From Myxococcaceae bacterium (GTDB taxonomy: Bacteria; Myxococcota; Myxococcia; Myxococcales; Myxococcaceae): DNA of 61,175 nucleotides. Under the pieces are notes generated by a model. It was not told the origin of the DNA, made no database searches, and saw nothing but the letters and a program-made list of their open reading frames with translations. The position numbers were made by a program, and so were the translations under genes. The stretch spans positions 1 to 61,175 of the forward strand of contig JAFGNZ010000019.1 in NCBI GenBank assembly GCA_016926755.1, read 5' to 3'. Numbering within the stretch: the stretch's first letter is position 1; the number at the start of each line of letters is the position of its first letter. Positions 1-61,175 of this stretch are shown here, one piece after another.

Positions 1-1
1 G

Positions 2-2944
2 CCAAGCCTCTCCACCGTCTCCCGCCGTGGACTCCTCAGTCCAGGGAGCGAGATCCACGGTTCCTGCAAGAGAGCCAATCAGATCGAGGCCAATCAATAC
101 GAGATTCTCCAGCGTCTCGGAGAAGTCTTGCGCGAAGTGCGTGGCCTGAACTCGATGGCGATAACACACTTCGGTGTCATTCGTAATGACTTCGAACTTC
201 TCCGCGAGGCGATAGAGACAGAGGCACGCGAGAGCGCAGAGGAAGCATTCCAACTCGATGTTGCATTGGCGCGCACGCTATTTTCTGCCGACCGATACTT
301 AGGTTTTGAGACCGCTTACATTGAGAGACTCACGAGATTTTACCAGCACGCGATGAGCACGGCTCGGAGAAGTGCATTTAGCGGTCCGTCTGCACTCTCG
401 CCAGTTGAGCCAACATGGATGCGACGGATTGCGAAGGAAATTCTCGGGCGGGGGCGGGTCGATCTCTTATTCGCCACGCTTCCGGCTATTGTTGAGTCGT
501 GTGGTAGTCGACTCTCGCTCGCGCCAGAGGACACGCTGCGCAACCCTGTAGAATGGGCACGTGGCGCGGAGGCATTTCTAGAAGCCCGGACCATTGTCCC
601 TGAAGTTAGCGTCCTAGCGACGGCTGGGCTAACAAAAGAACTTTGGAAAGAGGGACTGTTCCTAAGAAATGCTGCCATTGAGGCTACATCTCCCGTAGTG
701 CTGCGCGCCGCAGCGAAGAAAGTGAGGGCGCACTACGATAGTGTGCTGCGGCCTTATCTGAAAAGTGTATTTGAAGAATGGGGCGCGGCCAACCTGAAGC
801 GCTACCTCTTTCGTTTCCATGGTCATTCGCGGCCGGACCTCGAACCAGACCGACGCTATTATGGATTGAGCAAGTATCCGCATGAAAGCAATCCTGATGG
901 GGCCGTTTCGTTCGATGAAGACCCAGTAGAAGCGGCAGTAGCCGCAGGCCTCATCCGTAAGAAACTGATCGAGTCAAAAGTACATACCGGCACGCATAGC
1001 TGGACCGATGAGAAATACCATCTTGAAGTTATCTCAGGTCGTTATGCTGGATTCGTTCTTGGAGCCATTAAAGAGTCATGGCATCATGACGACTACCGCA
1101 GCCGACGGTGCAGCCTCGAGGTGAGGAGCCTTAGCCATGGTGGAGAGTCTATATGGTGGGTCACGGAACTCGGCGAGGTATTAGGGTTTTGCATTCGCCT
1201 GCTTCGCGAGCACAGTCAATTTGATGTGCTGCGTAAAGCGTTTCCGGAAGTGCTGAAGGCAAAACTTAAACTTGAGGATTCCGTACTTGACCATCATGAA
1301 GCGCTGACCGGGAGCGCAGCTCTTTTGGGGGTACTCGGTCTCCTGTGCGGATCGCGTGCACCGTTTACAACTGATCAGTTGAGCGTCAAGAATGCCCCCA
1401 TGCTGGTTGCGCGAGAGGAACTTGCTGAGTTCCTCTCTGGGTTCATTGTGGGTGACTGGTTTCTGCGCGTACGGGACGTGGATTTGGATCGACTCATGAG
1501 GTACTTCCGTACACCAAGCGCAGCCGCGAGGACTGTTCTGTCAAGATTGTCCCCTGAGTTAAGAGCCGAAGTCGAGGCTCTTTCAGTAGGCCCGCTTTCC
1601 GCAGATTTTCGCTCTCGGATCGTCGTCGAACTGAATCGAGTTATCGCTGGCCCGAGCCTCAAAGATGCAAGCTGGCCGGTCGACCTAAAGCTTGATTCCG
1701 AGACACAGTATGCTCTTCGAAGTCAACTGCCTGGCGACGAGCGAAAGCTAAATCGGCTTCTCCTCTTGGATGCCTTCCCTGAAGCGTTCCCCCGCAGTGC
1801 ACTGCAAGGACGAGGACTGTCTCGGTTGCTCACAACCGATAAATATCAATCACTGGCAACTGCGCAGTCGCCCTTCCCGTGGTGGTCACAAGTTGAGGAG
1901 CTTTTGGCAAGTCGCGCATCTCGCGAGGAGTCTTGGGTCGAAGCAAGAGCACGGCGCTTGGATGGCGTACGGTCGGCTATTGAAGGCCCGTTGGTTATTG
2001 ACGAGACGCTTCGAAGAATTGCTGGATACGCATCAACGATGGGCATCACGCTTGAACCTCCATCACCTCCAGCCCACGTCGTTTTTTCATCGCAGATGGA
2101 AGCAGCGCTCCGTGACCTTGTTGCCGCTGCTGGTGATGCTTTCAAGGATCTCCGCGGTACTCCGCAGTCGGGTGCAAATGGTCGTGTCTGGCGCTCGCGC
2201 GTTGTTCTTCCTGGCGCAACTGAGTGCTTGATTGTTTTGGATGGCGTCGACCCAACCGCCGCGTTTTGCTCATGTTACTTCAATCCTGCGGACGAAAAGG
2301 CGACCGAGACTTGGTTCGAGGATCTTCGTACAGTAGCGGAGGCAGTACTGCCTATTGATTGGATAATGCAAGATGGTGGCAGTGCTGTCCACAAAATGGC
2401 TGCGCGCTTTGCTAGTCCTGTTGAAGACGGCGTGGCAGTGGAGCTCGCGGTTGCTCCGGGCTTCACGCTAACGGTGCTGTCACCCCGCGCGCGCACGCGG
2501 TTGGATATCCTCAATGGTGAGTTTACCAAGAGCCTGAAGGATGTGGTCGAAGCGGCTCGGCAGCGCTTCCGGAAGTGGTTCGATGACCCCCATAAGCCCG
2601 TGAAGCTCAAGGTCACTATCCCTGGCTTTGAATCGGTAGAAGTGACAGGTCACCCGTCATCGCATGGCTACTTTGACGCGATGCCCCAGCCTCGATACGA
2701 GGCAAAGAGTTCCACATGGTGGGAAGACCGCATGACCGAGGAGCGTTTCGAGAGGCTGAAGACCCTCGTAGAATCGACGTTGGGCAATACGTGGGTGAAG
2801 TCAACGGGCTCACCAGCCCAATCTGGACAGACGGGGGATCCCGACCCAGTTGTGTGGATTGAGAACAGCACGAATGTTCGCGTTGAACTCAAGTGTATCG
2901 AATATGTGTGGATTTATCTCACGATCTGCTCGCCGCCAACTTAG
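2..2944 (+). CDS. Large protein of unknown function, 5' end outside window
   Basis: I do not recognise this protein. The frame is open from base 2 with no stop, and the residues before the first possible internal starts (TTG at 128, ATG at 155) read like ordinary protein, so the gene most likely begins left of the window; at least 980 residues are present. It has no signal peptide, membrane segment or clear nucleotide-binding motif. It looks like a soluble, mostly helical protein with several Trp-rich patches and charged stretches. Its DNA is visibly more A/T-rich and its codon use less GC-biased than the NRPS genes further right, which fits recent transfer. It lies in the same accessory block as nuclease and ABC-3C genes, so a role in genome conflict is possible but only by association. 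Coding is convincing; function is unknown. Confidence 0.7.
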   Translation, partial: PSLSTVSRRGLLSPGSEIHGSCKRANQIEANQYEILQRLGEVLREVRGLNSMAITHFGVIRNDFELLREAIETEARESAEEAFQLDVALARTLFSADRYLGFETAYIERLTRFYQHAMSTARRSAFSGPSALSPVEPTWMRRIAKEILGRGRVDLLFATLPAIVESCGSRLSLAPEDTLRNPVEWARGAEAFLEARTIVPEVSVLATAGLTKELWKEGLFLRNAAIEATSPVVLRAAAKKVRAHYDSVLRPYLKSVFEEWGAANLKRYLFRFHGHSRPDLEPDRRYYGLSKYPHESNPDGAVSFDEDPVEAAVAAGLIRKKLIESKVHTGTHSWTDEKYHLEVISGRYAGFVLGAIKESWHHDDYRSRRCSLEVRSLSHGGESIWWVTELGEVLGFCIRLLREHSQFDVLRKAFPEVLKAKLKLEDSVLDHHEALTGSAALLGVLGLLCGSRAPFTTDQLSVKNAPMLVAREELAEFLSGFIVGDWFLRVRDVDLDRLMRYFRTPSAAARTVLSRLSPELRAEVEALSVGPLSADFRSRIVVELNRVIAGPSLKDASWPVDLKLDSETQYALRSQLPGDERKLNRLLLLDAFPEAFPRSALQGRGLSRLLTTDKYQSLATAQSPFPWWSQVEELLASRASREESWVEARARRLDGVRSAIEGPLVIDETLRRIAGYASTMGITLEPPSPPAHVVFSSQMEAALRDLVAAAGDAFKDLRGTPQSGANGRVWRSRVVLPGATECLIVLDGVDPTAAFCSCYFNPADEKATETWFEDLRTVAEAVLPIDWIMQDGGSAVHKMAARFASPVEDGVAVELAVAPGFTLTVLSPRARTRLDILNGEFTKSLKDVVEAARQRFRKWFDDPHKPVKLKVTIPGFESVEVTGHPSSHGYFDAMPQPRYEAKSSTWWEDRMTEERFERLKTLVESTLGNTWVKSTGSPAQSGQTGDPDPVVWIENSTNVRVELKCIEYVWIYLTICSPPT

Positions 2945-3407
2945 CTTGGTGTGGGTTTGACGCACTGTCAGTGCTTGTTGTCTCTTTGAGAGGTTTCACC
3001 TAGTTGGCGCAGCATGACAATGTGATCCTTGGTAGGTGAACTGCCTTCGTCGGGGCATACTCTGGACCAGCTGAAAGTCCAAAGGCCGTGGTGGAGTGGG
3101 GACCTGCGAGGATTTCTTTCCCGACATTAGGAGGCGCTGGCTTGCGTAGAGGGACAAGCCGAGGACCGGTAAACTCTGTGCCGTGGGGCGCTTCCATGTG
3201 CCGTCAGTGTGCCGTGCCTGCGCGGAATCAGGCGGAACGAGGTGGAACAGGGTGGGACGGGACGGGATGACGAACCCGAGCAAAATCAAGGGGATGGTGG
3301 GTAACGGCCCGTCCTGCTGGGGACGCGTCGCCTTAAGGCCCAGGCCGCCGATCTATGCTGCTCATGCTAGGCCCGGTGATTCAGCAGGGGCCGGCAGCGA
3401 GACTCTA
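2945..3407. other. Non-coding gap with three TGTGCCGT repeats
   Basis: About 460 bases separate the large unknown gene from the EVE-DUF3883 gene. The octamer TGTGCCGT occurs three times on the plus strand, at 3177, 3197 and 3208, followed by a run of imperfect GGTGGAAC/GGTGGGAC-like units at about 3230-3265. The downstream frame stays open back to 3183, but its first part reads as low-complexity Gly/Arg/Pro-rich sequence, so I treat it as leader. No promoter, tRNA or terminator could be recognised with confidence. Confidence 0.35.
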
Positions 3408-4424
3408 ATGAGGGGCAAGTACACAGGGGGCTACAACCTCTTCGCTGATGGGCGCCGGGCCTGGATGTTCCAGGCTTCTGACGAGGCCGGCTGGAATTTC
3501 GAGAAGCTCTTTGCAGACCCATGCTCGGTCAACCCGGAAGCTGGGAGGCAGATGTGCGGTGATGGTTGGGTAAAATCAGCCCCGAGCCGTAAGCGCATCA
3601 GGGACGAGTTCCAGCCAGGGCACCTCATGTTCCTCTACCAGGCGGCCCCCAAGAAGGCGGTCGTCGGCCTTGCGAGGCTTGCCTCTCACGGTTACGCGCA
3701 GCGCAGGAACCACGTCGCCCAAGGCAAGGGTACCTACTTCGACCTCGACTGGTGGATGTCCACAGCCCCGTTATCCTTCGACGCTTTCAAATCGGACCCA
3801 GTGCTCGCGGGCATGGAGAAGGCGCGAATCGCTCAGGGCACCATCTCCCGGGTCTCGGAAGCCGAGGCAAGGAGGCTCTTGGAGGTGCTCAGCCTTGATG
3901 CTGAGCAGTGGGCAGCGGTGAAGAGGGAGTGGCGGTTTCCCGCGCAGCGGAGTGGGAAACTACCGAAAGGAGTCGGGTCGGCTACACCAACCTTGAAGCG
4001 AGGCGGGGACGGAGGGCGAGAGGATGATCCCGAGGTTCGCCGAGCGATTGAGGCGCGCTCCATGCACGTCGTGCAAGAGCACTACAAAACCCTTGGTTGC
4101 AAGGTGGAGGTCACTGCTTCCACGCACCCATTCGACCTGAGGTGTCGCTGGGGCTCCAAGGAGGTTCGCGTGGAGGTGAAGGGAACTCGAGGGGAGGGGG
4201 CTATTGTCGAGCTTACGGTCGGGGAGGTGGAGAATGCCCGGGGAGCGGCTTGGCGCACTGATCTCGCTATCGTTTCGGGCATTGTCCTACGTGTCCAAAG
4301 AGGGATTCCAGTGGGATTTGGAGGGCAACTCCGGATTCTTGAGGACTGGAGTCCGAGGTTGGATGACCTCACTCCGACCCGGTTCCTCTACGTAGTTCCT
4401 CAAGAGCGCAAGGCATCGAAATGA
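3408..4424 (+). CDS. EVE domain plus DUF3883 (PD-(D/E)XK-like) protein
   Basis: The predicted protein has 338 aa. Residues about 8-150 have the layout of an EVE domain (PUA-like fold, a reader of modified bases): an opening that reads YNLFADGRRAWMFQ and a later block GHLMFLYQAAPKKAVVGLARL. Residues about 210-330 match the DUF3883 pattern, with the motif EVKGT at 256-260 preceded by an FDLR stretch, which is the (D/E)XK signature of a restriction-type nuclease fold. EVE and DUF3883 are both known from modification-dependent restriction proteins. I start at ATG 3408 because the open frame upstream (possible ATGs at 3183, 3267 and 3294) has no domain homology. The stop overlaps the HNH gene by four bases (ATGA), so the two are probably translationally coupled. 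Domain calls are by eye. Confidence 0.7.
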   Translation: MRGKYTGGYNLFADGRRAWMFQASDEAGWNFEKLFADPCSVNPEAGRQMCGDGWVKSAPSRKRIRDEFQPGHLMFLYQAAPKKAVVGLARLASHGYAQRRNHVAQGKGTYFDLDWWMSTAPLSFDAFKSDPVLAGMEKARIAQGTISRVSEAEARRLLEVLSLDAEQWAAVKREWRFPAQRSGKLPKGVGSATPTLKRGGDGGREDDPEVRRAIEARSMHVVQEHYKTLGCKVEVTASTHPFDLRCRWGSKEVRVEVKGTRGEGAIVELTVGEVENARGAAWRTDLAIVSGIVLRVQRGIPVGFGGQLRILEDWSPRLDDLTPTRFLYVVPQERKASK

Positions 4425-4915
4425 GCAAGAAACCAAAACAAAAGCTCAAAGCATCAGTTTCGACGACCAAGAGCATGATTCGACGTTCGCTGTTCGAAAT
4501 CATCGACCCGCAGCCGACGCCGGCTCAGGAGGCTCGCCTCTGGGTGCACTTTGGCTCCGCATGCGCCTACTGCGGCCTCACTCTCGTTCAGGGAGAGAAG
4601 CAGGCGCACCTGGATCACTTGGTACCCTCGTCAGCAGGTGGCCGCAACCATGTCGTTAACCGGGTGCTCGCCTGTGCCCCTTGCAACGAGGGTGGGAAGC
4701 GGGACCTCGACTGGGAAACTTTTCTCAGGGCGAAGTGCACTGTGGATGCGGAGTTCGAGACCCGGCGTGCCCGAATCCTGGCGTGGCAGGCGCAGTTCGA
4801 GGTGGGCGATCTTCAGCTGCCTCCGGCCCTCATCGAGGAGATCGAGAAAGCGAGAGTCCGAGTCATTGCGGCCTACGACTCCGCCGTTGCTCAGGTCCGC
4901 GCCTTCAAGCGTTAA
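4421..4915 (+). CDS. HNH endonuclease
   Basis: This 164-aa protein carries a compact HNH/zinc module in its first two-thirds: Cys48-x2-Cys51, then His63-Leu-Asp65-His66 within the motif HLDHLVPSSAGG, Asn80, and Cys85-x2-Cys88-Asn89. This is the usual beta-beta-alpha-metal nuclease layout with a structural zinc. The basic N-terminus and helical C-terminus could help DNA binding. It starts inside the stop of the EVE-DUF3883 gene (ATGA overlap). An adjacent modified-base reader, a PD-(D/E)XK-like domain and an HNH nuclease suggest modification-dependent restriction. A homing or mobile-element nuclease is less likely because of the tight coupling. Confidence 0.8.
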   Translation: MSKKPKQKLKASVSTTKSMIRRSLFEIIDPQPTPAQEARLWVHFGSACAYCGLTLVQGEKQAHLDHLVPSSAGGRNHVVNRVLACAPCNEGGKRDLDWETFLRAKCTVDAEFETRRARILAWQAQFEVGDLQLPPALIEEIEKARVRVIAAYDSAVAQVRAFKR

Positions 4916-5011
4916 GAGCCGCGGTGAATTTTTTCGTTCCACGCCCGTCGGAAGCGACTGGGGCTGCCAGTAGCTCTGACCATTTCGATCGAACTATTCT
5001 CGGGGAACTCA

Positions 5012-6379
5012 ATGTTCGCTCAGACTGCTGAGGTCAAGCGTGTCTCTCCTCGGCCACGGCGAATCATCCTGATGTCTATCGATTGGAGCCGTGAAAAAGA
5101 CCCACGGCTCCCACTGGGGCACGCCTCGATAGTTGCCGCACTGCGGCAGGTGGGGGGGGATGTACAGGCGTTCTCTTTCGCAATCAACCAGGCTGCTTTC
5201 AGCGAGGAGTGCATCCTGTGGACCATCCTCGACAGTGCGCGGGGGGCGGAGCCGGAGCAGGTGGACGTGGGCATTGGCGTCTACGTGTGGAACGACCGGG
5301 TGGTGAAGAGGCTGCTGGTGGCGCTCCGGCGGAACGGCTTCAAGGGACGGCTCATCCTCGGAGGACCGCAGATTTCTTACGCGGGAGCAGGCCTCGAGCA
5401 GCTCTACCCCGAGGCGGATGCGTTCGTTCGGGGGTATGGCGAGGAGGCCATGGTGGCACTCGCCTCCTCGTCCGAGCGTATTCAGTTTGTGGGAGTTCAC
5501 TGGGCAGGGCAGGTGGATTCCGGTCTCCAGGCGCAGGCTCGGCTGGAGACGTTAGCCTCTCCCTTCCTCGGTAACGTGATCGACCTTTTCGGAGGGCAAC
5601 GGTTCATTCGGTGGGAGACGCAGCGCGGCTGTCCCTTCCGCTGCTCGTTCTGCCAGCACCGGGAGGCGGGCAACCGGCTTCGACGCCGGGACATTCCACT
5701 GGTGCGGCTGGAGCGGGAGATAGAACTGTTCGTGCGCTCAGGAGTGGACGATATCGCCGTGCTGGATCCGCTCTTCAATCTGGGAGACCACGCACTGGCG
5801 GTGCTGAGGACGTTTCTAAGGCTCGGTTATCGCGGGCGGTTGTCGTTGCAGTGCCACTTCTCGACGCTGGATGACGAGTTCCTCGACGCCTGTGAGGGGC
5901 TCGATGTGAGGCTCGAATTTGGTCTTCAGACCATCCACGAGCGGGAGGCTCGGGCGGTGGAGCGGGTGAATCACCTAGGGAAGGTGATGGAAGGCATTTG
6001 CAAGCTCCATGAACGCGGCATCCCATTCGAGGTCTCCATCATCTTCGGTCTGCCCGAGCAGACGTTGGAGTCCTTCCGGAGGACGGTCGACTTCTGCCTG
6101 CGGCAGCGGGTGCCGGTACTCAAGGCGTTTCCTCTCATGTTGTTGCGAGGGACCTCTCTGGAGCGAGAGAGGACACGGTGGGGGCTTGAGGAGAGCAGCG
6201 AGCCCATCCCCAGCGTCATCCGCAGCCACACCTTTGATGAGCAGGAGTGGCGACGTATGGAGGCGCTCGCGGAAGCACTTCGCCGGACAGAGGGTGAGCA
6301 TCCTGCTTGTGTCGAAGCTTTGGAGGAGTGTGTGGTTCCCTCCCCGGACACTGCTGGCTGGTGGTCGCCTGCTGCGTAG
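5012..6379 (+). CDS. B12-binding-type radical SAM protein
   Basis: The 455-aa protein has the two-part structure of the cobalamin-binding radical SAM superfamily. The N-terminal Rossmann-like half (about 15-175) includes the stretch RLPLGHASIVAALR and the block LILGGPQISY. The radical SAM core begins at RGCPFRCSFC, with Cys207, Cys211 and Cys214 forming the CxxxCxxC cluster motif. No clear DxHxxG cobalamin-ligand motif is visible, so cobalamin may bind base-off or not at all. Further conserved-looking blocks are LEFGLQT (about 303-309) and FEVSIIFGLPEQ (about 336-347), as in the methylthiotransferase/B12 radical SAM group. The substrate is unknown. It sits 96 bases after the HNH gene and 53 bases before the next unknown gene on the same strand, within a defence-like block, which is unusual for this family. 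Confidence 0.85.
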   Translation: MFAQTAEVKRVSPRPRRIILMSIDWSREKDPRLPLGHASIVAALRQVGGDVQAFSFAINQAAFSEECILWTILDSARGAEPEQVDVGIGVYVWNDRVVKRLLVALRRNGFKGRLILGGPQISYAGAGLEQLYPEADAFVRGYGEEAMVALASSSERIQFVGVHWAGQVDSGLQAQARLETLASPFLGNVIDLFGGQRFIRWETQRGCPFRCSFCQHREAGNRLRRRDIPLVRLEREIELFVRSGVDDIAVLDPLFNLGDHALAVLRTFLRLGYRGRLSLQCHFSTLDDEFLDACEGLDVRLEFGLQTIHEREARAVERVNHLGKVMEGICKLHERGIPFEVSIIFGLPEQTLESFRRTVDFCLRQRVPVLKAFPLMLLRGTSLERERTRWGLEESSEPIPSVIRSHTFDEQEWRRMEALAEALRRTEGEHPACVEALEECVVPSPDTAGWWSPAA

Positions 6380-6432
6380 GCGCGTGGGCCCCTGACAGAC
6401 GACCGAGACGAACACGCCACCCAGAGAAGCGC

Positions 6433-7833
6433 ATGGTTTCCGAGAACCTAATCGACTGGAAGACTGCCTCCGAACTGGGGCTGAAGCGCGTGCGGATCCT
6501 CGACCTGCGAGTCAAGGCACACCGCAGCGGCGGCATCTTCTTCATTGAGGAACTTGTTCAATACGACAACGGCCAGAGGGGCTGGCGATTCCGTACCGGC
6601 GAGGGTCCCATGGGCAACTCGTTCATCCACAAGTTCAAGACCAAGGCCAAGGCGGAGGCCGAGATCGCATTGGTCCGCCTTGACATGGTCTTGCGCGAGG
6701 CGGATGCCGTGCTGCGAGATGAATTCGGCATCGACCATCTCCGCCGCGACAACCTGATGCGTCTGTGGGGGGATCACACGACACGCGAGCCGGGCAGGTT
6801 ACCGACTGCCGGGGAACTTGTAGCCCTGTTTCGCGAACAGCGTGCCACCCTAGCTGCCGCGCTGGACGCGATTCGTGCCCAAGACGGCGGCGAGCAGCAG
6901 CCGCGGGATTACGAACTCTTGTGGGCCTTCAAGGAGGGCCGCCGGAGCGTCACGGAGTTGGTGGTGTGGTGGCGCGAGAGGCTGGAGATGCAGGAGGCGC
7001 GGCGCGTCTCCTCCGAACTCAAAGAGCGAAAGGCGAAGGAACGCTCCGAGCGCAGGGCACGTGAGGATGCCTTTCTGCAAGCCAAAGCAGCCGAGAAGGC
7101 CTCTGCCTTGGTGCCGCCGGTGCGTGAGGCGCTATTGCTGGTCGGCCGGGCGGCATCGAAGTCCGTCCTCGAGCGCATCGCGGTGGCGTTGTGCGGAAAG
7201 CCCTACCTGCGGCACGTCCTCATGGTCGAGAGCGGTGACCCTCGGCTCTACGTCTCCAAGGACGGGCTGGTGTGGAAAGAGTGGGGTCGAGGCGAGACGT
7301 ACGAGCGCAAGCGTCGAATCGCGGCCCGTGCAGTGATCGCCGACGCCTTCGGCATGGACCCTAAGGACAACTGGCTCAAGGTGCGTGGCGCGCTGCTGAA
7401 GATGCTGAAGCCTAGCAACCTCGACATGCTGCACCGGAAGGATGTTCAGGACGCGCTGGAGGAGGCGCGCGCGGCCGGGCGGACGCTGGTCGTCATCCGC
7501 CAGCTGGCGTTTCTGTGGGACGAGGACGCTGGTGAATGGTATCTACGAGAGGTCGAGCGCCGCGACAGTGCAACAGCCTCCGGTTGCACCCTCTGGGCCG
7601 AGGGTCCTATCGAGTCCACCAACTATGGTCGCATCATCGTGCTGCCCTACGTGAAGGAGGACGGCACTCAGGTGGTTGGCCACACCCGCAACGCGCCCCA
7701 CGAGGGGGGGGCGGAGCCGCGGACTGAGCCCAAGGTCATCCTCTTCGCGGTATACGACGAACTCGGCCGCGATGACACCTGGGATCACTACGGCAACGAG
7801 ATCGTTCCGGATGACGACGAGGTGGATGTCTAG
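6433..7833 (+). CDS. Protein of unknown function with central coiled coil
   Basis: I do not recognise this 466-aa protein. I start at ATG 6433 because AGAGAAG lies just before it and because the upstream part of the open frame overlaps the end of the radical SAM gene and reads as noise. Residues about 180-225 form a long charged helix rich in Arg, Glu and Lys, likely a coiled coil. The rest looks globular, with a very acidic C-terminal tail. There is no signal peptide or membrane segment. It follows the radical SAM gene by 53 bases on the same strand and converges on the ABC-3C operon. The pairing suggests partner or substrate of the radical SAM enzyme, but that is inference from position only. 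Confidence 0.7.
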   Translation: MVSENLIDWKTASELGLKRVRILDLRVKAHRSGGIFFIEELVQYDNGQRGWRFRTGEGPMGNSFIHKFKTKAKAEAEIALVRLDMVLREADAVLRDEFGIDHLRRDNLMRLWGDHTTREPGRLPTAGELVALFREQRATLAAALDAIRAQDGGEQQPRDYELLWAFKEGRRSVTELVVWWRERLEMQEARRVSSELKERKAKERSERRAREDAFLQAKAAEKASALVPPVREALLLVGRAASKSVLERIAVALCGKPYLRHVLMVESGDPRLYVSKDGLVWKEWGRGETYERKRRIAARAVIADAFGMDPKDNWLKVRGALLKMLKPSNLDMLHRKDVQDALEEARAAGRTLVVIRQLAFLWDEDAGEWYLREVERRDSATASGCTLWAEGPIESTNYGRIIVLPYVKEDGTQVVGHTRNAPHEGGAEPRTEPKVILFAVYDELGRDDTWDHYGNEIVPDDDEVDV

Positions 7834-7934
7834 CGAGGGCTAACCGAGGCGCCTCCGCTACGGCCTGCTGTTGCGATGAGGTCTCCCTGGGCCGCTTCGT
7901 TGAGGAAACGGCTGCGGGCTGTTCAGCGAATCTT

Positions 7935-9854
7935 TCAGCGCCACTTCTTGTTCAGGCTGACGTGGTGGGCGCCCGGGAGATCAGCGAATGCACGTCCCGA
8001 GGCGATGAGCTGGGCACCCCGCAGCTCCGGCTTGGAGAGCAGCTTCACGAAGGGGGTCAGCAGGTAGTTCTCCTGATCGGAGATGGCGAAGTCACTGAGG
8101 TTGGCGGGGAAGTCGAGCAGCGCGAATCCAGGGTAGGTGAACGGCTCGGTACGACTGAGCTTCAACCATGCATAGTGGTAAGCCAGGAAGAAGTACGCCC
8201 GGAGGTTTGCACCGAGCTTGCGGCTCCAAGGTCGCCCGTCGACGAGGAACTGCACCGCATTCTTGGACACGTTGATGGAGACCCTACGCGCTTCCCATAT
8301 ATTGCGGCCTTCCGCGTCCAAGGCATTGAGGTAGTCCGTCATCCCATCGGCCACCTGGTCCCCGAGCGTAGTGAAATCGGGCGCGGCTTCCTTCTCCACC
8401 ACCTGGGACTCGAGGTGGCCAATCTCCTTACGAAGGTCATCCAGGTGCTGTGCGAGCGCCTCGCGCCGCGAGAGGGCGCTTTCAATTCGCTGGAGCTGAC
8501 GGAGTCGCTCCTGGAGGCGACCCGTTTCATGGGCGGTAAGTCCAAGTGCCGGGGGAAGGATCCAGGCGGCAGCGGTGCGCACCGGTTGAAGCATGCTTTC
8601 CAGCCGGGAGGTGCTGTCCTCCACATCGCGGAGCTTCCGACGGTCTAGGTCCAGGTCCCCCTGCGTCTTCGACAGGAGCTCCTGAAGTTCGCCGACTTCT
8701 TCCTTCAGTTGCTGCATCTCGAAGTCGAGGCGGGCCGTCGTTGCCGCGGCCTCCTCGGAGCGGGGCTCTTGCGGCTGGTGGCAGAGATAGCAGGTGCCCG
8801 GGGCCGCGGCCTTGCGGCTGATGGGCCGGTCACAAACGGGGCAGTGGGTGACGTGGAGCGGTCCGAGGATTGCTCCTGCGGCCCGTGCGCGCTCCAGCTT
8901 GCCCAACTCCTCCTTTGTGCTCTTGAGATGGGCGGACAGCTCCGCAACGCGCTCCAGTCCCTTGTCTACGGCCACCTGGAGCTCTGACCGCCGGACGCGT
9001 GCTGCGTCCAACTCAAGACCGAGCTTTTCAAATTCTGAGGCCCTCGGCTCGTTCTCCGCCGAAGCCCGACTCTCGGCGGCCCGGCGCAGCTCCTGCATGG
9101 CGGTCTCCCTCTGCGCTTCCTGGGCAGCAATGTCCGCCTGCAACTGCGTCATGGCGCTGGCGAGGGAGTCCCGCGTGAAGCCGGCGCTGGCCTCCTGGAC
9201 GTAGACGAGTTCGCGCGCCACGTCGTCCAGCGTCGCCGCGAAGTTCTCCTTCTGCGCCGCGAGCCTCGCCTCGCGCTTCTGGGCGTCAACGAGCTTGGCG
9301 TAGTCCAAGGAGAAGATGGCGGGAGCGGAACCGATGAACTGCGAGAACACGGCGAACTGGTCGGCTTCGGGCTGCTTTAGAGCCAGATCACTCCACGAAC
9401 CTTCGTGACGGTAGATGTGCCGAAGCAGAGTGCGCCAGCTGAGCTCGGGCCAGGTGTTCTGGGAGTAGGGGTTGCCCTTGGGGATGTAGACCACGGGGAT
9501 GTTAAGCGCCGCGAGGAAGAAGGCGCTGAAGTCCGCTGCGGGCATCGCGCTGCCGTCGACGAACACCTTGCCCTTGGCGCCTTTTTCCTTCCAGCGGCGT
9601 TCGAGCACCATCGGCTTGCCATCGATGGCAAGCTCCACCTGGGCACGCACATACTTGTTGGCCAGGTCCTCGCCGACCGCATCCTCGATGGTGCCGGTAT
9701 CGCCGAAGAGGTAGTCGAGCATACGAAGCCAGCTGGTCTTGCCGGTGTTGGGCTCTCCGACGATGACGTTCACGCCGGAGCTGAACTCGAGCACTTCTTC
9801 CGTGTCGCCTTCCACACGCATGAGCCGGCGGACGCTGAGAATCTTCGAGGTCAT
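7935..9854 (-). CDS. ABC-3C system SMC/Rad50-like ATPase
   Basis: The 639-aa protein is built like an SMC/Rad50-type ATPase. A Walker A motif GEPNTGKT lies at residues 33-40, and two long coiled-coil arms (about 185-330 and 365-480) flank a four-cysteine centre (Cys338, Cys341, Cys355, Cys358) resembling a zinc hook or ribbon. The C-terminal ATPase lobe has a Walker B-like stretch GFALLDFPAN, in which Phe stands where the catalytic Glu usually follows Asp. It is the last gene of a three-gene minus-strand operon and overlaps the middle gene by four bases. ATPase plus small middle component plus effector is the defining layout of ABC-three-component (ABC-3C) conflict systems, where the ATPase is thought to sense invasion and license the effector. 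The family call is strong; the system call rests on the neighbours. Confidence 0.8.
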   Translation of the reverse strand: MTSKILSVRRLMRVEGDTEEVLEFSSGVNVIVGEPNTGKTSWLRMLDYLFGDTGTIEDAVGEDLANKYVRAQVELAIDGKPMVLERRWKEKGAKGKVFVDGSAMPAADFSAFFLAALNIPVVYIPKGNPYSQNTWPELSWRTLLRHIYRHEGSWSDLALKQPEADQFAVFSQFIGSAPAIFSLDYAKLVDAQKREARLAAQKENFAATLDDVARELVYVQEASAGFTRDSLASAMTQLQADIAAQEAQRETAMQELRRAAESRASAENEPRASEFEKLGLELDAARVRRSELQVAVDKGLERVAELSAHLKSTKEELGKLERARAAGAILGPLHVTHCPVCDRPISRKAAAPGTCYLCHQPQEPRSEEAAATTARLDFEMQQLKEEVGELQELLSKTQGDLDLDRRKLRDVEDSTSRLESMLQPVRTAAAWILPPALGLTAHETGRLQERLRQLQRIESALSRREALAQHLDDLRKEIGHLESQVVEKEAAPDFTTLGDQVADGMTDYLNALDAEGRNIWEARRVSINVSKNAVQFLVDGRPWSRKLGANLRAYFFLAYHYAWLKLSRTEPFTYPGFALLDFPANLSDFAISDQENYLLTPFVKLLSKPELRGAQLIASGRAFADLPGAHHVSLNKKWR

Positions 9855-10405
9855 TCCGAGATCACCTCGCCGAGCTTGCGCTCCGCAACCTCGGGCACGA
9901 ACAGCTGGTAGATGAGGTCCTTGAGTGCCGAGCCCGGCCTCTTCCCGAGGACGGAATAGACGCGTTTCATGATCTCACCGAGTTCCGCGAAGCTGGGCTG
10001 CTTGGCGAGTTCCTTTGCCGCCGCGGTCCCGCTCGGGGTGAGCTGAAACCTGTACGACCTTGCACCCTCCTTGGTCACTGTCACCAGCCCTCGGCCTTCC
10101 AGGTACGCGAGCACATGGTAGTAGCGGTGGTCCCACGGGCCGTAATGGTGGCGCACCATGGCCGACTCGCTGCTCTCAGGCAGGCCCGAGATGGGGGTCT
10201 TCAGCGCCTCGCAGGCACGGGCGAAGAAGGCCGGATAACGCACGAAGAAGTCGAGCTTGGCGAGCTTCGTCAGACCGTCAATCCGCCCCTTGATGCCGCA
10301 GTGATGCAGCAGGAGCAGCAGCCTCGCCGCGTGGAGTTCGACGATTTCATCGGACACGAGCGGACGACCAGCGGGGTAGTTCGCGAGGTTCCGGATGGAC
10401 TTCAT
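9851..10405 (-). CDS. ABC-3C system middle component
   Basis: This 184-aa protein lies between the nuclease and the ATPase, overlapping each by four bases. Its N-terminal half is helical (HAARLLLLLHHCGIKGRIDG), and the middle reads like a winged helix (MVRHHYGPWDHRYYHVLAYL followed by GLVTVTKEGARSYRFQLTPSG). A small winged-helix-like protein in this position is the expected middle component of an ABC-3C system, a linker between ATPase and effector. No catalytic motif is visible. Identification depends on context as well as the fold-like pattern; a stand-alone regulator of the operon is the main alternative. Confidence 0.7.
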   Translation of the reverse strand: MKSIRNLANYPAGRPLVSDEIVELHAARLLLLLHHCGIKGRIDGLTKLAKLDFFVRYPAFFARACEALKTPISGLPESSESAMVRHHYGPWDHRYYHVLAYLEGRGLVTVTKEGARSYRFQLTPSGTAAAKELAKQPSFAELGEIMKRVYSVLGKRPGSALKDLIYQLFVPEVAERKLGEVISE

Positions 10406-11556
10406 GACCCGTCCCGCTGGTAGGAGTGCACCTTCCGGTTCACCAACTCGTACATGCTGCCCACGAGGTAGCTGACTGGCGGTCGGGTATCCGGTGCCAT
10501 GCCTCCGTGCAGTGCTTCAAGCTCCTGCAAGCAGCGCAGGTGGAACTGGAGGGGCGTGTCCTTGAACCTCCCGGCTGCGTACCGGAGGCGGAGGCTGTGG
10601 AGGGTGTCCTCCACCATCCTGGCGATCTGCTCCCGATCCTTAAGGGTGAGATACGCCGATCGCCGCTGGTCGGCCCTGAAGGCGTTCTGCCGGAACAGGA
10701 TGTTCTGGATGTCCATTTCCGGAAGCCCGATGCGGGCCAGCGCTTGGCGAAGTGGTGAACCTCCTGCTGCCGCGTGAGGGCGCAGGAGGTCGTTCACTTT
10801 GCTCCGGACCTCTGACAGGAGCTGGTTGAAGAGGATCTTTTTCTCAGTAAACGGCTTGGGCACCCGCTCGTTGGCTGCCTTCCAGACCGTATGGAGCACG
10901 AGGTCGTAGATGGCCTCGATGTGGTCCGGCGCGCTGATGGTGAAGACCTCGTACAGGTAGTGCCCGAGGCGGCGGGTCGTGGCGTTCTGGACGTCCTGCT
11001 GCGTTCCACGGACGTCCCAGAACATGGAGCGCAACCAGAAACGGATGCCGCTCGGACCATCGCTATCGGCTCCGGGAAGGCGCGCGATGATGGCGGCGGC
11101 GAGCTCGTCTATGGCCGCCTGACCGGGCTGACGGTCAGGGGCGTCGCGGGGCAGCGTAAGGTGGTGAAGCTCCTTCTTCGTCCTGTCAGAGGTGACGAGC
11201 CTGAACCGGTGAGGTTCGTGGCACCGTGCATGCTTCAGGGACTTCTCCAGAATGGACGTCCCCACTGCATCTTTCTCGCGGCCGCATAGCGCAGGCACGG
11301 TCCACAGCGTGTCGCCCTGGTCGGACTTCACCTGAACGAATTCGATGTGTTCCTGGCCAGCGTCCGTCCAGACGAGCGTGATGTCGTCGAGCACCTCACA
11401 CCACACGGCCGCCAGGGTCCCGTGGGTCTGCATCATCTCGACGCAGAAGTCTGCGGCGACGTGATCCTGGTAGGCGAAGCCAACCCGAGCTGTCGTCCCA
11501 CCGGACTCCAGTGGTTCGAGATCATGGATGGAAGGTGGCTTGGGGGTGGGGAGCAC
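10402..11556 (-). CDS. DUF4297-type dsDNA nuclease, ABC-3C effector
   Basis: This 384-aa protein opens with a DUF4297-like nuclease domain: the block GTTARVGFAYQDHVAADF at 20-37, an acidic pair Asp57-Asp58 after Glu54, and IEFVQVKSD at 71-79, whose Glu72/Gln75/Lys77 fit a PD-(D/E)XK core. The same nuclease family serves as effector in Cap4 proteins and in some ABC-3C systems. The C-terminal half (about 130-384) is helical and unassigned, perhaps a docking or sensor region. It is the first gene of the operon. The start is GTG, chosen because AGAGGA lies six bases upstream, and the stop overlaps the middle-component gene by four bases. The predicted role is DNA cleavage once the ATPase complex is activated. 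Confidence 0.75.
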   Translation of the reverse strand: MLPTPKPPSIHDLEPLESGGTTARVGFAYQDHVAADFCVEMMQTHGTLAAVWCEVLDDITLVWTDAGQEHIEFVQVKSDQGDTLWTVPALCGREKDAVGTSILEKSLKHARCHEPHRFRLVTSDRTKKELHHLTLPRDAPDRQPGQAAIDELAAAIIARLPGADSDGPSGIRFWLRSMFWDVRGTQQDVQNATTRRLGHYLYEVFTISAPDHIEAIYDLVLHTVWKAANERVPKPFTEKKILFNQLLSEVRSKVNDLLRPHAAAGGSPLRQALARIGLPEMDIQNILFRQNAFRADQRRSAYLTLKDREQIARMVEDTLHSLRLRYAAGRFKDTPLQFHLRCLQELEALHGGMAPDTRPPVSYLVGSMYELVNRKVHSYQRDGS

Positions 11557-11736
11557 GACGTCCTCTTCTGTACAGTCGAAGTCTCAATCAGGGTTCCATG
11601 AAGCTCCAGTATTTCTGGCGGCTCTCGACATGGGCGAACTCGTTCCAGCGGTCATGCCCTGGCCTGCTGGCAGTGCTGGTAGGTCGGCAAGTTTGTCCGC
11701 AGAGCCCTGCGTAGGGCCCACTTCCAGCTAGGTCGT

Positions 11737-11760
11737 GTTGGGTAATTTGTTGGGTAATTC
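11737..11760. repeat. Tandem 12-mer next to tRNA fragment
   Basis: Two adjacent copies of GTTGGGTAATTY lie at 11737-11748 and 11749-11760, about 90 bases before the tRNA fragment. Short direct repeats next to an attachment site can be integrase or excisionase arm-binding sites, but nothing here proves that. The rest of 11557-11848 shows no gene I can support; it contains the promoter side of the ABC-3C operon. Confidence 0.4.
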
Positions 11761-11848
11761 GGGCTGCCATCGGCGGCCAATGCGGGCCAGAAGAAGCCAA
11801 ATTCCGAAGTGGTTATAGCAGGTTACGATATATGCCCAAGGAGGCTCT

Positions 11849-11898
11849 ACTCATTCGTAATCAGTAGGTCCCCGGTTCAAATCCGGGTGTCGGCTCCA
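11849..11898 (+). tRNA. 3' fragment of tRNA-Thr(CGU), probable att site
   Basis: The bases read as the 3' half of a tRNA. There is an anticodon arm ACTCA/TCAGT with one mismatch around the loop TTCGTAA (anticodon CGT, threonine), variable loop AGGTC, T arm CCCGG-TTCAAAT-CCGGG, 3' acceptor strand TGTCGGC, discriminator T and an encoded CCA. No 5' half is present: the acceptor partner GCCGACA and a D arm are absent from the sequence just upstream. This is the classic remnant left where an element has integrated into the 3' end of a tRNA gene. The element would lie to the left, with the intact tRNA at its far end outside the window. It is not a working tRNA as it stands. Confidence 0.8.
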
Positions 11899-11917
11899 GA
11901 GAAAGCGTAGGAAAGAC

Positions 11918-11950
11918 GGGCCGTTGGGGAGCACCCCAGCGGCCCGTTTC
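11918..11950 (+). terminator. Hairpin terminator of the original tRNA gene
   Basis: A 12-bp stem, GGGCCGTTGGGG (11918-11929) with CCCCAGCGGCCC (11934-11945), closes over the loop AGCA and is followed by GTTT. The stem has one T-G wobble and no mismatch. It lies 20 bases after the tRNA fragment and probably ended the intact tRNA transcript before integration. Confidence 0.75.
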
Positions 11951-11971
11951 CGTTCGGGCCGGGGCTTTCCC

Positions 11972-11996
11972 ACACTCCCGCTCCGTGCGGGAGTGT
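11972..11996. other. Perfect 10-bp inverted repeat
   Basis: ACACTCCCGC (11972-11981) and GCGGGAGTGT (11987-11996) form a perfect hairpin with the loop TCCGT. It lies between the tRNA terminator and the end of the minus-strand cysteine-rich gene, so it may end transcription from the right. The T-run is poor in either direction. Confidence 0.4.
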
Positions 11997-12060
11997 TCCC
12001 ATGCCGGGCAAGCGCTAGACGGGCGGGTAGGGGCCGCCCCATGAGGCTTCGGCCGGGGAT

Positions 12061-12960
12061 CTACCAATCCGGATGACACGCAAAGGGCAAGTCTGGCCAG
12101 GGTTGCCGGCACCGAAACCCCTCGGCGCATACGGAGGGGCCCTGTGGGTCGCAAGCCGGTATGCATTTCCAGCCATCGCAGACCCTCCCAGCGGAGCAGG
12201 GAGGAGAGTCCTTGCCACACCGCTCGATACACCAGAGCCACGCCTTCCCGGGGTGCGGCGGATCAGGGAGCACATGGCATCGCTGGCCCTCGGGACAAGG
12301 CGACCGCTGACAATTGGTGCCATACACGTGCGCGCACCTGGATGAGCCCTCATCGAACCGGATGCACTGCTGGCCTGCGGGGCATCCGCGCTCCTCGCAG
12401 GTGGGCAGACACACAGGCTCGGGTGTGGTGTCTGCGCAGAAGAAGCCCTCGGGACACTCCGCCAGAGCGCCCATGCGGCATGGGCGGGCGCACCAACCAT
12501 TGATGCCCCCGCATAGAAGCCCGGGTGCGCAGGCGCTCTTCTGGTCTTCCGGAACTTCGAAACAGTTCTCCCCTTCCTGGCGCACGCCCAGGGGGATGCA
12601 GGTGCGCACGAGCGGCCCTTGCCCTTCTGTGGCAAGCTTGCGGCAGACCTGACCGTCCGGGCACTGCGCGTCCGTGGTGCACTGGCTGCCGGTGCAGTAC
12701 GCCTGCCCATACCGGTACTCATACAAGCAGCCCAGCGCTGGATCGCACTCGGTACTTGAGCGGCAGGGCCGGCCATACGTCATCAACTGCATGCGCTGCT
12801 CGCTGTCGAGCATCGGGCTGATACGCACCCCAGTTGGGGCCTCTGTCCCCACCTCTGGTTGGAGGAGCGTCCACAGCAGCAGCACGAGCGGCAGCAGCAG
12901 GAGCACGCCCACGCAGACACTGAGGAGTGTGCGCCAATTTATCCGCCGCACTTGCGACAT
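12061..12960 (-). CDS. Cysteine-rich membrane-anchored protein
   Basis: The 299-aa protein starts at ATG 12960 (MSQVRRINWRTLLSV). It has one N-terminal hydrophobic segment at about residues 10-32 (LLSVCVGVLLLLPLVLLLW), preceded by positive charges, so it is either anchored with most of its length outside the cytoplasm or secreted. The remainder holds repeated units with spaced cysteines, such as CPDGQVC, CPEGFFC and CPAGQQC, which probably form disulfide-stabilised modules as in many myxobacterial surface proteins. No enzymatic motif is present. The start overlaps the end of the small lipoprotein gene by 22 bases, so the two are probably an operon. The frame stays open upstream to 13212, but that part is the shadow of the lipoprotein gene. 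Confidence 0.75.
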   Translation of the reverse strand: MSQVRRINWRTLLSVCVGVLLLLPLVLLLWTLLQPEVGTEAPTGVRISPMLDSEQRMQLMTYGRPCRSSTECDPALGCLYEYRYGQAYCTGSQCTTDAQCPDGQVCRKLATEGQGPLVRTCIPLGVRQEGENCFEVPEDQKSACAPGLLCGGINGWCARPCRMGALAECPEGFFCADTTPEPVCLPTCEERGCPAGQQCIRFDEGSSRCAHVYGTNCQRSPCPEGQRCHVLPDPPHPGKAWLWCIERCGKDSPPCSAGRVCDGWKCIPACDPQGPSVCAEGFRCRQPWPDLPFACHPDW

Positions 12961-13151
12961 TCCTTGGGATTCCTTTGAGGGCCTTCGCATACCTCCTTTT
13001 TCCGCTCCTCCGAGCAGCGCGTGATGACGAGATTTTCCTGCACATCCTGGTGAACGGCCTTGGCGATGCGGCCTTCCCTGCCGAATTCGGAGGGACAACC
13101 GGTCATCACCATGAATGAGAGCACGCCCACTCCCACTTGGAGCCAACGCAT
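12939..13151 (-). CDS. Small lipoprotein
   Basis: The 70-aa protein begins MRWLQVGVGVLSFMVMTGC, a short lipoprotein signal peptide ending in the lipobox VMTGC, so Cys19 should be lipidated. The mature part is charged and contains four more cysteines. I chose ATG 13151 because GGAGGAAC lies directly upstream at good spacing. It sits first in a two-gene unit with the cysteine-rich protein. Function is unknown, but both are likely envelope proteins. Confidence 0.65.
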   Translation of the reverse strand: MRWLQVGVGVLSFMVMTGCPSEFGREGRIAKAVHQDVQENLVITRCSEERKKEVCEGPQRNPKECRKCGG

Positions 13152-13266
13152 GAGTTCCTCCCATGAAGGACTCTCGACGCCACCAGCGCGGCTTATGCAG
13201 CGTCCACGCCATGGCACGTAGGAGGTGCCCGATGAGATCAGCGCTCCTCTTCGTCTCGCTGCCTTG

Positions 13267-14679
13267 CTACTTGTGGAGCAACGGAGTCCCGTTGGCGACG
13301 GGCACCACGTGGAGCTGCCGTGGGCGCTCCCCAGGGCGCAGCAGCCGCATCAACCCCGCCTCCAGGTCTCTCGGGGACGTGGTGCCTTCGAGCACTGTGA
13401 GGGTGAGATCGTAGTCACTCTCGTCTCCGTCGGTGAGGTGCGTCACTCGTGCCAGGAGCACCCCTGGCAGGGTGCTCGCCACCCGCCGCACCGAGGCGAC
13501 GCAGATCTTCTCTCCCCTGCGGACCAGGAAATCCGACCTGCGGCCGAGGAAGGAGAGGTAGCCGTCGTCATCCATCTCGAAGAAGTCCCCCGTCGCGAGG
13601 ATCCCTGGGGCCTGCAGAGAGCGTGCTCGCTCTCCCTCGATGAGGCCGATGCGGCGCTTCATTACCGTATCGGACGAGACGAACAGCTCCTTGGACGCCG
13701 TGTCGACCCAGACGCGCGTGCCCGGCAGGGGCACGCCCACCGAGGTGAATCGATGAGGGGGCTCCCGGTGCGCGGCCAGTGTCGCGACACGGGGCCCCGC
13801 TTCCGAGAGGCCATAGGTCAGGTACAGCTCGCGGCCGGGCCTCGAGGCGAGCAGCCGGGCCACGTGGTCCGGTGAGAGCTGGTCTCCACCTACCGTCAGC
13901 ACGCGGAGGGTCGAAGGGAATTCATGCCCCCCCTGGAGCAGCATCCTCACCAGCACAGGCGTCAGTGAGGAGACCGTAACGCCGCACGTGCTCAGCATCT
14001 GGTGGTAGCTGCCCACGTTGAACGGCGGGCCACTCACCACCAGCCTTGCCGAGCGCAGCAATGAGGCGAAGGCCTGGGCGACGAGCGCGTAGGAGAAATA
14101 GAGCGGCAGGTTCACCAGCACGGTGTCGGAGGAGTTCAGCCCGATGGCGTCCGCGTGCCGGGAGGCATTGCGCAGCAGCGCCTCCACGTCGAAGACACAG
14201 CCGCTGGAGAAGCCCGAGGTGCCCGAGGTGAGAAGCACCATCTCGCCTGGCGTGGCCGCAGGCGGCCCCGAGGCAGGAAGCATGGACACCTGGGTGCCGC
14301 CGAGCTCAAAGATCTGAAGGTTCTCCCCGTTGAGGGCCGGAGGCCTCACTGCGAGCAGCGCGCGGGCCCGAAACGCCTCGGCCAAGGACTGCTGGCGCGT
14401 GGGGGGCGTGGAGGGAGCCAGCAGCGCAGGGACCCCCCAGGCCATGAGAACGCCGAAGGTGTGTGCCAGCAGCGCGGTGCTGTTCGGCAGGGAGAGCAGG
14501 ACGATGTCGCCCGGGTGGAGGCCACGCTGCTGCCATTGCCTGGCGAGCTCCGCGATGCGGAGCGACTGGCGAGGGAGCGGGAGCGCGCCGGACAGATCCT
14601 CCACCCGGTCGAGGAAGGCGTCGAGTTCGACGGCCGTTGGGAGCCTCGGCGAGTCAGTCTGGGGGGGGAGCATCCTCAT
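13267..14679 (-). CDS. AMP-dependent acyl ligase, divergent
   Basis: The 470-aa protein belongs to the adenylate-forming (ANL) family. The P-loop-like block LLTSGTSGFSSG lies at about 150-161, LTYGLSEAG at about 285-293, and the hinge region DGYLSFLGRRSDFLVRRGEKI near 375-395. Two features are unusual: the P-loop lacks the Lys of the common TSGSTGxPKG form, and the C-terminus VPVANGTPLLHK lacks a lysine at the usual place after Asn-Gly. It is the last gene of the long operon. I start at ATG 14679 because its ATGA overlaps the stop of the preceding gene, as at most junctions here; an in-frame GTG lies at 14691. The likely role is activating a carboxylic acid, for example a fatty acid, for loading on the free-standing ACP. 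The altered motifs may lower or change activity. Confidence 0.75.
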   Translation of the reverse strand: MRMLPPQTDSPRLPTAVELDAFLDRVEDLSGALPLPRQSLRIAELARQWQQRGLHPGDIVLLSLPNSTALLAHTFGVLMAWGVPALLAPSTPPTRQQSLAEAFRARALLAVRPPALNGENLQIFELGGTQVSMLPASGPPAATPGEMVLLTSGTSGFSSGCVFDVEALLRNASRHADAIGLNSSDTVLVNLPLYFSYALVAQAFASLLRSARLVVSGPPFNVGSYHQMLSTCGVTVSSLTPVLVRMLLQGGHEFPSTLRVLTVGGDQLSPDHVARLLASRPGRELYLTYGLSEAGPRVATLAAHREPPHRFTSVGVPLPGTRVWVDTASKELFVSSDTVMKRRIGLIEGERARSLQAPGILATGDFFEMDDDGYLSFLGRRSDFLVRRGEKICVASVRRVASTLPGVLLARVTHLTDGDESDYDLTLTVLEGTTSPRDLEAGLMRLLRPGERPRQLHVVPVANGTPLLHK

Positions 14680-15254
14680 GCATCCATCCACGAGGTGAAG
14701 TACCGCAGGACCTCCTGCTCCTGTGCCTGCTCACCCGTTCGGCCTCGGGAGAGCAGCAAGCACGCGGCGCGAGGGGACCGCGCCTGAGCGACATCGAACG
14801 TAACGATGAGCCCGAGGTCCACCACGCCGCGCGCCAGCCAGCGGGTCGAGAGCGTGAAGGCGGTGGGCAGCGCCTGTGGCAGCGGCTGGGTCAGGCTCAG
14901 GGTGGGCCCTCGGAACCCGAAGGCGATGCAGAGCAGGCCTGTGGCCGCACTCGGGGAAGAGGCAGGGAAGCGCACGGGTGAGGCCAGCCCCTGCTGCGCA
15001 TCCGCCGCCGCCCTCTCCATGGACTCGGCAGGGCCGCGGGAGCCGAGCTGGATGACGGAGACGCGCTCTGCCGCCGCGCGACAGGCCTCCGAGTGAGGGG
15101 CCATGGCCTGCTCCGCGGCGAGGACAACGGCCCAGGAGCTCGGATCCGAGTACCGCACCACCTGCCGTAGCCGCGCGGCGTGAGGGTTGGGCGCGTCCGC
15201 GGAGGCGCGCCCCCAACCCAGAATGACGAGGGGCTCAGGGTCGAGCGAGCTCAT
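14676..15254 (-). CDS. Half-length ketosynthase-like protein without active Cys
   Basis: This 192-aa protein resembles only the N-terminal half of a thiolase-fold ketosynthase. The stretch GPTLSLTQPLPQALPTAF occupies the position where an active ketosynthase has its TACS/TACA nucleophile, and no cysteine is present there. The segment after it (VVDLGLIVTFD) matches the strand that normally follows. It begins at ATG 15254, overlapping the full ketosynthase gene by four bases. Chain-length-factor-like partners without the cysteine occur in type II polyketide and aryl-polyene systems, but they are usually full length. It may be a truncated partner subunit that pairs with the neighbouring ketosynthase, or a decaying duplicate. 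The 4-base coupling argues for a maintained gene. Confidence 0.65.
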   Translation of the reverse strand: MSSLDPEPLVILGWGRASADAPNPHAARLRQVVRYSDPSSWAVVLAAEQAMAPHSEACRAAAERVSVIQLGSRGPAESMERAAADAQQGLASPVRFPASSPSAATGLLCIAFGFRGPTLSLTQPLPQALPTAFTLSTRWLARGVVDLGLIVTFDVAQARSPRAACLLLSRGRTGEQAQEQEVLRYFTSWMDA

Positions 15255-16378
15255 GCGCAAGCCTGGAAGATCAAGGATGTGTCGAAGCCGCCGAACCCGA
15301 GCGTGAGGCTCAGACCGACCCGCGCGTCGCAGCGGACCGGTGCTCCCACGGGGAGGGGGAGGGGAAAGTCGGGATCGGGCTGCTCCAGGCCGGCAATCGG
15401 AGGGACTTCCTGGCGTTGGAGAGCCATCACCACGCTCATGGCCTCCAGCGCCCCGGTGGCTCCCAGGCTGTGGCCGAAAGCGCACTTGGTGGCGAAGACA
15501 ACGGGCCGTGGGCCTTGGGAGAACAGGGCGCGAAAGGCGTCCTTCTCCGCCTTGTCATTCGCCTGGGTCGCCGAGCCATGGGCGTTGATGAGGCCCACCT
15601 CCTCGGCCCTCAGCCCCGCATCCTCCAGCGAGCGCTGTATGGCCAGCCGGGCCCCGCGGGCCGCCATGTCGGGCGTCGTCATGCTCGACGCGTCGTTGGC
15701 CGATCCGACGCCGCGCAGCAGCGCCAGGGGGACGGCGCCTCGACGCCGGGCGCGCGCCTCTGACTCCAGCACCAGCACTCCAGCCCCCTCGCCGAGCAGC
15801 ATTCCGTCATGGCGGACATCGAAGGGCCGAGGCCTGGTGGGTGACATCGTCGACAAGGCCGAGTGCGCCAGGCGCTTGCTGAGCGTGAGCACGTCCGCGC
15901 CTCCGCAGATGCAGTACTCCACCACGCCGGCGCGGATCAGCTCGGCACCCACCAGGATGGCGTCCGAGCCCGACGAGCACGCCGTGGACAGGGAGATGCA
16001 GCGGTCCACCTCCACCGCCCGCGCCACATCCTCTGCCCAGGCGCCAAGCGCGCTCTCCCGTTCGCGCGCGTCGTCGAGAAAAGCCCCCAGGCTCGTCCCC
16101 AGCACCAGGAGCGCTCCGTTGGGCGTCAGGCGCGCGTGGCCGAGCGCCCGGCGGACCGTCTCCGCGGTCATGCTCCGCAGGCGCGTGGCGGCGTCATCCC
16201 CGAGGGGCTCCACCACGGCAGCGAGCAGGTTGCGCAGGCGATGGGGGGACGGCACCTCCACGAATCCGGTCTCGCCTGCCAGCAACCGCTCCCACACCGC
16301 GCCCAGATCACGCCCCAGGGCCGTGGTCCACGCCATGCCCACCACGGCCACCGGAGCTGCTGCTGGCACGGCTACCAT
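15251..16378 (-). CDS. Beta-ketoacyl-ACP synthase (FabF-like)
   Basis: The 375-aa protein is a discrete ketosynthase with a complete Cys-His-His set: the nucleophile in STACSSGSDA, the first His in NAHGSATQAND, and the second in GHSLGATGA. It is about 35 residues shorter than typical FabF. It should extend an acyl thioester by decarboxylative condensation with malonyl-ACP. It lies between the hot-dog protein gene (7-base overlap upstream) and the cysteine-less half ketosynthase, with which it may form a heterodimer. No ketoreductase gene is in the operon, so the beta-keto product may be passed directly to the aminotransferase. That last step is inference. Confidence 0.85.
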   Translation of the reverse strand: MVAVPAAAPVAVVGMAWTTALGRDLGAVWERLLAGETGFVEVPSPHRLRNLLAAVVEPLGDDAATRLRSMTAETVRRALGHARLTPNGALLVLGTSLGAFLDDARERESALGAWAEDVARAVEVDRCISLSTACSSGSDAILVGAELIRAGVVEYCICGGADVLTLSKRLAHSALSTMSPTRPRPFDVRHDGMLLGEGAGVLVLESEARARRRGAVPLALLRGVGSANDASSMTTPDMAARGARLAIQRSLEDAGLRAEEVGLINAHGSATQANDKAEKDAFRALFSQGPRPVVFATKCAFGHSLGATGALEAMSVVMALQRQEVPPIAGLEQPDPDFPLPLPVGAPVRCDARVGLSLTLGFGGFDTSLIFQACA

Positions 16379-16896
16379 AGCGGAGAACCTACGTCCGCCA
16401 CCCGAGCACGAGCCAGGTTGATGCGACAGGCCGCGACCCGCGTGCTCCCCACCCGGGCTTGTGCAGAGAAGGAGAAGAGGTTCTGCACGATGCGGTCCAC
16501 TTTCAGCTGCAGCATCACCTGATCTCCGGGGACCACCATCTTCAGGAAGCGCGCCTCGACCGAGCTGACCAGGGTCATCTCATCCTCCTTCAGCGGCGAG
16601 GTGCTCATCTGGAAGAGGATGATGCCCGCCTGGGCGAACGCCTGGATGAGGTGGCTCCCCGGGTAGATGGCCCGCTCGGGGAAATGGCCGGCGATGAAGT
16701 CCAGGTTGCCCGAGACGCACACGAGCGCGTCCAGGAACTCTCCCGGCTCGTGGTCCACGATGCGGTCCAACAGCACCATGGGGTGGCGGTGCCGCAACCA
16801 CTGGCGCAGCGCCGTGAAGCCCAGCGGCTTGGCCTCCCGCCGTGGGAGGTTTATTTGATGGAGGTCAGCAGGCTTTTCAGGGGTCCGGGGATGCAT
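16372..16896 (-). CDS. FabZ-like hot-dog protein with altered active site
   Basis: The 174-aa protein matches FabZ-type (3R)-hydroxyacyl-ACP dehydratases: LRHRHPMVLLDRIVDHEPGE at the N-terminal helix entry and AGHFPERAIYPGSHLIQAFAQ at the active-site helix. The catalytic His of the HFP motif is present, but Gln stands where FabZ has Glu (FabA has Asp) in the PGxxxxE position. It may therefore not dehydrate, or may act on another thioester. I start at ATG 16896 (MHPRTPEKPADL), which overlaps the thioesterase gene by 46 bases; the longer open frame upstream is that gene's shadow. The gene sits in the acyl-building end of the operon. Confidence 0.75.
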   Translation of the reverse strand: MHPRTPEKPADLHQINLPRREAKPLGFTALRQWLRHRHPMVLLDRIVDHEPGEFLDALVCVSGNLDFIAGHFPERAIYPGSHLIQAFAQAGIILFQMSTSPLKEDEMTLVSSVEARFLKMVVPGDQVMLQLKVDRIVQNLFSFSAQARVGSTRVAACRINLARARVADVGSPLW

Positions 16897-17282
16897 TGGG
16901 GTACTCCTTGACCAAGGTTGACGACCGCGAAGTCCAACGCCCCCGAGACCAGCAGAGGGGGCTCTGCTCCTTCTTGCTCCCTGTGGATCTGGACGCTGAG
17001 TCGGAGGCTCGCCGGGCCGACATGCTCGATGCGGGCTGTCATGGCGAGGCGATCCCGAAAGTGGGCGGCGGCCCGGTAGGTGATGCGCAGCTCGCGGACC
17101 CGCAGCTCCAGCCCGGCTTCGTTGAACACGTGGAGTCCCGCGCCGAGGCGATCCAACTCCTCCAGCGCCGCCGTCTCGATCAACGAGGCGTAGCGGGAGA
17201 AGTGGACAATGCCCGAGGCGTCGGTGTCCACGTGCTCCACCCGGTGGCGCACGAGGCTCGAGGCCGCTGCCCCTGCGCTCAT
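16851..17282 (-). CDS. 4-hydroxybenzoyl-CoA thioesterase-like hot-dog thioesterase
   Basis: The 143-aa protein has the YbgC/4HBT signature near its N-terminus, VDTDASGIVHFSRYASLIETA, with the expected Asp followed by the GIVHFSRY helix. Proteins of this family hydrolyse acyl-CoA or acyl-ACP. It starts at ATG 17282, overlapping the aminotransferase stop by four bases. In this operon it could release or edit the acyl chain made on the free-standing ACP. The family call is good; the substrate is unknown. Confidence 0.75.
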   Translation of the reverse strand: MSAGAAASSLVRHRVEHVDTDASGIVHFSRYASLIETAALEELDRLGAGLHVFNEAGLELRVRELRITYRAAAHFRDRLAMTARIEHVGPASLRLSVQIHREQEGAEPPLLVSGALDFAVVNLGQGVPQCIPGPLKSLLTSIK

Positions 17283-18682
17283 CTCCGAGCCTCCGCCTGG
17301 AATGCCTGAGCGCCTCGGCGGATGCGCTCCACCACCTCCCGCAGATCGGCATGGTCCGCGATGAGCGGAGGCGCAATCCGCATGGCTGGGTACGAGTAGC
17401 GCAGCCCGTGGGAGCGCCGCCCCGCGCCCGCCATGAACTCGACGTAGACGCCCGCCTCCAGCAGGTGGCGGCGCAGCTTCGGCAGCCCCTCCGCCGCCTG
17501 CTCGGACAACTCGACGCCATTCATGTAGCCCAGCCCGCGCACCTCCTGGAACAGCTTCGGGAAGGCCTCCACCACCTCGCGCCGCAGCCTGTCACGCAGC
17601 TCCTCGCCCAGGGCCGCCGAGCGCTCCAGGAGCCCCTCTCGCACGATGTACCCGAGTCCCGCGCGGGTGATGGCGCACGTCAGGGGACGCAGATCCGAGG
17701 TGGACACGGCGCCGCTGGGCCTCACCGACAGCTCGCGTCGAGCGATGACCATGGAGGTGGACTGCACCCCCATGCCCAGGCTCTTGCCGATGACGGTGAT
17801 GTCGGTAGGGATGGGGCCCTCCTCGTCGGTCATGGCGAAGAAGCGGCCGCTCTTGGCGAACGTCAGCACCTCGTCCGCGATCAGCAGCGCCTCGTGCTCG
17901 CCGCAGAGGGTGGCCAGCCGGCGCAGATAGCCTCGGGGCGGCACGAGGATGCCCGCGTCCCCTTGAATGGGCTCCACGATCACTGCTGCCAGTTGCGAGC
18001 CTTGCTCGGTGAAGAACCGCTCGATCAGCTCGGGCTCCCCAAATGGCAGGAAGACCACCCGCAGGCTGTTGGCCCCATCGCTGGGGTACTCTGGCAGGCC
18101 TACGCGGTAGTGCCGCCGGTTCAGCAGGCTCACCACCCCGCCTGTCCAGCCGTGCCACGCGCCCTCGAATGCCAGCACCGTTCGCCGGCCCTCCCGGCCC
18201 GCGCGGGGCGCCATGCGGCGCCGGTCGAAGCCATGCTCCAGCGCCAGCCGCAGCGCCAGCTCCATGCCCTCGGAGCCCGAGTTGCGGCCGCTGACGTGGT
18301 ACGCGCTGCCCGGGAACCGGTCCGCCCACAGCCCGTGCGGACCGAACAGCTCCTCCAGCATCCGCGAGCGCTCGAGCGAGCCCACCTCATCGGTGACATA
18401 GCCGCACCGCTCCAACGCCTCGTAGAGCGCCTTCTGGATGTATGGGTGCCCCGCTCCCAGACAAGCGCTTGCGTACCCTCCCGAGACGTCGATCACCTCG
18501 AAGACGCGTCCCGCCTCGGGCCCCTCGAGGGCCGTCATCTTCTGCACCAGCCCGCGTGCCTCCACGCAGGCGAACGGCAGTCGGCCACCGCCGTAGTGGT
18601 CCATCTGCAGCCCCACGCCTTGCCGCAGCAGGGACACTTCCTCCGCCGAGAGTGTCGGACCCATGTCCGTTGCTTCGCTCAT
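17279..18682 (-). CDS. Class III PLP-dependent aminotransferase
   Basis: The 467-aa protein has the class III (ornithine/GSA-type) aminotransferase layout: ISGGYASACLGAGHPYI near the N-terminus, a GRNSGSEGMELALRLA cofactor-phosphate block, the Asp of LIADEVLTF, and the PLP lysine in TVIGKSLGMG around residue 300. It overlaps the ACP gene and the thioesterase gene by four bases each. Such enzymes aminate beta-keto acyl thioesters in lipopeptide pathways such as mycosubtilin and iturin, where the domain is fused to the synthase. Standing next to an ACP and a ketosynthase without a ketoreductase, it is a good candidate to make a beta-aminoacyl starter. Supply of an unusual amino acid is the alternative. 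Confidence 0.85.
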   Translation of the reverse strand: MSEATDMGPTLSAEEVSLLRQGVGLQMDHYGGGRLPFACVEARGLVQKMTALEGPEAGRVFEVIDVSGGYASACLGAGHPYIQKALYEALERCGYVTDEVGSLERSRMLEELFGPHGLWADRFPGSAYHVSGRNSGSEGMELALRLALEHGFDRRRMAPRAGREGRRTVLAFEGAWHGWTGGVVSLLNRRHYRVGLPEYPSDGANSLRVVFLPFGEPELIERFFTEQGSQLAAVIVEPIQGDAGILVPPRGYLRRLATLCGEHEALLIADEVLTFAKSGRFFAMTDEEGPIPTDITVIGKSLGMGVQSTSMVIARRELSVRPSGAVSTSDLRPLTCAITRAGLGYIVREGLLERSAALGEELRDRLRREVVEAFPKLFQEVRGLGYMNGVELSEQAAEGLPKLRRHLLEAGVYVEFMAGAGRRSHGLRYSYPAMRIAPPLIADHADLREVVERIRRGAQAFQAEARR

Positions 18683-18948
18683 CCCACGGCCCTTGCGCCC
18701 GTCTGAAGGCGCGTGATGAGCGACGCCAGGCAGCCAACGGAGCGGAAGTTGTCCGGAGAGAAGTCCTCGTCGGAAATCTGCACGTTGAAGCGCTTCTCAC
18801 ACAACACGCGCAGTTCGAGGAACCCGACGGAGTCCAGCCCGAGCACGGACTGCAGGCCGTCGTCGGGGCCGATCTTGTTCTCGGGCACATCGATGAACAG
18901 CTCGGAGACCAGGATTCTTTTGATGGCTGTGGTGAGTTCTTCGTTCAT
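18679..18948 (-). CDS. Free-standing acyl carrier protein
   Basis: The 89-aa acidic protein carries the phosphopantetheine site in LGLDSVGFLEL (Ser at about residue 39). I start at ATG 18948, which has GAGGT seven bases upstream; the frame is open 15 codons further back without a better start. It overlaps the aminotransferase gene by four bases. It probably holds the growing or aminated acyl chain made by the AMP-ligase, ketosynthase and aminotransferase before transfer to the first NRPS condensation domain. Confidence 0.85.
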   Translation of the reverse strand: MNEELTTAIKRILVSELFIDVPENKIGPDDGLQSVLGLDSVGFLELRVLCEKRFNVQISDEDFSPDNFRSVGCLASLITRLQTGARAVG

Positions 18949-18989
18949 GTTCGCAACCTCGGTGAGACTGCTTGCTGGGTGACCATCCT

Positions 18990-19444
18990 TCAAAGGCTCA
19001 CGCGGGCGACCGTGGCCCTGCTGGCGCGTACCAATTCCTGCGGCCGGATCTGCAAGAGCAGCTCGGGGCGTCCCCCGCCGCCATAGCCCTCGCTGTACTG
19101 GAGTAGCGCCTCGTCGACGATGACGCGCAGGGGCTGGGGGTAGCCCAGCGGCGGCGTCCCTCCAGCGGGATAGCCTGTCGCCTCGAGCACGAGCTGGGCG
19201 CTCGCGAAGGACAGCTGCTTGCAGCCCACGAGCCGGCGGATGGCCTTGAGGTCCACCCGCTTGTCACCAGGCAGGACGGCCACGAGCACCTCTCCCGTGT
19301 CCGCCTTGAGGACGAGCGACTTGAAGATGCTGCCCACCGGGGCGCCGAGCTGTACGGCCGCCGCCTCCGCTGTCTTCATGGGCACGCCGAGATCGATGAT
19401 CCGCGCGTCTATCTGCTCGCGCTCCAGCACGGCCTTCAGATCAT

Positions 19445-19448
<4 letters not shown>
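18990..19448 (-). CDS. YbaK/ProX-like aminoacyl-tRNA deacylase
   Basis: The 152-aa protein matches the YbaK/EbsC editing family, including an N-terminal block GSIFKSLVLKADTGEVLVAVLPGDKRVD and the signature ATGYPAGGTPPLG. Family members hydrolyse mischarged tRNA, mostly tRNA-Pro carrying Cys or Ala. The start is GTG overlapping the NRPS stop (GTGA, four bases), so it is translationally coupled to a synthetase whose last adenylation domain looks Pro-specific. Why a tRNA editing enzyme sits in an NRPS operon is unclear. Self-protection against a proline analogue, or use of the fold on a PCP or acyl thioester, are possibilities. The family call is firm; the role is open. Confidence 0.8.
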
Positions 19449-33446
<13,998 letters not shown>

Positions 33447-33450
<4 letters not shown>

Positions 33451-36400
33451 GGCTTTGAGTTCCTGGGAGGGCCCTGCGGGGAGTCAAGCGTGGAGAGCGT
33501 CCGGCGGTGAGCCTCACGGGAGAGGCGCTGGATGGAGCCCGCCGGTCTGGGCTCGCTCTCGCTGCGGGGAGCGGGGAGGCGCTGTATCAACTCGGCGATC
33601 GTGGGCGCTTCGAAGAGCCACCGCAGCGGCACCTCCGTGCCCAGGATCTCCCGCAGGCGGGACACCATCCGCGTGGCGAGCAGCGAGTGGCCGCCGATCT
33701 CGAAGAAGTTGTCGTTCACCCCCACACGCTCCACCTGGAGGAGCTCGGCCCAGAGGGATGCGAGCATGCTCTCCAGGGGCGTGCGCGGCGCCATGTGGCT
33801 CGACTCCTGCCCAGGCAGTGCCTGGCCGAGGGCCAGCAGCGCCCGGCGATCCACCTTGCCATTGGGCGTGATCGGCAGCGTGTCGAGCTGGATGAAGGCC
33901 GAGGGGACCAGGTGCTCGGGGAGCTTGGCCCGGAGGAAGGCGCGCAGTTCCGCGGGGGAGGGGGAGGGCTGCTCGGAGCGGGCAACCCAGCAGGCGACGA
34001 GCCGGCTCTCCACGGGCCCCAAGCCCTGCACCACCACCGCCACGTCCTGGACGGCCGAGTGTGTGCGCAGGACGGACTCGACCTCTCCAAGCTCCACCCG
34101 GAAGCCGCGGACCTTGACCTGGCCGTCATTTCTCCCCAGGAACTCGAGTGTTCCATCCGGCCGGTAGCGCACGATGTCCCCCGTCCGGTAGAGGCGTGCC
34201 CCGGGCTGTCCGCTGAAGGCATCCGGTACGAAGGAGCTGGCCGTCAGATCTGGACGGTTCGCATAGCCATACGCGAGGCTTGGGCCGCCCAGGTAGAGCT
34301 CTCCGGGCACCCCGATAGGGACGGGTTGCATCCGCGCATCCAGGACGTAGGCGCGGACGTGGGACAGAGAGTTCCCGATGCTCGGGGGCCCCTTGCCCTC
34401 GCGGCAGAGCGCGAGGGTGGACCAGATGCCGGCCTCGGTGGGGCCATAGGCATTGAAGAAGCGCCGCCCTGGCGCCCACCGATCTACGGCCTCGGCGGGG
34501 CAGGCCTCGCCCGCGGCGATGAGCGTCCGCAAGGCGGGCAACGGCTCGGCCCTCATGGAGAGGAGCGCGGAGGGAGGGAGGGTGATATGGGTGATGCTCT
34601 CCTCTCGCAGCAGCCGCAACAACTCGGGGCCCGGCATGAGCGCGCCGGACCGGGCCAGATGGAGCGCCGCCCCACTGCCCAGGGCCATGGTCAACTCGAA
34701 GAGAGAGGCATCGAAGCTTGGCGAGGCGAACTGGAGGATCCGAGCCTGTGGGCCCACCCCAAAGACTTCGGCCTGGGCGCGCTCGACGAACGACAGCGCG
34801 CGATGGGGGACCATGACTCCCTTGGGCGTCCCCGTCGAGCCGGAGGTGTAGATGATGTAGGCCACGTCGTCGGGATCGACGGGAGCTGCGGGGGCAGCGC
34901 TGCTGTGGCTGGCCACGGCTCCCGCCTCGAGGTCCATACACACCAACCGGACGGAGTGAGCGGGGAGCCGTTCCCGCAGCCCGCTATGCGTGACGAGCAG
35001 CCTGGCGCCGCTGTCCTCGAGCATGAACGCCAGCCGCTCCTGGGGGTACTCCGGAGACAGCGGTACGTACACGCCGCCAGCCTTCCAGATGCCCAGCATG
35101 CTCACGATCAGATCGGGCGAGCGCTCCAGGCACACGCCGACGCGCTGGCCCTTGCGTAGGCCGAGCGACAGCAGGTAGTGCGCGAACTGATGGGTCCGTC
35201 CCTCCAGCGCCTCGTAGGAGAGCTGTTCCCCCTCGAAGCGCACGGCGGGGGCACGGGGTTGAGCGGCGGCGCGCTCAGCCAGGAGGGTATGGAGGACGCG
35301 CACGGCGGGGGCGGGGGCCTCGGCCGTTTTCCGCTCGCCCAGCAGTTGCTGACGCTCGGCGTCGGTCAGCAGCGGGAGCCGGGAGAGACGCATCTCCGGG
35401 TTCGCCAGGACCGCCCGGAGCAGGACCTGGAAGTGGCCCACCATCCGCTGGATGCGGCCAGAGTCAAAGAGGTCCGTGTTGTACTCGATGTTGCCGGTCA
35501 GGCCGTTCTTCGCCTCGGCCAACGACAGCGTGAGATCGAACTTCGAGGTGCCGATGTGCTCGGGGACTTCGCCAGAGGGGGAAGTCTGGGCCGCGAGGGC
35601 TCCCGACAGGGAGGGGGACGGTGTGTTCTGCAGGACGAACATCACCTGGAAGAGCGGGTTGTGGCTCAGGCTTCGCTCTGGCTGCAGCTCCTCCACCAGC
35701 CGCTCGAAGGGGAGATCCTGGTGCGCGTAGGCGCCGAGCGTCACCTCGCGCACTCGCCCGATCAGCTCCCGGAAGCTCGGGTCCTGGTCGAGCCGGGTGC
35801 GTAGGACGAGCGTGTTGACGAAGAAGCCGATGAGCCCCTCCAGCTCCGCGCGTGTGCGGTTGGCAATAGGGGTACCGACGAGCAGATCCTCCTGGCCGGT
35901 GTAGCGGTACAGCAGGGCATAGAAGGCCGCGAGCAACACCATGAAGGGAGTCGCTTGCTCGTTGCGGCCGAGCGCACGGATGGCCTCGGCATCCTCCTCA
36001 GGCAGCCAGAACGAGCGGGTGGCGCCACGGAAACTCTGGACAGGAAGCCGCGGGCGGTCCGAGGGGAGCTGCAGCAGGGGAGGGAAGGCCTGCATCTGCT
36101 GCTTCCAATAGGCAATGGAGCGCTGGAGTCCACCCCCCTGCACCCAGTGCCGCTGCCACCAGGCAAAGTCAGCGTACTGGATGGGAAGCTCTGGCAGGGG
36201 CGAGGGCTTCCCAGCCAGAGTGGCCGAGTACAGGCTATCGAGCTCGCGGAAGAAGACATCCAGCGACCAGCCGTCCGAGATGATGTGGTGCATCGTCAAC
36301 AGGAGCGCGAAGTCCGCCTCTCCGAGGCGCAGCAGCACGCTGCGGAACAGGCGATCCCGCGTCAGGTTGAAGGGACGCTGGCCCTCCTCGAAGATGAGCT

Positions 36401-36815
36401 GCTGTGCCTCCCGCACCAGCTCCTCGCCGCGGAGGTGCCGCAGGTCCATCACCTCGAGCCGGAACGGCCCAGGTGGCGCAATCACCTGGACTGGCTTGCC
36501 ATCGAGCAGAGTGAAGGTCGTCCTCAGGCTCTCGTGTCTGCGGACAATCTCCCCAATGCTGTGCCCCAGGGCTCCCACGTCGATGGAGCCCAGGCGCAGC
36601 ATGGCAGGGATGTTGTAGAGGGGACTGCCTGGCGCAAGCTGCTCCAGGAACCAGAGCCGCTCTTGGGCGAAGGAGAGAGGAGGAGGCTCATCACTGCGCG
36701 GCCGCGGACTGATGCGGTCCGGCCGAGCAGCAACCAGCCGGTTGCGCAGACGGCGCTCCAATAGCAGCCGGCGCTCCAGTGAGAGCGCGGCGATGCGCTG
36801 GCGGATGTCTTGCAC
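33447..36815 (-). CDS. NRPS, single module (C-A-PCP)
   Basis: The 1,122-aa protein has one module: a condensation domain with HHIISDG (about 177), an adenylation domain with YTSGSTGTPKG (about 658), and a carrier site IGGHSLL (about 1041). Pocket residues read D-A-F-T-I-A-A-I-W, nearest to aromatic (Phe/Tyr-type) codes but not a clean match. The start is GTG at 36815 with only a weak ribosome site. It is the first synthetase in its operon, so its condensation domain probably takes the starter from the free-standing ACP, though its sequence looks like an ordinary LCL type rather than a typical lipo-initiation type. The short N-terminal helix (LSLERRLLLERRL) resembles that of the two-module Gln/Pro synthetase. 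It overlaps the next NRPS gene by four bases. Confidence 0.92.
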
Positions 36816-36824
36816 TGTGAAGGG

Positions 36825-37199
36825 TTACCGCTGAGAGGCGCCCGAGTAGAAAGGCCACTGGGCAAACATGTGCCTCAGCCAGGGGTTGCCATACCGGGAC
36901 TGTGCGAAGCCCGCTCGCGTCAACCAGACATACGCGCCGCCGAAGGGGGCATGCTCCTTCAGGGCATGCTGCGTGTGGACGACGGCGTCAGCAGGGATCT
37001 CCAGGAAATGAGCGCAGCAGGGATCTAAATACAGTCGCCGGTGCCCCTTCTCGGAAGAGGCTCCCCAGTATCCAAAGAGCAGCACCAGCTCGGGCGGTTC
37101 GGCGGGATCCGTGACGAGCTTCGAGACCAGATGGTCCTCCGGAGACAGACCCTCTTTGACGCCAGCTCCAACAGCCGTCGAACCCTTTTCAGTTGCCAT
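36825..37199 (-). CDS. Small conserved-looking protein of unknown function
   Basis: The 124-aa protein is not one I can name. It starts at ATG 37199 after an AAGGGGGG ribosome-site-like run. The first 35 residues look disordered. The folded part contains ELVLLFGYWGASSEKGHRRLYLDP, an EIPADAVVHTQ block, and FGGAYVWL, a pattern of short beta strands. It has no signal peptide. It ends nine bases before the first NRPS gene, between that gene and the type II thioesterase, and so is co-transcribed with them. A precursor peptide, a binding protein or a pathway-specific accessory factor are all possible. Confidence 0.6.
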   Translation of the reverse strand: MATEKGSTAVGAGVKEGLSPEDHLVSKLVTDPAEPPELVLLFGYWGASSEKGHRRLYLDPCCAHFLEIPADAVVHTQHALKEHAPFGGAYVWLTRAGFAQSRYGNPWLRHMFAQWPFYSGASQR

Positions 37200-37251
37200 G
37201 GCCCCCCCCTTGAATGGTGGACTCTCCAGAGGCCGCAGCAGGTAGCCTAAG

Positions 37252-37267
37252 GAGAGTGGCAACTCTC
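37252..37267. promoter_or_regulatory. Short hairpin between thioesterase and small gene
   Basis: GAGAGT (37252-37257) and ACTCTC (37262-37267) pair over GGCA, with a further G-T pair outside, in the 148-base gap between the type II thioesterase stop and the 124-aa gene. A CATGATCATG palindrome follows at about 37272-37281. These could be transcript-processing or internal-promoter features; I cannot say which. Confidence 0.3.
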
Positions 37268-37347
37268 TATCATGATCATGGCACGGGGGGGTAGACTTTT
37301 CGACGCTCGAACTTTTCATGGCAGGTGCAGTCCGCCGCAAGCTTTCC

Positions 37348-38112
37348 TCAGTGGGCGGAGGCCAGTCCCCAGCGGGCGAGCTCCTCGCGCAGAGCCTGTA
37401 GTACCTGGGGTTGGGCGCTGCGGACGAAGAAGTGACTGCCCGGGAAGCCGCGGCGCCTGAACTCGCCGGTGGTCATCTCGCGCCAGCGTTCGAGCGCCTC
37501 GTTGGAGATATGAAAGTCCCCGGCCCCGCCCCAGGCAGACAACGCACAGCGCACGGGAACCCGGGGCAGCACCGTATCGGCGATGGCTAAGTCCGCACGC
37601 AGCACAGGCAGCATCAACTCCAGGAGCTCGCGTTGGGCGAAGATCTCGGCGGGGGTGCCTTCATAGCTGCGGAGCATCGCGAGGAAGCGCGCATCGTCAA
37701 GCCCGCTAGAATAGAAGAGGCGAGGGATGTGAGGAGCGGGGGAGGCTGCGACCACCATCCCCACGGGGAGGGCCGTACCACGAGCCTGCCAGCGCTGCGC
37801 GAGCGCCATGGCGACACGCGCGCCCATGCTGTGACCGAAGAGGACAAAGGGCTTGTCCAGGAGCGGAGCCAGCGCCGCCTCCAGCGCATCCAGCAAGGCG
37901 GGGAGCTGACGAAGGGGCGGCTCCAGGATGCGCCGCTCGCGGCCCGGGAGTTGAACCGCGGCCAGCTCCACACTTGCCGGGAGCGCCTCGCTCCAACCGC
38001 TGAAGGCCGAGGCGCTTCCCCCTGCGTGAGGAAAGCAGAACACCCGCAGGCTCGCGCGAGGGTTCGGCCGCCGTGCGGGGAACCACGTCTCGAGAGGGCT
38101 GACGGCGCGCAT
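37348..38112 (-). CDS. Type II (editing) thioesterase
   Basis: The 254-aa protein is an alpha/beta hydrolase of the NRPS-associated TEII family. It has the opening VFCFPHAGGSASAFSGWSE, the nucleophile elbow FGHSMGARVA, and a C-terminal GSHFFV block supplying the His. These enzymes clear mis-primed or stalled carrier proteins. I start at ATG 38112 (MRAVSPLETWFPARRPN); the upstream open frame overlaps MbtH and is its shadow. It follows MbtH by 13 bases and shares its operon. Confidence 0.88.
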   Translation of the reverse strand: MRAVSPLETWFPARRPNPRASLRVFCFPHAGGSASAFSGWSEALPASVELAAVQLPGRERRILEPPLRQLPALLDALEAALAPLLDKPFVLFGHSMGARVAMALAQRWQARGTALPVGMVVAASPAPHIPRLFYSSGLDDARFLAMLRSYEGTPAEIFAQRELLELMLPVLRADLAIADTVLPRVPVRCALSAWGGAGDFHISNEALERWREMTTGEFRRRGFPGSHFFVRSAQPQVLQALREELARWGLASAH

Positions 38113-38125
38113 TCGCAGGCCCGGC

Positions 38126-38338
38126 TCAGCGCGGCTGCTCTTCCATCGTCCGGCGCAGGCTGAGCGGACGCATGTCCGTCCACACCTGCTTGATGTAATC
38201 GAGACACTCCGCCTTGGGACCCTGCTTGCCCGCATCCTTCCAACCGGAAGCGTTCTCCCGGTCCGCGGGCCAGATGGAGTACTGCTCCTCATGGTTGACC
38301 ACGACCTTGTAGACAGTCACGTCATCCTGCTCGTGCAT
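38126..38338 (-). CDS. mbtH: MbtH-like protein
   Basis: The 70-aa protein has the full MbtH signature: NHEEQYSIWP, the Gly-Trp of SGWKDAG, ECLDYIKQVWTDMRPLS. MbtH proteins bind adenylation domains and are needed for their solubility and activity. It is the first gene of the long minus-strand operon. The ribosome site AGGAG lies eight bases before its ATG at 38338. Its partners are probably one or more of the seven adenylation domains in this window. Confidence 0.95.
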   Translation of the reverse strand: MHEQDDVTVYKVVVNHEEQYSIWPADRENASGWKDAGKQGPKAECLDYIKQVWTDMRPLSLRRTMEEQPR

Positions 38339-38617
38339 GAATGTGCTCCTGGTGAGGTGTCCTGGCTCATGGGGAGTCTTCCCGGCAGAGAAGTCTTCCC
38401 ATCCGGGGAGACAGTTCGAAGCCTCATACCAGCCATTGCGGCTTCCAGGCTATTGGCAAATCATCGGTTGCCTGCCCTGGCCATTCTGACCCAGCGTCTC
38501 GATGACATTGTCGTCTCAAAGCGCCGCGTGTTCCTGGGTTGAAGGGGATTTCACTCATTGCGGAGGAGCGGGCGCGACGTGCCCGGGCGTTCCTGCCATG
38601 ATGCCGGGCACCTTCCT
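38339..38617. promoter_or_regulatory. Divergent promoter region of the NRPS operon
   Basis: These 279 bases lie between MbtH (leftward) and the aminotransferase (rightward), so they must drive at least the NRPS operon. AGTCTTCCC is directly repeated at 38375-38383 and 38392-38400. An inverted repeat GGCAA (38455-38459) / TTGCC (38468-38472) lies near the middle. Either could be an operator. No confident -35/-10 pair was found. Confidence 0.45.
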
Positions 38618-39838
38618 ATGAGCTCCTCGCCCAAGCCCTCCTTTCCCGATCGCCAGGCCCTCTTCGACGCCTTCCGCACCCATGTGAATCGCGGGAAGGT
38701 GGAGACCTTCGAGCGCTACGGCTTCGACGCCGTCATGGGCCACCGCCAGGGCGCCACCTTCCATGACGCCTTCGACTCGCGAAGCTGGCTCAACGCGCAC
38801 TGCAACGGCGGCGTCTTCAACCTCGGCCAGCGCCACCCCGCGGTGCTCGCGGCCGTCCGCGCGGCGCTCGAGGAGGTGGACATCGGCAACCACCACCTGC
38901 CCTCGCCCTGGCGCGCCGAGCTCGCCCGCCGGCTCGCCGCCACCACCGGAGGCCACCTGAGCGGCGTCGTCTTTGGCGTCAGTGGAGGCGAGGCGGTGGA
39001 CCTGGCCATCAAGGTCGCCCGCGCCGCCACCGGGCGCCACCGGATCGTCTCCGCCAGCGGCGGCTACCACGGCCACACCGGGCTCGCCCTGGCCACCGGA
39101 GACGCGCGCTACCGCGAGCGCTTCGGCCCCAACCCCCCCGGCTTCCTCCAGGTGCCCTTCGACGATCTCGCGGCCCTCGAGCGTGCAGTGGATCAGGACA
39201 CCGCCGCGGTGCTCCTCGAGCCCATCCCCGCCACCCTGGGCATGCCCATTCCCACCGAGGGCTACCTCGCCAGCGTCCAAGCTCTGTGCCGCCAGCGTGG
39301 GGCGAAGCTCCTGCTCGACGAGGTGCAGACGGGGCTGGGAAGGACGGGGAGGATGTGGGCCTACCAGCACGACGGCCTCGAGCCCGATGCGGTGATGGTG
39401 GGCAAGGGGCTGAGCGGCGGCATCTACCCCATCACCGCCACGCTGATGACACGCGAGCTCCACGCGCTCTTCGACGAGGAGCCCTTCATCCACATCTCCA
39501 CCTTCGGCGGGGCCGAGCCCGGCTGCGCCGCGGCGCTGGCCGTGCTGGACGTGGTGGAGGCCCCCGGCTTCCTCTCGCACGTGAACCAGCTCGCGGCCTT
39601 CTTCCGAGAGGGCCTCTCGGGGTTGCCCTTCGAGCTGCGCCAACGGGGGTTGATGATGGGCCTCAAGTTCGAGGCCGAGGGCGCGGGGATGATGGCGGCG
39701 AAGCTGCTCTTCGACGCCGGGCTGTTCACCGTCTACGCCAACAACGACACCTCGGTGCTGCAATTCCTTCCACCGCTGGTCACCACCGGCGAGGAGGCGG
39801 CGCGGATGGTGGAGCTCCTCCGGAGGGCCTTCGCATGA
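38618..39838 (+). CDS. Class III aminotransferase
   Basis: The 406-aa protein is a second class III PLP enzyme. It shows LNAHCNGGVFNLGQRHPAVL at the N-terminus, a VSGGEAVDLAIKVAR cofactor block, ASGGYHGHTG, the Asp in LLLDEVQTGLGRTG, and the PLP lysine in VMVGKGLSGG. It is transcribed away from the NRPS operon and shares its promoter region. ATG 38618 is chosen because the upstream frame lacks family features. Its stop overlaps the next gene by four bases. It could supply an amino precursor, or belong to an unrelated two-gene pathway. Confidence 0.85.
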   Translation: MSSSPKPSFPDRQALFDAFRTHVNRGKVETFERYGFDAVMGHRQGATFHDAFDSRSWLNAHCNGGVFNLGQRHPAVLAAVRAALEEVDIGNHHLPSPWRAELARRLAATTGGHLSGVVFGVSGGEAVDLAIKVARAATGRHRIVSASGGYHGHTGLALATGDARYRERFGPNPPGFLQVPFDDLAALERAVDQDTAAVLLEPIPATLGMPIPTEGYLASVQALCRQRGAKLLLDEVQTGLGRTGRMWAYQHDGLEPDAVMVGKGLSGGIYPITATLMTRELHALFDEEPFIHISTFGGAEPGCAAALAVLDVVEAPGFLSHVNQLAAFFREGLSGLPFELRQRGLMMGLKFEAEGAGMMAAKLLFDAGLFTVYANNDTSVLQFLPPLVTTGEEAARMVELLRRAFA

Positions 39839-40764
39839 GCGGGGTGCCAGTCCAGAGCCCGGAGGCCGCGCGGCTCGCGGCGCCGCTGGAGGAGGAGGAG
39901 CTGGCGCGGCTGGAGGCCTCGGTGCAGGCGGCGCTGGAGGCAGGGAGCGGGGAGGGCCTCGAGGTGCTCGGCTACGGGGAGATCTCCACGGTGCTGGCCC
40001 TGAACACGGCCGCGGGCCGGTTCGCGTGCAAGCGCCTGCCGGTCTTCCCCGGCGAGGAGCGCCTGTCACGGTACGCCGAGGTGTTTGCCAGCTACCTCGG
40101 GGCGCTGGCGGAGGCGGGGGTGGAGCCGCTGGAGAGCAGGCTCCAGGCCACGCCGGCGCGGGGTGGGGGCCTGGCGGTGTACTGCGTGCAGCCGGTCCTC
40201 GAGCCCGGCTGCCTGGGCCCGCGCTACCTGGCGAGCTGCGGTGAGGAGGAGGGCCGGCAACTCCTCGAGCAGATCGTCTCCACGACGGCGCGGGCGGCGG
40301 GCGAGCGGCTCGGGCTGGACGCGCAGCTGTCGAACTGGGCGCTGAGCCACGGGGAGCTGGTGTACCTGGACGTGACGACGCCGCTGCTGAAGGACGAGCA
40401 GGGCCGGCAGCGGCTGGACACGCGGCTGTTCACGGCCTCGCTGCCGTGGGCGCTGCGGGGGCTGGTGCAGGCGCTGCTCCTGGAGGAGATCCTCGGGCAC
40501 TACCACGCGCATCGCCCGGCGCTGCTGGATCTGGCGGCCAACCTCTACAAGGAGCGGCTGGAGCGGTGGGTGCCGGTGGTGCTCGAGCTGGCCAACCGGG
40601 TGGTGGACCCGCCGCTGACGGTGGACGAGGCGCGGCGCTACTACCGCTCGGACGCGCGGATGTGGGAGCTGCTGCAGCGCCTGCGGCGGCTGGACAGGGC
40701 CTGGCAGCGGTGGGTGCGGCGGCGCGTCTACCCCTTCCTCCTGCCCGCGCGAATCGAGCGGTGA
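39835..40764 (+). CDS. Unrecognised, possibly kinase-like protein
   Basis: The 309-aa protein starts inside the aminotransferase stop (ATGA). The N-terminal part, GYGEISTVLALNTAAGRFACKRLP, recalls the glycine-containing hairpin and Lys of small-molecule kinases. A later block, LDAQLSNWALSHGELVYLDVTTP, recalls their catalytic and metal-binding Asn and Asp (N..xLDxxTP). This resembles protein families with an aminoglycoside-phosphotransferase-like fold (perhaps DUF6206), but I cannot confirm it. The C-terminus is helical and basic. Tight coupling to the aminotransferase suggests a joint pathway, such as amination plus phosphorylation of one metabolite. Confidence 0.65.
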   Translation: MSGVPVQSPEAARLAAPLEEEELARLEASVQAALEAGSGEGLEVLGYGEISTVLALNTAAGRFACKRLPVFPGEERLSRYAEVFASYLGALAEAGVEPLESRLQATPARGGGLAVYCVQPVLEPGCLGPRYLASCGEEEGRQLLEQIVSTTARAAGERLGLDAQLSNWALSHGELVYLDVTTPLLKDEQGRQRLDTRLFTASLPWALRGLVQALLLEEILGHYHAHRPALLDLAANLYKERLERWVPVVLELANRVVDPPLTVDEARRYYRSDARMWELLQRLRRLDRAWQRWVRRRVYPFLLPARIER

Positions 40765-40792
40765 GCAGAACCCCGCGCTCCTCCGCTCCGGC

Positions 40793-41203
40793 TCAGGGCA
40801 TCTCCACCAACATCCAATACTTGTTGAGGGCCAGCATCAGCTCCACGAACGAGGAGAAGGTCACCGGCTTGAGCAGGTACCCCGCCACGTTGAGCTGAAA
40901 GCTCTCCATCCGGTCCTTGTCGTCGTTGGAGGTGGTGAGCACCACCACCGGGCTCGCGCGAAGCGCGGCGTCCGCACGCACGGCTCGCAGAAACTCGATG
41001 CCATTCATCTTCGGCATGTTGATGTCCAGCAGGATGAGCCGGTTCTGCGTGGGCACCGAGCCGTTCCTCAGCATCTCCAGCGCCTCCACGCCATTGCCCG
41101 CGACATAGAGGGGATTGCTGATGTTGTTCTTCTTGAAGGCCCGCTGGACGTTCATCACATCCACCTCATCATCTTCAACGAGCAGGATGTTCAGGGTTCG
41201 CAT
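40793..41203 (-). CDS. Single-domain response regulator
   Basis: The 136-aa protein is a stand-alone receiver. The acidic pocket is in NILLVEDDEVD (Glu10, Asp11, Asp12), the phospho-acceptor is Asp60 in LILLDINMPKMNG, the conserved Thr lies in VVVLTTSND, and the Lys in YLLKPV. No output domain follows, so it acts by protein contact or phosphotransfer. It lies 15 bases after the PAS histidine kinase gene on the same strand and is its likely partner. Confidence 0.93.
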   Translation of the reverse strand: MRTLNILLVEDDEVDVMNVQRAFKKNNISNPLYVAGNGVEALEMLRNGSVPTQNRLILLDINMPKMNGIEFLRAVRADAALRASPVVVLTTSNDDKDRMESFQLNVAGYLLKPVTFSSFVELMLALNKYWMLVEMP

Positions 41204-41218
41204 GATTCAGACTCCATT

Positions 41219-43072
41219 TCATTTCTTCAGGGTGGATTTGGGCCAGGTGAAGAAGAAGGTGGCCCCCTGGCCCACTGCGGACTCCACCCGCACGACACCG
41301 CCGCGGGCCTCCACGATCTTCTTGACTACCGACAAGCCAATGCCTGTCCCCTCTACCTCGTCCCGCGCCCGCAGCGTCTGGAAGATGCCCCAGATGCGCT
41401 CGTGGTACTCGGGAGAGATCCCTGCGCCGTTGTCGGCGATGGAGAACTCCCAACCGTCGGCCGTCTCGGTGCAGCGCACCCTCACGAGCACATCCTCGCG
41501 CATGGCGTGCTTGAGCGCGTTGCCCATGAGGTTGAGGAAGACCTGCTGAAGAGGCACCCGCTCGGCGTGCAGCAGGGGCATGGGCGTCTCGACCTGGATG
41601 GAGGCGGGAGGCGCCGGGGAGAGCAGCTCGATGCTCTCGGTCAGGAGCGCTCCCACGTCAATGCTCTCGGGCTGGTCGCGCACCCGGCCGGCACGGCTGT
41701 AGGCGAGGATGCCGTTGATGAGCGCCTCCATCCGGTGGACTCGCCCCGTCAGCAGCCGCATCTGCTCGCGTGTCTCATCGGTCATGATGTCCTTCAGGTC
41801 ATCCCCAATCCATTGCGCCAGGTTGGTGATGCCCCGCAAGGGGGCCTTGAGATCGTGGCTCGCGACATAGGCGAACTGATCGAGCTCTCGGTTGCTGCGC
41901 TCGAGCGCGGCGATGAGCCGATCGCGCTCGGCCTCGGTGCGCTTGCGAAGCGAGATATCCATGATCACGCTGGCCACGCCCAGGTGGTAGCCATCCGGTG
42001 CGCGCACGGGCGCCGTGCACGCCAGCCAGGTGCACACCTCGTCGGAGGCCTTCGTCTTGCCGGTGCTCTCGAAGGTGATCGTCTCTCCCGTGGTGAGGAT
42101 CTGGCGGAGGAGGCCTTCCGGGTGGGGGTCCAGGTCCGGGAACAGCTCGCGCGGCGTGTGCCCGATGTGGGCCTCTACGGACAGGCCGTTGATCTCCGCC
42201 AGGGAGCGGTTGATGCGCATGTAGCGCAGCTGGTCGTCGAAGAGCGCCATGCCCGCGGGGACGGCATCGAAGAAGGTATCGAGCGCCGCGCGCACCTGCT
42301 CCGCCTTGCGGCGCTCCTCCTCCGCCCGCTCGATGGCGGCTCGGCTCTCCTGGATATCCGTGCTGTAGCTGAGCCAGGAGAGGATGCGGCCCTCGGCATC
42401 GCGCAGCGGGAAGCCTCGACTGCGGTGCCAGATCCAGGCGCCATCGTGACGGCGGTAGCGGCACTCCATCTCGTAGGGCTCGCCGGTGGCCAGGCTGCGG
42501 CGCCAGCGCTGGGCGATCTCGGGGAGATCCTCCGGATGGATGCCTTGCCGCCACGCCGCGGGATCCGTCTGGCTCGGAGAGAGGCCCGTGAACGTGTACC
42601 AGAACCGGCTGATGTAGTCGGGCGTGCCGTCCGGCCGAACGGTCCAGAAGGTCAGCGGCATGTTCTCGAACAGCGCTTGGAGCCGGGCGAACTCCGTCTC
42701 GAGCTGCCGCATCCGCTCCCGCGGCGCCTGTTCCTGATCGAGCGCCATGAGGGTCACGGCCACATGAGGAGCGCCGCCCTCTCGAGTCACGAGCGGCTGG
42801 GCGCTGACTCGCAGGTGGGCCTCACCCAGGGCGAGGTTCTGGGAGGAGGCCCTCCCCGTCTCCTGCGCCTGTCGGACCAGAGACAGGGCGGGGTTCCCCG
42901 ATGAGAGGGAGAGCTCCTCATACGCGCGACCGAGGAGCACCTGGGGGTTCTCTCCGAGCAGCTGAGCGAACTCCGCGCTGCACTCGGTCAGCCGGCCAGA
43001 GGAGTCAAAGATTGCCATTCCTTCTTGAGCGGGCAGGCCGTTGAAGGACGAGAGTGCTGCCGGAAGCGTCAT
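41219..43072 (-). CDS. Multi-PAS sensor histidine kinase
   Basis: The 617-aa protein has three PAS-like segments (about 10-115, 130-255 and 265-385; the second contains WHRSRGFPLRDAEGRILSW), then a HisKA helix with the phospho-His in ASHDLKAPLRG, and a HATPase domain (FLNLMGNALKHA, DNGAGISPEY, GTGIGLSVVKKI). No membrane segment is seen, so it is probably cytoplasmic. It follows the large NRPS-PKS gene by 103 bases and is followed by the receiver gene. It may control the neighbouring cluster, but myxobacteria have many such kinases and nothing proves a link. Confidence 0.9.
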   Translation of the reverse strand: MTLPAALSSFNGLPAQEGMAIFDSSGRLTECSAEFAQLLGENPQVLLGRAYEELSLSSGNPALSLVRQAQETGRASSQNLALGEAHLRVSAQPLVTREGGAPHVAVTLMALDQEQAPRERMRQLETEFARLQALFENMPLTFWTVRPDGTPDYISRFWYTFTGLSPSQTDPAAWRQGIHPEDLPEIAQRWRRSLATGEPYEMECRYRRHDGAWIWHRSRGFPLRDAEGRILSWLSYSTDIQESRAAIERAEEERRKAEQVRAALDTFFDAVPAGMALFDDQLRYMRINRSLAEINGLSVEAHIGHTPRELFPDLDPHPEGLLRQILTTGETITFESTGKTKASDEVCTWLACTAPVRAPDGYHLGVASVIMDISLRKRTEAERDRLIAALERSNRELDQFAYVASHDLKAPLRGITNLAQWIGDDLKDIMTDETREQMRLLTGRVHRMEALINGILAYSRAGRVRDQPESIDVGALLTESIELLSPAPPASIQVETPMPLLHAERVPLQQVFLNLMGNALKHAMREDVLVRVRCTETADGWEFSIADNGAGISPEYHERIWGIFQTLRARDEVEGTGIGLSVVKKIVEARGGVVRVESAVGQGATFFFTWPKSTLKK

Positions 43073-43175
43073 GCGGGGGGACCATATTACAGTCAGCTCC
43101 CGCGCGCCTTTTCTCGGGCCGTCACGCAGCCGCGCAGGAGCGACCTGGGAGTCGCTCTCTTCCGAGCGAAATCCT

Positions 43176-46100
43176 TCAGTGGTTTCGTACTCCCTCGCTG
43201 TGCGGGTCAGATCTCTCCCCCCCTCTCATGAGGTTCTGTCGCACGAGGCGGGCAACAGCCGCGACATGGGGAGACTCCATCATGGTGAAGTGATCGCCGG
43301 GCACGCTGTGCATGGAGAACGCACCGTCCGTGTGATCCATCCACCAGCGCTCGGCGTGAGGCTCCAGCACCTCATTCCGCTCCCTGGCACGGAGATAGAC
43401 GAGGGGGAGCTGGCTGCGTCTGGGCGAGTAGGCGGCCAGGGCATGGGCGTGCACCAGGAGGAGCTCCCGGAAGGGGGAGTCTTTTGCGACCGCGCTGGCG
43501 AAACCCTCCCAGGCCGCGGGGGCCCGCTCCCGGAAGGGATCCACCAGGCGCAGCAGCTCCTCGGGCTGGTCGACCTGGAGCTGGCTCAGGGGCAGAGCCG
43601 GGGTGTCCAGGAGCAGCACGGCAGAGACTTCCAGGCCTCGCTGGAGGAGCTGGCGGGCCATTTCGTAGGCCACGGCACCACCGGAGGAGTGGCCGCCCAG
43701 CTGGAAAGGCCCTCGCGGCTGCCGCTCCAGCAGCTCGGCGATGTTATGCGCTGCCATGGTCGGCACGTCGGGATGGATGGGTTCCCCTGGCTCGATGCCC
43801 GAGGCTCGGAAGGCATACACCGGCTGCTGAGGGCCGAGCTGTCGCGCCAGACTCATGTATGAGTAGACCGTGCCTCCGATGGGCTGGACCAGGTAGAGGG
43901 GAGGAGTCTCCGCAGCCCCGGCCTGAAGGCAGACGAGCAGGCGGCCCCGCTCCGCGGCCGGCACCTCGGGGGACGACGGGGCGGCGGTGCTCGCTCTCCG
44001 GACAGCGGCCAGCAGCTGAGTGAACCTGGGGTTCTCGACCAGTGCGTGGACGGGCAGCATCACGCCGAGCTTCTCCTTCACTCGGGTGCGAAGCTGCAAG
44101 GCAATGAGCGAGGACCCGCCGACATCGAAGAAGTGATCGTCCGGCCGGACGGAACGGACGCCGAGCACTTCGCGCCAGAGCTCCGCCATGGCCTGCTCGA
44201 GTGTGTCCCGGCCAACAGGGGAGGTCTTCATGAGGGGAGCGGGAGGAGGCTGGACGCGCGGCTCCACCCCGAGGAGGTGCTCGAGCCGTTCGAACGGGTA
44301 GGTCGGCAGGGGCACGCGCCGCCGCCGCTCTTCCCGAGAGAAGGCCGCCCAGTCGAGCTCGCCTCCCACACACCAGAACTTCCCCACCGCGTCCAACAGG
44401 GCCTCCAGATCACCGCGGCCAGCGCCAGGCGTGGACAAGGTGCTCGTCACCAAACGTGCCTTCCCTGCCTCCGGATGGAGGCGCGCCAGGGAGGCCAGCA
44501 CCCTGCCTGGCCCCACCTCGATGAGCACAGGGGCTGGCAGCGCCAGCACGGTCGAGAGCCCGTCGGCGAACCGCACCGCGCCTCTCAGGTGGCGGGCCCA
44601 GTAGGAGGGATCGAGCGCATCCGCAGCGCTCATCCAGGTGCCCGTGAGGTTGGAGATGAGGGGGGTGACAGGGGCCTGGAGCTTCATCAAGGCCGCGCGC
44701 TCGGTGAGGCGGGCCGCGAAGGGTTCCACCAGCGGCGAGTGGGAGGCTCCCGCCAACCACAGGCGCTGTGCCTCGATCCCTCCTGCACGCAGCTTCGCCT
44801 CCAGCTGCTCGATCGCCTCTTTGCGGCCGGCGACGACACAGTGCGCCGGCCCATTGATCGCCGCGACAGAGACCCCCTGGGCCCATCTGGCGGAGAGCGC
44901 CTCCTCTGGCAGAGGCACGCTCAACATGGCGGACTCCGGCATCGTGTCACACAGCCGCCCGCGGAGGGCCACGAGGGCCACCGCGTCCTCGAGCGAGAGC
45001 ACACCCGCGAGCGTGGCGGCAGCGTATTCTCCCAGGCTGTGTCCGGTCAGCGCGGAGGGGCGCAGTCCCCAGGAGAGCAGCAGCTGCGCCAGCGCATACT
45101 CGGTGGAGAAGATGGAGGCCATGTTGAGCGAGGGGCGCAGGAGCTGGGCGGTGGCCTCGGCGCGCTCCGCCTCCTCGACGAAGAGCAGCGAGCGCAGGTC
45201 GCCCCCCAGCTCCCGGATGAAGAGGTCGGCACACCGGTCGAGCGCCTCTCGGTAGACGGGTTCGCCCTGGTAGAGCGCTCGCCCCATCCCCACCTGCTGG
45301 GTGCCCCCGCCCGGAAACATGAAGATCACCTGGGGCGGCTGCGGCTGGACGACTCCGTCGAAGACCTTCGCGCTCTCGCGTGAAGCCAGCGCGGAGACCG
45401 CGTCCTCACGCTCCTGGCAGACCACCACCCGGCGGTGCTCGAAGGCCGCACGGCCCTGCTGGAGGGTGAACGCCACGTCCGGCAGCGGCAGCTCCGGCTG
45501 TTGCCGCAAGTGCGCGCTCAGCCTGTCGGTGATCGTCTCGAGCGCCGCGGAGGTGCGGGCGGACAACGTCAGCAACTGCCACGGGCGCGAAGGGCCGGAA
45601 GGCGCGCGCGGGGGGGCCTCTTCCAGGATGGCATGGGCGTTGGTTCCACCGAGGCCGAAGGCGCTCACGGCGGCGCGGCGGGGGCGCTCTCCGCGCGGCC
45701 ACGGGCGCGGCTGTGCATTCACGAAGAAGGGACTGTCCTCGAGCGCAAGCTCCGGGTTGGGGCGCTGGAAGTGCAGGGTGGCGGGAATGAGCTCGTGCTC
45801 GAGCGAGAGGGCCACCTTGAGCAGGCCGGTCACCCCGGCCGCCGCGTCCAGGTGCCCCAGGTTGCTCTTGAGCGAGCCGAGGGCACAGGCCTGCTTCGCA
45901 GTCGTGGCACGGCGGAACGCCTTCGTGAGGGCCGCGACCTCGATGGGATCTCCCAGCGGCGTGGCCGTCCCGTGCGCCTCGACATAGCCCAGGGTCTCGG
46001 GGCTCACTCCCGCCGCGGCCTGGGCCCTGATGATGACCTCGGCCTGCCCCTCGATGCTGGGGGCGGTGTAGCCCACCTTCTGCGCGCCGTCGTTGTTGAG

Positions 46101-49100
46101 GGCCGAGCCCAGGATGACGGCATGGACGGTGTCGCCGTTCGCCAGCGCATCCTCCAGCCGCTTGAGCACCACCACGGCCACCCCGCTGCCAGGAACGGTC
46201 CCTCGGGCCTGCGCATCGAAGGGCCGGCAAGAGCCATCGGGAGAGAGGATCCCGCCCTCCTCGTAGGGATAGCCGGAGGGGCCGAGCGAGAACAGCGACA
46301 CGCCGCCGGCCAGCGCCATGTCACACTGGCGGGACAGGAGACTCTGGCAGGCCAGGTGGATGGCGACGAGCGAGGTAGAGCAGGCCGTCTGCAAGCTCAG
46401 CGCGGGGCCACGCAGCCCCAGCTTGTAGGCCACCCGCGTCGCAAGGAAGTCGTTGCCATTGCCGACGATCGCCCGATAGTCGCCCGAGCTGCCCTGCGGA
46501 GCGCCCAGCGAGGCCACTCGCTGCAACCAGTAACGTGGCACCCCCGCGCCGCCGAACACGCCGATGCCGCCAGGGTAGCGACGTGGATCGTAGCCGCTGT
46601 CCTCCAGGGCCTCCCAGCAGCACTCGAGGAAGAGGCGCTGCTGCGGATCGGTGAGCTGCGCCTCCTGAGGGGAGTACCCGAAGAACGCCGCGTCGAAGCA
46701 GGCGGCATCCTCGAGCATGCCCAGGGCCGGGACGAAAGAGGGGGCCCGCAGAAGCTCCGGCGGCACGTCGGAGGCGCGGAGCGACTCACGGGGGAAGTGT
46801 CTCAGTCCCTCGCGGCCCTCGCGCAACAGCTCCCACAGCTCCCGTGGGCTCCGTGCCCCCGGGAAGCGGCCGGCCATGCCGATGATGGCAATGGCGTGAT
46901 CCCGGCGCGCGAGCGCGGAGCCCGCGCCCTCCTGGGCGGCCGAGCCCCTGGGCGCTTCCCTCTCGCCAGGGCTCAGGTGCGCGGCGAGCTGGCGGATCGT
47001 GGGGTACTGGAAGAGCGTCACCAGCCCGATGTCTCGCTCCAGGCGCTCGCGGATCCGTGCTCGGACCTGTGCCAGCAGCAGCGAGTGGCCACCGAGCTCG
47101 AAGAAGGGATCATCGACGCCCACGCGCTCCAGGCCCAGCACCTCTCGCCAGATGGCGCCCAGCGCGTGCTCGAGCGCCGAGCGCGGCGCCACGAAGCTCT
47201 GCTCGGTCCCGGGCCGGGCCGTGCTGGGAGCGGGCAGCGCCCGACGATCGATCTTTCCGGTGAGCGTGAGGGGGAGCGTCTCGAGCCGCACGAGCGCCGA
47301 AGGCAGCATGTACCTGGGCAGGCGCTCCGCGAGGTGGGCGCGCAGCGCGGCCATGTCCAGCTCAGGCGGGGCCGCGACGTAGCCCACCAGGCGCTTTTGA
47401 CCGGGGGCGTCTTCGCGTGCCACCGCCACCGCCTTGGACACGGAGGGGAAGGAGAGCAGGGCGCCCTCCACCTCCGCGAGCTCGATCCGATGGCCTCTCA
47501 CCTTCACCTGGGTGTCCAGGCGACCGAGGAACTCGAGTGAGCCATCGCCTCGCCAGCGGACCCGATCCCCGGTCCGGTAGAGGCGCCCCCCTGGCGCGGA
47601 GCCGAAGGGGTCGGGCACGAAGCGCTCCGCGGTGAGGGCAGGCTGGCCCACGTAGCCGCGCGCCAGTCCATCCCCGCCGAGGTAGAGCTCGGCAGCCACG
47701 CCGATCGGCACCGGCTGCATGTGCCCATCCAGGACGTAGACGGCGGTATTGGAGATGGGCTGCCCCAGCGGCACCGGATCCTCCACGCGGGAGTGTGGCT
47801 CCATGCGGCAGGTCGTCGCGAAGGTGGTGCACTCCGTAGGACCGTAGGCGTTCGTCACGGTCACTCCGAGCTCCACCATGCGGCGAGCATGGGGGGCGGA
47901 CAACACATCCCCGGCGACGATGATGTGGCGCACGCTCGCCAGCCGCTGCGCGGCCATGTCCACCGCCTGGCTGAAGAGGCCAGACGACAGATAGAGGCAG
48001 GTGACGCCATGGCGAGCGATCACCTCGGCCAGCTCCAGCGCATCCGCGGGAGGGTGGGGCGGGAAGACGGCGAGCGTGGCACCCGTGAGCAGGCTGCCCC
48101 AGAGCTCGAAGGTGGAGGTGTCAAAGGAGAGGATCGAGGCGAGCAGGAGCGTCTCCCCCGGGCCCAGCTCGGCGTAGCGGATGTTCTTGACCAGCCGCAA
48201 CACCGAGCGGTGCTCGATGCAGACCCCCTTGGGCCGACCGGTGGAGCCGGACGTGAAGGAGATGTACGCGAGGTTGCGAGCCGTCACTCCAGAGTCCGGG
48301 GCGGAGGCAGGTTCCTCTTCCAGCCGGGCCTCGTCCAGGAGCAGGTGAGGCAGCCCCTGCGCGGGGAGCTTCGGCAGCAGGGCCGTGGTGGTGACGAGGG
48401 CGTCGGGCCGCGCATCCTCGAGCATGAGGGCCAGGCGCTCGCGAGGGTAATCGGTGTCGAGAGGGACGTAGGCGCCGCCTGCCTTGAGAATGCCCACCAG
48501 GGCGACGACGAGCTCCAGGGAGCGCTCCATGGCGAGCGCCACGCGTGAGTCCGGGCCCACGCCCATGCGGCGCAGTCGCCAGGCGAGCTGGTTGGCACGC
48601 AGGTCCAGTTGCCGGTAGGTGAGCTGCTGCGCGCCGAACCGCACGGCCACGGCCTCCGGAGCCCTGAGGACGTGTTCGGCGAAGGCTTCAGGAATGGTGG
48701 AATCGCGGGGGTAGGCGGCGGTGGTGTCATTCCACTGCACCAGGAGCCGCTGCCGCTCTTCTTCTCCCAGAATCGGCAGTCCCGAGAGCCTCGCATCCGG
48801 CTGTCGGACAGCCTCCTCCAGGAGCCTGCACAGGTGCCCCGCCATGCGCTCGAGGGTGCTCCGCGCGAAGAGGGCCGTGGAGTACTCCCACTGGCCCGCG
48901 AGCGCGTCTGGCTCCTCCCAGGAGAGCAGGGTGAGATCGAAGGTGGCGCGCCCCGGATCCAGCGCGAGCGGCTCCACTCCCAGCCCGGGCAGCTTCATCC
49001 GCCCCAGCTTGGAGACCTGGGGGGCGAACATCACCTGCACCAACGGGAGCGTGCTGAGGTCTCGCTCGGGCCGCAACTCCTTCACCAGGCGCTCGAAGGG

Positions 49101-52100
49101 GACCTCCGCGTGCTCATGGGCGCCCAGGCTCGTCTCTCGTGCCCGCGCGAGCAGCGTCCGGAAGGACGGCGCTCCCGAGAGATCGGCCCGCATCGGCAGG
49201 GTGTTGACGAAGAAGCCCACCACCCCCGCCAGCTCCGAGCGCTCCCGGTTGGCGTGAGGCATGCCGACGAGGAACTCTTCCTGGCCGGTGTAGCGGTGGA
49301 GCAATGCCTGGAACGCGGCGAGCATCACCATCGTGGGCGTGACGCGCTCCTGGGCTGCCAGGGCCCGCAGCGCCGCGGTGGTCTCCCTGCCGACCCGGAA
49401 GGGCACGAGTGCGCCGCGGAAGTCCTGGACGGGAGGGCGAGGCCGATCCGTTGGCAGCTCCAGGAGCGGAGGGACCCCGGCGAGCTGCTTCTTCCACCAG
49501 GTGAGCTGCTCCTCCAGCGCTGGAGTCTCGGCCCACTGCCGTTGCCAGGCCGCATAATCGGCATACTGCAGCGCGAGCGCCGGCAGGGCGGGGGGCTGTC
49601 CCCTGGCCAAGGCATCATAGAGGGCTTCCAGCTCGGTGTAGAGCACGTCCATGGACCAGCCGTCCGTGACCGAGTGGTGGAGGTTGAGCAGCAGCACGTG
49701 CTCGTCGTCACCCAGCGCCAGCAGGCCCGCTCGCAGGAGCGGCCCCCGATGGAGGTCGAAGGGGTGTCTCGCGTCGGCCTCGGCGCGTCGCTGGACTTCC
49801 TGCTGCTGCTCTTCTCGCGGCAGCGCCCGCAGCTCGACGCGCTCGAGGTGCAATGCCAGGCGCGCCGCAATCACTTGCATGGGCTGGCCATCGATCTCGG
49901 AGAAGCGGGTGCGCAGGGACTCGTGACGGGAGACGAGCGCCTGGAGGCTCTTCTCCAGCGCGTCGGCGTCGAGCGGCCCGTGCATCCGGAAGAACGCCGG
50001 GTAGTTGTACGCGGCGCTCGCCGGGGCGAGCTGTTGAAGGAACCAGAGCCGCTCCTGGGAGAAGGAGAGCGGCACGACGGCGCCACGGGACGCGGAGGTG
50101 ATGGAGGGGGTGGCCTGCTCCCCGCCCCGAGCCTGGCCCATCAGGTCCGCCAGACCGGCCAGCGTGGGATGAGAGAAGAAGGCGCGCAGGGGAACGTCCA
50201 CCTGGAAGTGCTGGCGGATCCGCGACGTCACCCGCAGGGCGCGCAGCGAGTGCCCTCCCAGCGCGAAGAAGTCGTCATGGAGCCCGACACGGTCCAGTGT
50301 GAGGATCTCCTTCCAGATGGCCGCCAGCGCCTGCTCCGTGGGGGTGCGTGGGGCGACGAACTCCTGCGCCAGCTCCGGACGTGTCCCATCTGGGACTGGC
50401 AGCGCCCGACGGTCCACCTTGCCATTGGGGTTCAAGGGCAGGGCATCCAGCATGACGAAGAAGCCCGGCACCATGTAGGCCGGCAGCTTCCGCGCCAGGT
50501 ACTCTCGCAAGTCCGTGGTGGATGGGGGCGGACCCGCCCGCGGGACGACGTAGGCCACGAGCTGCTTGTCGCCCGGCCCGAGCACGCGCGCAGCGACGAC
50601 GACCTGCCTCACCGCCGGGTGGTCGCTGAGCACGGCTTCGATCTCTCCGAGCTCGATGCGGAAGCCTCGAATCTTGACCTGATGATCGATGCGTCCGAGG
50701 AAATCGAGGACGCCCCCAGGGAGAAATCGGACGAGATCCCCCGTCTTGTAGAGCCGGGCTCCTGGCGCTTGCGAGAAGGGGTTGGGGATGAAGCGCTCCA
50801 CCGTGAGCTCCGGCCGGCGCCAGTACCCTCGGGCCAGGCCTTCTCCGCCGAGATAGAGCTCGCCTGACACGCCTCGAGGAACGGGCCGCTGGTGGCGATC
50901 GAGCACGTAGGCCTGCACATTCGGCAGGGGGCGTCCGAGCGGGATGGAGGTGGCACCCTCCGGCACCTCCGTGACGGGGTGGCGGTGGGAGAAGACGGTG
51001 GTCTCGGTGGGGCCGTACACACTGAAGAGCTGCCGGTTCCCCTTCTCGAGAGCCACTCGGAGCCAGTTGGGATCCAGGGCCTCGCCACCGACGTACACGG
51101 CCCGGAGGGGCCGGAAGAGCAAAGGCTCCTCCCGGACCAGATTGTTGAACACCGCGGGGGTCAGGCAGCACTGGGTGATGGCCTGACGTCGCAGCTCCTC
51201 CCCGAGTGTCTGAGGAGACAGGGTGAGATCTCGCGCGGCGATGACGACGCGGGCTCCGTTGAGGAGCGCGCCCCATATCTCGTACACCGACATGTCGAAT
51301 GAGTAGGACGCGCACTGCAGGAGGCGATCGTCGGGGCGCACGTCGAGGTGGAAGGCGAGCTGGACGACGGAGCGGTGGACAATCTCGACACCTTTCGGAG
51401 TGCCCGTCGAGCCCGAGGTGTAGATGACATAGGCGAGGTTGTCGCTACGGGCCTCGCTCGGCAGTGGGGCCAGCTCCTTGTCCGCAGGAGGACCCTCCGC
51501 TGCGTCGACGCAGAGGAGCTCGAGGCCCTCGAGCGGAAGAGTGGGCGGGGGCGAGCCCACCGCCACCACCACCCTGGCCTGGGCATCCTCGATCAGCCAG
51601 GCCAGGCGCTCGGCGGGAAGCTCTGGGTCGAGGGGCACATAGGCGCCCCCAGCCTCGAGAATGGCGAGCATGGCGATGATCGTCTCGGGCGAGCGCTGGG
51701 TGAGGAGGGCCACTCGGTCCTCGGTCCTCACCCCCCGCTGGCGGAGCGCACTGGCGATCCGATGGGCTCGGCGCTCCAGCTCCCGGTACGTGAGCTGCCG
51801 GTCGCCAGAGACCAATGCCACGGCCTCCGGAGAGCGACGGGCCTGTGCCTGGAAGGCCTCGTGTATCGTTATATTCTTCGGATAATCCGCCCGCGTCTGG
51901 TTCCACTCGTACAGGAGTTGGTGCTCCTGCTCGGGGGACAGCAGCGGGATCGTGGAGATCGGCTGCTCCGGCGCCTCCAGGGCCCCGCGCAGCAATGCCT
52001 CCCAGTGCCCGAGCAGCTGTGCAGCGGACTCCGGCAGGAGCAGCTCGCGGTTGTATTCGAGCTTCAAGCTCAGGCCGGCCCCCAGGTCTCGGGCGGACGC

Positions 52101-53282
52101 GATGAGCTCATAGGCGACGAACGGGAGCTCGATATCAACGGGTGTGAGGGTGAGCGCCGGGCTCGTGAGGGTGGAGGGCCAGGAGTCTCTCAAGACGAAG
52201 AGCACCTGGAAGAGCGGCGGCCGGCTCAGATCTCTCGAGGGGGCCAGCGCCTCGATAAGGTCCTTGAAGGACAGCTCACCATGGGCCTGGGCTTGGATGA
52301 AGTCTTGCTGGGTTCGGAGGACGAGCTGGCGGAAGGAGGGATCATCTCCCACTCGCCCGCGCAACACGACAGGATTTCCAAAATAGCCCAGGAGGTGTCG
52401 CACGCCGGGATGTTGCCGCCCAGCCAGGGGGGTCCCCACGGGGACGTCATCCTGGAGGGTGTAGCGGTAGAGCACGGCCTGCAGGCCCGAGAGCAGCACC
52501 GCGAAGAGCGTGACACCCTCCCTCTCCGCCAGTGCTCTCGCGGCCTGTCCCAGCGCTGGGGATGCAATCCGCTCCGCCGTTCCTCCTGCAAAGGCTTGCA
52601 GGGAGGGGCGAGGCCGATCCACTGGGAGCTCCAGTGCAGGGGTCGCCCCCTGGAGCTGCTCCCGCCACCAGGCGAGCTGCCGCGCGATCAGCTCCCCGCG
52701 CAGGTGCTCGCGCTGCCAGATCGCATGATCCCGGTATTGTAGCTCGAGCGCAGGCACGTCCGCCGATCGCCCCTCACAGCGCGCCGTGTACAGGGAAAAG
52801 AGCTCGGAGAAGAGCAGGCCGAGGGTCCAGTCTCCATCCGAGATGAGATGGTGCATCGTCACCACGAGCAGATGCCGCTGGAGATCCAGCCGCACCAGAC
52901 AGACCCGCCAGAGGGGACCGTGCTCCAGATCGAAAGGGCGGGAGACCTCCTCGCGAGCGAGGGACAGTGCCCTCTCCTCGAGCCCTTGTGCTCCCTCCTG
53001 CGCGGCGGTCCTCGCGTCTTCCTCGCGCCAGGGGAGCTCGATCTCGGGAGCAATTCGCTGAGCGGGCTGCTCGCCCATTTCGACAAAGGCTGTCCGGAGG
53101 ATCTCGTGTCGCCGCGCGACCTCGACGAGTGTCTGTTTCAACACGTGCACGTCGAGCTGCCCATGGAGCCAGGCGCCCGCACGCTCATGGAAGGCCGGTG
53201 CGGCGCCATGGAGCTTGGACAGGAACCACATGCGTTCCTGCTCGAACGAGAGAGGGAGGTGGTGGGAATGATTCATAATCAC
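43176..53282 (-). CDS. Hybrid NRPS-PKS with terminal thioesterase
   Basis: The 3,368-aa protein reads C-A-PCP-C-A-PCP-KS-AT-ACP-TE. Landmarks are HHLISDGD (about 144), YTSGSTGTPKG (624), LGGHSL (1007), HHSVTDG (1204), FTSGSTGRPKG (1681), LGGHSLL (2064), the KS nucleophile in TACSTSLVAIH (about 2299), the AT motif GHSLGEYAA (2749), the ACP site DVGGSSL (3054) and the TE elbow GGHSSGGAVAYEMA (about 3197). Pocket residues D-M-Y-C-Y-G-V-V-F and D-T-F-Y-I-A-A-T-F give no confident amino acid. No ketoreductase is present, so the last two carbons keep a beta-keto group before release. The first condensation domain is divergent (GNPVVLR where others have VNTLVLR). The start is GTG 53282 with a weak ribosome site; ATG 53276 is an alternative. 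As the only synthase with a TE, it is the likely end of the line. Confidence 0.93.
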   Translation of the reverse strand: MIMNHSHHLPLSFEQERMWFLSKLHGAAPAFHERAGAWLHGQLDVHVLKQTLVEVARRHEILRTAFVEMGEQPAQRIAPEIELPWREEDARTAAQEGAQGLEERALSLAREEVSRPFDLEHGPLWRVCLVRLDLQRHLLVVTMHHLISDGDWTLGLLFSELFSLYTARCEGRSADVPALELQYRDHAIWQREHLRGELIARQLAWWREQLQGATPALELPVDRPRPSLQAFAGGTAERIASPALGQAARALAEREGVTLFAVLLSGLQAVLYRYTLQDDVPVGTPLAGRQHPGVRHLLGYFGNPVVLRGRVGDDPSFRQLVLRTQQDFIQAQAHGELSFKDLIEALAPSRDLSRPPLFQVLFVLRDSWPSTLTSPALTLTPVDIELPFVAYELIASARDLGAGLSLKLEYNRELLLPESAAQLLGHWEALLRGALEAPEQPISTIPLLSPEQEHQLLYEWNQTRADYPKNITIHEAFQAQARRSPEAVALVSGDRQLTYRELERRAHRIASALRQRGVRTEDRVALLTQRSPETIIAMLAILEAGGAYVPLDPELPAERLAWLIEDAQARVVVAVGSPPPTLPLEGLELLCVDAAEGPPADKELAPLPSEARSDNLAYVIYTSGSTGTPKGVEIVHRSVVQLAFHLDVRPDDRLLQCASYSFDMSVYEIWGALLNGARVVIAARDLTLSPQTLGEELRRQAITQCCLTPAVFNNLVREEPLLFRPLRAVYVGGEALDPNWLRVALEKGNRQLFSVYGPTETTVFSHRHPVTEVPEGATSIPLGRPLPNVQAYVLDRHQRPVPRGVSGELYLGGEGLARGYWRRPELTVERFIPNPFSQAPGARLYKTGDLVRFLPGGVLDFLGRIDHQVKIRGFRIELGEIEAVLSDHPAVRQVVVAARVLGPGDKQLVAYVVPRAGPPPSTTDLREYLARKLPAYMVPGFFVMLDALPLNPNGKVDRRALPVPDGTRPELAQEFVAPRTPTEQALAAIWKEILTLDRVGLHDDFFALGGHSLRALRVTSRIRQHFQVDVPLRAFFSHPTLAGLADLMGQARGGEQATPSITSASRGAVVPLSFSQERLWFLQQLAPASAAYNYPAFFRMHGPLDADALEKSLQALVSRHESLRTRFSEIDGQPMQVIAARLALHLERVELRALPREEQQQEVQRRAEADARHPFDLHRGPLLRAGLLALGDDEHVLLLNLHHSVTDGWSMDVLYTELEALYDALARGQPPALPALALQYADYAAWQRQWAETPALEEQLTWWKKQLAGVPPLLELPTDRPRPPVQDFRGALVPFRVGRETTAALRALAAQERVTPTMVMLAAFQALLHRYTGQEEFLVGMPHANRERSELAGVVGFFVNTLPMRADLSGAPSFRTLLARARETSLGAHEHAEVPFERLVKELRPERDLSTLPLVQVMFAPQVSKLGRMKLPGLGVEPLALDPGRATFDLTLLSWEEPDALAGQWEYSTALFARSTLERMAGHLCRLLEEAVRQPDARLSGLPILGEEERQRLLVQWNDTTAAYPRDSTIPEAFAEHVLRAPEAVAVRFGAQQLTYRQLDLRANQLAWRLRRMGVGPDSRVALAMERSLELVVALVGILKAGGAYVPLDTDYPRERLALMLEDARPDALVTTTALLPKLPAQGLPHLLLDEARLEEEPASAPDSGVTARNLAYISFTSGSTGRPKGVCIEHRSVLRLVKNIRYAELGPGETLLLASILSFDTSTFELWGSLLTGATLAVFPPHPPADALELAEVIARHGVTCLYLSSGLFSQAVDMAAQRLASVRHIIVAGDVLSAPHARRMVELGVTVTNAYGPTECTTFATTCRMEPHSRVEDPVPLGQPISNTAVYVLDGHMQPVPIGVAAELYLGGDGLARGYVGQPALTAERFVPDPFGSAPGGRLYRTGDRVRWRGDGSLEFLGRLDTQVKVRGHRIELAEVEGALLSFPSVSKAVAVAREDAPGQKRLVGYVAAPPELDMAALRAHLAERLPRYMLPSALVRLETLPLTLTGKIDRRALPAPSTARPGTEQSFVAPRSALEHALGAIWREVLGLERVGVDDPFFELGGHSLLLAQVRARIRERLERDIGLVTLFQYPTIRQLAAHLSPGEREAPRGSAAQEGAGSALARRDHAIAIIGMAGRFPGARSPRELWELLREGREGLRHFPRESLRASDVPPELLRAPSFVPALGMLEDAACFDAAFFGYSPQEAQLTDPQQRLFLECCWEALEDSGYDPRRYPGGIGVFGGAGVPRYWLQRVASLGAPQGSSGDYRAIVGNGNDFLATRVAYKLGLRGPALSLQTACSTSLVAIHLACQSLLSRQCDMALAGGVSLFSLGPSGYPYEEGGILSPDGSCRPFDAQARGTVPGSGVAVVVLKRLEDALANGDTVHAVILGSALNNDGAQKVGYTAPSIEGQAEVIIRAQAAAGVSPETLGYVEAHGTATPLGDPIEVAALTKAFRRATTAKQACALGSLKSNLGHLDAAAGVTGLLKVALSLEHELIPATLHFQRPNPELALEDSPFFVNAQPRPWPRGERPRRAAVSAFGLGGTNAHAILEEAPPRAPSGPSRPWQLLTLSARTSAALETITDRLSAHLRQQPELPLPDVAFTLQQGRAAFEHRRVVVCQEREDAVSALASRESAKVFDGVVQPQPPQVIFMFPGGGTQQVGMGRALYQGEPVYREALDRCADLFIRELGGDLRSLLFVEEAERAEATAQLLRPSLNMASIFSTEYALAQLLLSWGLRPSALTGHSLGEYAAATLAGVLSLEDAVALVALRGRLCDTMPESAMLSVPLPEEALSARWAQGVSVAAINGPAHCVVAGRKEAIEQLEAKLRAGGIEAQRLWLAGASHSPLVEPFAARLTERAALMKLQAPVTPLISNLTGTWMSAADALDPSYWARHLRGAVRFADGLSTVLALPAPVLIEVGPGRVLASLARLHPEAGKARLVTSTLSTPGAGRGDLEALLDAVGKFWCVGGELDWAAFSREERRRRVPLPTYPFERLEHLLGVEPRVQPPPAPLMKTSPVGRDTLEQAMAELWREVLGVRSVRPDDHFFDVGGSSLIALQLRTRVKEKLGVMLPVHALVENPRFTQLLAAVRRASTAAPSSPEVPAAERGRLLVCLQAGAAETPPLYLVQPIGGTVYSYMSLARQLGPQQPVYAFRASGIEPGEPIHPDVPTMAAHNIAELLERQPRGPFQLGGHSSGGAVAYEMARQLLQRGLEVSAVLLLDTPALPLSQLQVDQPEELLRLVDPFRERAPAAWEGFASAVAKDSPFRELLLVHAHALAAYSPRRSQLPLVYLRARERNEVLEPHAERWWMDHTDGAFSMHSVPGDHFTMMESPHVAAVARLVRQNLMRGGERSDPHSEGVRNH

Positions 53283-53357
53283 GGATGAGGGTTCAGAGTT
53301 GGTGTCAGCATTCTAACGCTCCGTGAACCCTGTTGCTTTCACCTCCTCCGATTTTCA

Positions 53358-53422
53358 TTTCCGTGCAGCGCGGGTGTGAAAAGGCATTCGGAGTTCACTT
53401 TCCGTGCAGCGCTGATGTGAAA
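53358..53422. promoter_or_regulatory. Pair of 24-bp direct repeats, candidate operators
   Basis: Two copies of TTTCCGTGCAGCGC-nnn-TGTGAAA lie at 53358-53381 and 53399-53422. They are identical except for two of the three spacer bases, and their starts are 41 bp apart, close to four helical turns. They stand 76-140 bp upstream of the NRPS-PKS start and about 150-215 bp upstream of the divergent histidine kinase. A nearby CTTTCAC (about 53335) is the reverse of GTGAAAG. This arrangement is typical of a regulator binding two sites on one DNA face. The rest of 53283-53574 shows no gene. Confidence 0.6.
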
Positions 53423-53574
53423 GAGGAAGCGGACAGGAACTGGGGGGAGCGAAGCGCAGAAGGTGCTCCAGCGGCGGCAGGGCCCTGGTAGAGTGCGGCA
53501 GCGGGTGGTTCCCCTCATGACAGTTGCGCACGGGCTGGCATATATTCGAGGCGCCTCGGCTCCCTGGGGGGGTC

Positions 53575-54831
53575 ATGTCACATACTAGACACAATCCGCT
53601 GGCGCCTGAGTGCTCGTGCCAGTCCGTTCGCGCAGACGAAGCGCTCTTCCAGGGCCAGCACCGGCGGCTCCTTCGATCGATCCTGGCCACCCTCTCCGAA
53701 GGCATCTCCATCACCGATGCCAGGGGGACCCTCCTCTATTCCAGCCCCTATGCCAACCAGCTGTTCGGCGTCCGCGGCCTGGCCACCGAGCCCGCGCAAG
53801 GGAACACCCTCGGGCTCTTCTGCTCGGATGAGCAGACGCCCTTCCCGCGCGAACAGCTGCCCCTCTGGCGGGCGTTGAAGGGAGAGGAGGTCCGGGATGT
53901 GGACCTGTTCATCCGCAACGAGAACGTGCCGCAAGGCAGGCACGTCCGCTGCCATGGCATCCCGCTGCGCGATGAGCAGGGGCGGATCATTGGCGGCATG
54001 TCGCTCGTGAAGGACCTGGACAAGGCCCGCCGGAGCGAAGAGGAGAAGCGCTGCAAGCCCAACGAAGAGCTCGAGCGCCGCATCGTCGAGCGCACCGCCG
54101 AGCTCGAGTTCGCCAACCGCGAGCTGGAGGCCTTCGCCTACTCCGTGGCTCATGATCTGCGCACCCCGCTGCGCGCCATCACCCACTTCAGCGACGCGAT
54201 GACGGAGGACTGCGCCGGCCAGCTGGACGCGATGGGCCTGGACTACCTGCGGCGCATCCGCGGCGGGACCCAGCGCATGTCCGAGCTCATCGACGGCATC
54301 CTGGCGCTCTCGCGGGTCCACCGCACGGCGCTGGTGTCCAGCCAGTGCGATCTGTCGGCCCTGGCGCGGGCCGTCTCCGAGCAACTCCAGACCCAATACC
54401 CCAGGCGCACCGTGCGCTTCACCCTCCAGGAGGGGCTGGTGGACCGGGGCGACCCGCAGCTGCTGCGCTCCGTGTTGGAGAACCTGCTGGGCAATGCCTG
54501 GAAGTTCACGCGCGAGCGCCCCGTGGCCGAGATTGAGTTCGGCGCGACGCAGGGGCAAGGGGTCCGCACCTACTTCGTGAAGGACAACGGCGCTGGCTTC
54601 GAGATGGCCTACCAGCACAAGCTGTTTGGCGTCTTCCAGCGGCTGCACGCGCAGTCGGAGTTCGAGGGCAACGGCATAGGTCTGGCCACGGCGCAGCGCA
54701 TCATCCGCCGCCATGGCGGGCGCATCTGGGGCGAGGGCCAGCCAGACCAGGGCGCCAGCTTCTTCTTCACCCTGAACGAGTTCCCTCTCCCCTCATCCAC
54801 CGTCGTTCCCCCTGGATCCCCCCATGACTGA
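53575..54831 (+). CDS. PAS sensor histidine kinase
   Basis: The 418-aa protein has a PAS domain (about 30-145, GISITDARGTLLYSSPYANQLFG), a coiled linker with the motif ERRIVERTAELEFANRELE, a HisKA site in YSVAHDLRTPLRAITH, and a HATPase domain (LENLLGNAWKFT, DNGAGFEMAY, GNGIGLATAQRIIRRHGG). It is soluble by inspection. I start at ATG 53575, which follows a G-rich ribosome-site-like run, rather than TTG 53524. It is divergent from the NRPS-PKS gene and shares its repeat-bearing control region. The stop overlaps the receiver remnant. Confidence 0.9.
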   Translation: MSHTRHNPLAPECSCQSVRADEALFQGQHRRLLRSILATLSEGISITDARGTLLYSSPYANQLFGVRGLATEPAQGNTLGLFCSDEQTPFPREQLPLWRALKGEEVRDVDLFIRNENVPQGRHVRCHGIPLRDEQGRIIGGMSLVKDLDKARRSEEEKRCKPNEELERRIVERTAELEFANRELEAFAYSVAHDLRTPLRAITHFSDAMTEDCAGQLDAMGLDYLRRIRGGTQRMSELIDGILALSRVHRTALVSSQCDLSALARAVSEQLQTQYPRRTVRFTLQEGLVDRGDPQLLRSVLENLLGNAWKFTRERPVAEIEFGATQGQGVRTYFVKDNGAGFEMAYQHKLFGVFQRLHAQSEFEGNGIGLATAQRIIRRHGGRIWGEGQPDQGASFFFTLNEFPLPSSTVVPPGSPHD

Positions 54832-54952
54832 GGCCCACCATCGTGCCATTCTCCTGGCGGAGGAGCTTCCAGACGACGAGGTGCTGACCCTGCGAGCCTT
54901 GCGCAAGAGCGACATCCGCGATCCCAATCGAGCTACGCGAGGCGCGGGATGA
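54824..54952 (+). pseudogene. Remnant of a receiver (response-regulator) gene
   Basis: A 42-codon frame begins at ATG 54824 inside the end of the kinase gene and ends at TGA 54952, overlapping the next gene by four bases. It reads AILLAEELPDDEVLTLRALRKSDI, which is the first strand and helix of a receiver (compare the common ILLVEDxPDDEVLTLRALRKSNI), then stops. The phospho-acceptor strand and everything after it are missing. It looks like a kinase-receiver-kinase set in which the middle receiver suffered an internal deletion. Confidence 0.6.
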
Positions 54953-56475
54953 GTGCACAGTCTTTGCGGCTGCTCCTCGTGGAGGACTCCGAGGACGATG
55001 CCACACTGTTGCTGCGCGAGCTGCGGCGCAGCGGCTACGAAGTCTCCCACACCCGTGTCGAGACGCGGGAGGAGCTGGCGCGCGCGCTGGGCGCAGGGCC
55101 CTGGGACGTCGTCATCGCGGACTATGCGCTGCCCCACTTCGATGGCCTGAGCGCGTTCTCCCTGGTGCGTCAGCGAGGGCTGGATGTGCCATTCCTCATC
55201 GTGTCGGGGAAGATCGGCGAGGACGTGGCGGTGGCCGCGATGAAGGCGGGCGTCCACGACTTCGTGCTCAAGGATCGGCTGGGGCGGCTGGGCCCGGCGG
55301 TGGCGCGCGAGCTGCGCGAGGCCGAGCTGCGCGCCGAGCGCCGCAAGATGCAGGAGCAGCTGATGCTGTCGGATCGGCTGGCCTCGCTGGGCATGCTCGC
55401 CGCCAGCGTGGCGCATGAGCTCAACAACCCGCTCGCCTCGGTGATGATGAACCTGGAGTTCAGCTTGTCCAACGCCCAGGAGCAGGGGGGCGCCCAGGAG
55501 TCCCTGCAGGCGCTGCGCGAGGCGTACTCGTGCGCCGGGCTCATCCGGGACATCATCCGCGACATCAAGATCTTCTCCCGCCCCGAAGGGCAGCACTTCG
55601 GCCCGACGGACGTGCACCGGGTGCTGGACTCGGCGCTGCGCATGGCGCACAACCAGCTCTTCCACCGGGCCCGGCTCCTGAAGGACTACGGGGAGCTTCC
55701 TCCCGTCCACGGCGGCGAGGCGCGGCTGGGGCAGGTCTTCCTCAACCTCATCATCAACGCGGCCCAGGCCGTCCCCGAGGGCCGCAGGGACGAGCATGAG
55801 ATCCGGGTGGTGACGCGGCGGGCCGGCGAGCTGGTGAGGGTGGAGATCCGCGACACCGGGGCAGGCATTCCGCCGGAGCTGCGCGAGCGGATCTTCGAGC
55901 CCTTCTTCACCACGAAGCCAATGGGGGTGGGCACCGGGCTGGGGCTGTCCATCTGCCGCCGCCTCGTCACCGAGATGGATGGGAGCATCGGCGTGGACAG
56001 CGAGCCAGGCCGGGGCAGCATGTTCTGGATCCACCTGCGCGTGGCCCGGGAGCAGGAGGCCTCGCGGGAGGTGAAGGCGAAGTCCGCCCGCCAGGGGCTG
56101 GGAGTGATGGTGCTCGACGACGAGGCGGCCGTGGGCAAGGCCTTGCGCAGGCTGCTGAGCTCGCGGCACGAGGTCACCACGTTCGACCGGGCCCAGGATG
56201 CGCTGGCGTACATCACCGCGGGCCGCCGCTTCGACGCCATCCTCTGCGATCTGATGATGCCGGAGATGAGCGGCGCCCAGTTCCATCATGAGCTGGAGCG
56301 GCTGGCTCCGGAGCAGGCCCAGCGGGTCATCTTCATGACGGGAGGGGCCTTCACGGAAGAGACGCGCGCCTTCCTGAGCACGGCGCGCAACCCCTGCATG
56401 GACAAGCCGCTCGACATCCAGCGGCTGCTCTCCATGCTGGAGGCGCTGCCCGCGGGCGCACCCTCACGGGGATAG
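54949..56475 (+). CDS. Receiver-kinase-receiver hybrid sensor kinase
   Basis: The 508-aa protein has an N-terminal receiver (LLLVEDSEDDA; Asp in VVIADYALPHFDG; Lys in FVLKDRLG), a HisKA region with SVAHELNNPLASV, a HATPase domain (FLNLIINAAQAV, DTGAGIPPEL, GTGLGLSICRRL) and a C-terminal receiver (VMVLDDEAAVGK; Asp in AILCDLMMPEMSG; Lys in MDKPLD). It has no input or membrane domain, so the N-terminal receiver is the likely input, probably from the adjacent kinase. Its ATGA start overlaps the receiver remnant. Confidence 0.92.
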   Translation: MSAQSLRLLLVEDSEDDATLLLRELRRSGYEVSHTRVETREELARALGAGPWDVVIADYALPHFDGLSAFSLVRQRGLDVPFLIVSGKIGEDVAVAAMKAGVHDFVLKDRLGRLGPAVARELREAELRAERRKMQEQLMLSDRLASLGMLAASVAHELNNPLASVMMNLEFSLSNAQEQGGAQESLQALREAYSCAGLIRDIIRDIKIFSRPEGQHFGPTDVHRVLDSALRMAHNQLFHRARLLKDYGELPPVHGGEARLGQVFLNLIINAAQAVPEGRRDEHEIRVVTRRAGELVRVEIRDTGAGIPPELRERIFEPFFTTKPMGVGTGLGLSICRRLVTEMDGSIGVDSEPGRGSMFWIHLRVAREQEASREVKAKSARQGLGVMVLDDEAAVGKALRRLLSSRHEVTTFDRAQDALAYITAGRRFDAILCDLMMPEMSGAQFHHELERLAPEQAQRVIFMTGGAFTEETRAFLSTARNPCMDKPLDIQRLLSMLEALPAGAPSRG

Positions 56476-56519
56476 CGGTAGAGGTAGGTATGTCCTGTCG
56501 CGCCGCCAGCGTCTCCGGG

Positions 56520-56572
56520 CTGCCTGTCTCGTGGCCAGCGCTCGATGTGTCCCCTTGGGGGCGGACAGGCAG
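56520..56572. promoter_or_regulatory. Inverted repeats upstream of exporter operon
   Basis: CTGCCTGTC (56520-56528) and GACAGGCAG (56564-56572) are a perfect 9-bp inverted repeat, and TGTCC (56548-56552) with GGACA (56563-56567) forms an inner one. They lie in the 169-base gap before the HlyD-type gene and may be an operator or a leader hairpin. Confidence 0.35.
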
Positions 56573-56644
56573 GCGCCTCGTGGAGCCCGCCACGCCTGGG
56601 AGGCCTCCCTAACTTCCCTCGTGGGTCTGCGACGCGGAGGTACC

Positions 56645-57880
56645 ATGGCGGAGGCACAGGCGGCTCGGAACCAGCTGGAGGCGCTGCGGATCGATCGCAG
56701 CGCCCACCCGCGCAGGCGAAGGCTGCGCCGCTGGCTCGTCCCCGCGGTGCTCCTCTTTCTCATCCTGGTCGCCGTCGTCCTGGGGATCGCCCGCCGAGCC
56801 CCCACCGTCCGAGTCGCTGAGGTGCGAGAGGCCCGGCCCGGCGAGCAGCAGACCGAGCTGTCCGCCGCCGGCTACGTCGCCTCCAAGCGCCGCTCCATCA
56901 TCGCCCCGCTCGTGCCCGGCCGCCTCGTGGAGGTGACGGTGGAGGAGGGGGATGCCGTCAAGCAAGGGCAGGTGCTCGCCCGGTTGGATGATCGAGACGC
57001 CCGCGTGGCCCTCCTGCGCGCCGAGGCCGAGCTCCGCTCCGCCCAGGCCCGGCTCGCCGGCGCCGAGGCCCAGGCGCTCAACGCCGAACGCACCGCGATC
57101 CGCACGCAGCGCCTGGCCCAAGGGGGCGCCGTGGCCCCCGCGCAGCTCCAGGACGCGGAGGCCGCGAACCGCACCGCCAGCGCCGAGCGCCGCGCCGTGG
57201 AGGCCCAGCTCGGTGCCGCCCGCCGCTCCGTCGAGGCTGCCCGCCTGCAGTTGGCCCATACCGTCGTGCGTGCCCCCTTCGCTGGCACCGTGGCGCGCAA
57301 GCTCGCGGATGAGGGGGCGGTGCTCGCCCCCGCCGCCCTGGAGCAGGAGAACCTGGGCGGCATCGTCGAGCTGGTGGATCTGCAGGCGCTCGAGGTGCAG
57401 GCCGAGGTCAGCGAGGAGCAGCTCTCCCGCATCGAGCCCGGCCAGCCAGCGCTCATCTTCCTGGACGCCTTCCCGGACCGCGTCTTCCGCGCGAAGACTG
57501 GCACGGTCCGCCCCGCCATCGACCGCTCCAAGGCCACCGCCCAGGTCAAGGTGGAGTTCCTCACCCCGCCCGACGGCGCGCTGCCCGACATGGGCGCCAA
57601 GGTGTCCTTCCTCTCGCAGGAGGTGCCGCCCGAGGAGCTCGATGGGGAGGAGGAGGATCTGCGCGTGCCGGCGTCCGCGGTGGTGTCCGTCGCGGGGCGC
57701 CCGGCGGTGTGGGTGGTGAAGGACGGCCGCCTCGAGCACCAGCCCGTGCGGGTGGGGGAGCGCCGGGAGGAAGAGGTGGTGCTGGAGGAGGGGCCGCCCG
57801 CGGGCACCCAGGTGGTGTTGGCGCCGGATCCACGGCTGCGCGACGGTCGCCGCGTGAAGGTGCAGACGGAGGGCGGGTGA
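56645..57880 (+). CDS. HlyD/MacA-type periplasmic adaptor
   Basis: The 412-aa protein has a basic N-terminus, one membrane segment at about 36-55 (WLVPAVLLFLILVAVVLGI), a lipoyl-like half with GRLVEVTVEEGDAVKQGQVLARLDD, a helical hairpin rich in Ala, Glu and Arg (about 115-200), the second lipoyl half with VRAPFAGTVARK, and beta-barrel and membrane-proximal parts. This is the membrane-fusion adaptor of MacAB-type exporters. The start at ATG 56645 has GGAGG upstream. The ATPase gene begins two bases after its stop. Confidence 0.9.
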   Translation: MAEAQAARNQLEALRIDRSAHPRRRRLRRWLVPAVLLFLILVAVVLGIARRAPTVRVAEVREARPGEQQTELSAAGYVASKRRSIIAPLVPGRLVEVTVEEGDAVKQGQVLARLDDRDARVALLRAEAELRSAQARLAGAEAQALNAERTAIRTQRLAQGGAVAPAQLQDAEAANRTASAERRAVEAQLGAARRSVEAARLQLAHTVVRAPFAGTVARKLADEGAVLAPAALEQENLGGIVELVDLQALEVQAEVSEEQLSRIEPGQPALIFLDAFPDRVFRAKTGTVRPAIDRSKATAQVKVEFLTPPDGALPDMGAKVSFLSQEVPPEELDGEEEDLRVPASAVVSVAGRPAVWVVKDGRLEHQPVRVGERREEEVVLEEGPPAGTQVVLAPDPRLRDGRRVKVQTEGG

Positions 57881-57881
57881 G

Positions 57882-58565
57882 ATGGACGCCGCGGTCCCGC
57901 CCATGGTGCGTCTGCAGGGGGTCTCCAAGGTGTACCGGCGCGGCTCCGTCGAGGTGCCGGTGCTGGAGTCGGTGGATCTCTCCATCGCGTCAGGGGCCTT
58001 CGAGGCCTTCATGGGCCCCTCCGGCTCGGGCAAGTCCACGCTCCTCAACCTCATCTCCGGGCTGGATCGGCCCACCACGGGCGTGGTGGAGGTGGCGGGC
58101 AGGGATCTGGCGCAGCTGAGCGACGCGGAGCTGGCCGACTGGCGCTCCGCCCACGTGGGCTTCATCTTCCAGCTCTACAACCTGCTCCCCGTGCTCACCG
58201 CGGCGGAGAACGTGGAGCTGCCCCTGCTGCTCACGCCGCTCTCGCGCGCCGAGCGCCGCCGGCACGTGGCCGCCGCGCTGGAGGTGGTGGGCCTCTCCCA
58301 CCGCAGGAGCCACCGCCCGTCCGAGCTCTCCGGCGGCGAGCAGCAGCGGGTGGCCATCGCGCGGGCCATCGTCACCGATCCGGACCTCATCATCGCGGAC
58401 GAGCCCACCGGCGATCTGGATCGCAAGTCCGCCGAGCAGGTGCTGGACCTCTTCGAGGCGCTCCACCATGGGCTGCGCAAGACGCTGGTGATGGTGACGC
58501 ACGATCCGAACGCCGCCGAGCACGCCGAGCGCATCCACCACCTGGAGAAGGGGGTGCTCCAGTGA
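57882..58565 (+). CDS. ABC transporter ATPase (MacB/LolD type)
   Basis: The 227-aa protein has Walker [10 protein letters not shown], a Q-loop, the signature [15 protein letters not shown], Walker [13 protein letters not shown] and the switch His in VMVTHD. Size and sequence fit the LolD/MacB ATPase group that powers FtsX-type permeases. It overlaps the first permease gene by four bases. Confidence 0.95.
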
Positions 58566-59722
58566 ACTACGCCCGGCTGGCCTGGAGGGATCTGCGGCGC
58601 AACCCCCTGCGGCTGAGCCTCACGGTGGTAGCGGGGGCGGTGGGCGTGATGGCCTTCATCTTTCTGCGCACCGTGGTGGACATCTTCTATTCCGGCGCGG
58701 CGGTGGCCCAGGTGGACCGGCTCATCGTCCGCAACAAGGTGGCCCTCACCCAGCCGCTACCCTTGTCCTACTTCCCGCGCATCGCCGCGCTGCCCGGCGT
58801 GACGGCCATCACCCACCAGAGCTGGTTCGGCGGCACGATCAGCGAGTCCCAGCGCGACTTCTTCGCCAGCCTGGCCATCGACCCGGCCTCCTTCCTGAAG
58901 GTGTATTCGGAGTACACGCTCCCGCCCGAGCAGCTCAGCGCCTTCCAGGCCGATCCGTGCGGTGCCCTCATCGGGCGCAAGCTCGCGCAGCGCTACGGGT
59001 GGAAGGAGGGGGATCGGGTGACGATGAAGAGCCAGATCTACCCGGGCGAGTGGACCTTCAACATCCGGGGCATCTACGACGGGACGCGGCCCGGGGTGGA
59101 CACCACGGCGCTGGTGTTCGGCTACCGGTGTCTCAACGAGCGGCTGCCCGAGAACTGGAAGGATCAGGTGGGGCTCTACTCGGTGCGCGTGGATGATCCG
59201 GCCCGCTCGGCGCAGGTGGCGGCGGCCATCGACGGCATGTTCGCCAACAGCCCCTACGCCACGCTGACGGAGAGCGAGCGCGCCTTCCAGCTGGGCTTCG
59301 TGGCCATGTCCTCCGCCATCCTCACGGCGGTCAAGCTGGTGTCCAACGTGATCCTGGCCATCATCCTGCTCGTCATCGGCAACACGATCGCCATGGGCGT
59401 GCGCGAGCGCACCCGGGACATCGCCACCCTGCGGGCCATGGGCTTCCGGCCCTTCCACGTGGTGATGTTCGTCCTCGTCGAGTCGGCGGCCATCGGCGTG
59501 GCAGCCGGAGTGCTGGGCATGTTCGCGGCGCCCCCGTTGCTGAAGGGCTTCATGCGGGTGGTCGAGTCCCAGTTCGGCCCGATGGCGGAGACCGTCACGC
59601 GCCCGCAGACGCTGGCGCTGGCGGCGCTGGCGGCGGTGGGGATGTCGCTGCTGGCGGCGGTGGGCCCCGCGGTCCGGTCCCTCCGGCTGCCCGTGGCGGA
59701 GGGGCTGAGGAAGGTGACCTGA
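58562..59722 (+). CDS. FtsX-type ABC permease 1
   Basis: The 386-aa protein starts with GTG in the ATPase stop. One N-terminal membrane segment (about 15-38, [21 protein letters not shown]) is followed by a large extracytoplasmic domain (about 45-235) and three C-terminal segments beginning near 250, 300 and 350. This is the standard FtsX/MacB permease topology. The [18 protein letters not shown] stretch is the usual coupling region. It pairs with the next permease. Confidence 0.92.
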
Positions 59723-59725
59723 GCC

Positions 59726-60883
59726 ATGGTGCCGCTCTACTACAACACCCGCAGCCTCTGGGGCCGGCGGCTGTCCACCGGCCTCACGGTGATGGGCCTG
59801 GGGCTGGTGGTCTTCGTCTTCGCCGCGGTGCTCATGCTGGCGCGCGGCATCGAGGCGGCGCTCTCGGCGGGAGGGGATCCGAGCAACGTCGTCCTGCTGC
59901 GCGAGGGCACCGACAGCGAGCTGGGCAGCTTCATGGAGCGTGATGCGCTGCGGGTGCTGTCCACCGCGCCGGAGGTGGCCAGCTCGGTGGAGGGAGAGCC
60001 GCTGGCGGCCGGCGAGGTGGTGGTGCTGGTGGCGCTGCCGCGGGATGGCGGCAACGTGATGAACACCACGGCTCGGGGCATCTCGGCGCAGAGCGTGGCG
60101 GCCCGCCCCACGGTGCGGCTCGTCTCCGGGCGGATGCCTCGGCCGGGGACCAACGAGGTGGCGCTGGGCGCGTCCCTGTTGGGCCGTACGCCAGGCGCCA
60201 CCGTGGGGGGAGCGCTGCGCTTCGCCCAGCAGGTCTGGCCGGTGGTGGGCGTCTTCACCGCCGGGGGCGGCGCCTTCGAGTCGGAGCTGTGGGCGGACGG
60301 GCGGCGGCTCGGCTCGGCGTTCGGGCGTGACGGCCCCAGCTCCGCGATCGTCCGGCTGAGCTCCCCAACGCTGGTGGACACCTTCATCCGGCGCGTGGAG
60401 GCGGACCCCCGCTTCACGCTCAAGGCCCAGTCCGAGTCCAACTACTGGGAGGAGCAGGCGACAGCGCTGGCCACCTTCATCCGGGTGCTGGGCCTCTTCG
60501 TGTCCTTCGTCTTCAGCATGGGCGCGATCCTGGGGGCGATGATCACCATGTACGCCCAGGTGGCCTCGCGCATCGCGGAGCTGGGGATGCTGCGGGCGGT
60601 GGGGTTCCGGCGCCGCAGCGTGCTCGCCAGCGTCATGATCGAGTCCGGCCTGCTGGGCGTCACGGGCGGAGTGCTGGGCGCCCTGGCCGCGCTCGCCATG
60701 CGGTGGGTGGACATCCGCACCCTCAACTTCCAGACCTTCGCCGAGGTGTCCTTCGGCTTCGCGCCCACGCCTGGGATCCTCCTCGCCGCGCTGCTCTTCG
60801 GCACGGGGATGGGGCTGCTCGGGGGGTTGCTGCCGGCGCTGCGCGCGGCGCGGCTCTCCATCCTGGACGCGCTCCGGGCGTAG
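59726..60883 (+). CDS. FtsX-type ABC permease 2
   Basis: The 385-aa protein repeats the layout of its neighbour: an N-terminal membrane segment (about 18-40), an extracytoplasmic domain (about 45-245), three C-terminal segments and a coupling region AELGMLRAVGFRRRSV. The two permeases probably form a heterodimer on the ATPase dimer. Heterodimeric MacB-like exporters often carry lipoproteins or peptides; export of the NRPS product is possible but only by proximity. Confidence 0.92.
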   Translation: MVPLYYNTRSLWGRRLSTGLTVMGLGLVVFVFAAVLMLARGIEAALSAGGDPSNVVLLREGTDSELGSFMERDALRVLSTAPEVASSVEGEPLAAGEVVVLVALPRDGGNVMNTTARGISAQSVAARPTVRLVSGRMPRPGTNEVALGASLLGRTPGATVGGALRFAQQVWPVVGVFTAGGGAFESELWADGRRLGSAFGRDGPSSAIVRLSSPTLVDTFIRRVEADPRFTLKAQSESNYWEEQATALATFIRVLGLFVSFVFSMGAILGAMITMYAQVASRIAELGMLRAVGFRRRSVLASVMIESGLLGVTGGVLGALAALAMRWVDIRTLNFQTFAEVSFGFAPTPGILLAALLFGTGMGLLGGLLPALRAARLSILDALRA

Positions 60884-60901
60884 GCGCCCTGGGGCACGGA
60901 G

Positions 60902-60924
60902 CGCCCACGGGAGCTCAGTGGGCG
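60902..60924. terminator. Hairpin between convergent genes
   Basis: CGCCCAC (60902-60908) and GTGGGCG (60918-60924) pair over a nine-base loop. It spans the end of the minus-strand TauE/SafE gene just after the permease stop, so it could end transcription from either side. The T-run is weak. Confidence 0.3.
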
Positions 60925-61175
60925 TGAATGGACGCGGAGACCGTGGGCGGCGCGTGCTCACCGCCCAGCTGCACCAGCGCGTCCCGGTTCTTGAAGAGGA
61001 TGAAGAACCCCATCAGCACGAGGAAGGCCGAGAAGGCCCGCTTGAGGCCCGCCTGGGACACGTAGTGGGAGGCCCAGGTGCCGGCGAGGATCCCCGCCAC
61101 CGCGATGGCCGTGAAGAGCCCGAGGTAGGCCCAGGGCACCTCGACGTGGCCGAGGTAGCCAGCGAAGCCCACGAA
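60915..61175 (-). CDS. TauE/SafE-family membrane protein, C-terminal part
   Basis: Only the last 86 or so residues are inside the window; the frame runs off the right edge. The sequence GFAGYLGHVEVPWAYLG, then AIAVAGILAGTWASHYV, then LKRAFSAFLVLMGFFILFKNR matches the C-terminal membrane segments of the TauE/SafE (TSUP) permease family. The tail ends in a His-containing stretch. The substrate is unknown. It converges on the exporter operon. Confidence 0.8.
   Translation of the reverse strand, partial: FVGFAGYLGHVEVPWAYLGLFTAIAVAGILAGTWASHYVSQAGLKRAFSAFLVLMGFFILFKNRDALVQLGGEHAPPTVSASIHAH

Follow-up and report, generated by a model that had tools for sequence, protein, structure and literature searches.

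A displaced tRNA-Thr(CGU) fragment as the very probable right attachment site of a defense-carrying mobile element in a Myxococcaceae bacterium

Introduction

Integrase-driven integration in myxobacteria is known from the Myxococcus phage Mx8, which integrates using a tRNA gene, and the insertion described here would be another case of such integration. However, the Mx8 integrase shows no significant similarity to the integrase of this study and, judged by eye, possesses an arginine at the position expected for the catalytic Arg I.

Genomic islands residing in tRNA genes have been mapped by Islander, and the class of anticodon-centered attachment sites is listed in the parts of that account considered here (PMC4383910). 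With the islands described there, the insertion in question appears to share a regenerated target tRNA, a displaced 3′ fragment, a tyrosine integrase, and the anticodon-centered class of site, while, against the same parts of that account, it would differ in also bringing a terminator for the tRNA, located between the core and the arm sites. A further parallel is presented by the PYG1 island, for which the sections considered report that a partial tRNA called by a gene finder is really one of two direct repeats (44 bp in PYG1), but that island is archaeal, it occupies a tRNA-Gln, and its DNA is different (PMC9897764). As to a tRNA-Thr island of myxobacteria, none was found in the literature searched (titles and the beginnings of abstracts, among the matches listed). 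The insertion is of a known kind, a tRNA-gene island, newly mapped here: a mobile element almost certainly entered a tRNA-Thr(CGU) gene by site-specific recombination, leaving its attR in the stretch of DNA analyzed.

The Fragment and its Intact Partner

The window, that is the whole stretch analyzed, is one complete contig (C199) of 61,175 bases, from a draft genome (G000) of 9.59 Mb in 409 contigs. The fragment (Table 1) derives from a tRNA-Thr(CGU) gene, of which it retains the 3′ part, namely the anticodon arm, the T arm, the 3′ strand of the acceptor stem, and CCA, and its description in the first-pass annotation as a 3′ end lacking the 5′ half agrees with the sequence, with Rfam, and with the fold. 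ARAGORN calls a 70-nt “tRNA-Thr (cgt)” at 11825-11894, forced over the fragment. With this call scoring 19.6 bits in Rfam, versus a gathering score of 29, and with the fragment folding no better than its shuffles (z −0.87, versus −4.80 for the intact gene on contig C355), a functional tRNA at this place is rejected, and we consider the sequence a fragment.

When the whole genome was searched with a 50-base pattern at up to three mismatches, two places emerged, the fragment itself (no mismatches) and C355:33117-33166 (one mismatch), with no hits for the controls, and a shorter pattern of 27 bases, at the same tolerance, identified the same two places and no third copy. As the sole mismatch falls on the fourth base, 46 bases are identical (window 11853-11898 and C355:33121-33166), the latter being part of an intact tRNA-Thr(CGU) gene, C355:33091-33166.

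Table 1. Features of the window; profile matches are given with their E-values where available.
Feature	Position	Strand	Evidence
Open frame of 938 aa, no family match, near the left end of the contig; coding status uncertain	128..2944	+	ORF
NOV_C/EVE-like protein	3183..4424	+	NOV_C 2.6e-5; EVE below cut-off
HNH endonuclease	4421..4915	+	Family match
B12-binding radical-SAM protein, candidate defense family PDC-M51A	5012..6379	+	1.2e-147
Unknown protein, phrog_22329-like	6307..7833	+	Profile match
LmuB SMC-like ATPase	7935..9854	-	1.3e-39
LmuC-like protein	9851..10405	-	1.6e-15
LmuA-like nuclease, Lamassu operon	10402..11556	-	Cap4_nuclease 1.8e-23; PADLOC HamA 5.4e-44, LmuA 4.6e-13
Putative left-of-core attachment arm of the element (P-arm)	11690..11852	+	Matches in family genomes
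Two putative arm-type sites TGTTGGGTAA, 12-base period	11736-11745, 11748-11757	+	10-mer scan
Displaced tRNA-Thr(CGU) 3′ fragment, almost certainly attR	11849..11898	+	Sequence, genome pattern search
Hairpin after the scar	11910..11951	+	Fold; role by analogy with G092/G013
Block with NRPS/PKS gene (43176-53282)	40793..56454		83-91% identity; between tRNA-Thr and core in G020
C-terminal part of TauE/SafE gene, cut by the contig end	60972..61175	-	N-terminal part opens C115 (reverse complement)

The Other End of the Element

The first-pass annotation had proposed that an intact tRNA-Thr(CGU) sharing some 46 bases with the fragment, along with a tyrosine integrase, should exist elsewhere. Both are present on C355, where the intact tRNA is directly followed by a strong terminator, by the motif TGTTGGGGAATC TGTTGGGTAACG TTACCCAACA, and by a tyrosine integrase gene (33275-34417; Phage_integrase, 1.4e-9) that starts 109 bases past the tRNA. 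Facing the integrase is a small gene for a helix-turn-helix protein (HTH_17, 2.6e-6), regarded here as a candidate for an excisionase.

The 10-mer TGTTGGGTAA is found on C355 at 33236 and, inverted, at 33248, beside the integrase, and the pair in the window sits about 90-110 bases left of the fragment. In the five contigs or stretches of this genome that were scanned, the 10-mer occurs at no further place (a Markov model predicts about 0.8 copies for the whole genome), and the double arm pattern is found once in the whole genome. These copies have the appearance of arm-type sites for the integrase, placed on either side of the core, and since they flank both tRNA copies, the part of C355 to the right of the tRNA and the part of the window to the left of the fragment most likely represent, as far as can be judged from sequence, attL and attR of one element. 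In other genomes, TGTTGGGTAA is found to the left of a tRNA fragment in G092 (two copies), G091 (two), and G137 (one), and it is absent from the 60-80 kb examined around tRNA-Thr in all six congeners. Likewise, the P-arm is matched at an E-value of 0.001 or better in four of the 96 genomes of the family (G091, G092, G137, and the genome under study), and in all four it runs into a tRNA-Thr 3′ fragment.

The element measures at least 26.6 kb plus the assembly gap; its middle is missing, no sequence connects C355 with C199, and the distance from the intact tRNA to the fragment is not measurable because the assembly is broken between the two contigs. What we infer is the binding of the integrase to its sites, the continuity of a single element from C355 into the window, the exact point of crossover, and current mobility.

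A Homologous Element and its Empty Site

Relatives of the integrase, at an E-value of 1e-20 or better, are encoded in 39 of 195 genomes of the phylum, this genome included. The closest are those of G092 (84%) and G020 (71%, broken), both located directly after tRNA-Thr(CGU), along with the same type of terminator and the arm motifs. A more distant relative in G038 (43%) starts about 150 bases past a tRNA-Thr(CGU), in that case without the 10-mer, and others are found elsewhere, such as that of G013, some 2 Mb from its tRNA-Thr; the clade as a whole is not tied to this tRNA.

The most complete comparison is presented by G092, a genome of another genus, in which a single contig carries, in this order, the tRNA, the integrase, the arms, 14.0 kb of DNA, another pair of arms, and a 3′ fragment of the tRNA. 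Within the homologous part, the G092 integrase is truncated after residue 333. The empty site is found in G013, of the same genus as G092, which aligns to both G092 flanks with a 46-base overlap at the 3′ part of the tRNA. The hairpin that follows the tRNA in G013 aligns with the hairpin that follows the fragment in G092, and thus in G092 the native terminator was displaced and a new one was supplied by the element. G020 possesses a relic of the integrase, and neither a second copy of the tRNA 3′ part, in the 107 kb beyond its tRNA, nor a P-arm was found there. An order-level relative carries an intact tRNA-Thr with, ~150 bases beyond it, another 3′ fragment of tRNA-Thr (G025:C39, ~25.4-25.6 kb), which is perhaps what is left of an element that excised or decayed.

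The intact copy, the integrase, the common arm sites, and the comparison of G092 with G013 all support the original suggestion that the fragment marks the right border of an island and is a scar of integration into a tRNA gene. Within G000, and likewise within G092, both 3′ halves of the tRNA have the same T stem, although relatives differ, and this agreement could come from repeated excision and re-entry or from gene conversion.

The Terminators

The fragment was also said to be followed by a strong hairpin terminator. The strength of the fold holds (−37.3 kcal/mol for 11905-11965, z −3.86), but the T run is short, and a terminator scan did not report this hairpin, while it did report the one after the intact tRNA on C355. 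Another expectation was of a relative lacking the island in which the tRNA would be followed by the hairpin at 11,918; by eye, this hairpin follows the tRNA in none of the six congeners, the equivalent pair of empty and occupied sites being provided by G013 and G092 instead. By analogy with that pair, the hairpin after the scar is probably the one that stood downstream of the tRNA earlier and was displaced by the insertion, and the element would bring its own terminator for the tRNA, located between the core and the arm sites.

The terminator type found at attL is also present in G001-G004, where homology to C355 runs through the terminator, and in these genomes no repeat, arm, or integrase was found at tRNA-Thr. 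Either the elements took this type from hosts similar to G001-G004, or those genomes bear a trace of an earlier insertion. The same homology had suggested that the C355 tRNA was wholly native, a notion that was dropped, as G092 and G020 place this terminator type inside the attachment module.

The Cargo

Lamassu systems are defined by an lmuA effector together with an lmuB SMC-like gene, often along with lmuC. The three overlapping genes beside attR match the models for LmuA, LmuB, and LmuC (Table 1), with the nuclease gene scoring higher to the HamA than to the LmuA models, and a role in defense is predicted for them. The DNA left of the fragment had been characterized as accessory, more A/T-rich, and encoding nucleases and ABC-3C. 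The GC content (0.61 and 0.63 inside the element, 0.69 and 0.71 outside) and the nuclease genes are in accord with this, but the “ABC-3C” genes, by their profile matches, are better named Lamassu.

To the right of the tRNA, C355 encodes a bSEFIR protein (2.8e-66), a VapE-type primase/helicase, a DUF932 protein, and a kinase. The proposal of defense genes as cargo is thus sustained, with Lamassu, the PDC-M51A candidate, and bSEFIR being predicted through model matches. Phage satellites (P4- or PICI-like) combine an integrase, a regulator, and a primase, lack structural genes, and are mobilized by a helper phage; of these genes, an integrase, HTH proteins, and a VapE-type primase are seen here, in an element whose middle is missing and which may or may not be such a satellite. 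Genes for a relaxase or type IV secretion, as expected of an integrative conjugative element, were not found among the eight proteins left of the scar in the window and the eight right of the tRNA on C355 that were compared with Pfam, the same middle being missing here.

The cargo in G092 is different, including DUF2169, PAAR-like, and DUF6484 genes and none of the defense genes. Among the open frames chosen for comparison, the integrase alone is common to the two elements at the protein level; by DNA, they have in common the integrase with attL, the attR arm, and one further stretch of 199 bases. With the integrase and the attachment ends common and the cargo different, one attachment module carries different cargo.

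The Integrase

An alignment of 20 loci (own included, of the 55 integrase matches listed), one of them a broken row without the Arg I site, reveals a histidine at the position of the catalytic Arg I in 19 of the 19 rows that cover it, followed six residues later by an invariant arginine. The histidine of the HxxR motif is also replaced, in 19 of 19 rows, by glycine (15), alanine (2), or serine (2). The lysine is kept (19/19), as are Arg II, the second histidine, and the nucleophilic tyrosine (18/18 rows covering each). In terms of the canonical RKHRH pentad, Arg I and the first histidine are not matched and the other residues, with the tyrosine, are. In a profile alignment to XerD (1a0p), the histidine of the integrase falls on an arginine that we take to be Arg I of XerD. 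Searches of phages identified three weak Arthrobacter records, and searches of plasmids none; a weakly similar Arthrobacter phage integrase is, by eye, canonical at both places.

Arg I is less conserved, or shifted or absent, in some members of the IntCTnDOT and IntDes groups, according to the parts of PMC8138268 considered here, and so this kind of active-site change is already known. The clade in question resembles those members, as described there, in lacking Arg I at its place, and differs in having a histidine in every row and glycine, alanine, or serine at the first histidine, the comparison being one of descriptions. No description of this clade with histidine for Arg I was found in the literature searched. 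We tentatively propose a rearranged active site for the clade, with histidine at Arg I, glycine, alanine, or serine at the first histidine, and an invariant Arg264 that may supply the lost charge, in the manner of the second arginine of IntDOT, in an element that would re-equip the tRNA it enters with its own terminator; for this proposal as a whole the balance, as read from sequence, is still slightly unfavorable.

The Genus Locus and the Right Flank

To the left of tRNA-Thr, all six congeners show synteny with C355, and the core genes found downstream of the tRNA in relatives are on contig C115 in our genome. The distance from the end of the tRNA to the core point is about 2 kb in G001, 4 in G003, 28 in G004, 6 in G005, 5 in G006, 160 in G002, and 30 in G020, which marks tRNA-Thr(CGU) as a hotspot of insertion both in this genus and in a neighboring one (about 2 to 160 kb, seven relatives). 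Downstream of the tRNA, the six congeners yielded no convincing repeat of the tRNA-Thr 3′ part (records of 60-80 kb, about 10 kb of each preceding the tRNA; in G002, the 50 kb beyond the tRNA were covered), the matches obtained being stray ones of 12-18 bases at E-values of 1.3-4.8. In G002, the closest relative, the ~160 kb from tRNA-Thr to the core (G002:C5:105564-265995) has short matches to the NRPS/PKS genes of the window.

A TauE/SafE gene is interrupted both at the right end of the window and at the end of C115 that faces the tRNA. As the N-terminal part of this gene is present at two contig ends, C115 and C202, this link between C199 and C115 is ambiguous by itself, and the join rests on synteny in G020. 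There, downstream of tRNA-Thr, a block matching the NRPS/PKS-bearing part of the window is found in the same orientation, directly against the core point carried by C115, a position that places the window at the tRNA-Thr locus. A 212-base match to G002:C5, 161 kb from its tRNA, had suggested a location elsewhere, which was rejected because the match is to the TauE gene, with two N-terminal copies in our genome, and because of the placement in G020. The gene at 12061-13212 was likewise rejected as an anchor for the right flank, being multicopy, with at least seven other places in its own genome matching parts of it; it has a sub-threshold match to Myxo_Cys_RPT.

The DNA to the right was originally read as chromosome and biosynthesis. 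The biosynthetic part stands, with NRPS and NRPS/PKS genes present, but the genus core is reached only after about 53 kb of accessory DNA, made up of 49.3 kb in the window, perhaps ~0.45 kb of gap (judging from the missing part of the TauE/SafE gene), and 3.2 kb of C115. This right-hand stretch is mosaic in composition, with matches to G002:C21 and to the tRNA-Thr hotspot of G020 at 40.8-56.5 kb, and to G002:C46 (92%) at 56.6-60.9 kb, where two MacB/FtsX-type genes are found.

Alternative Explanations

Decayed copies of tRNA genes do occur, and the missing 5′ half would be consistent with a chance or ancient duplicate of tRNA-Thr, with no integrase element involved. Set against this are the 46 identical bases, the common arm sites, the adjacent integrase, and the homologous element with its empty site, making such an origin so improbable as to be negligible. 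It is also very unlikely, if less extremely so, that the ends of the element belong to different loci, the window contig residing elsewhere and the fragment resulting from insertion into a secondary site. The right end of C199 could indeed join C202 as well, but the block in G020, between tRNA-Thr and the same core genes and in the same orientation, argues against such an arrangement.

A far more serious variant of the main explanation, in which the fragment would still be attR, is a pile-up of two or more elements, the biosynthetic DNA, equipped with a tRNA 3′ end and a hairpin of its own, being the first to arrive and the element with the integrase and the defense genes following later. It gains its weight from the absence of the window hairpin after the tRNA in six of six congeners, whose terminators are unlike it, and it is favored by the about 53 kb right of the scar that are not core in congeners, by the capacity of the hotspot in relatives, and by the scattered homologs that the stretch at 56.6-61.2 kb has in G002. 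On the other side, the 27-base pattern detects no third copy of the tRNA 3′ part in the genome, and no second tRNA copy accompanies the block that borders the core in G020. We regard such a history as quite possible, though somewhat short of probable. Whether in one step or more, the insertion of a mobile element in tRNA-Thr(CGU), with the fragment as its attR, is the reading we retain.

Proposed Mechanism and Conclusion

According to this reading, the attP of the element would have borne its own copy of the 3′ half of the tRNA. The tyrosine integrase would bind core sites around the anticodon stem-loop along with the TGTTGGGTAA arm sites, and strand exchange would take place inside the 46-base block of identity, most likely in the anticodon loop, as suggested by the left edge of the identity. 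The host 5′ half would join the 3′ half of the element together with the element-borne terminator, forming attL on C355, so that the tRNA would have stayed whole, and the old 3′ half of the host would be pushed to the far end, as the attR in the window. Between the two ends would lie the Lamassu operon, the other likely defense genes, and the VapE-type primase.

In conclusion, the right end of what is almost certainly a defense-carrying mobile element is now fixed. The evidence points to an attachment module that carries quite different cargo across genera, defense genes in this genome, PAAR-like and DUF2169 genes in G092, and the integrase clade that would serve this module presents a testable exception to the usual active site.
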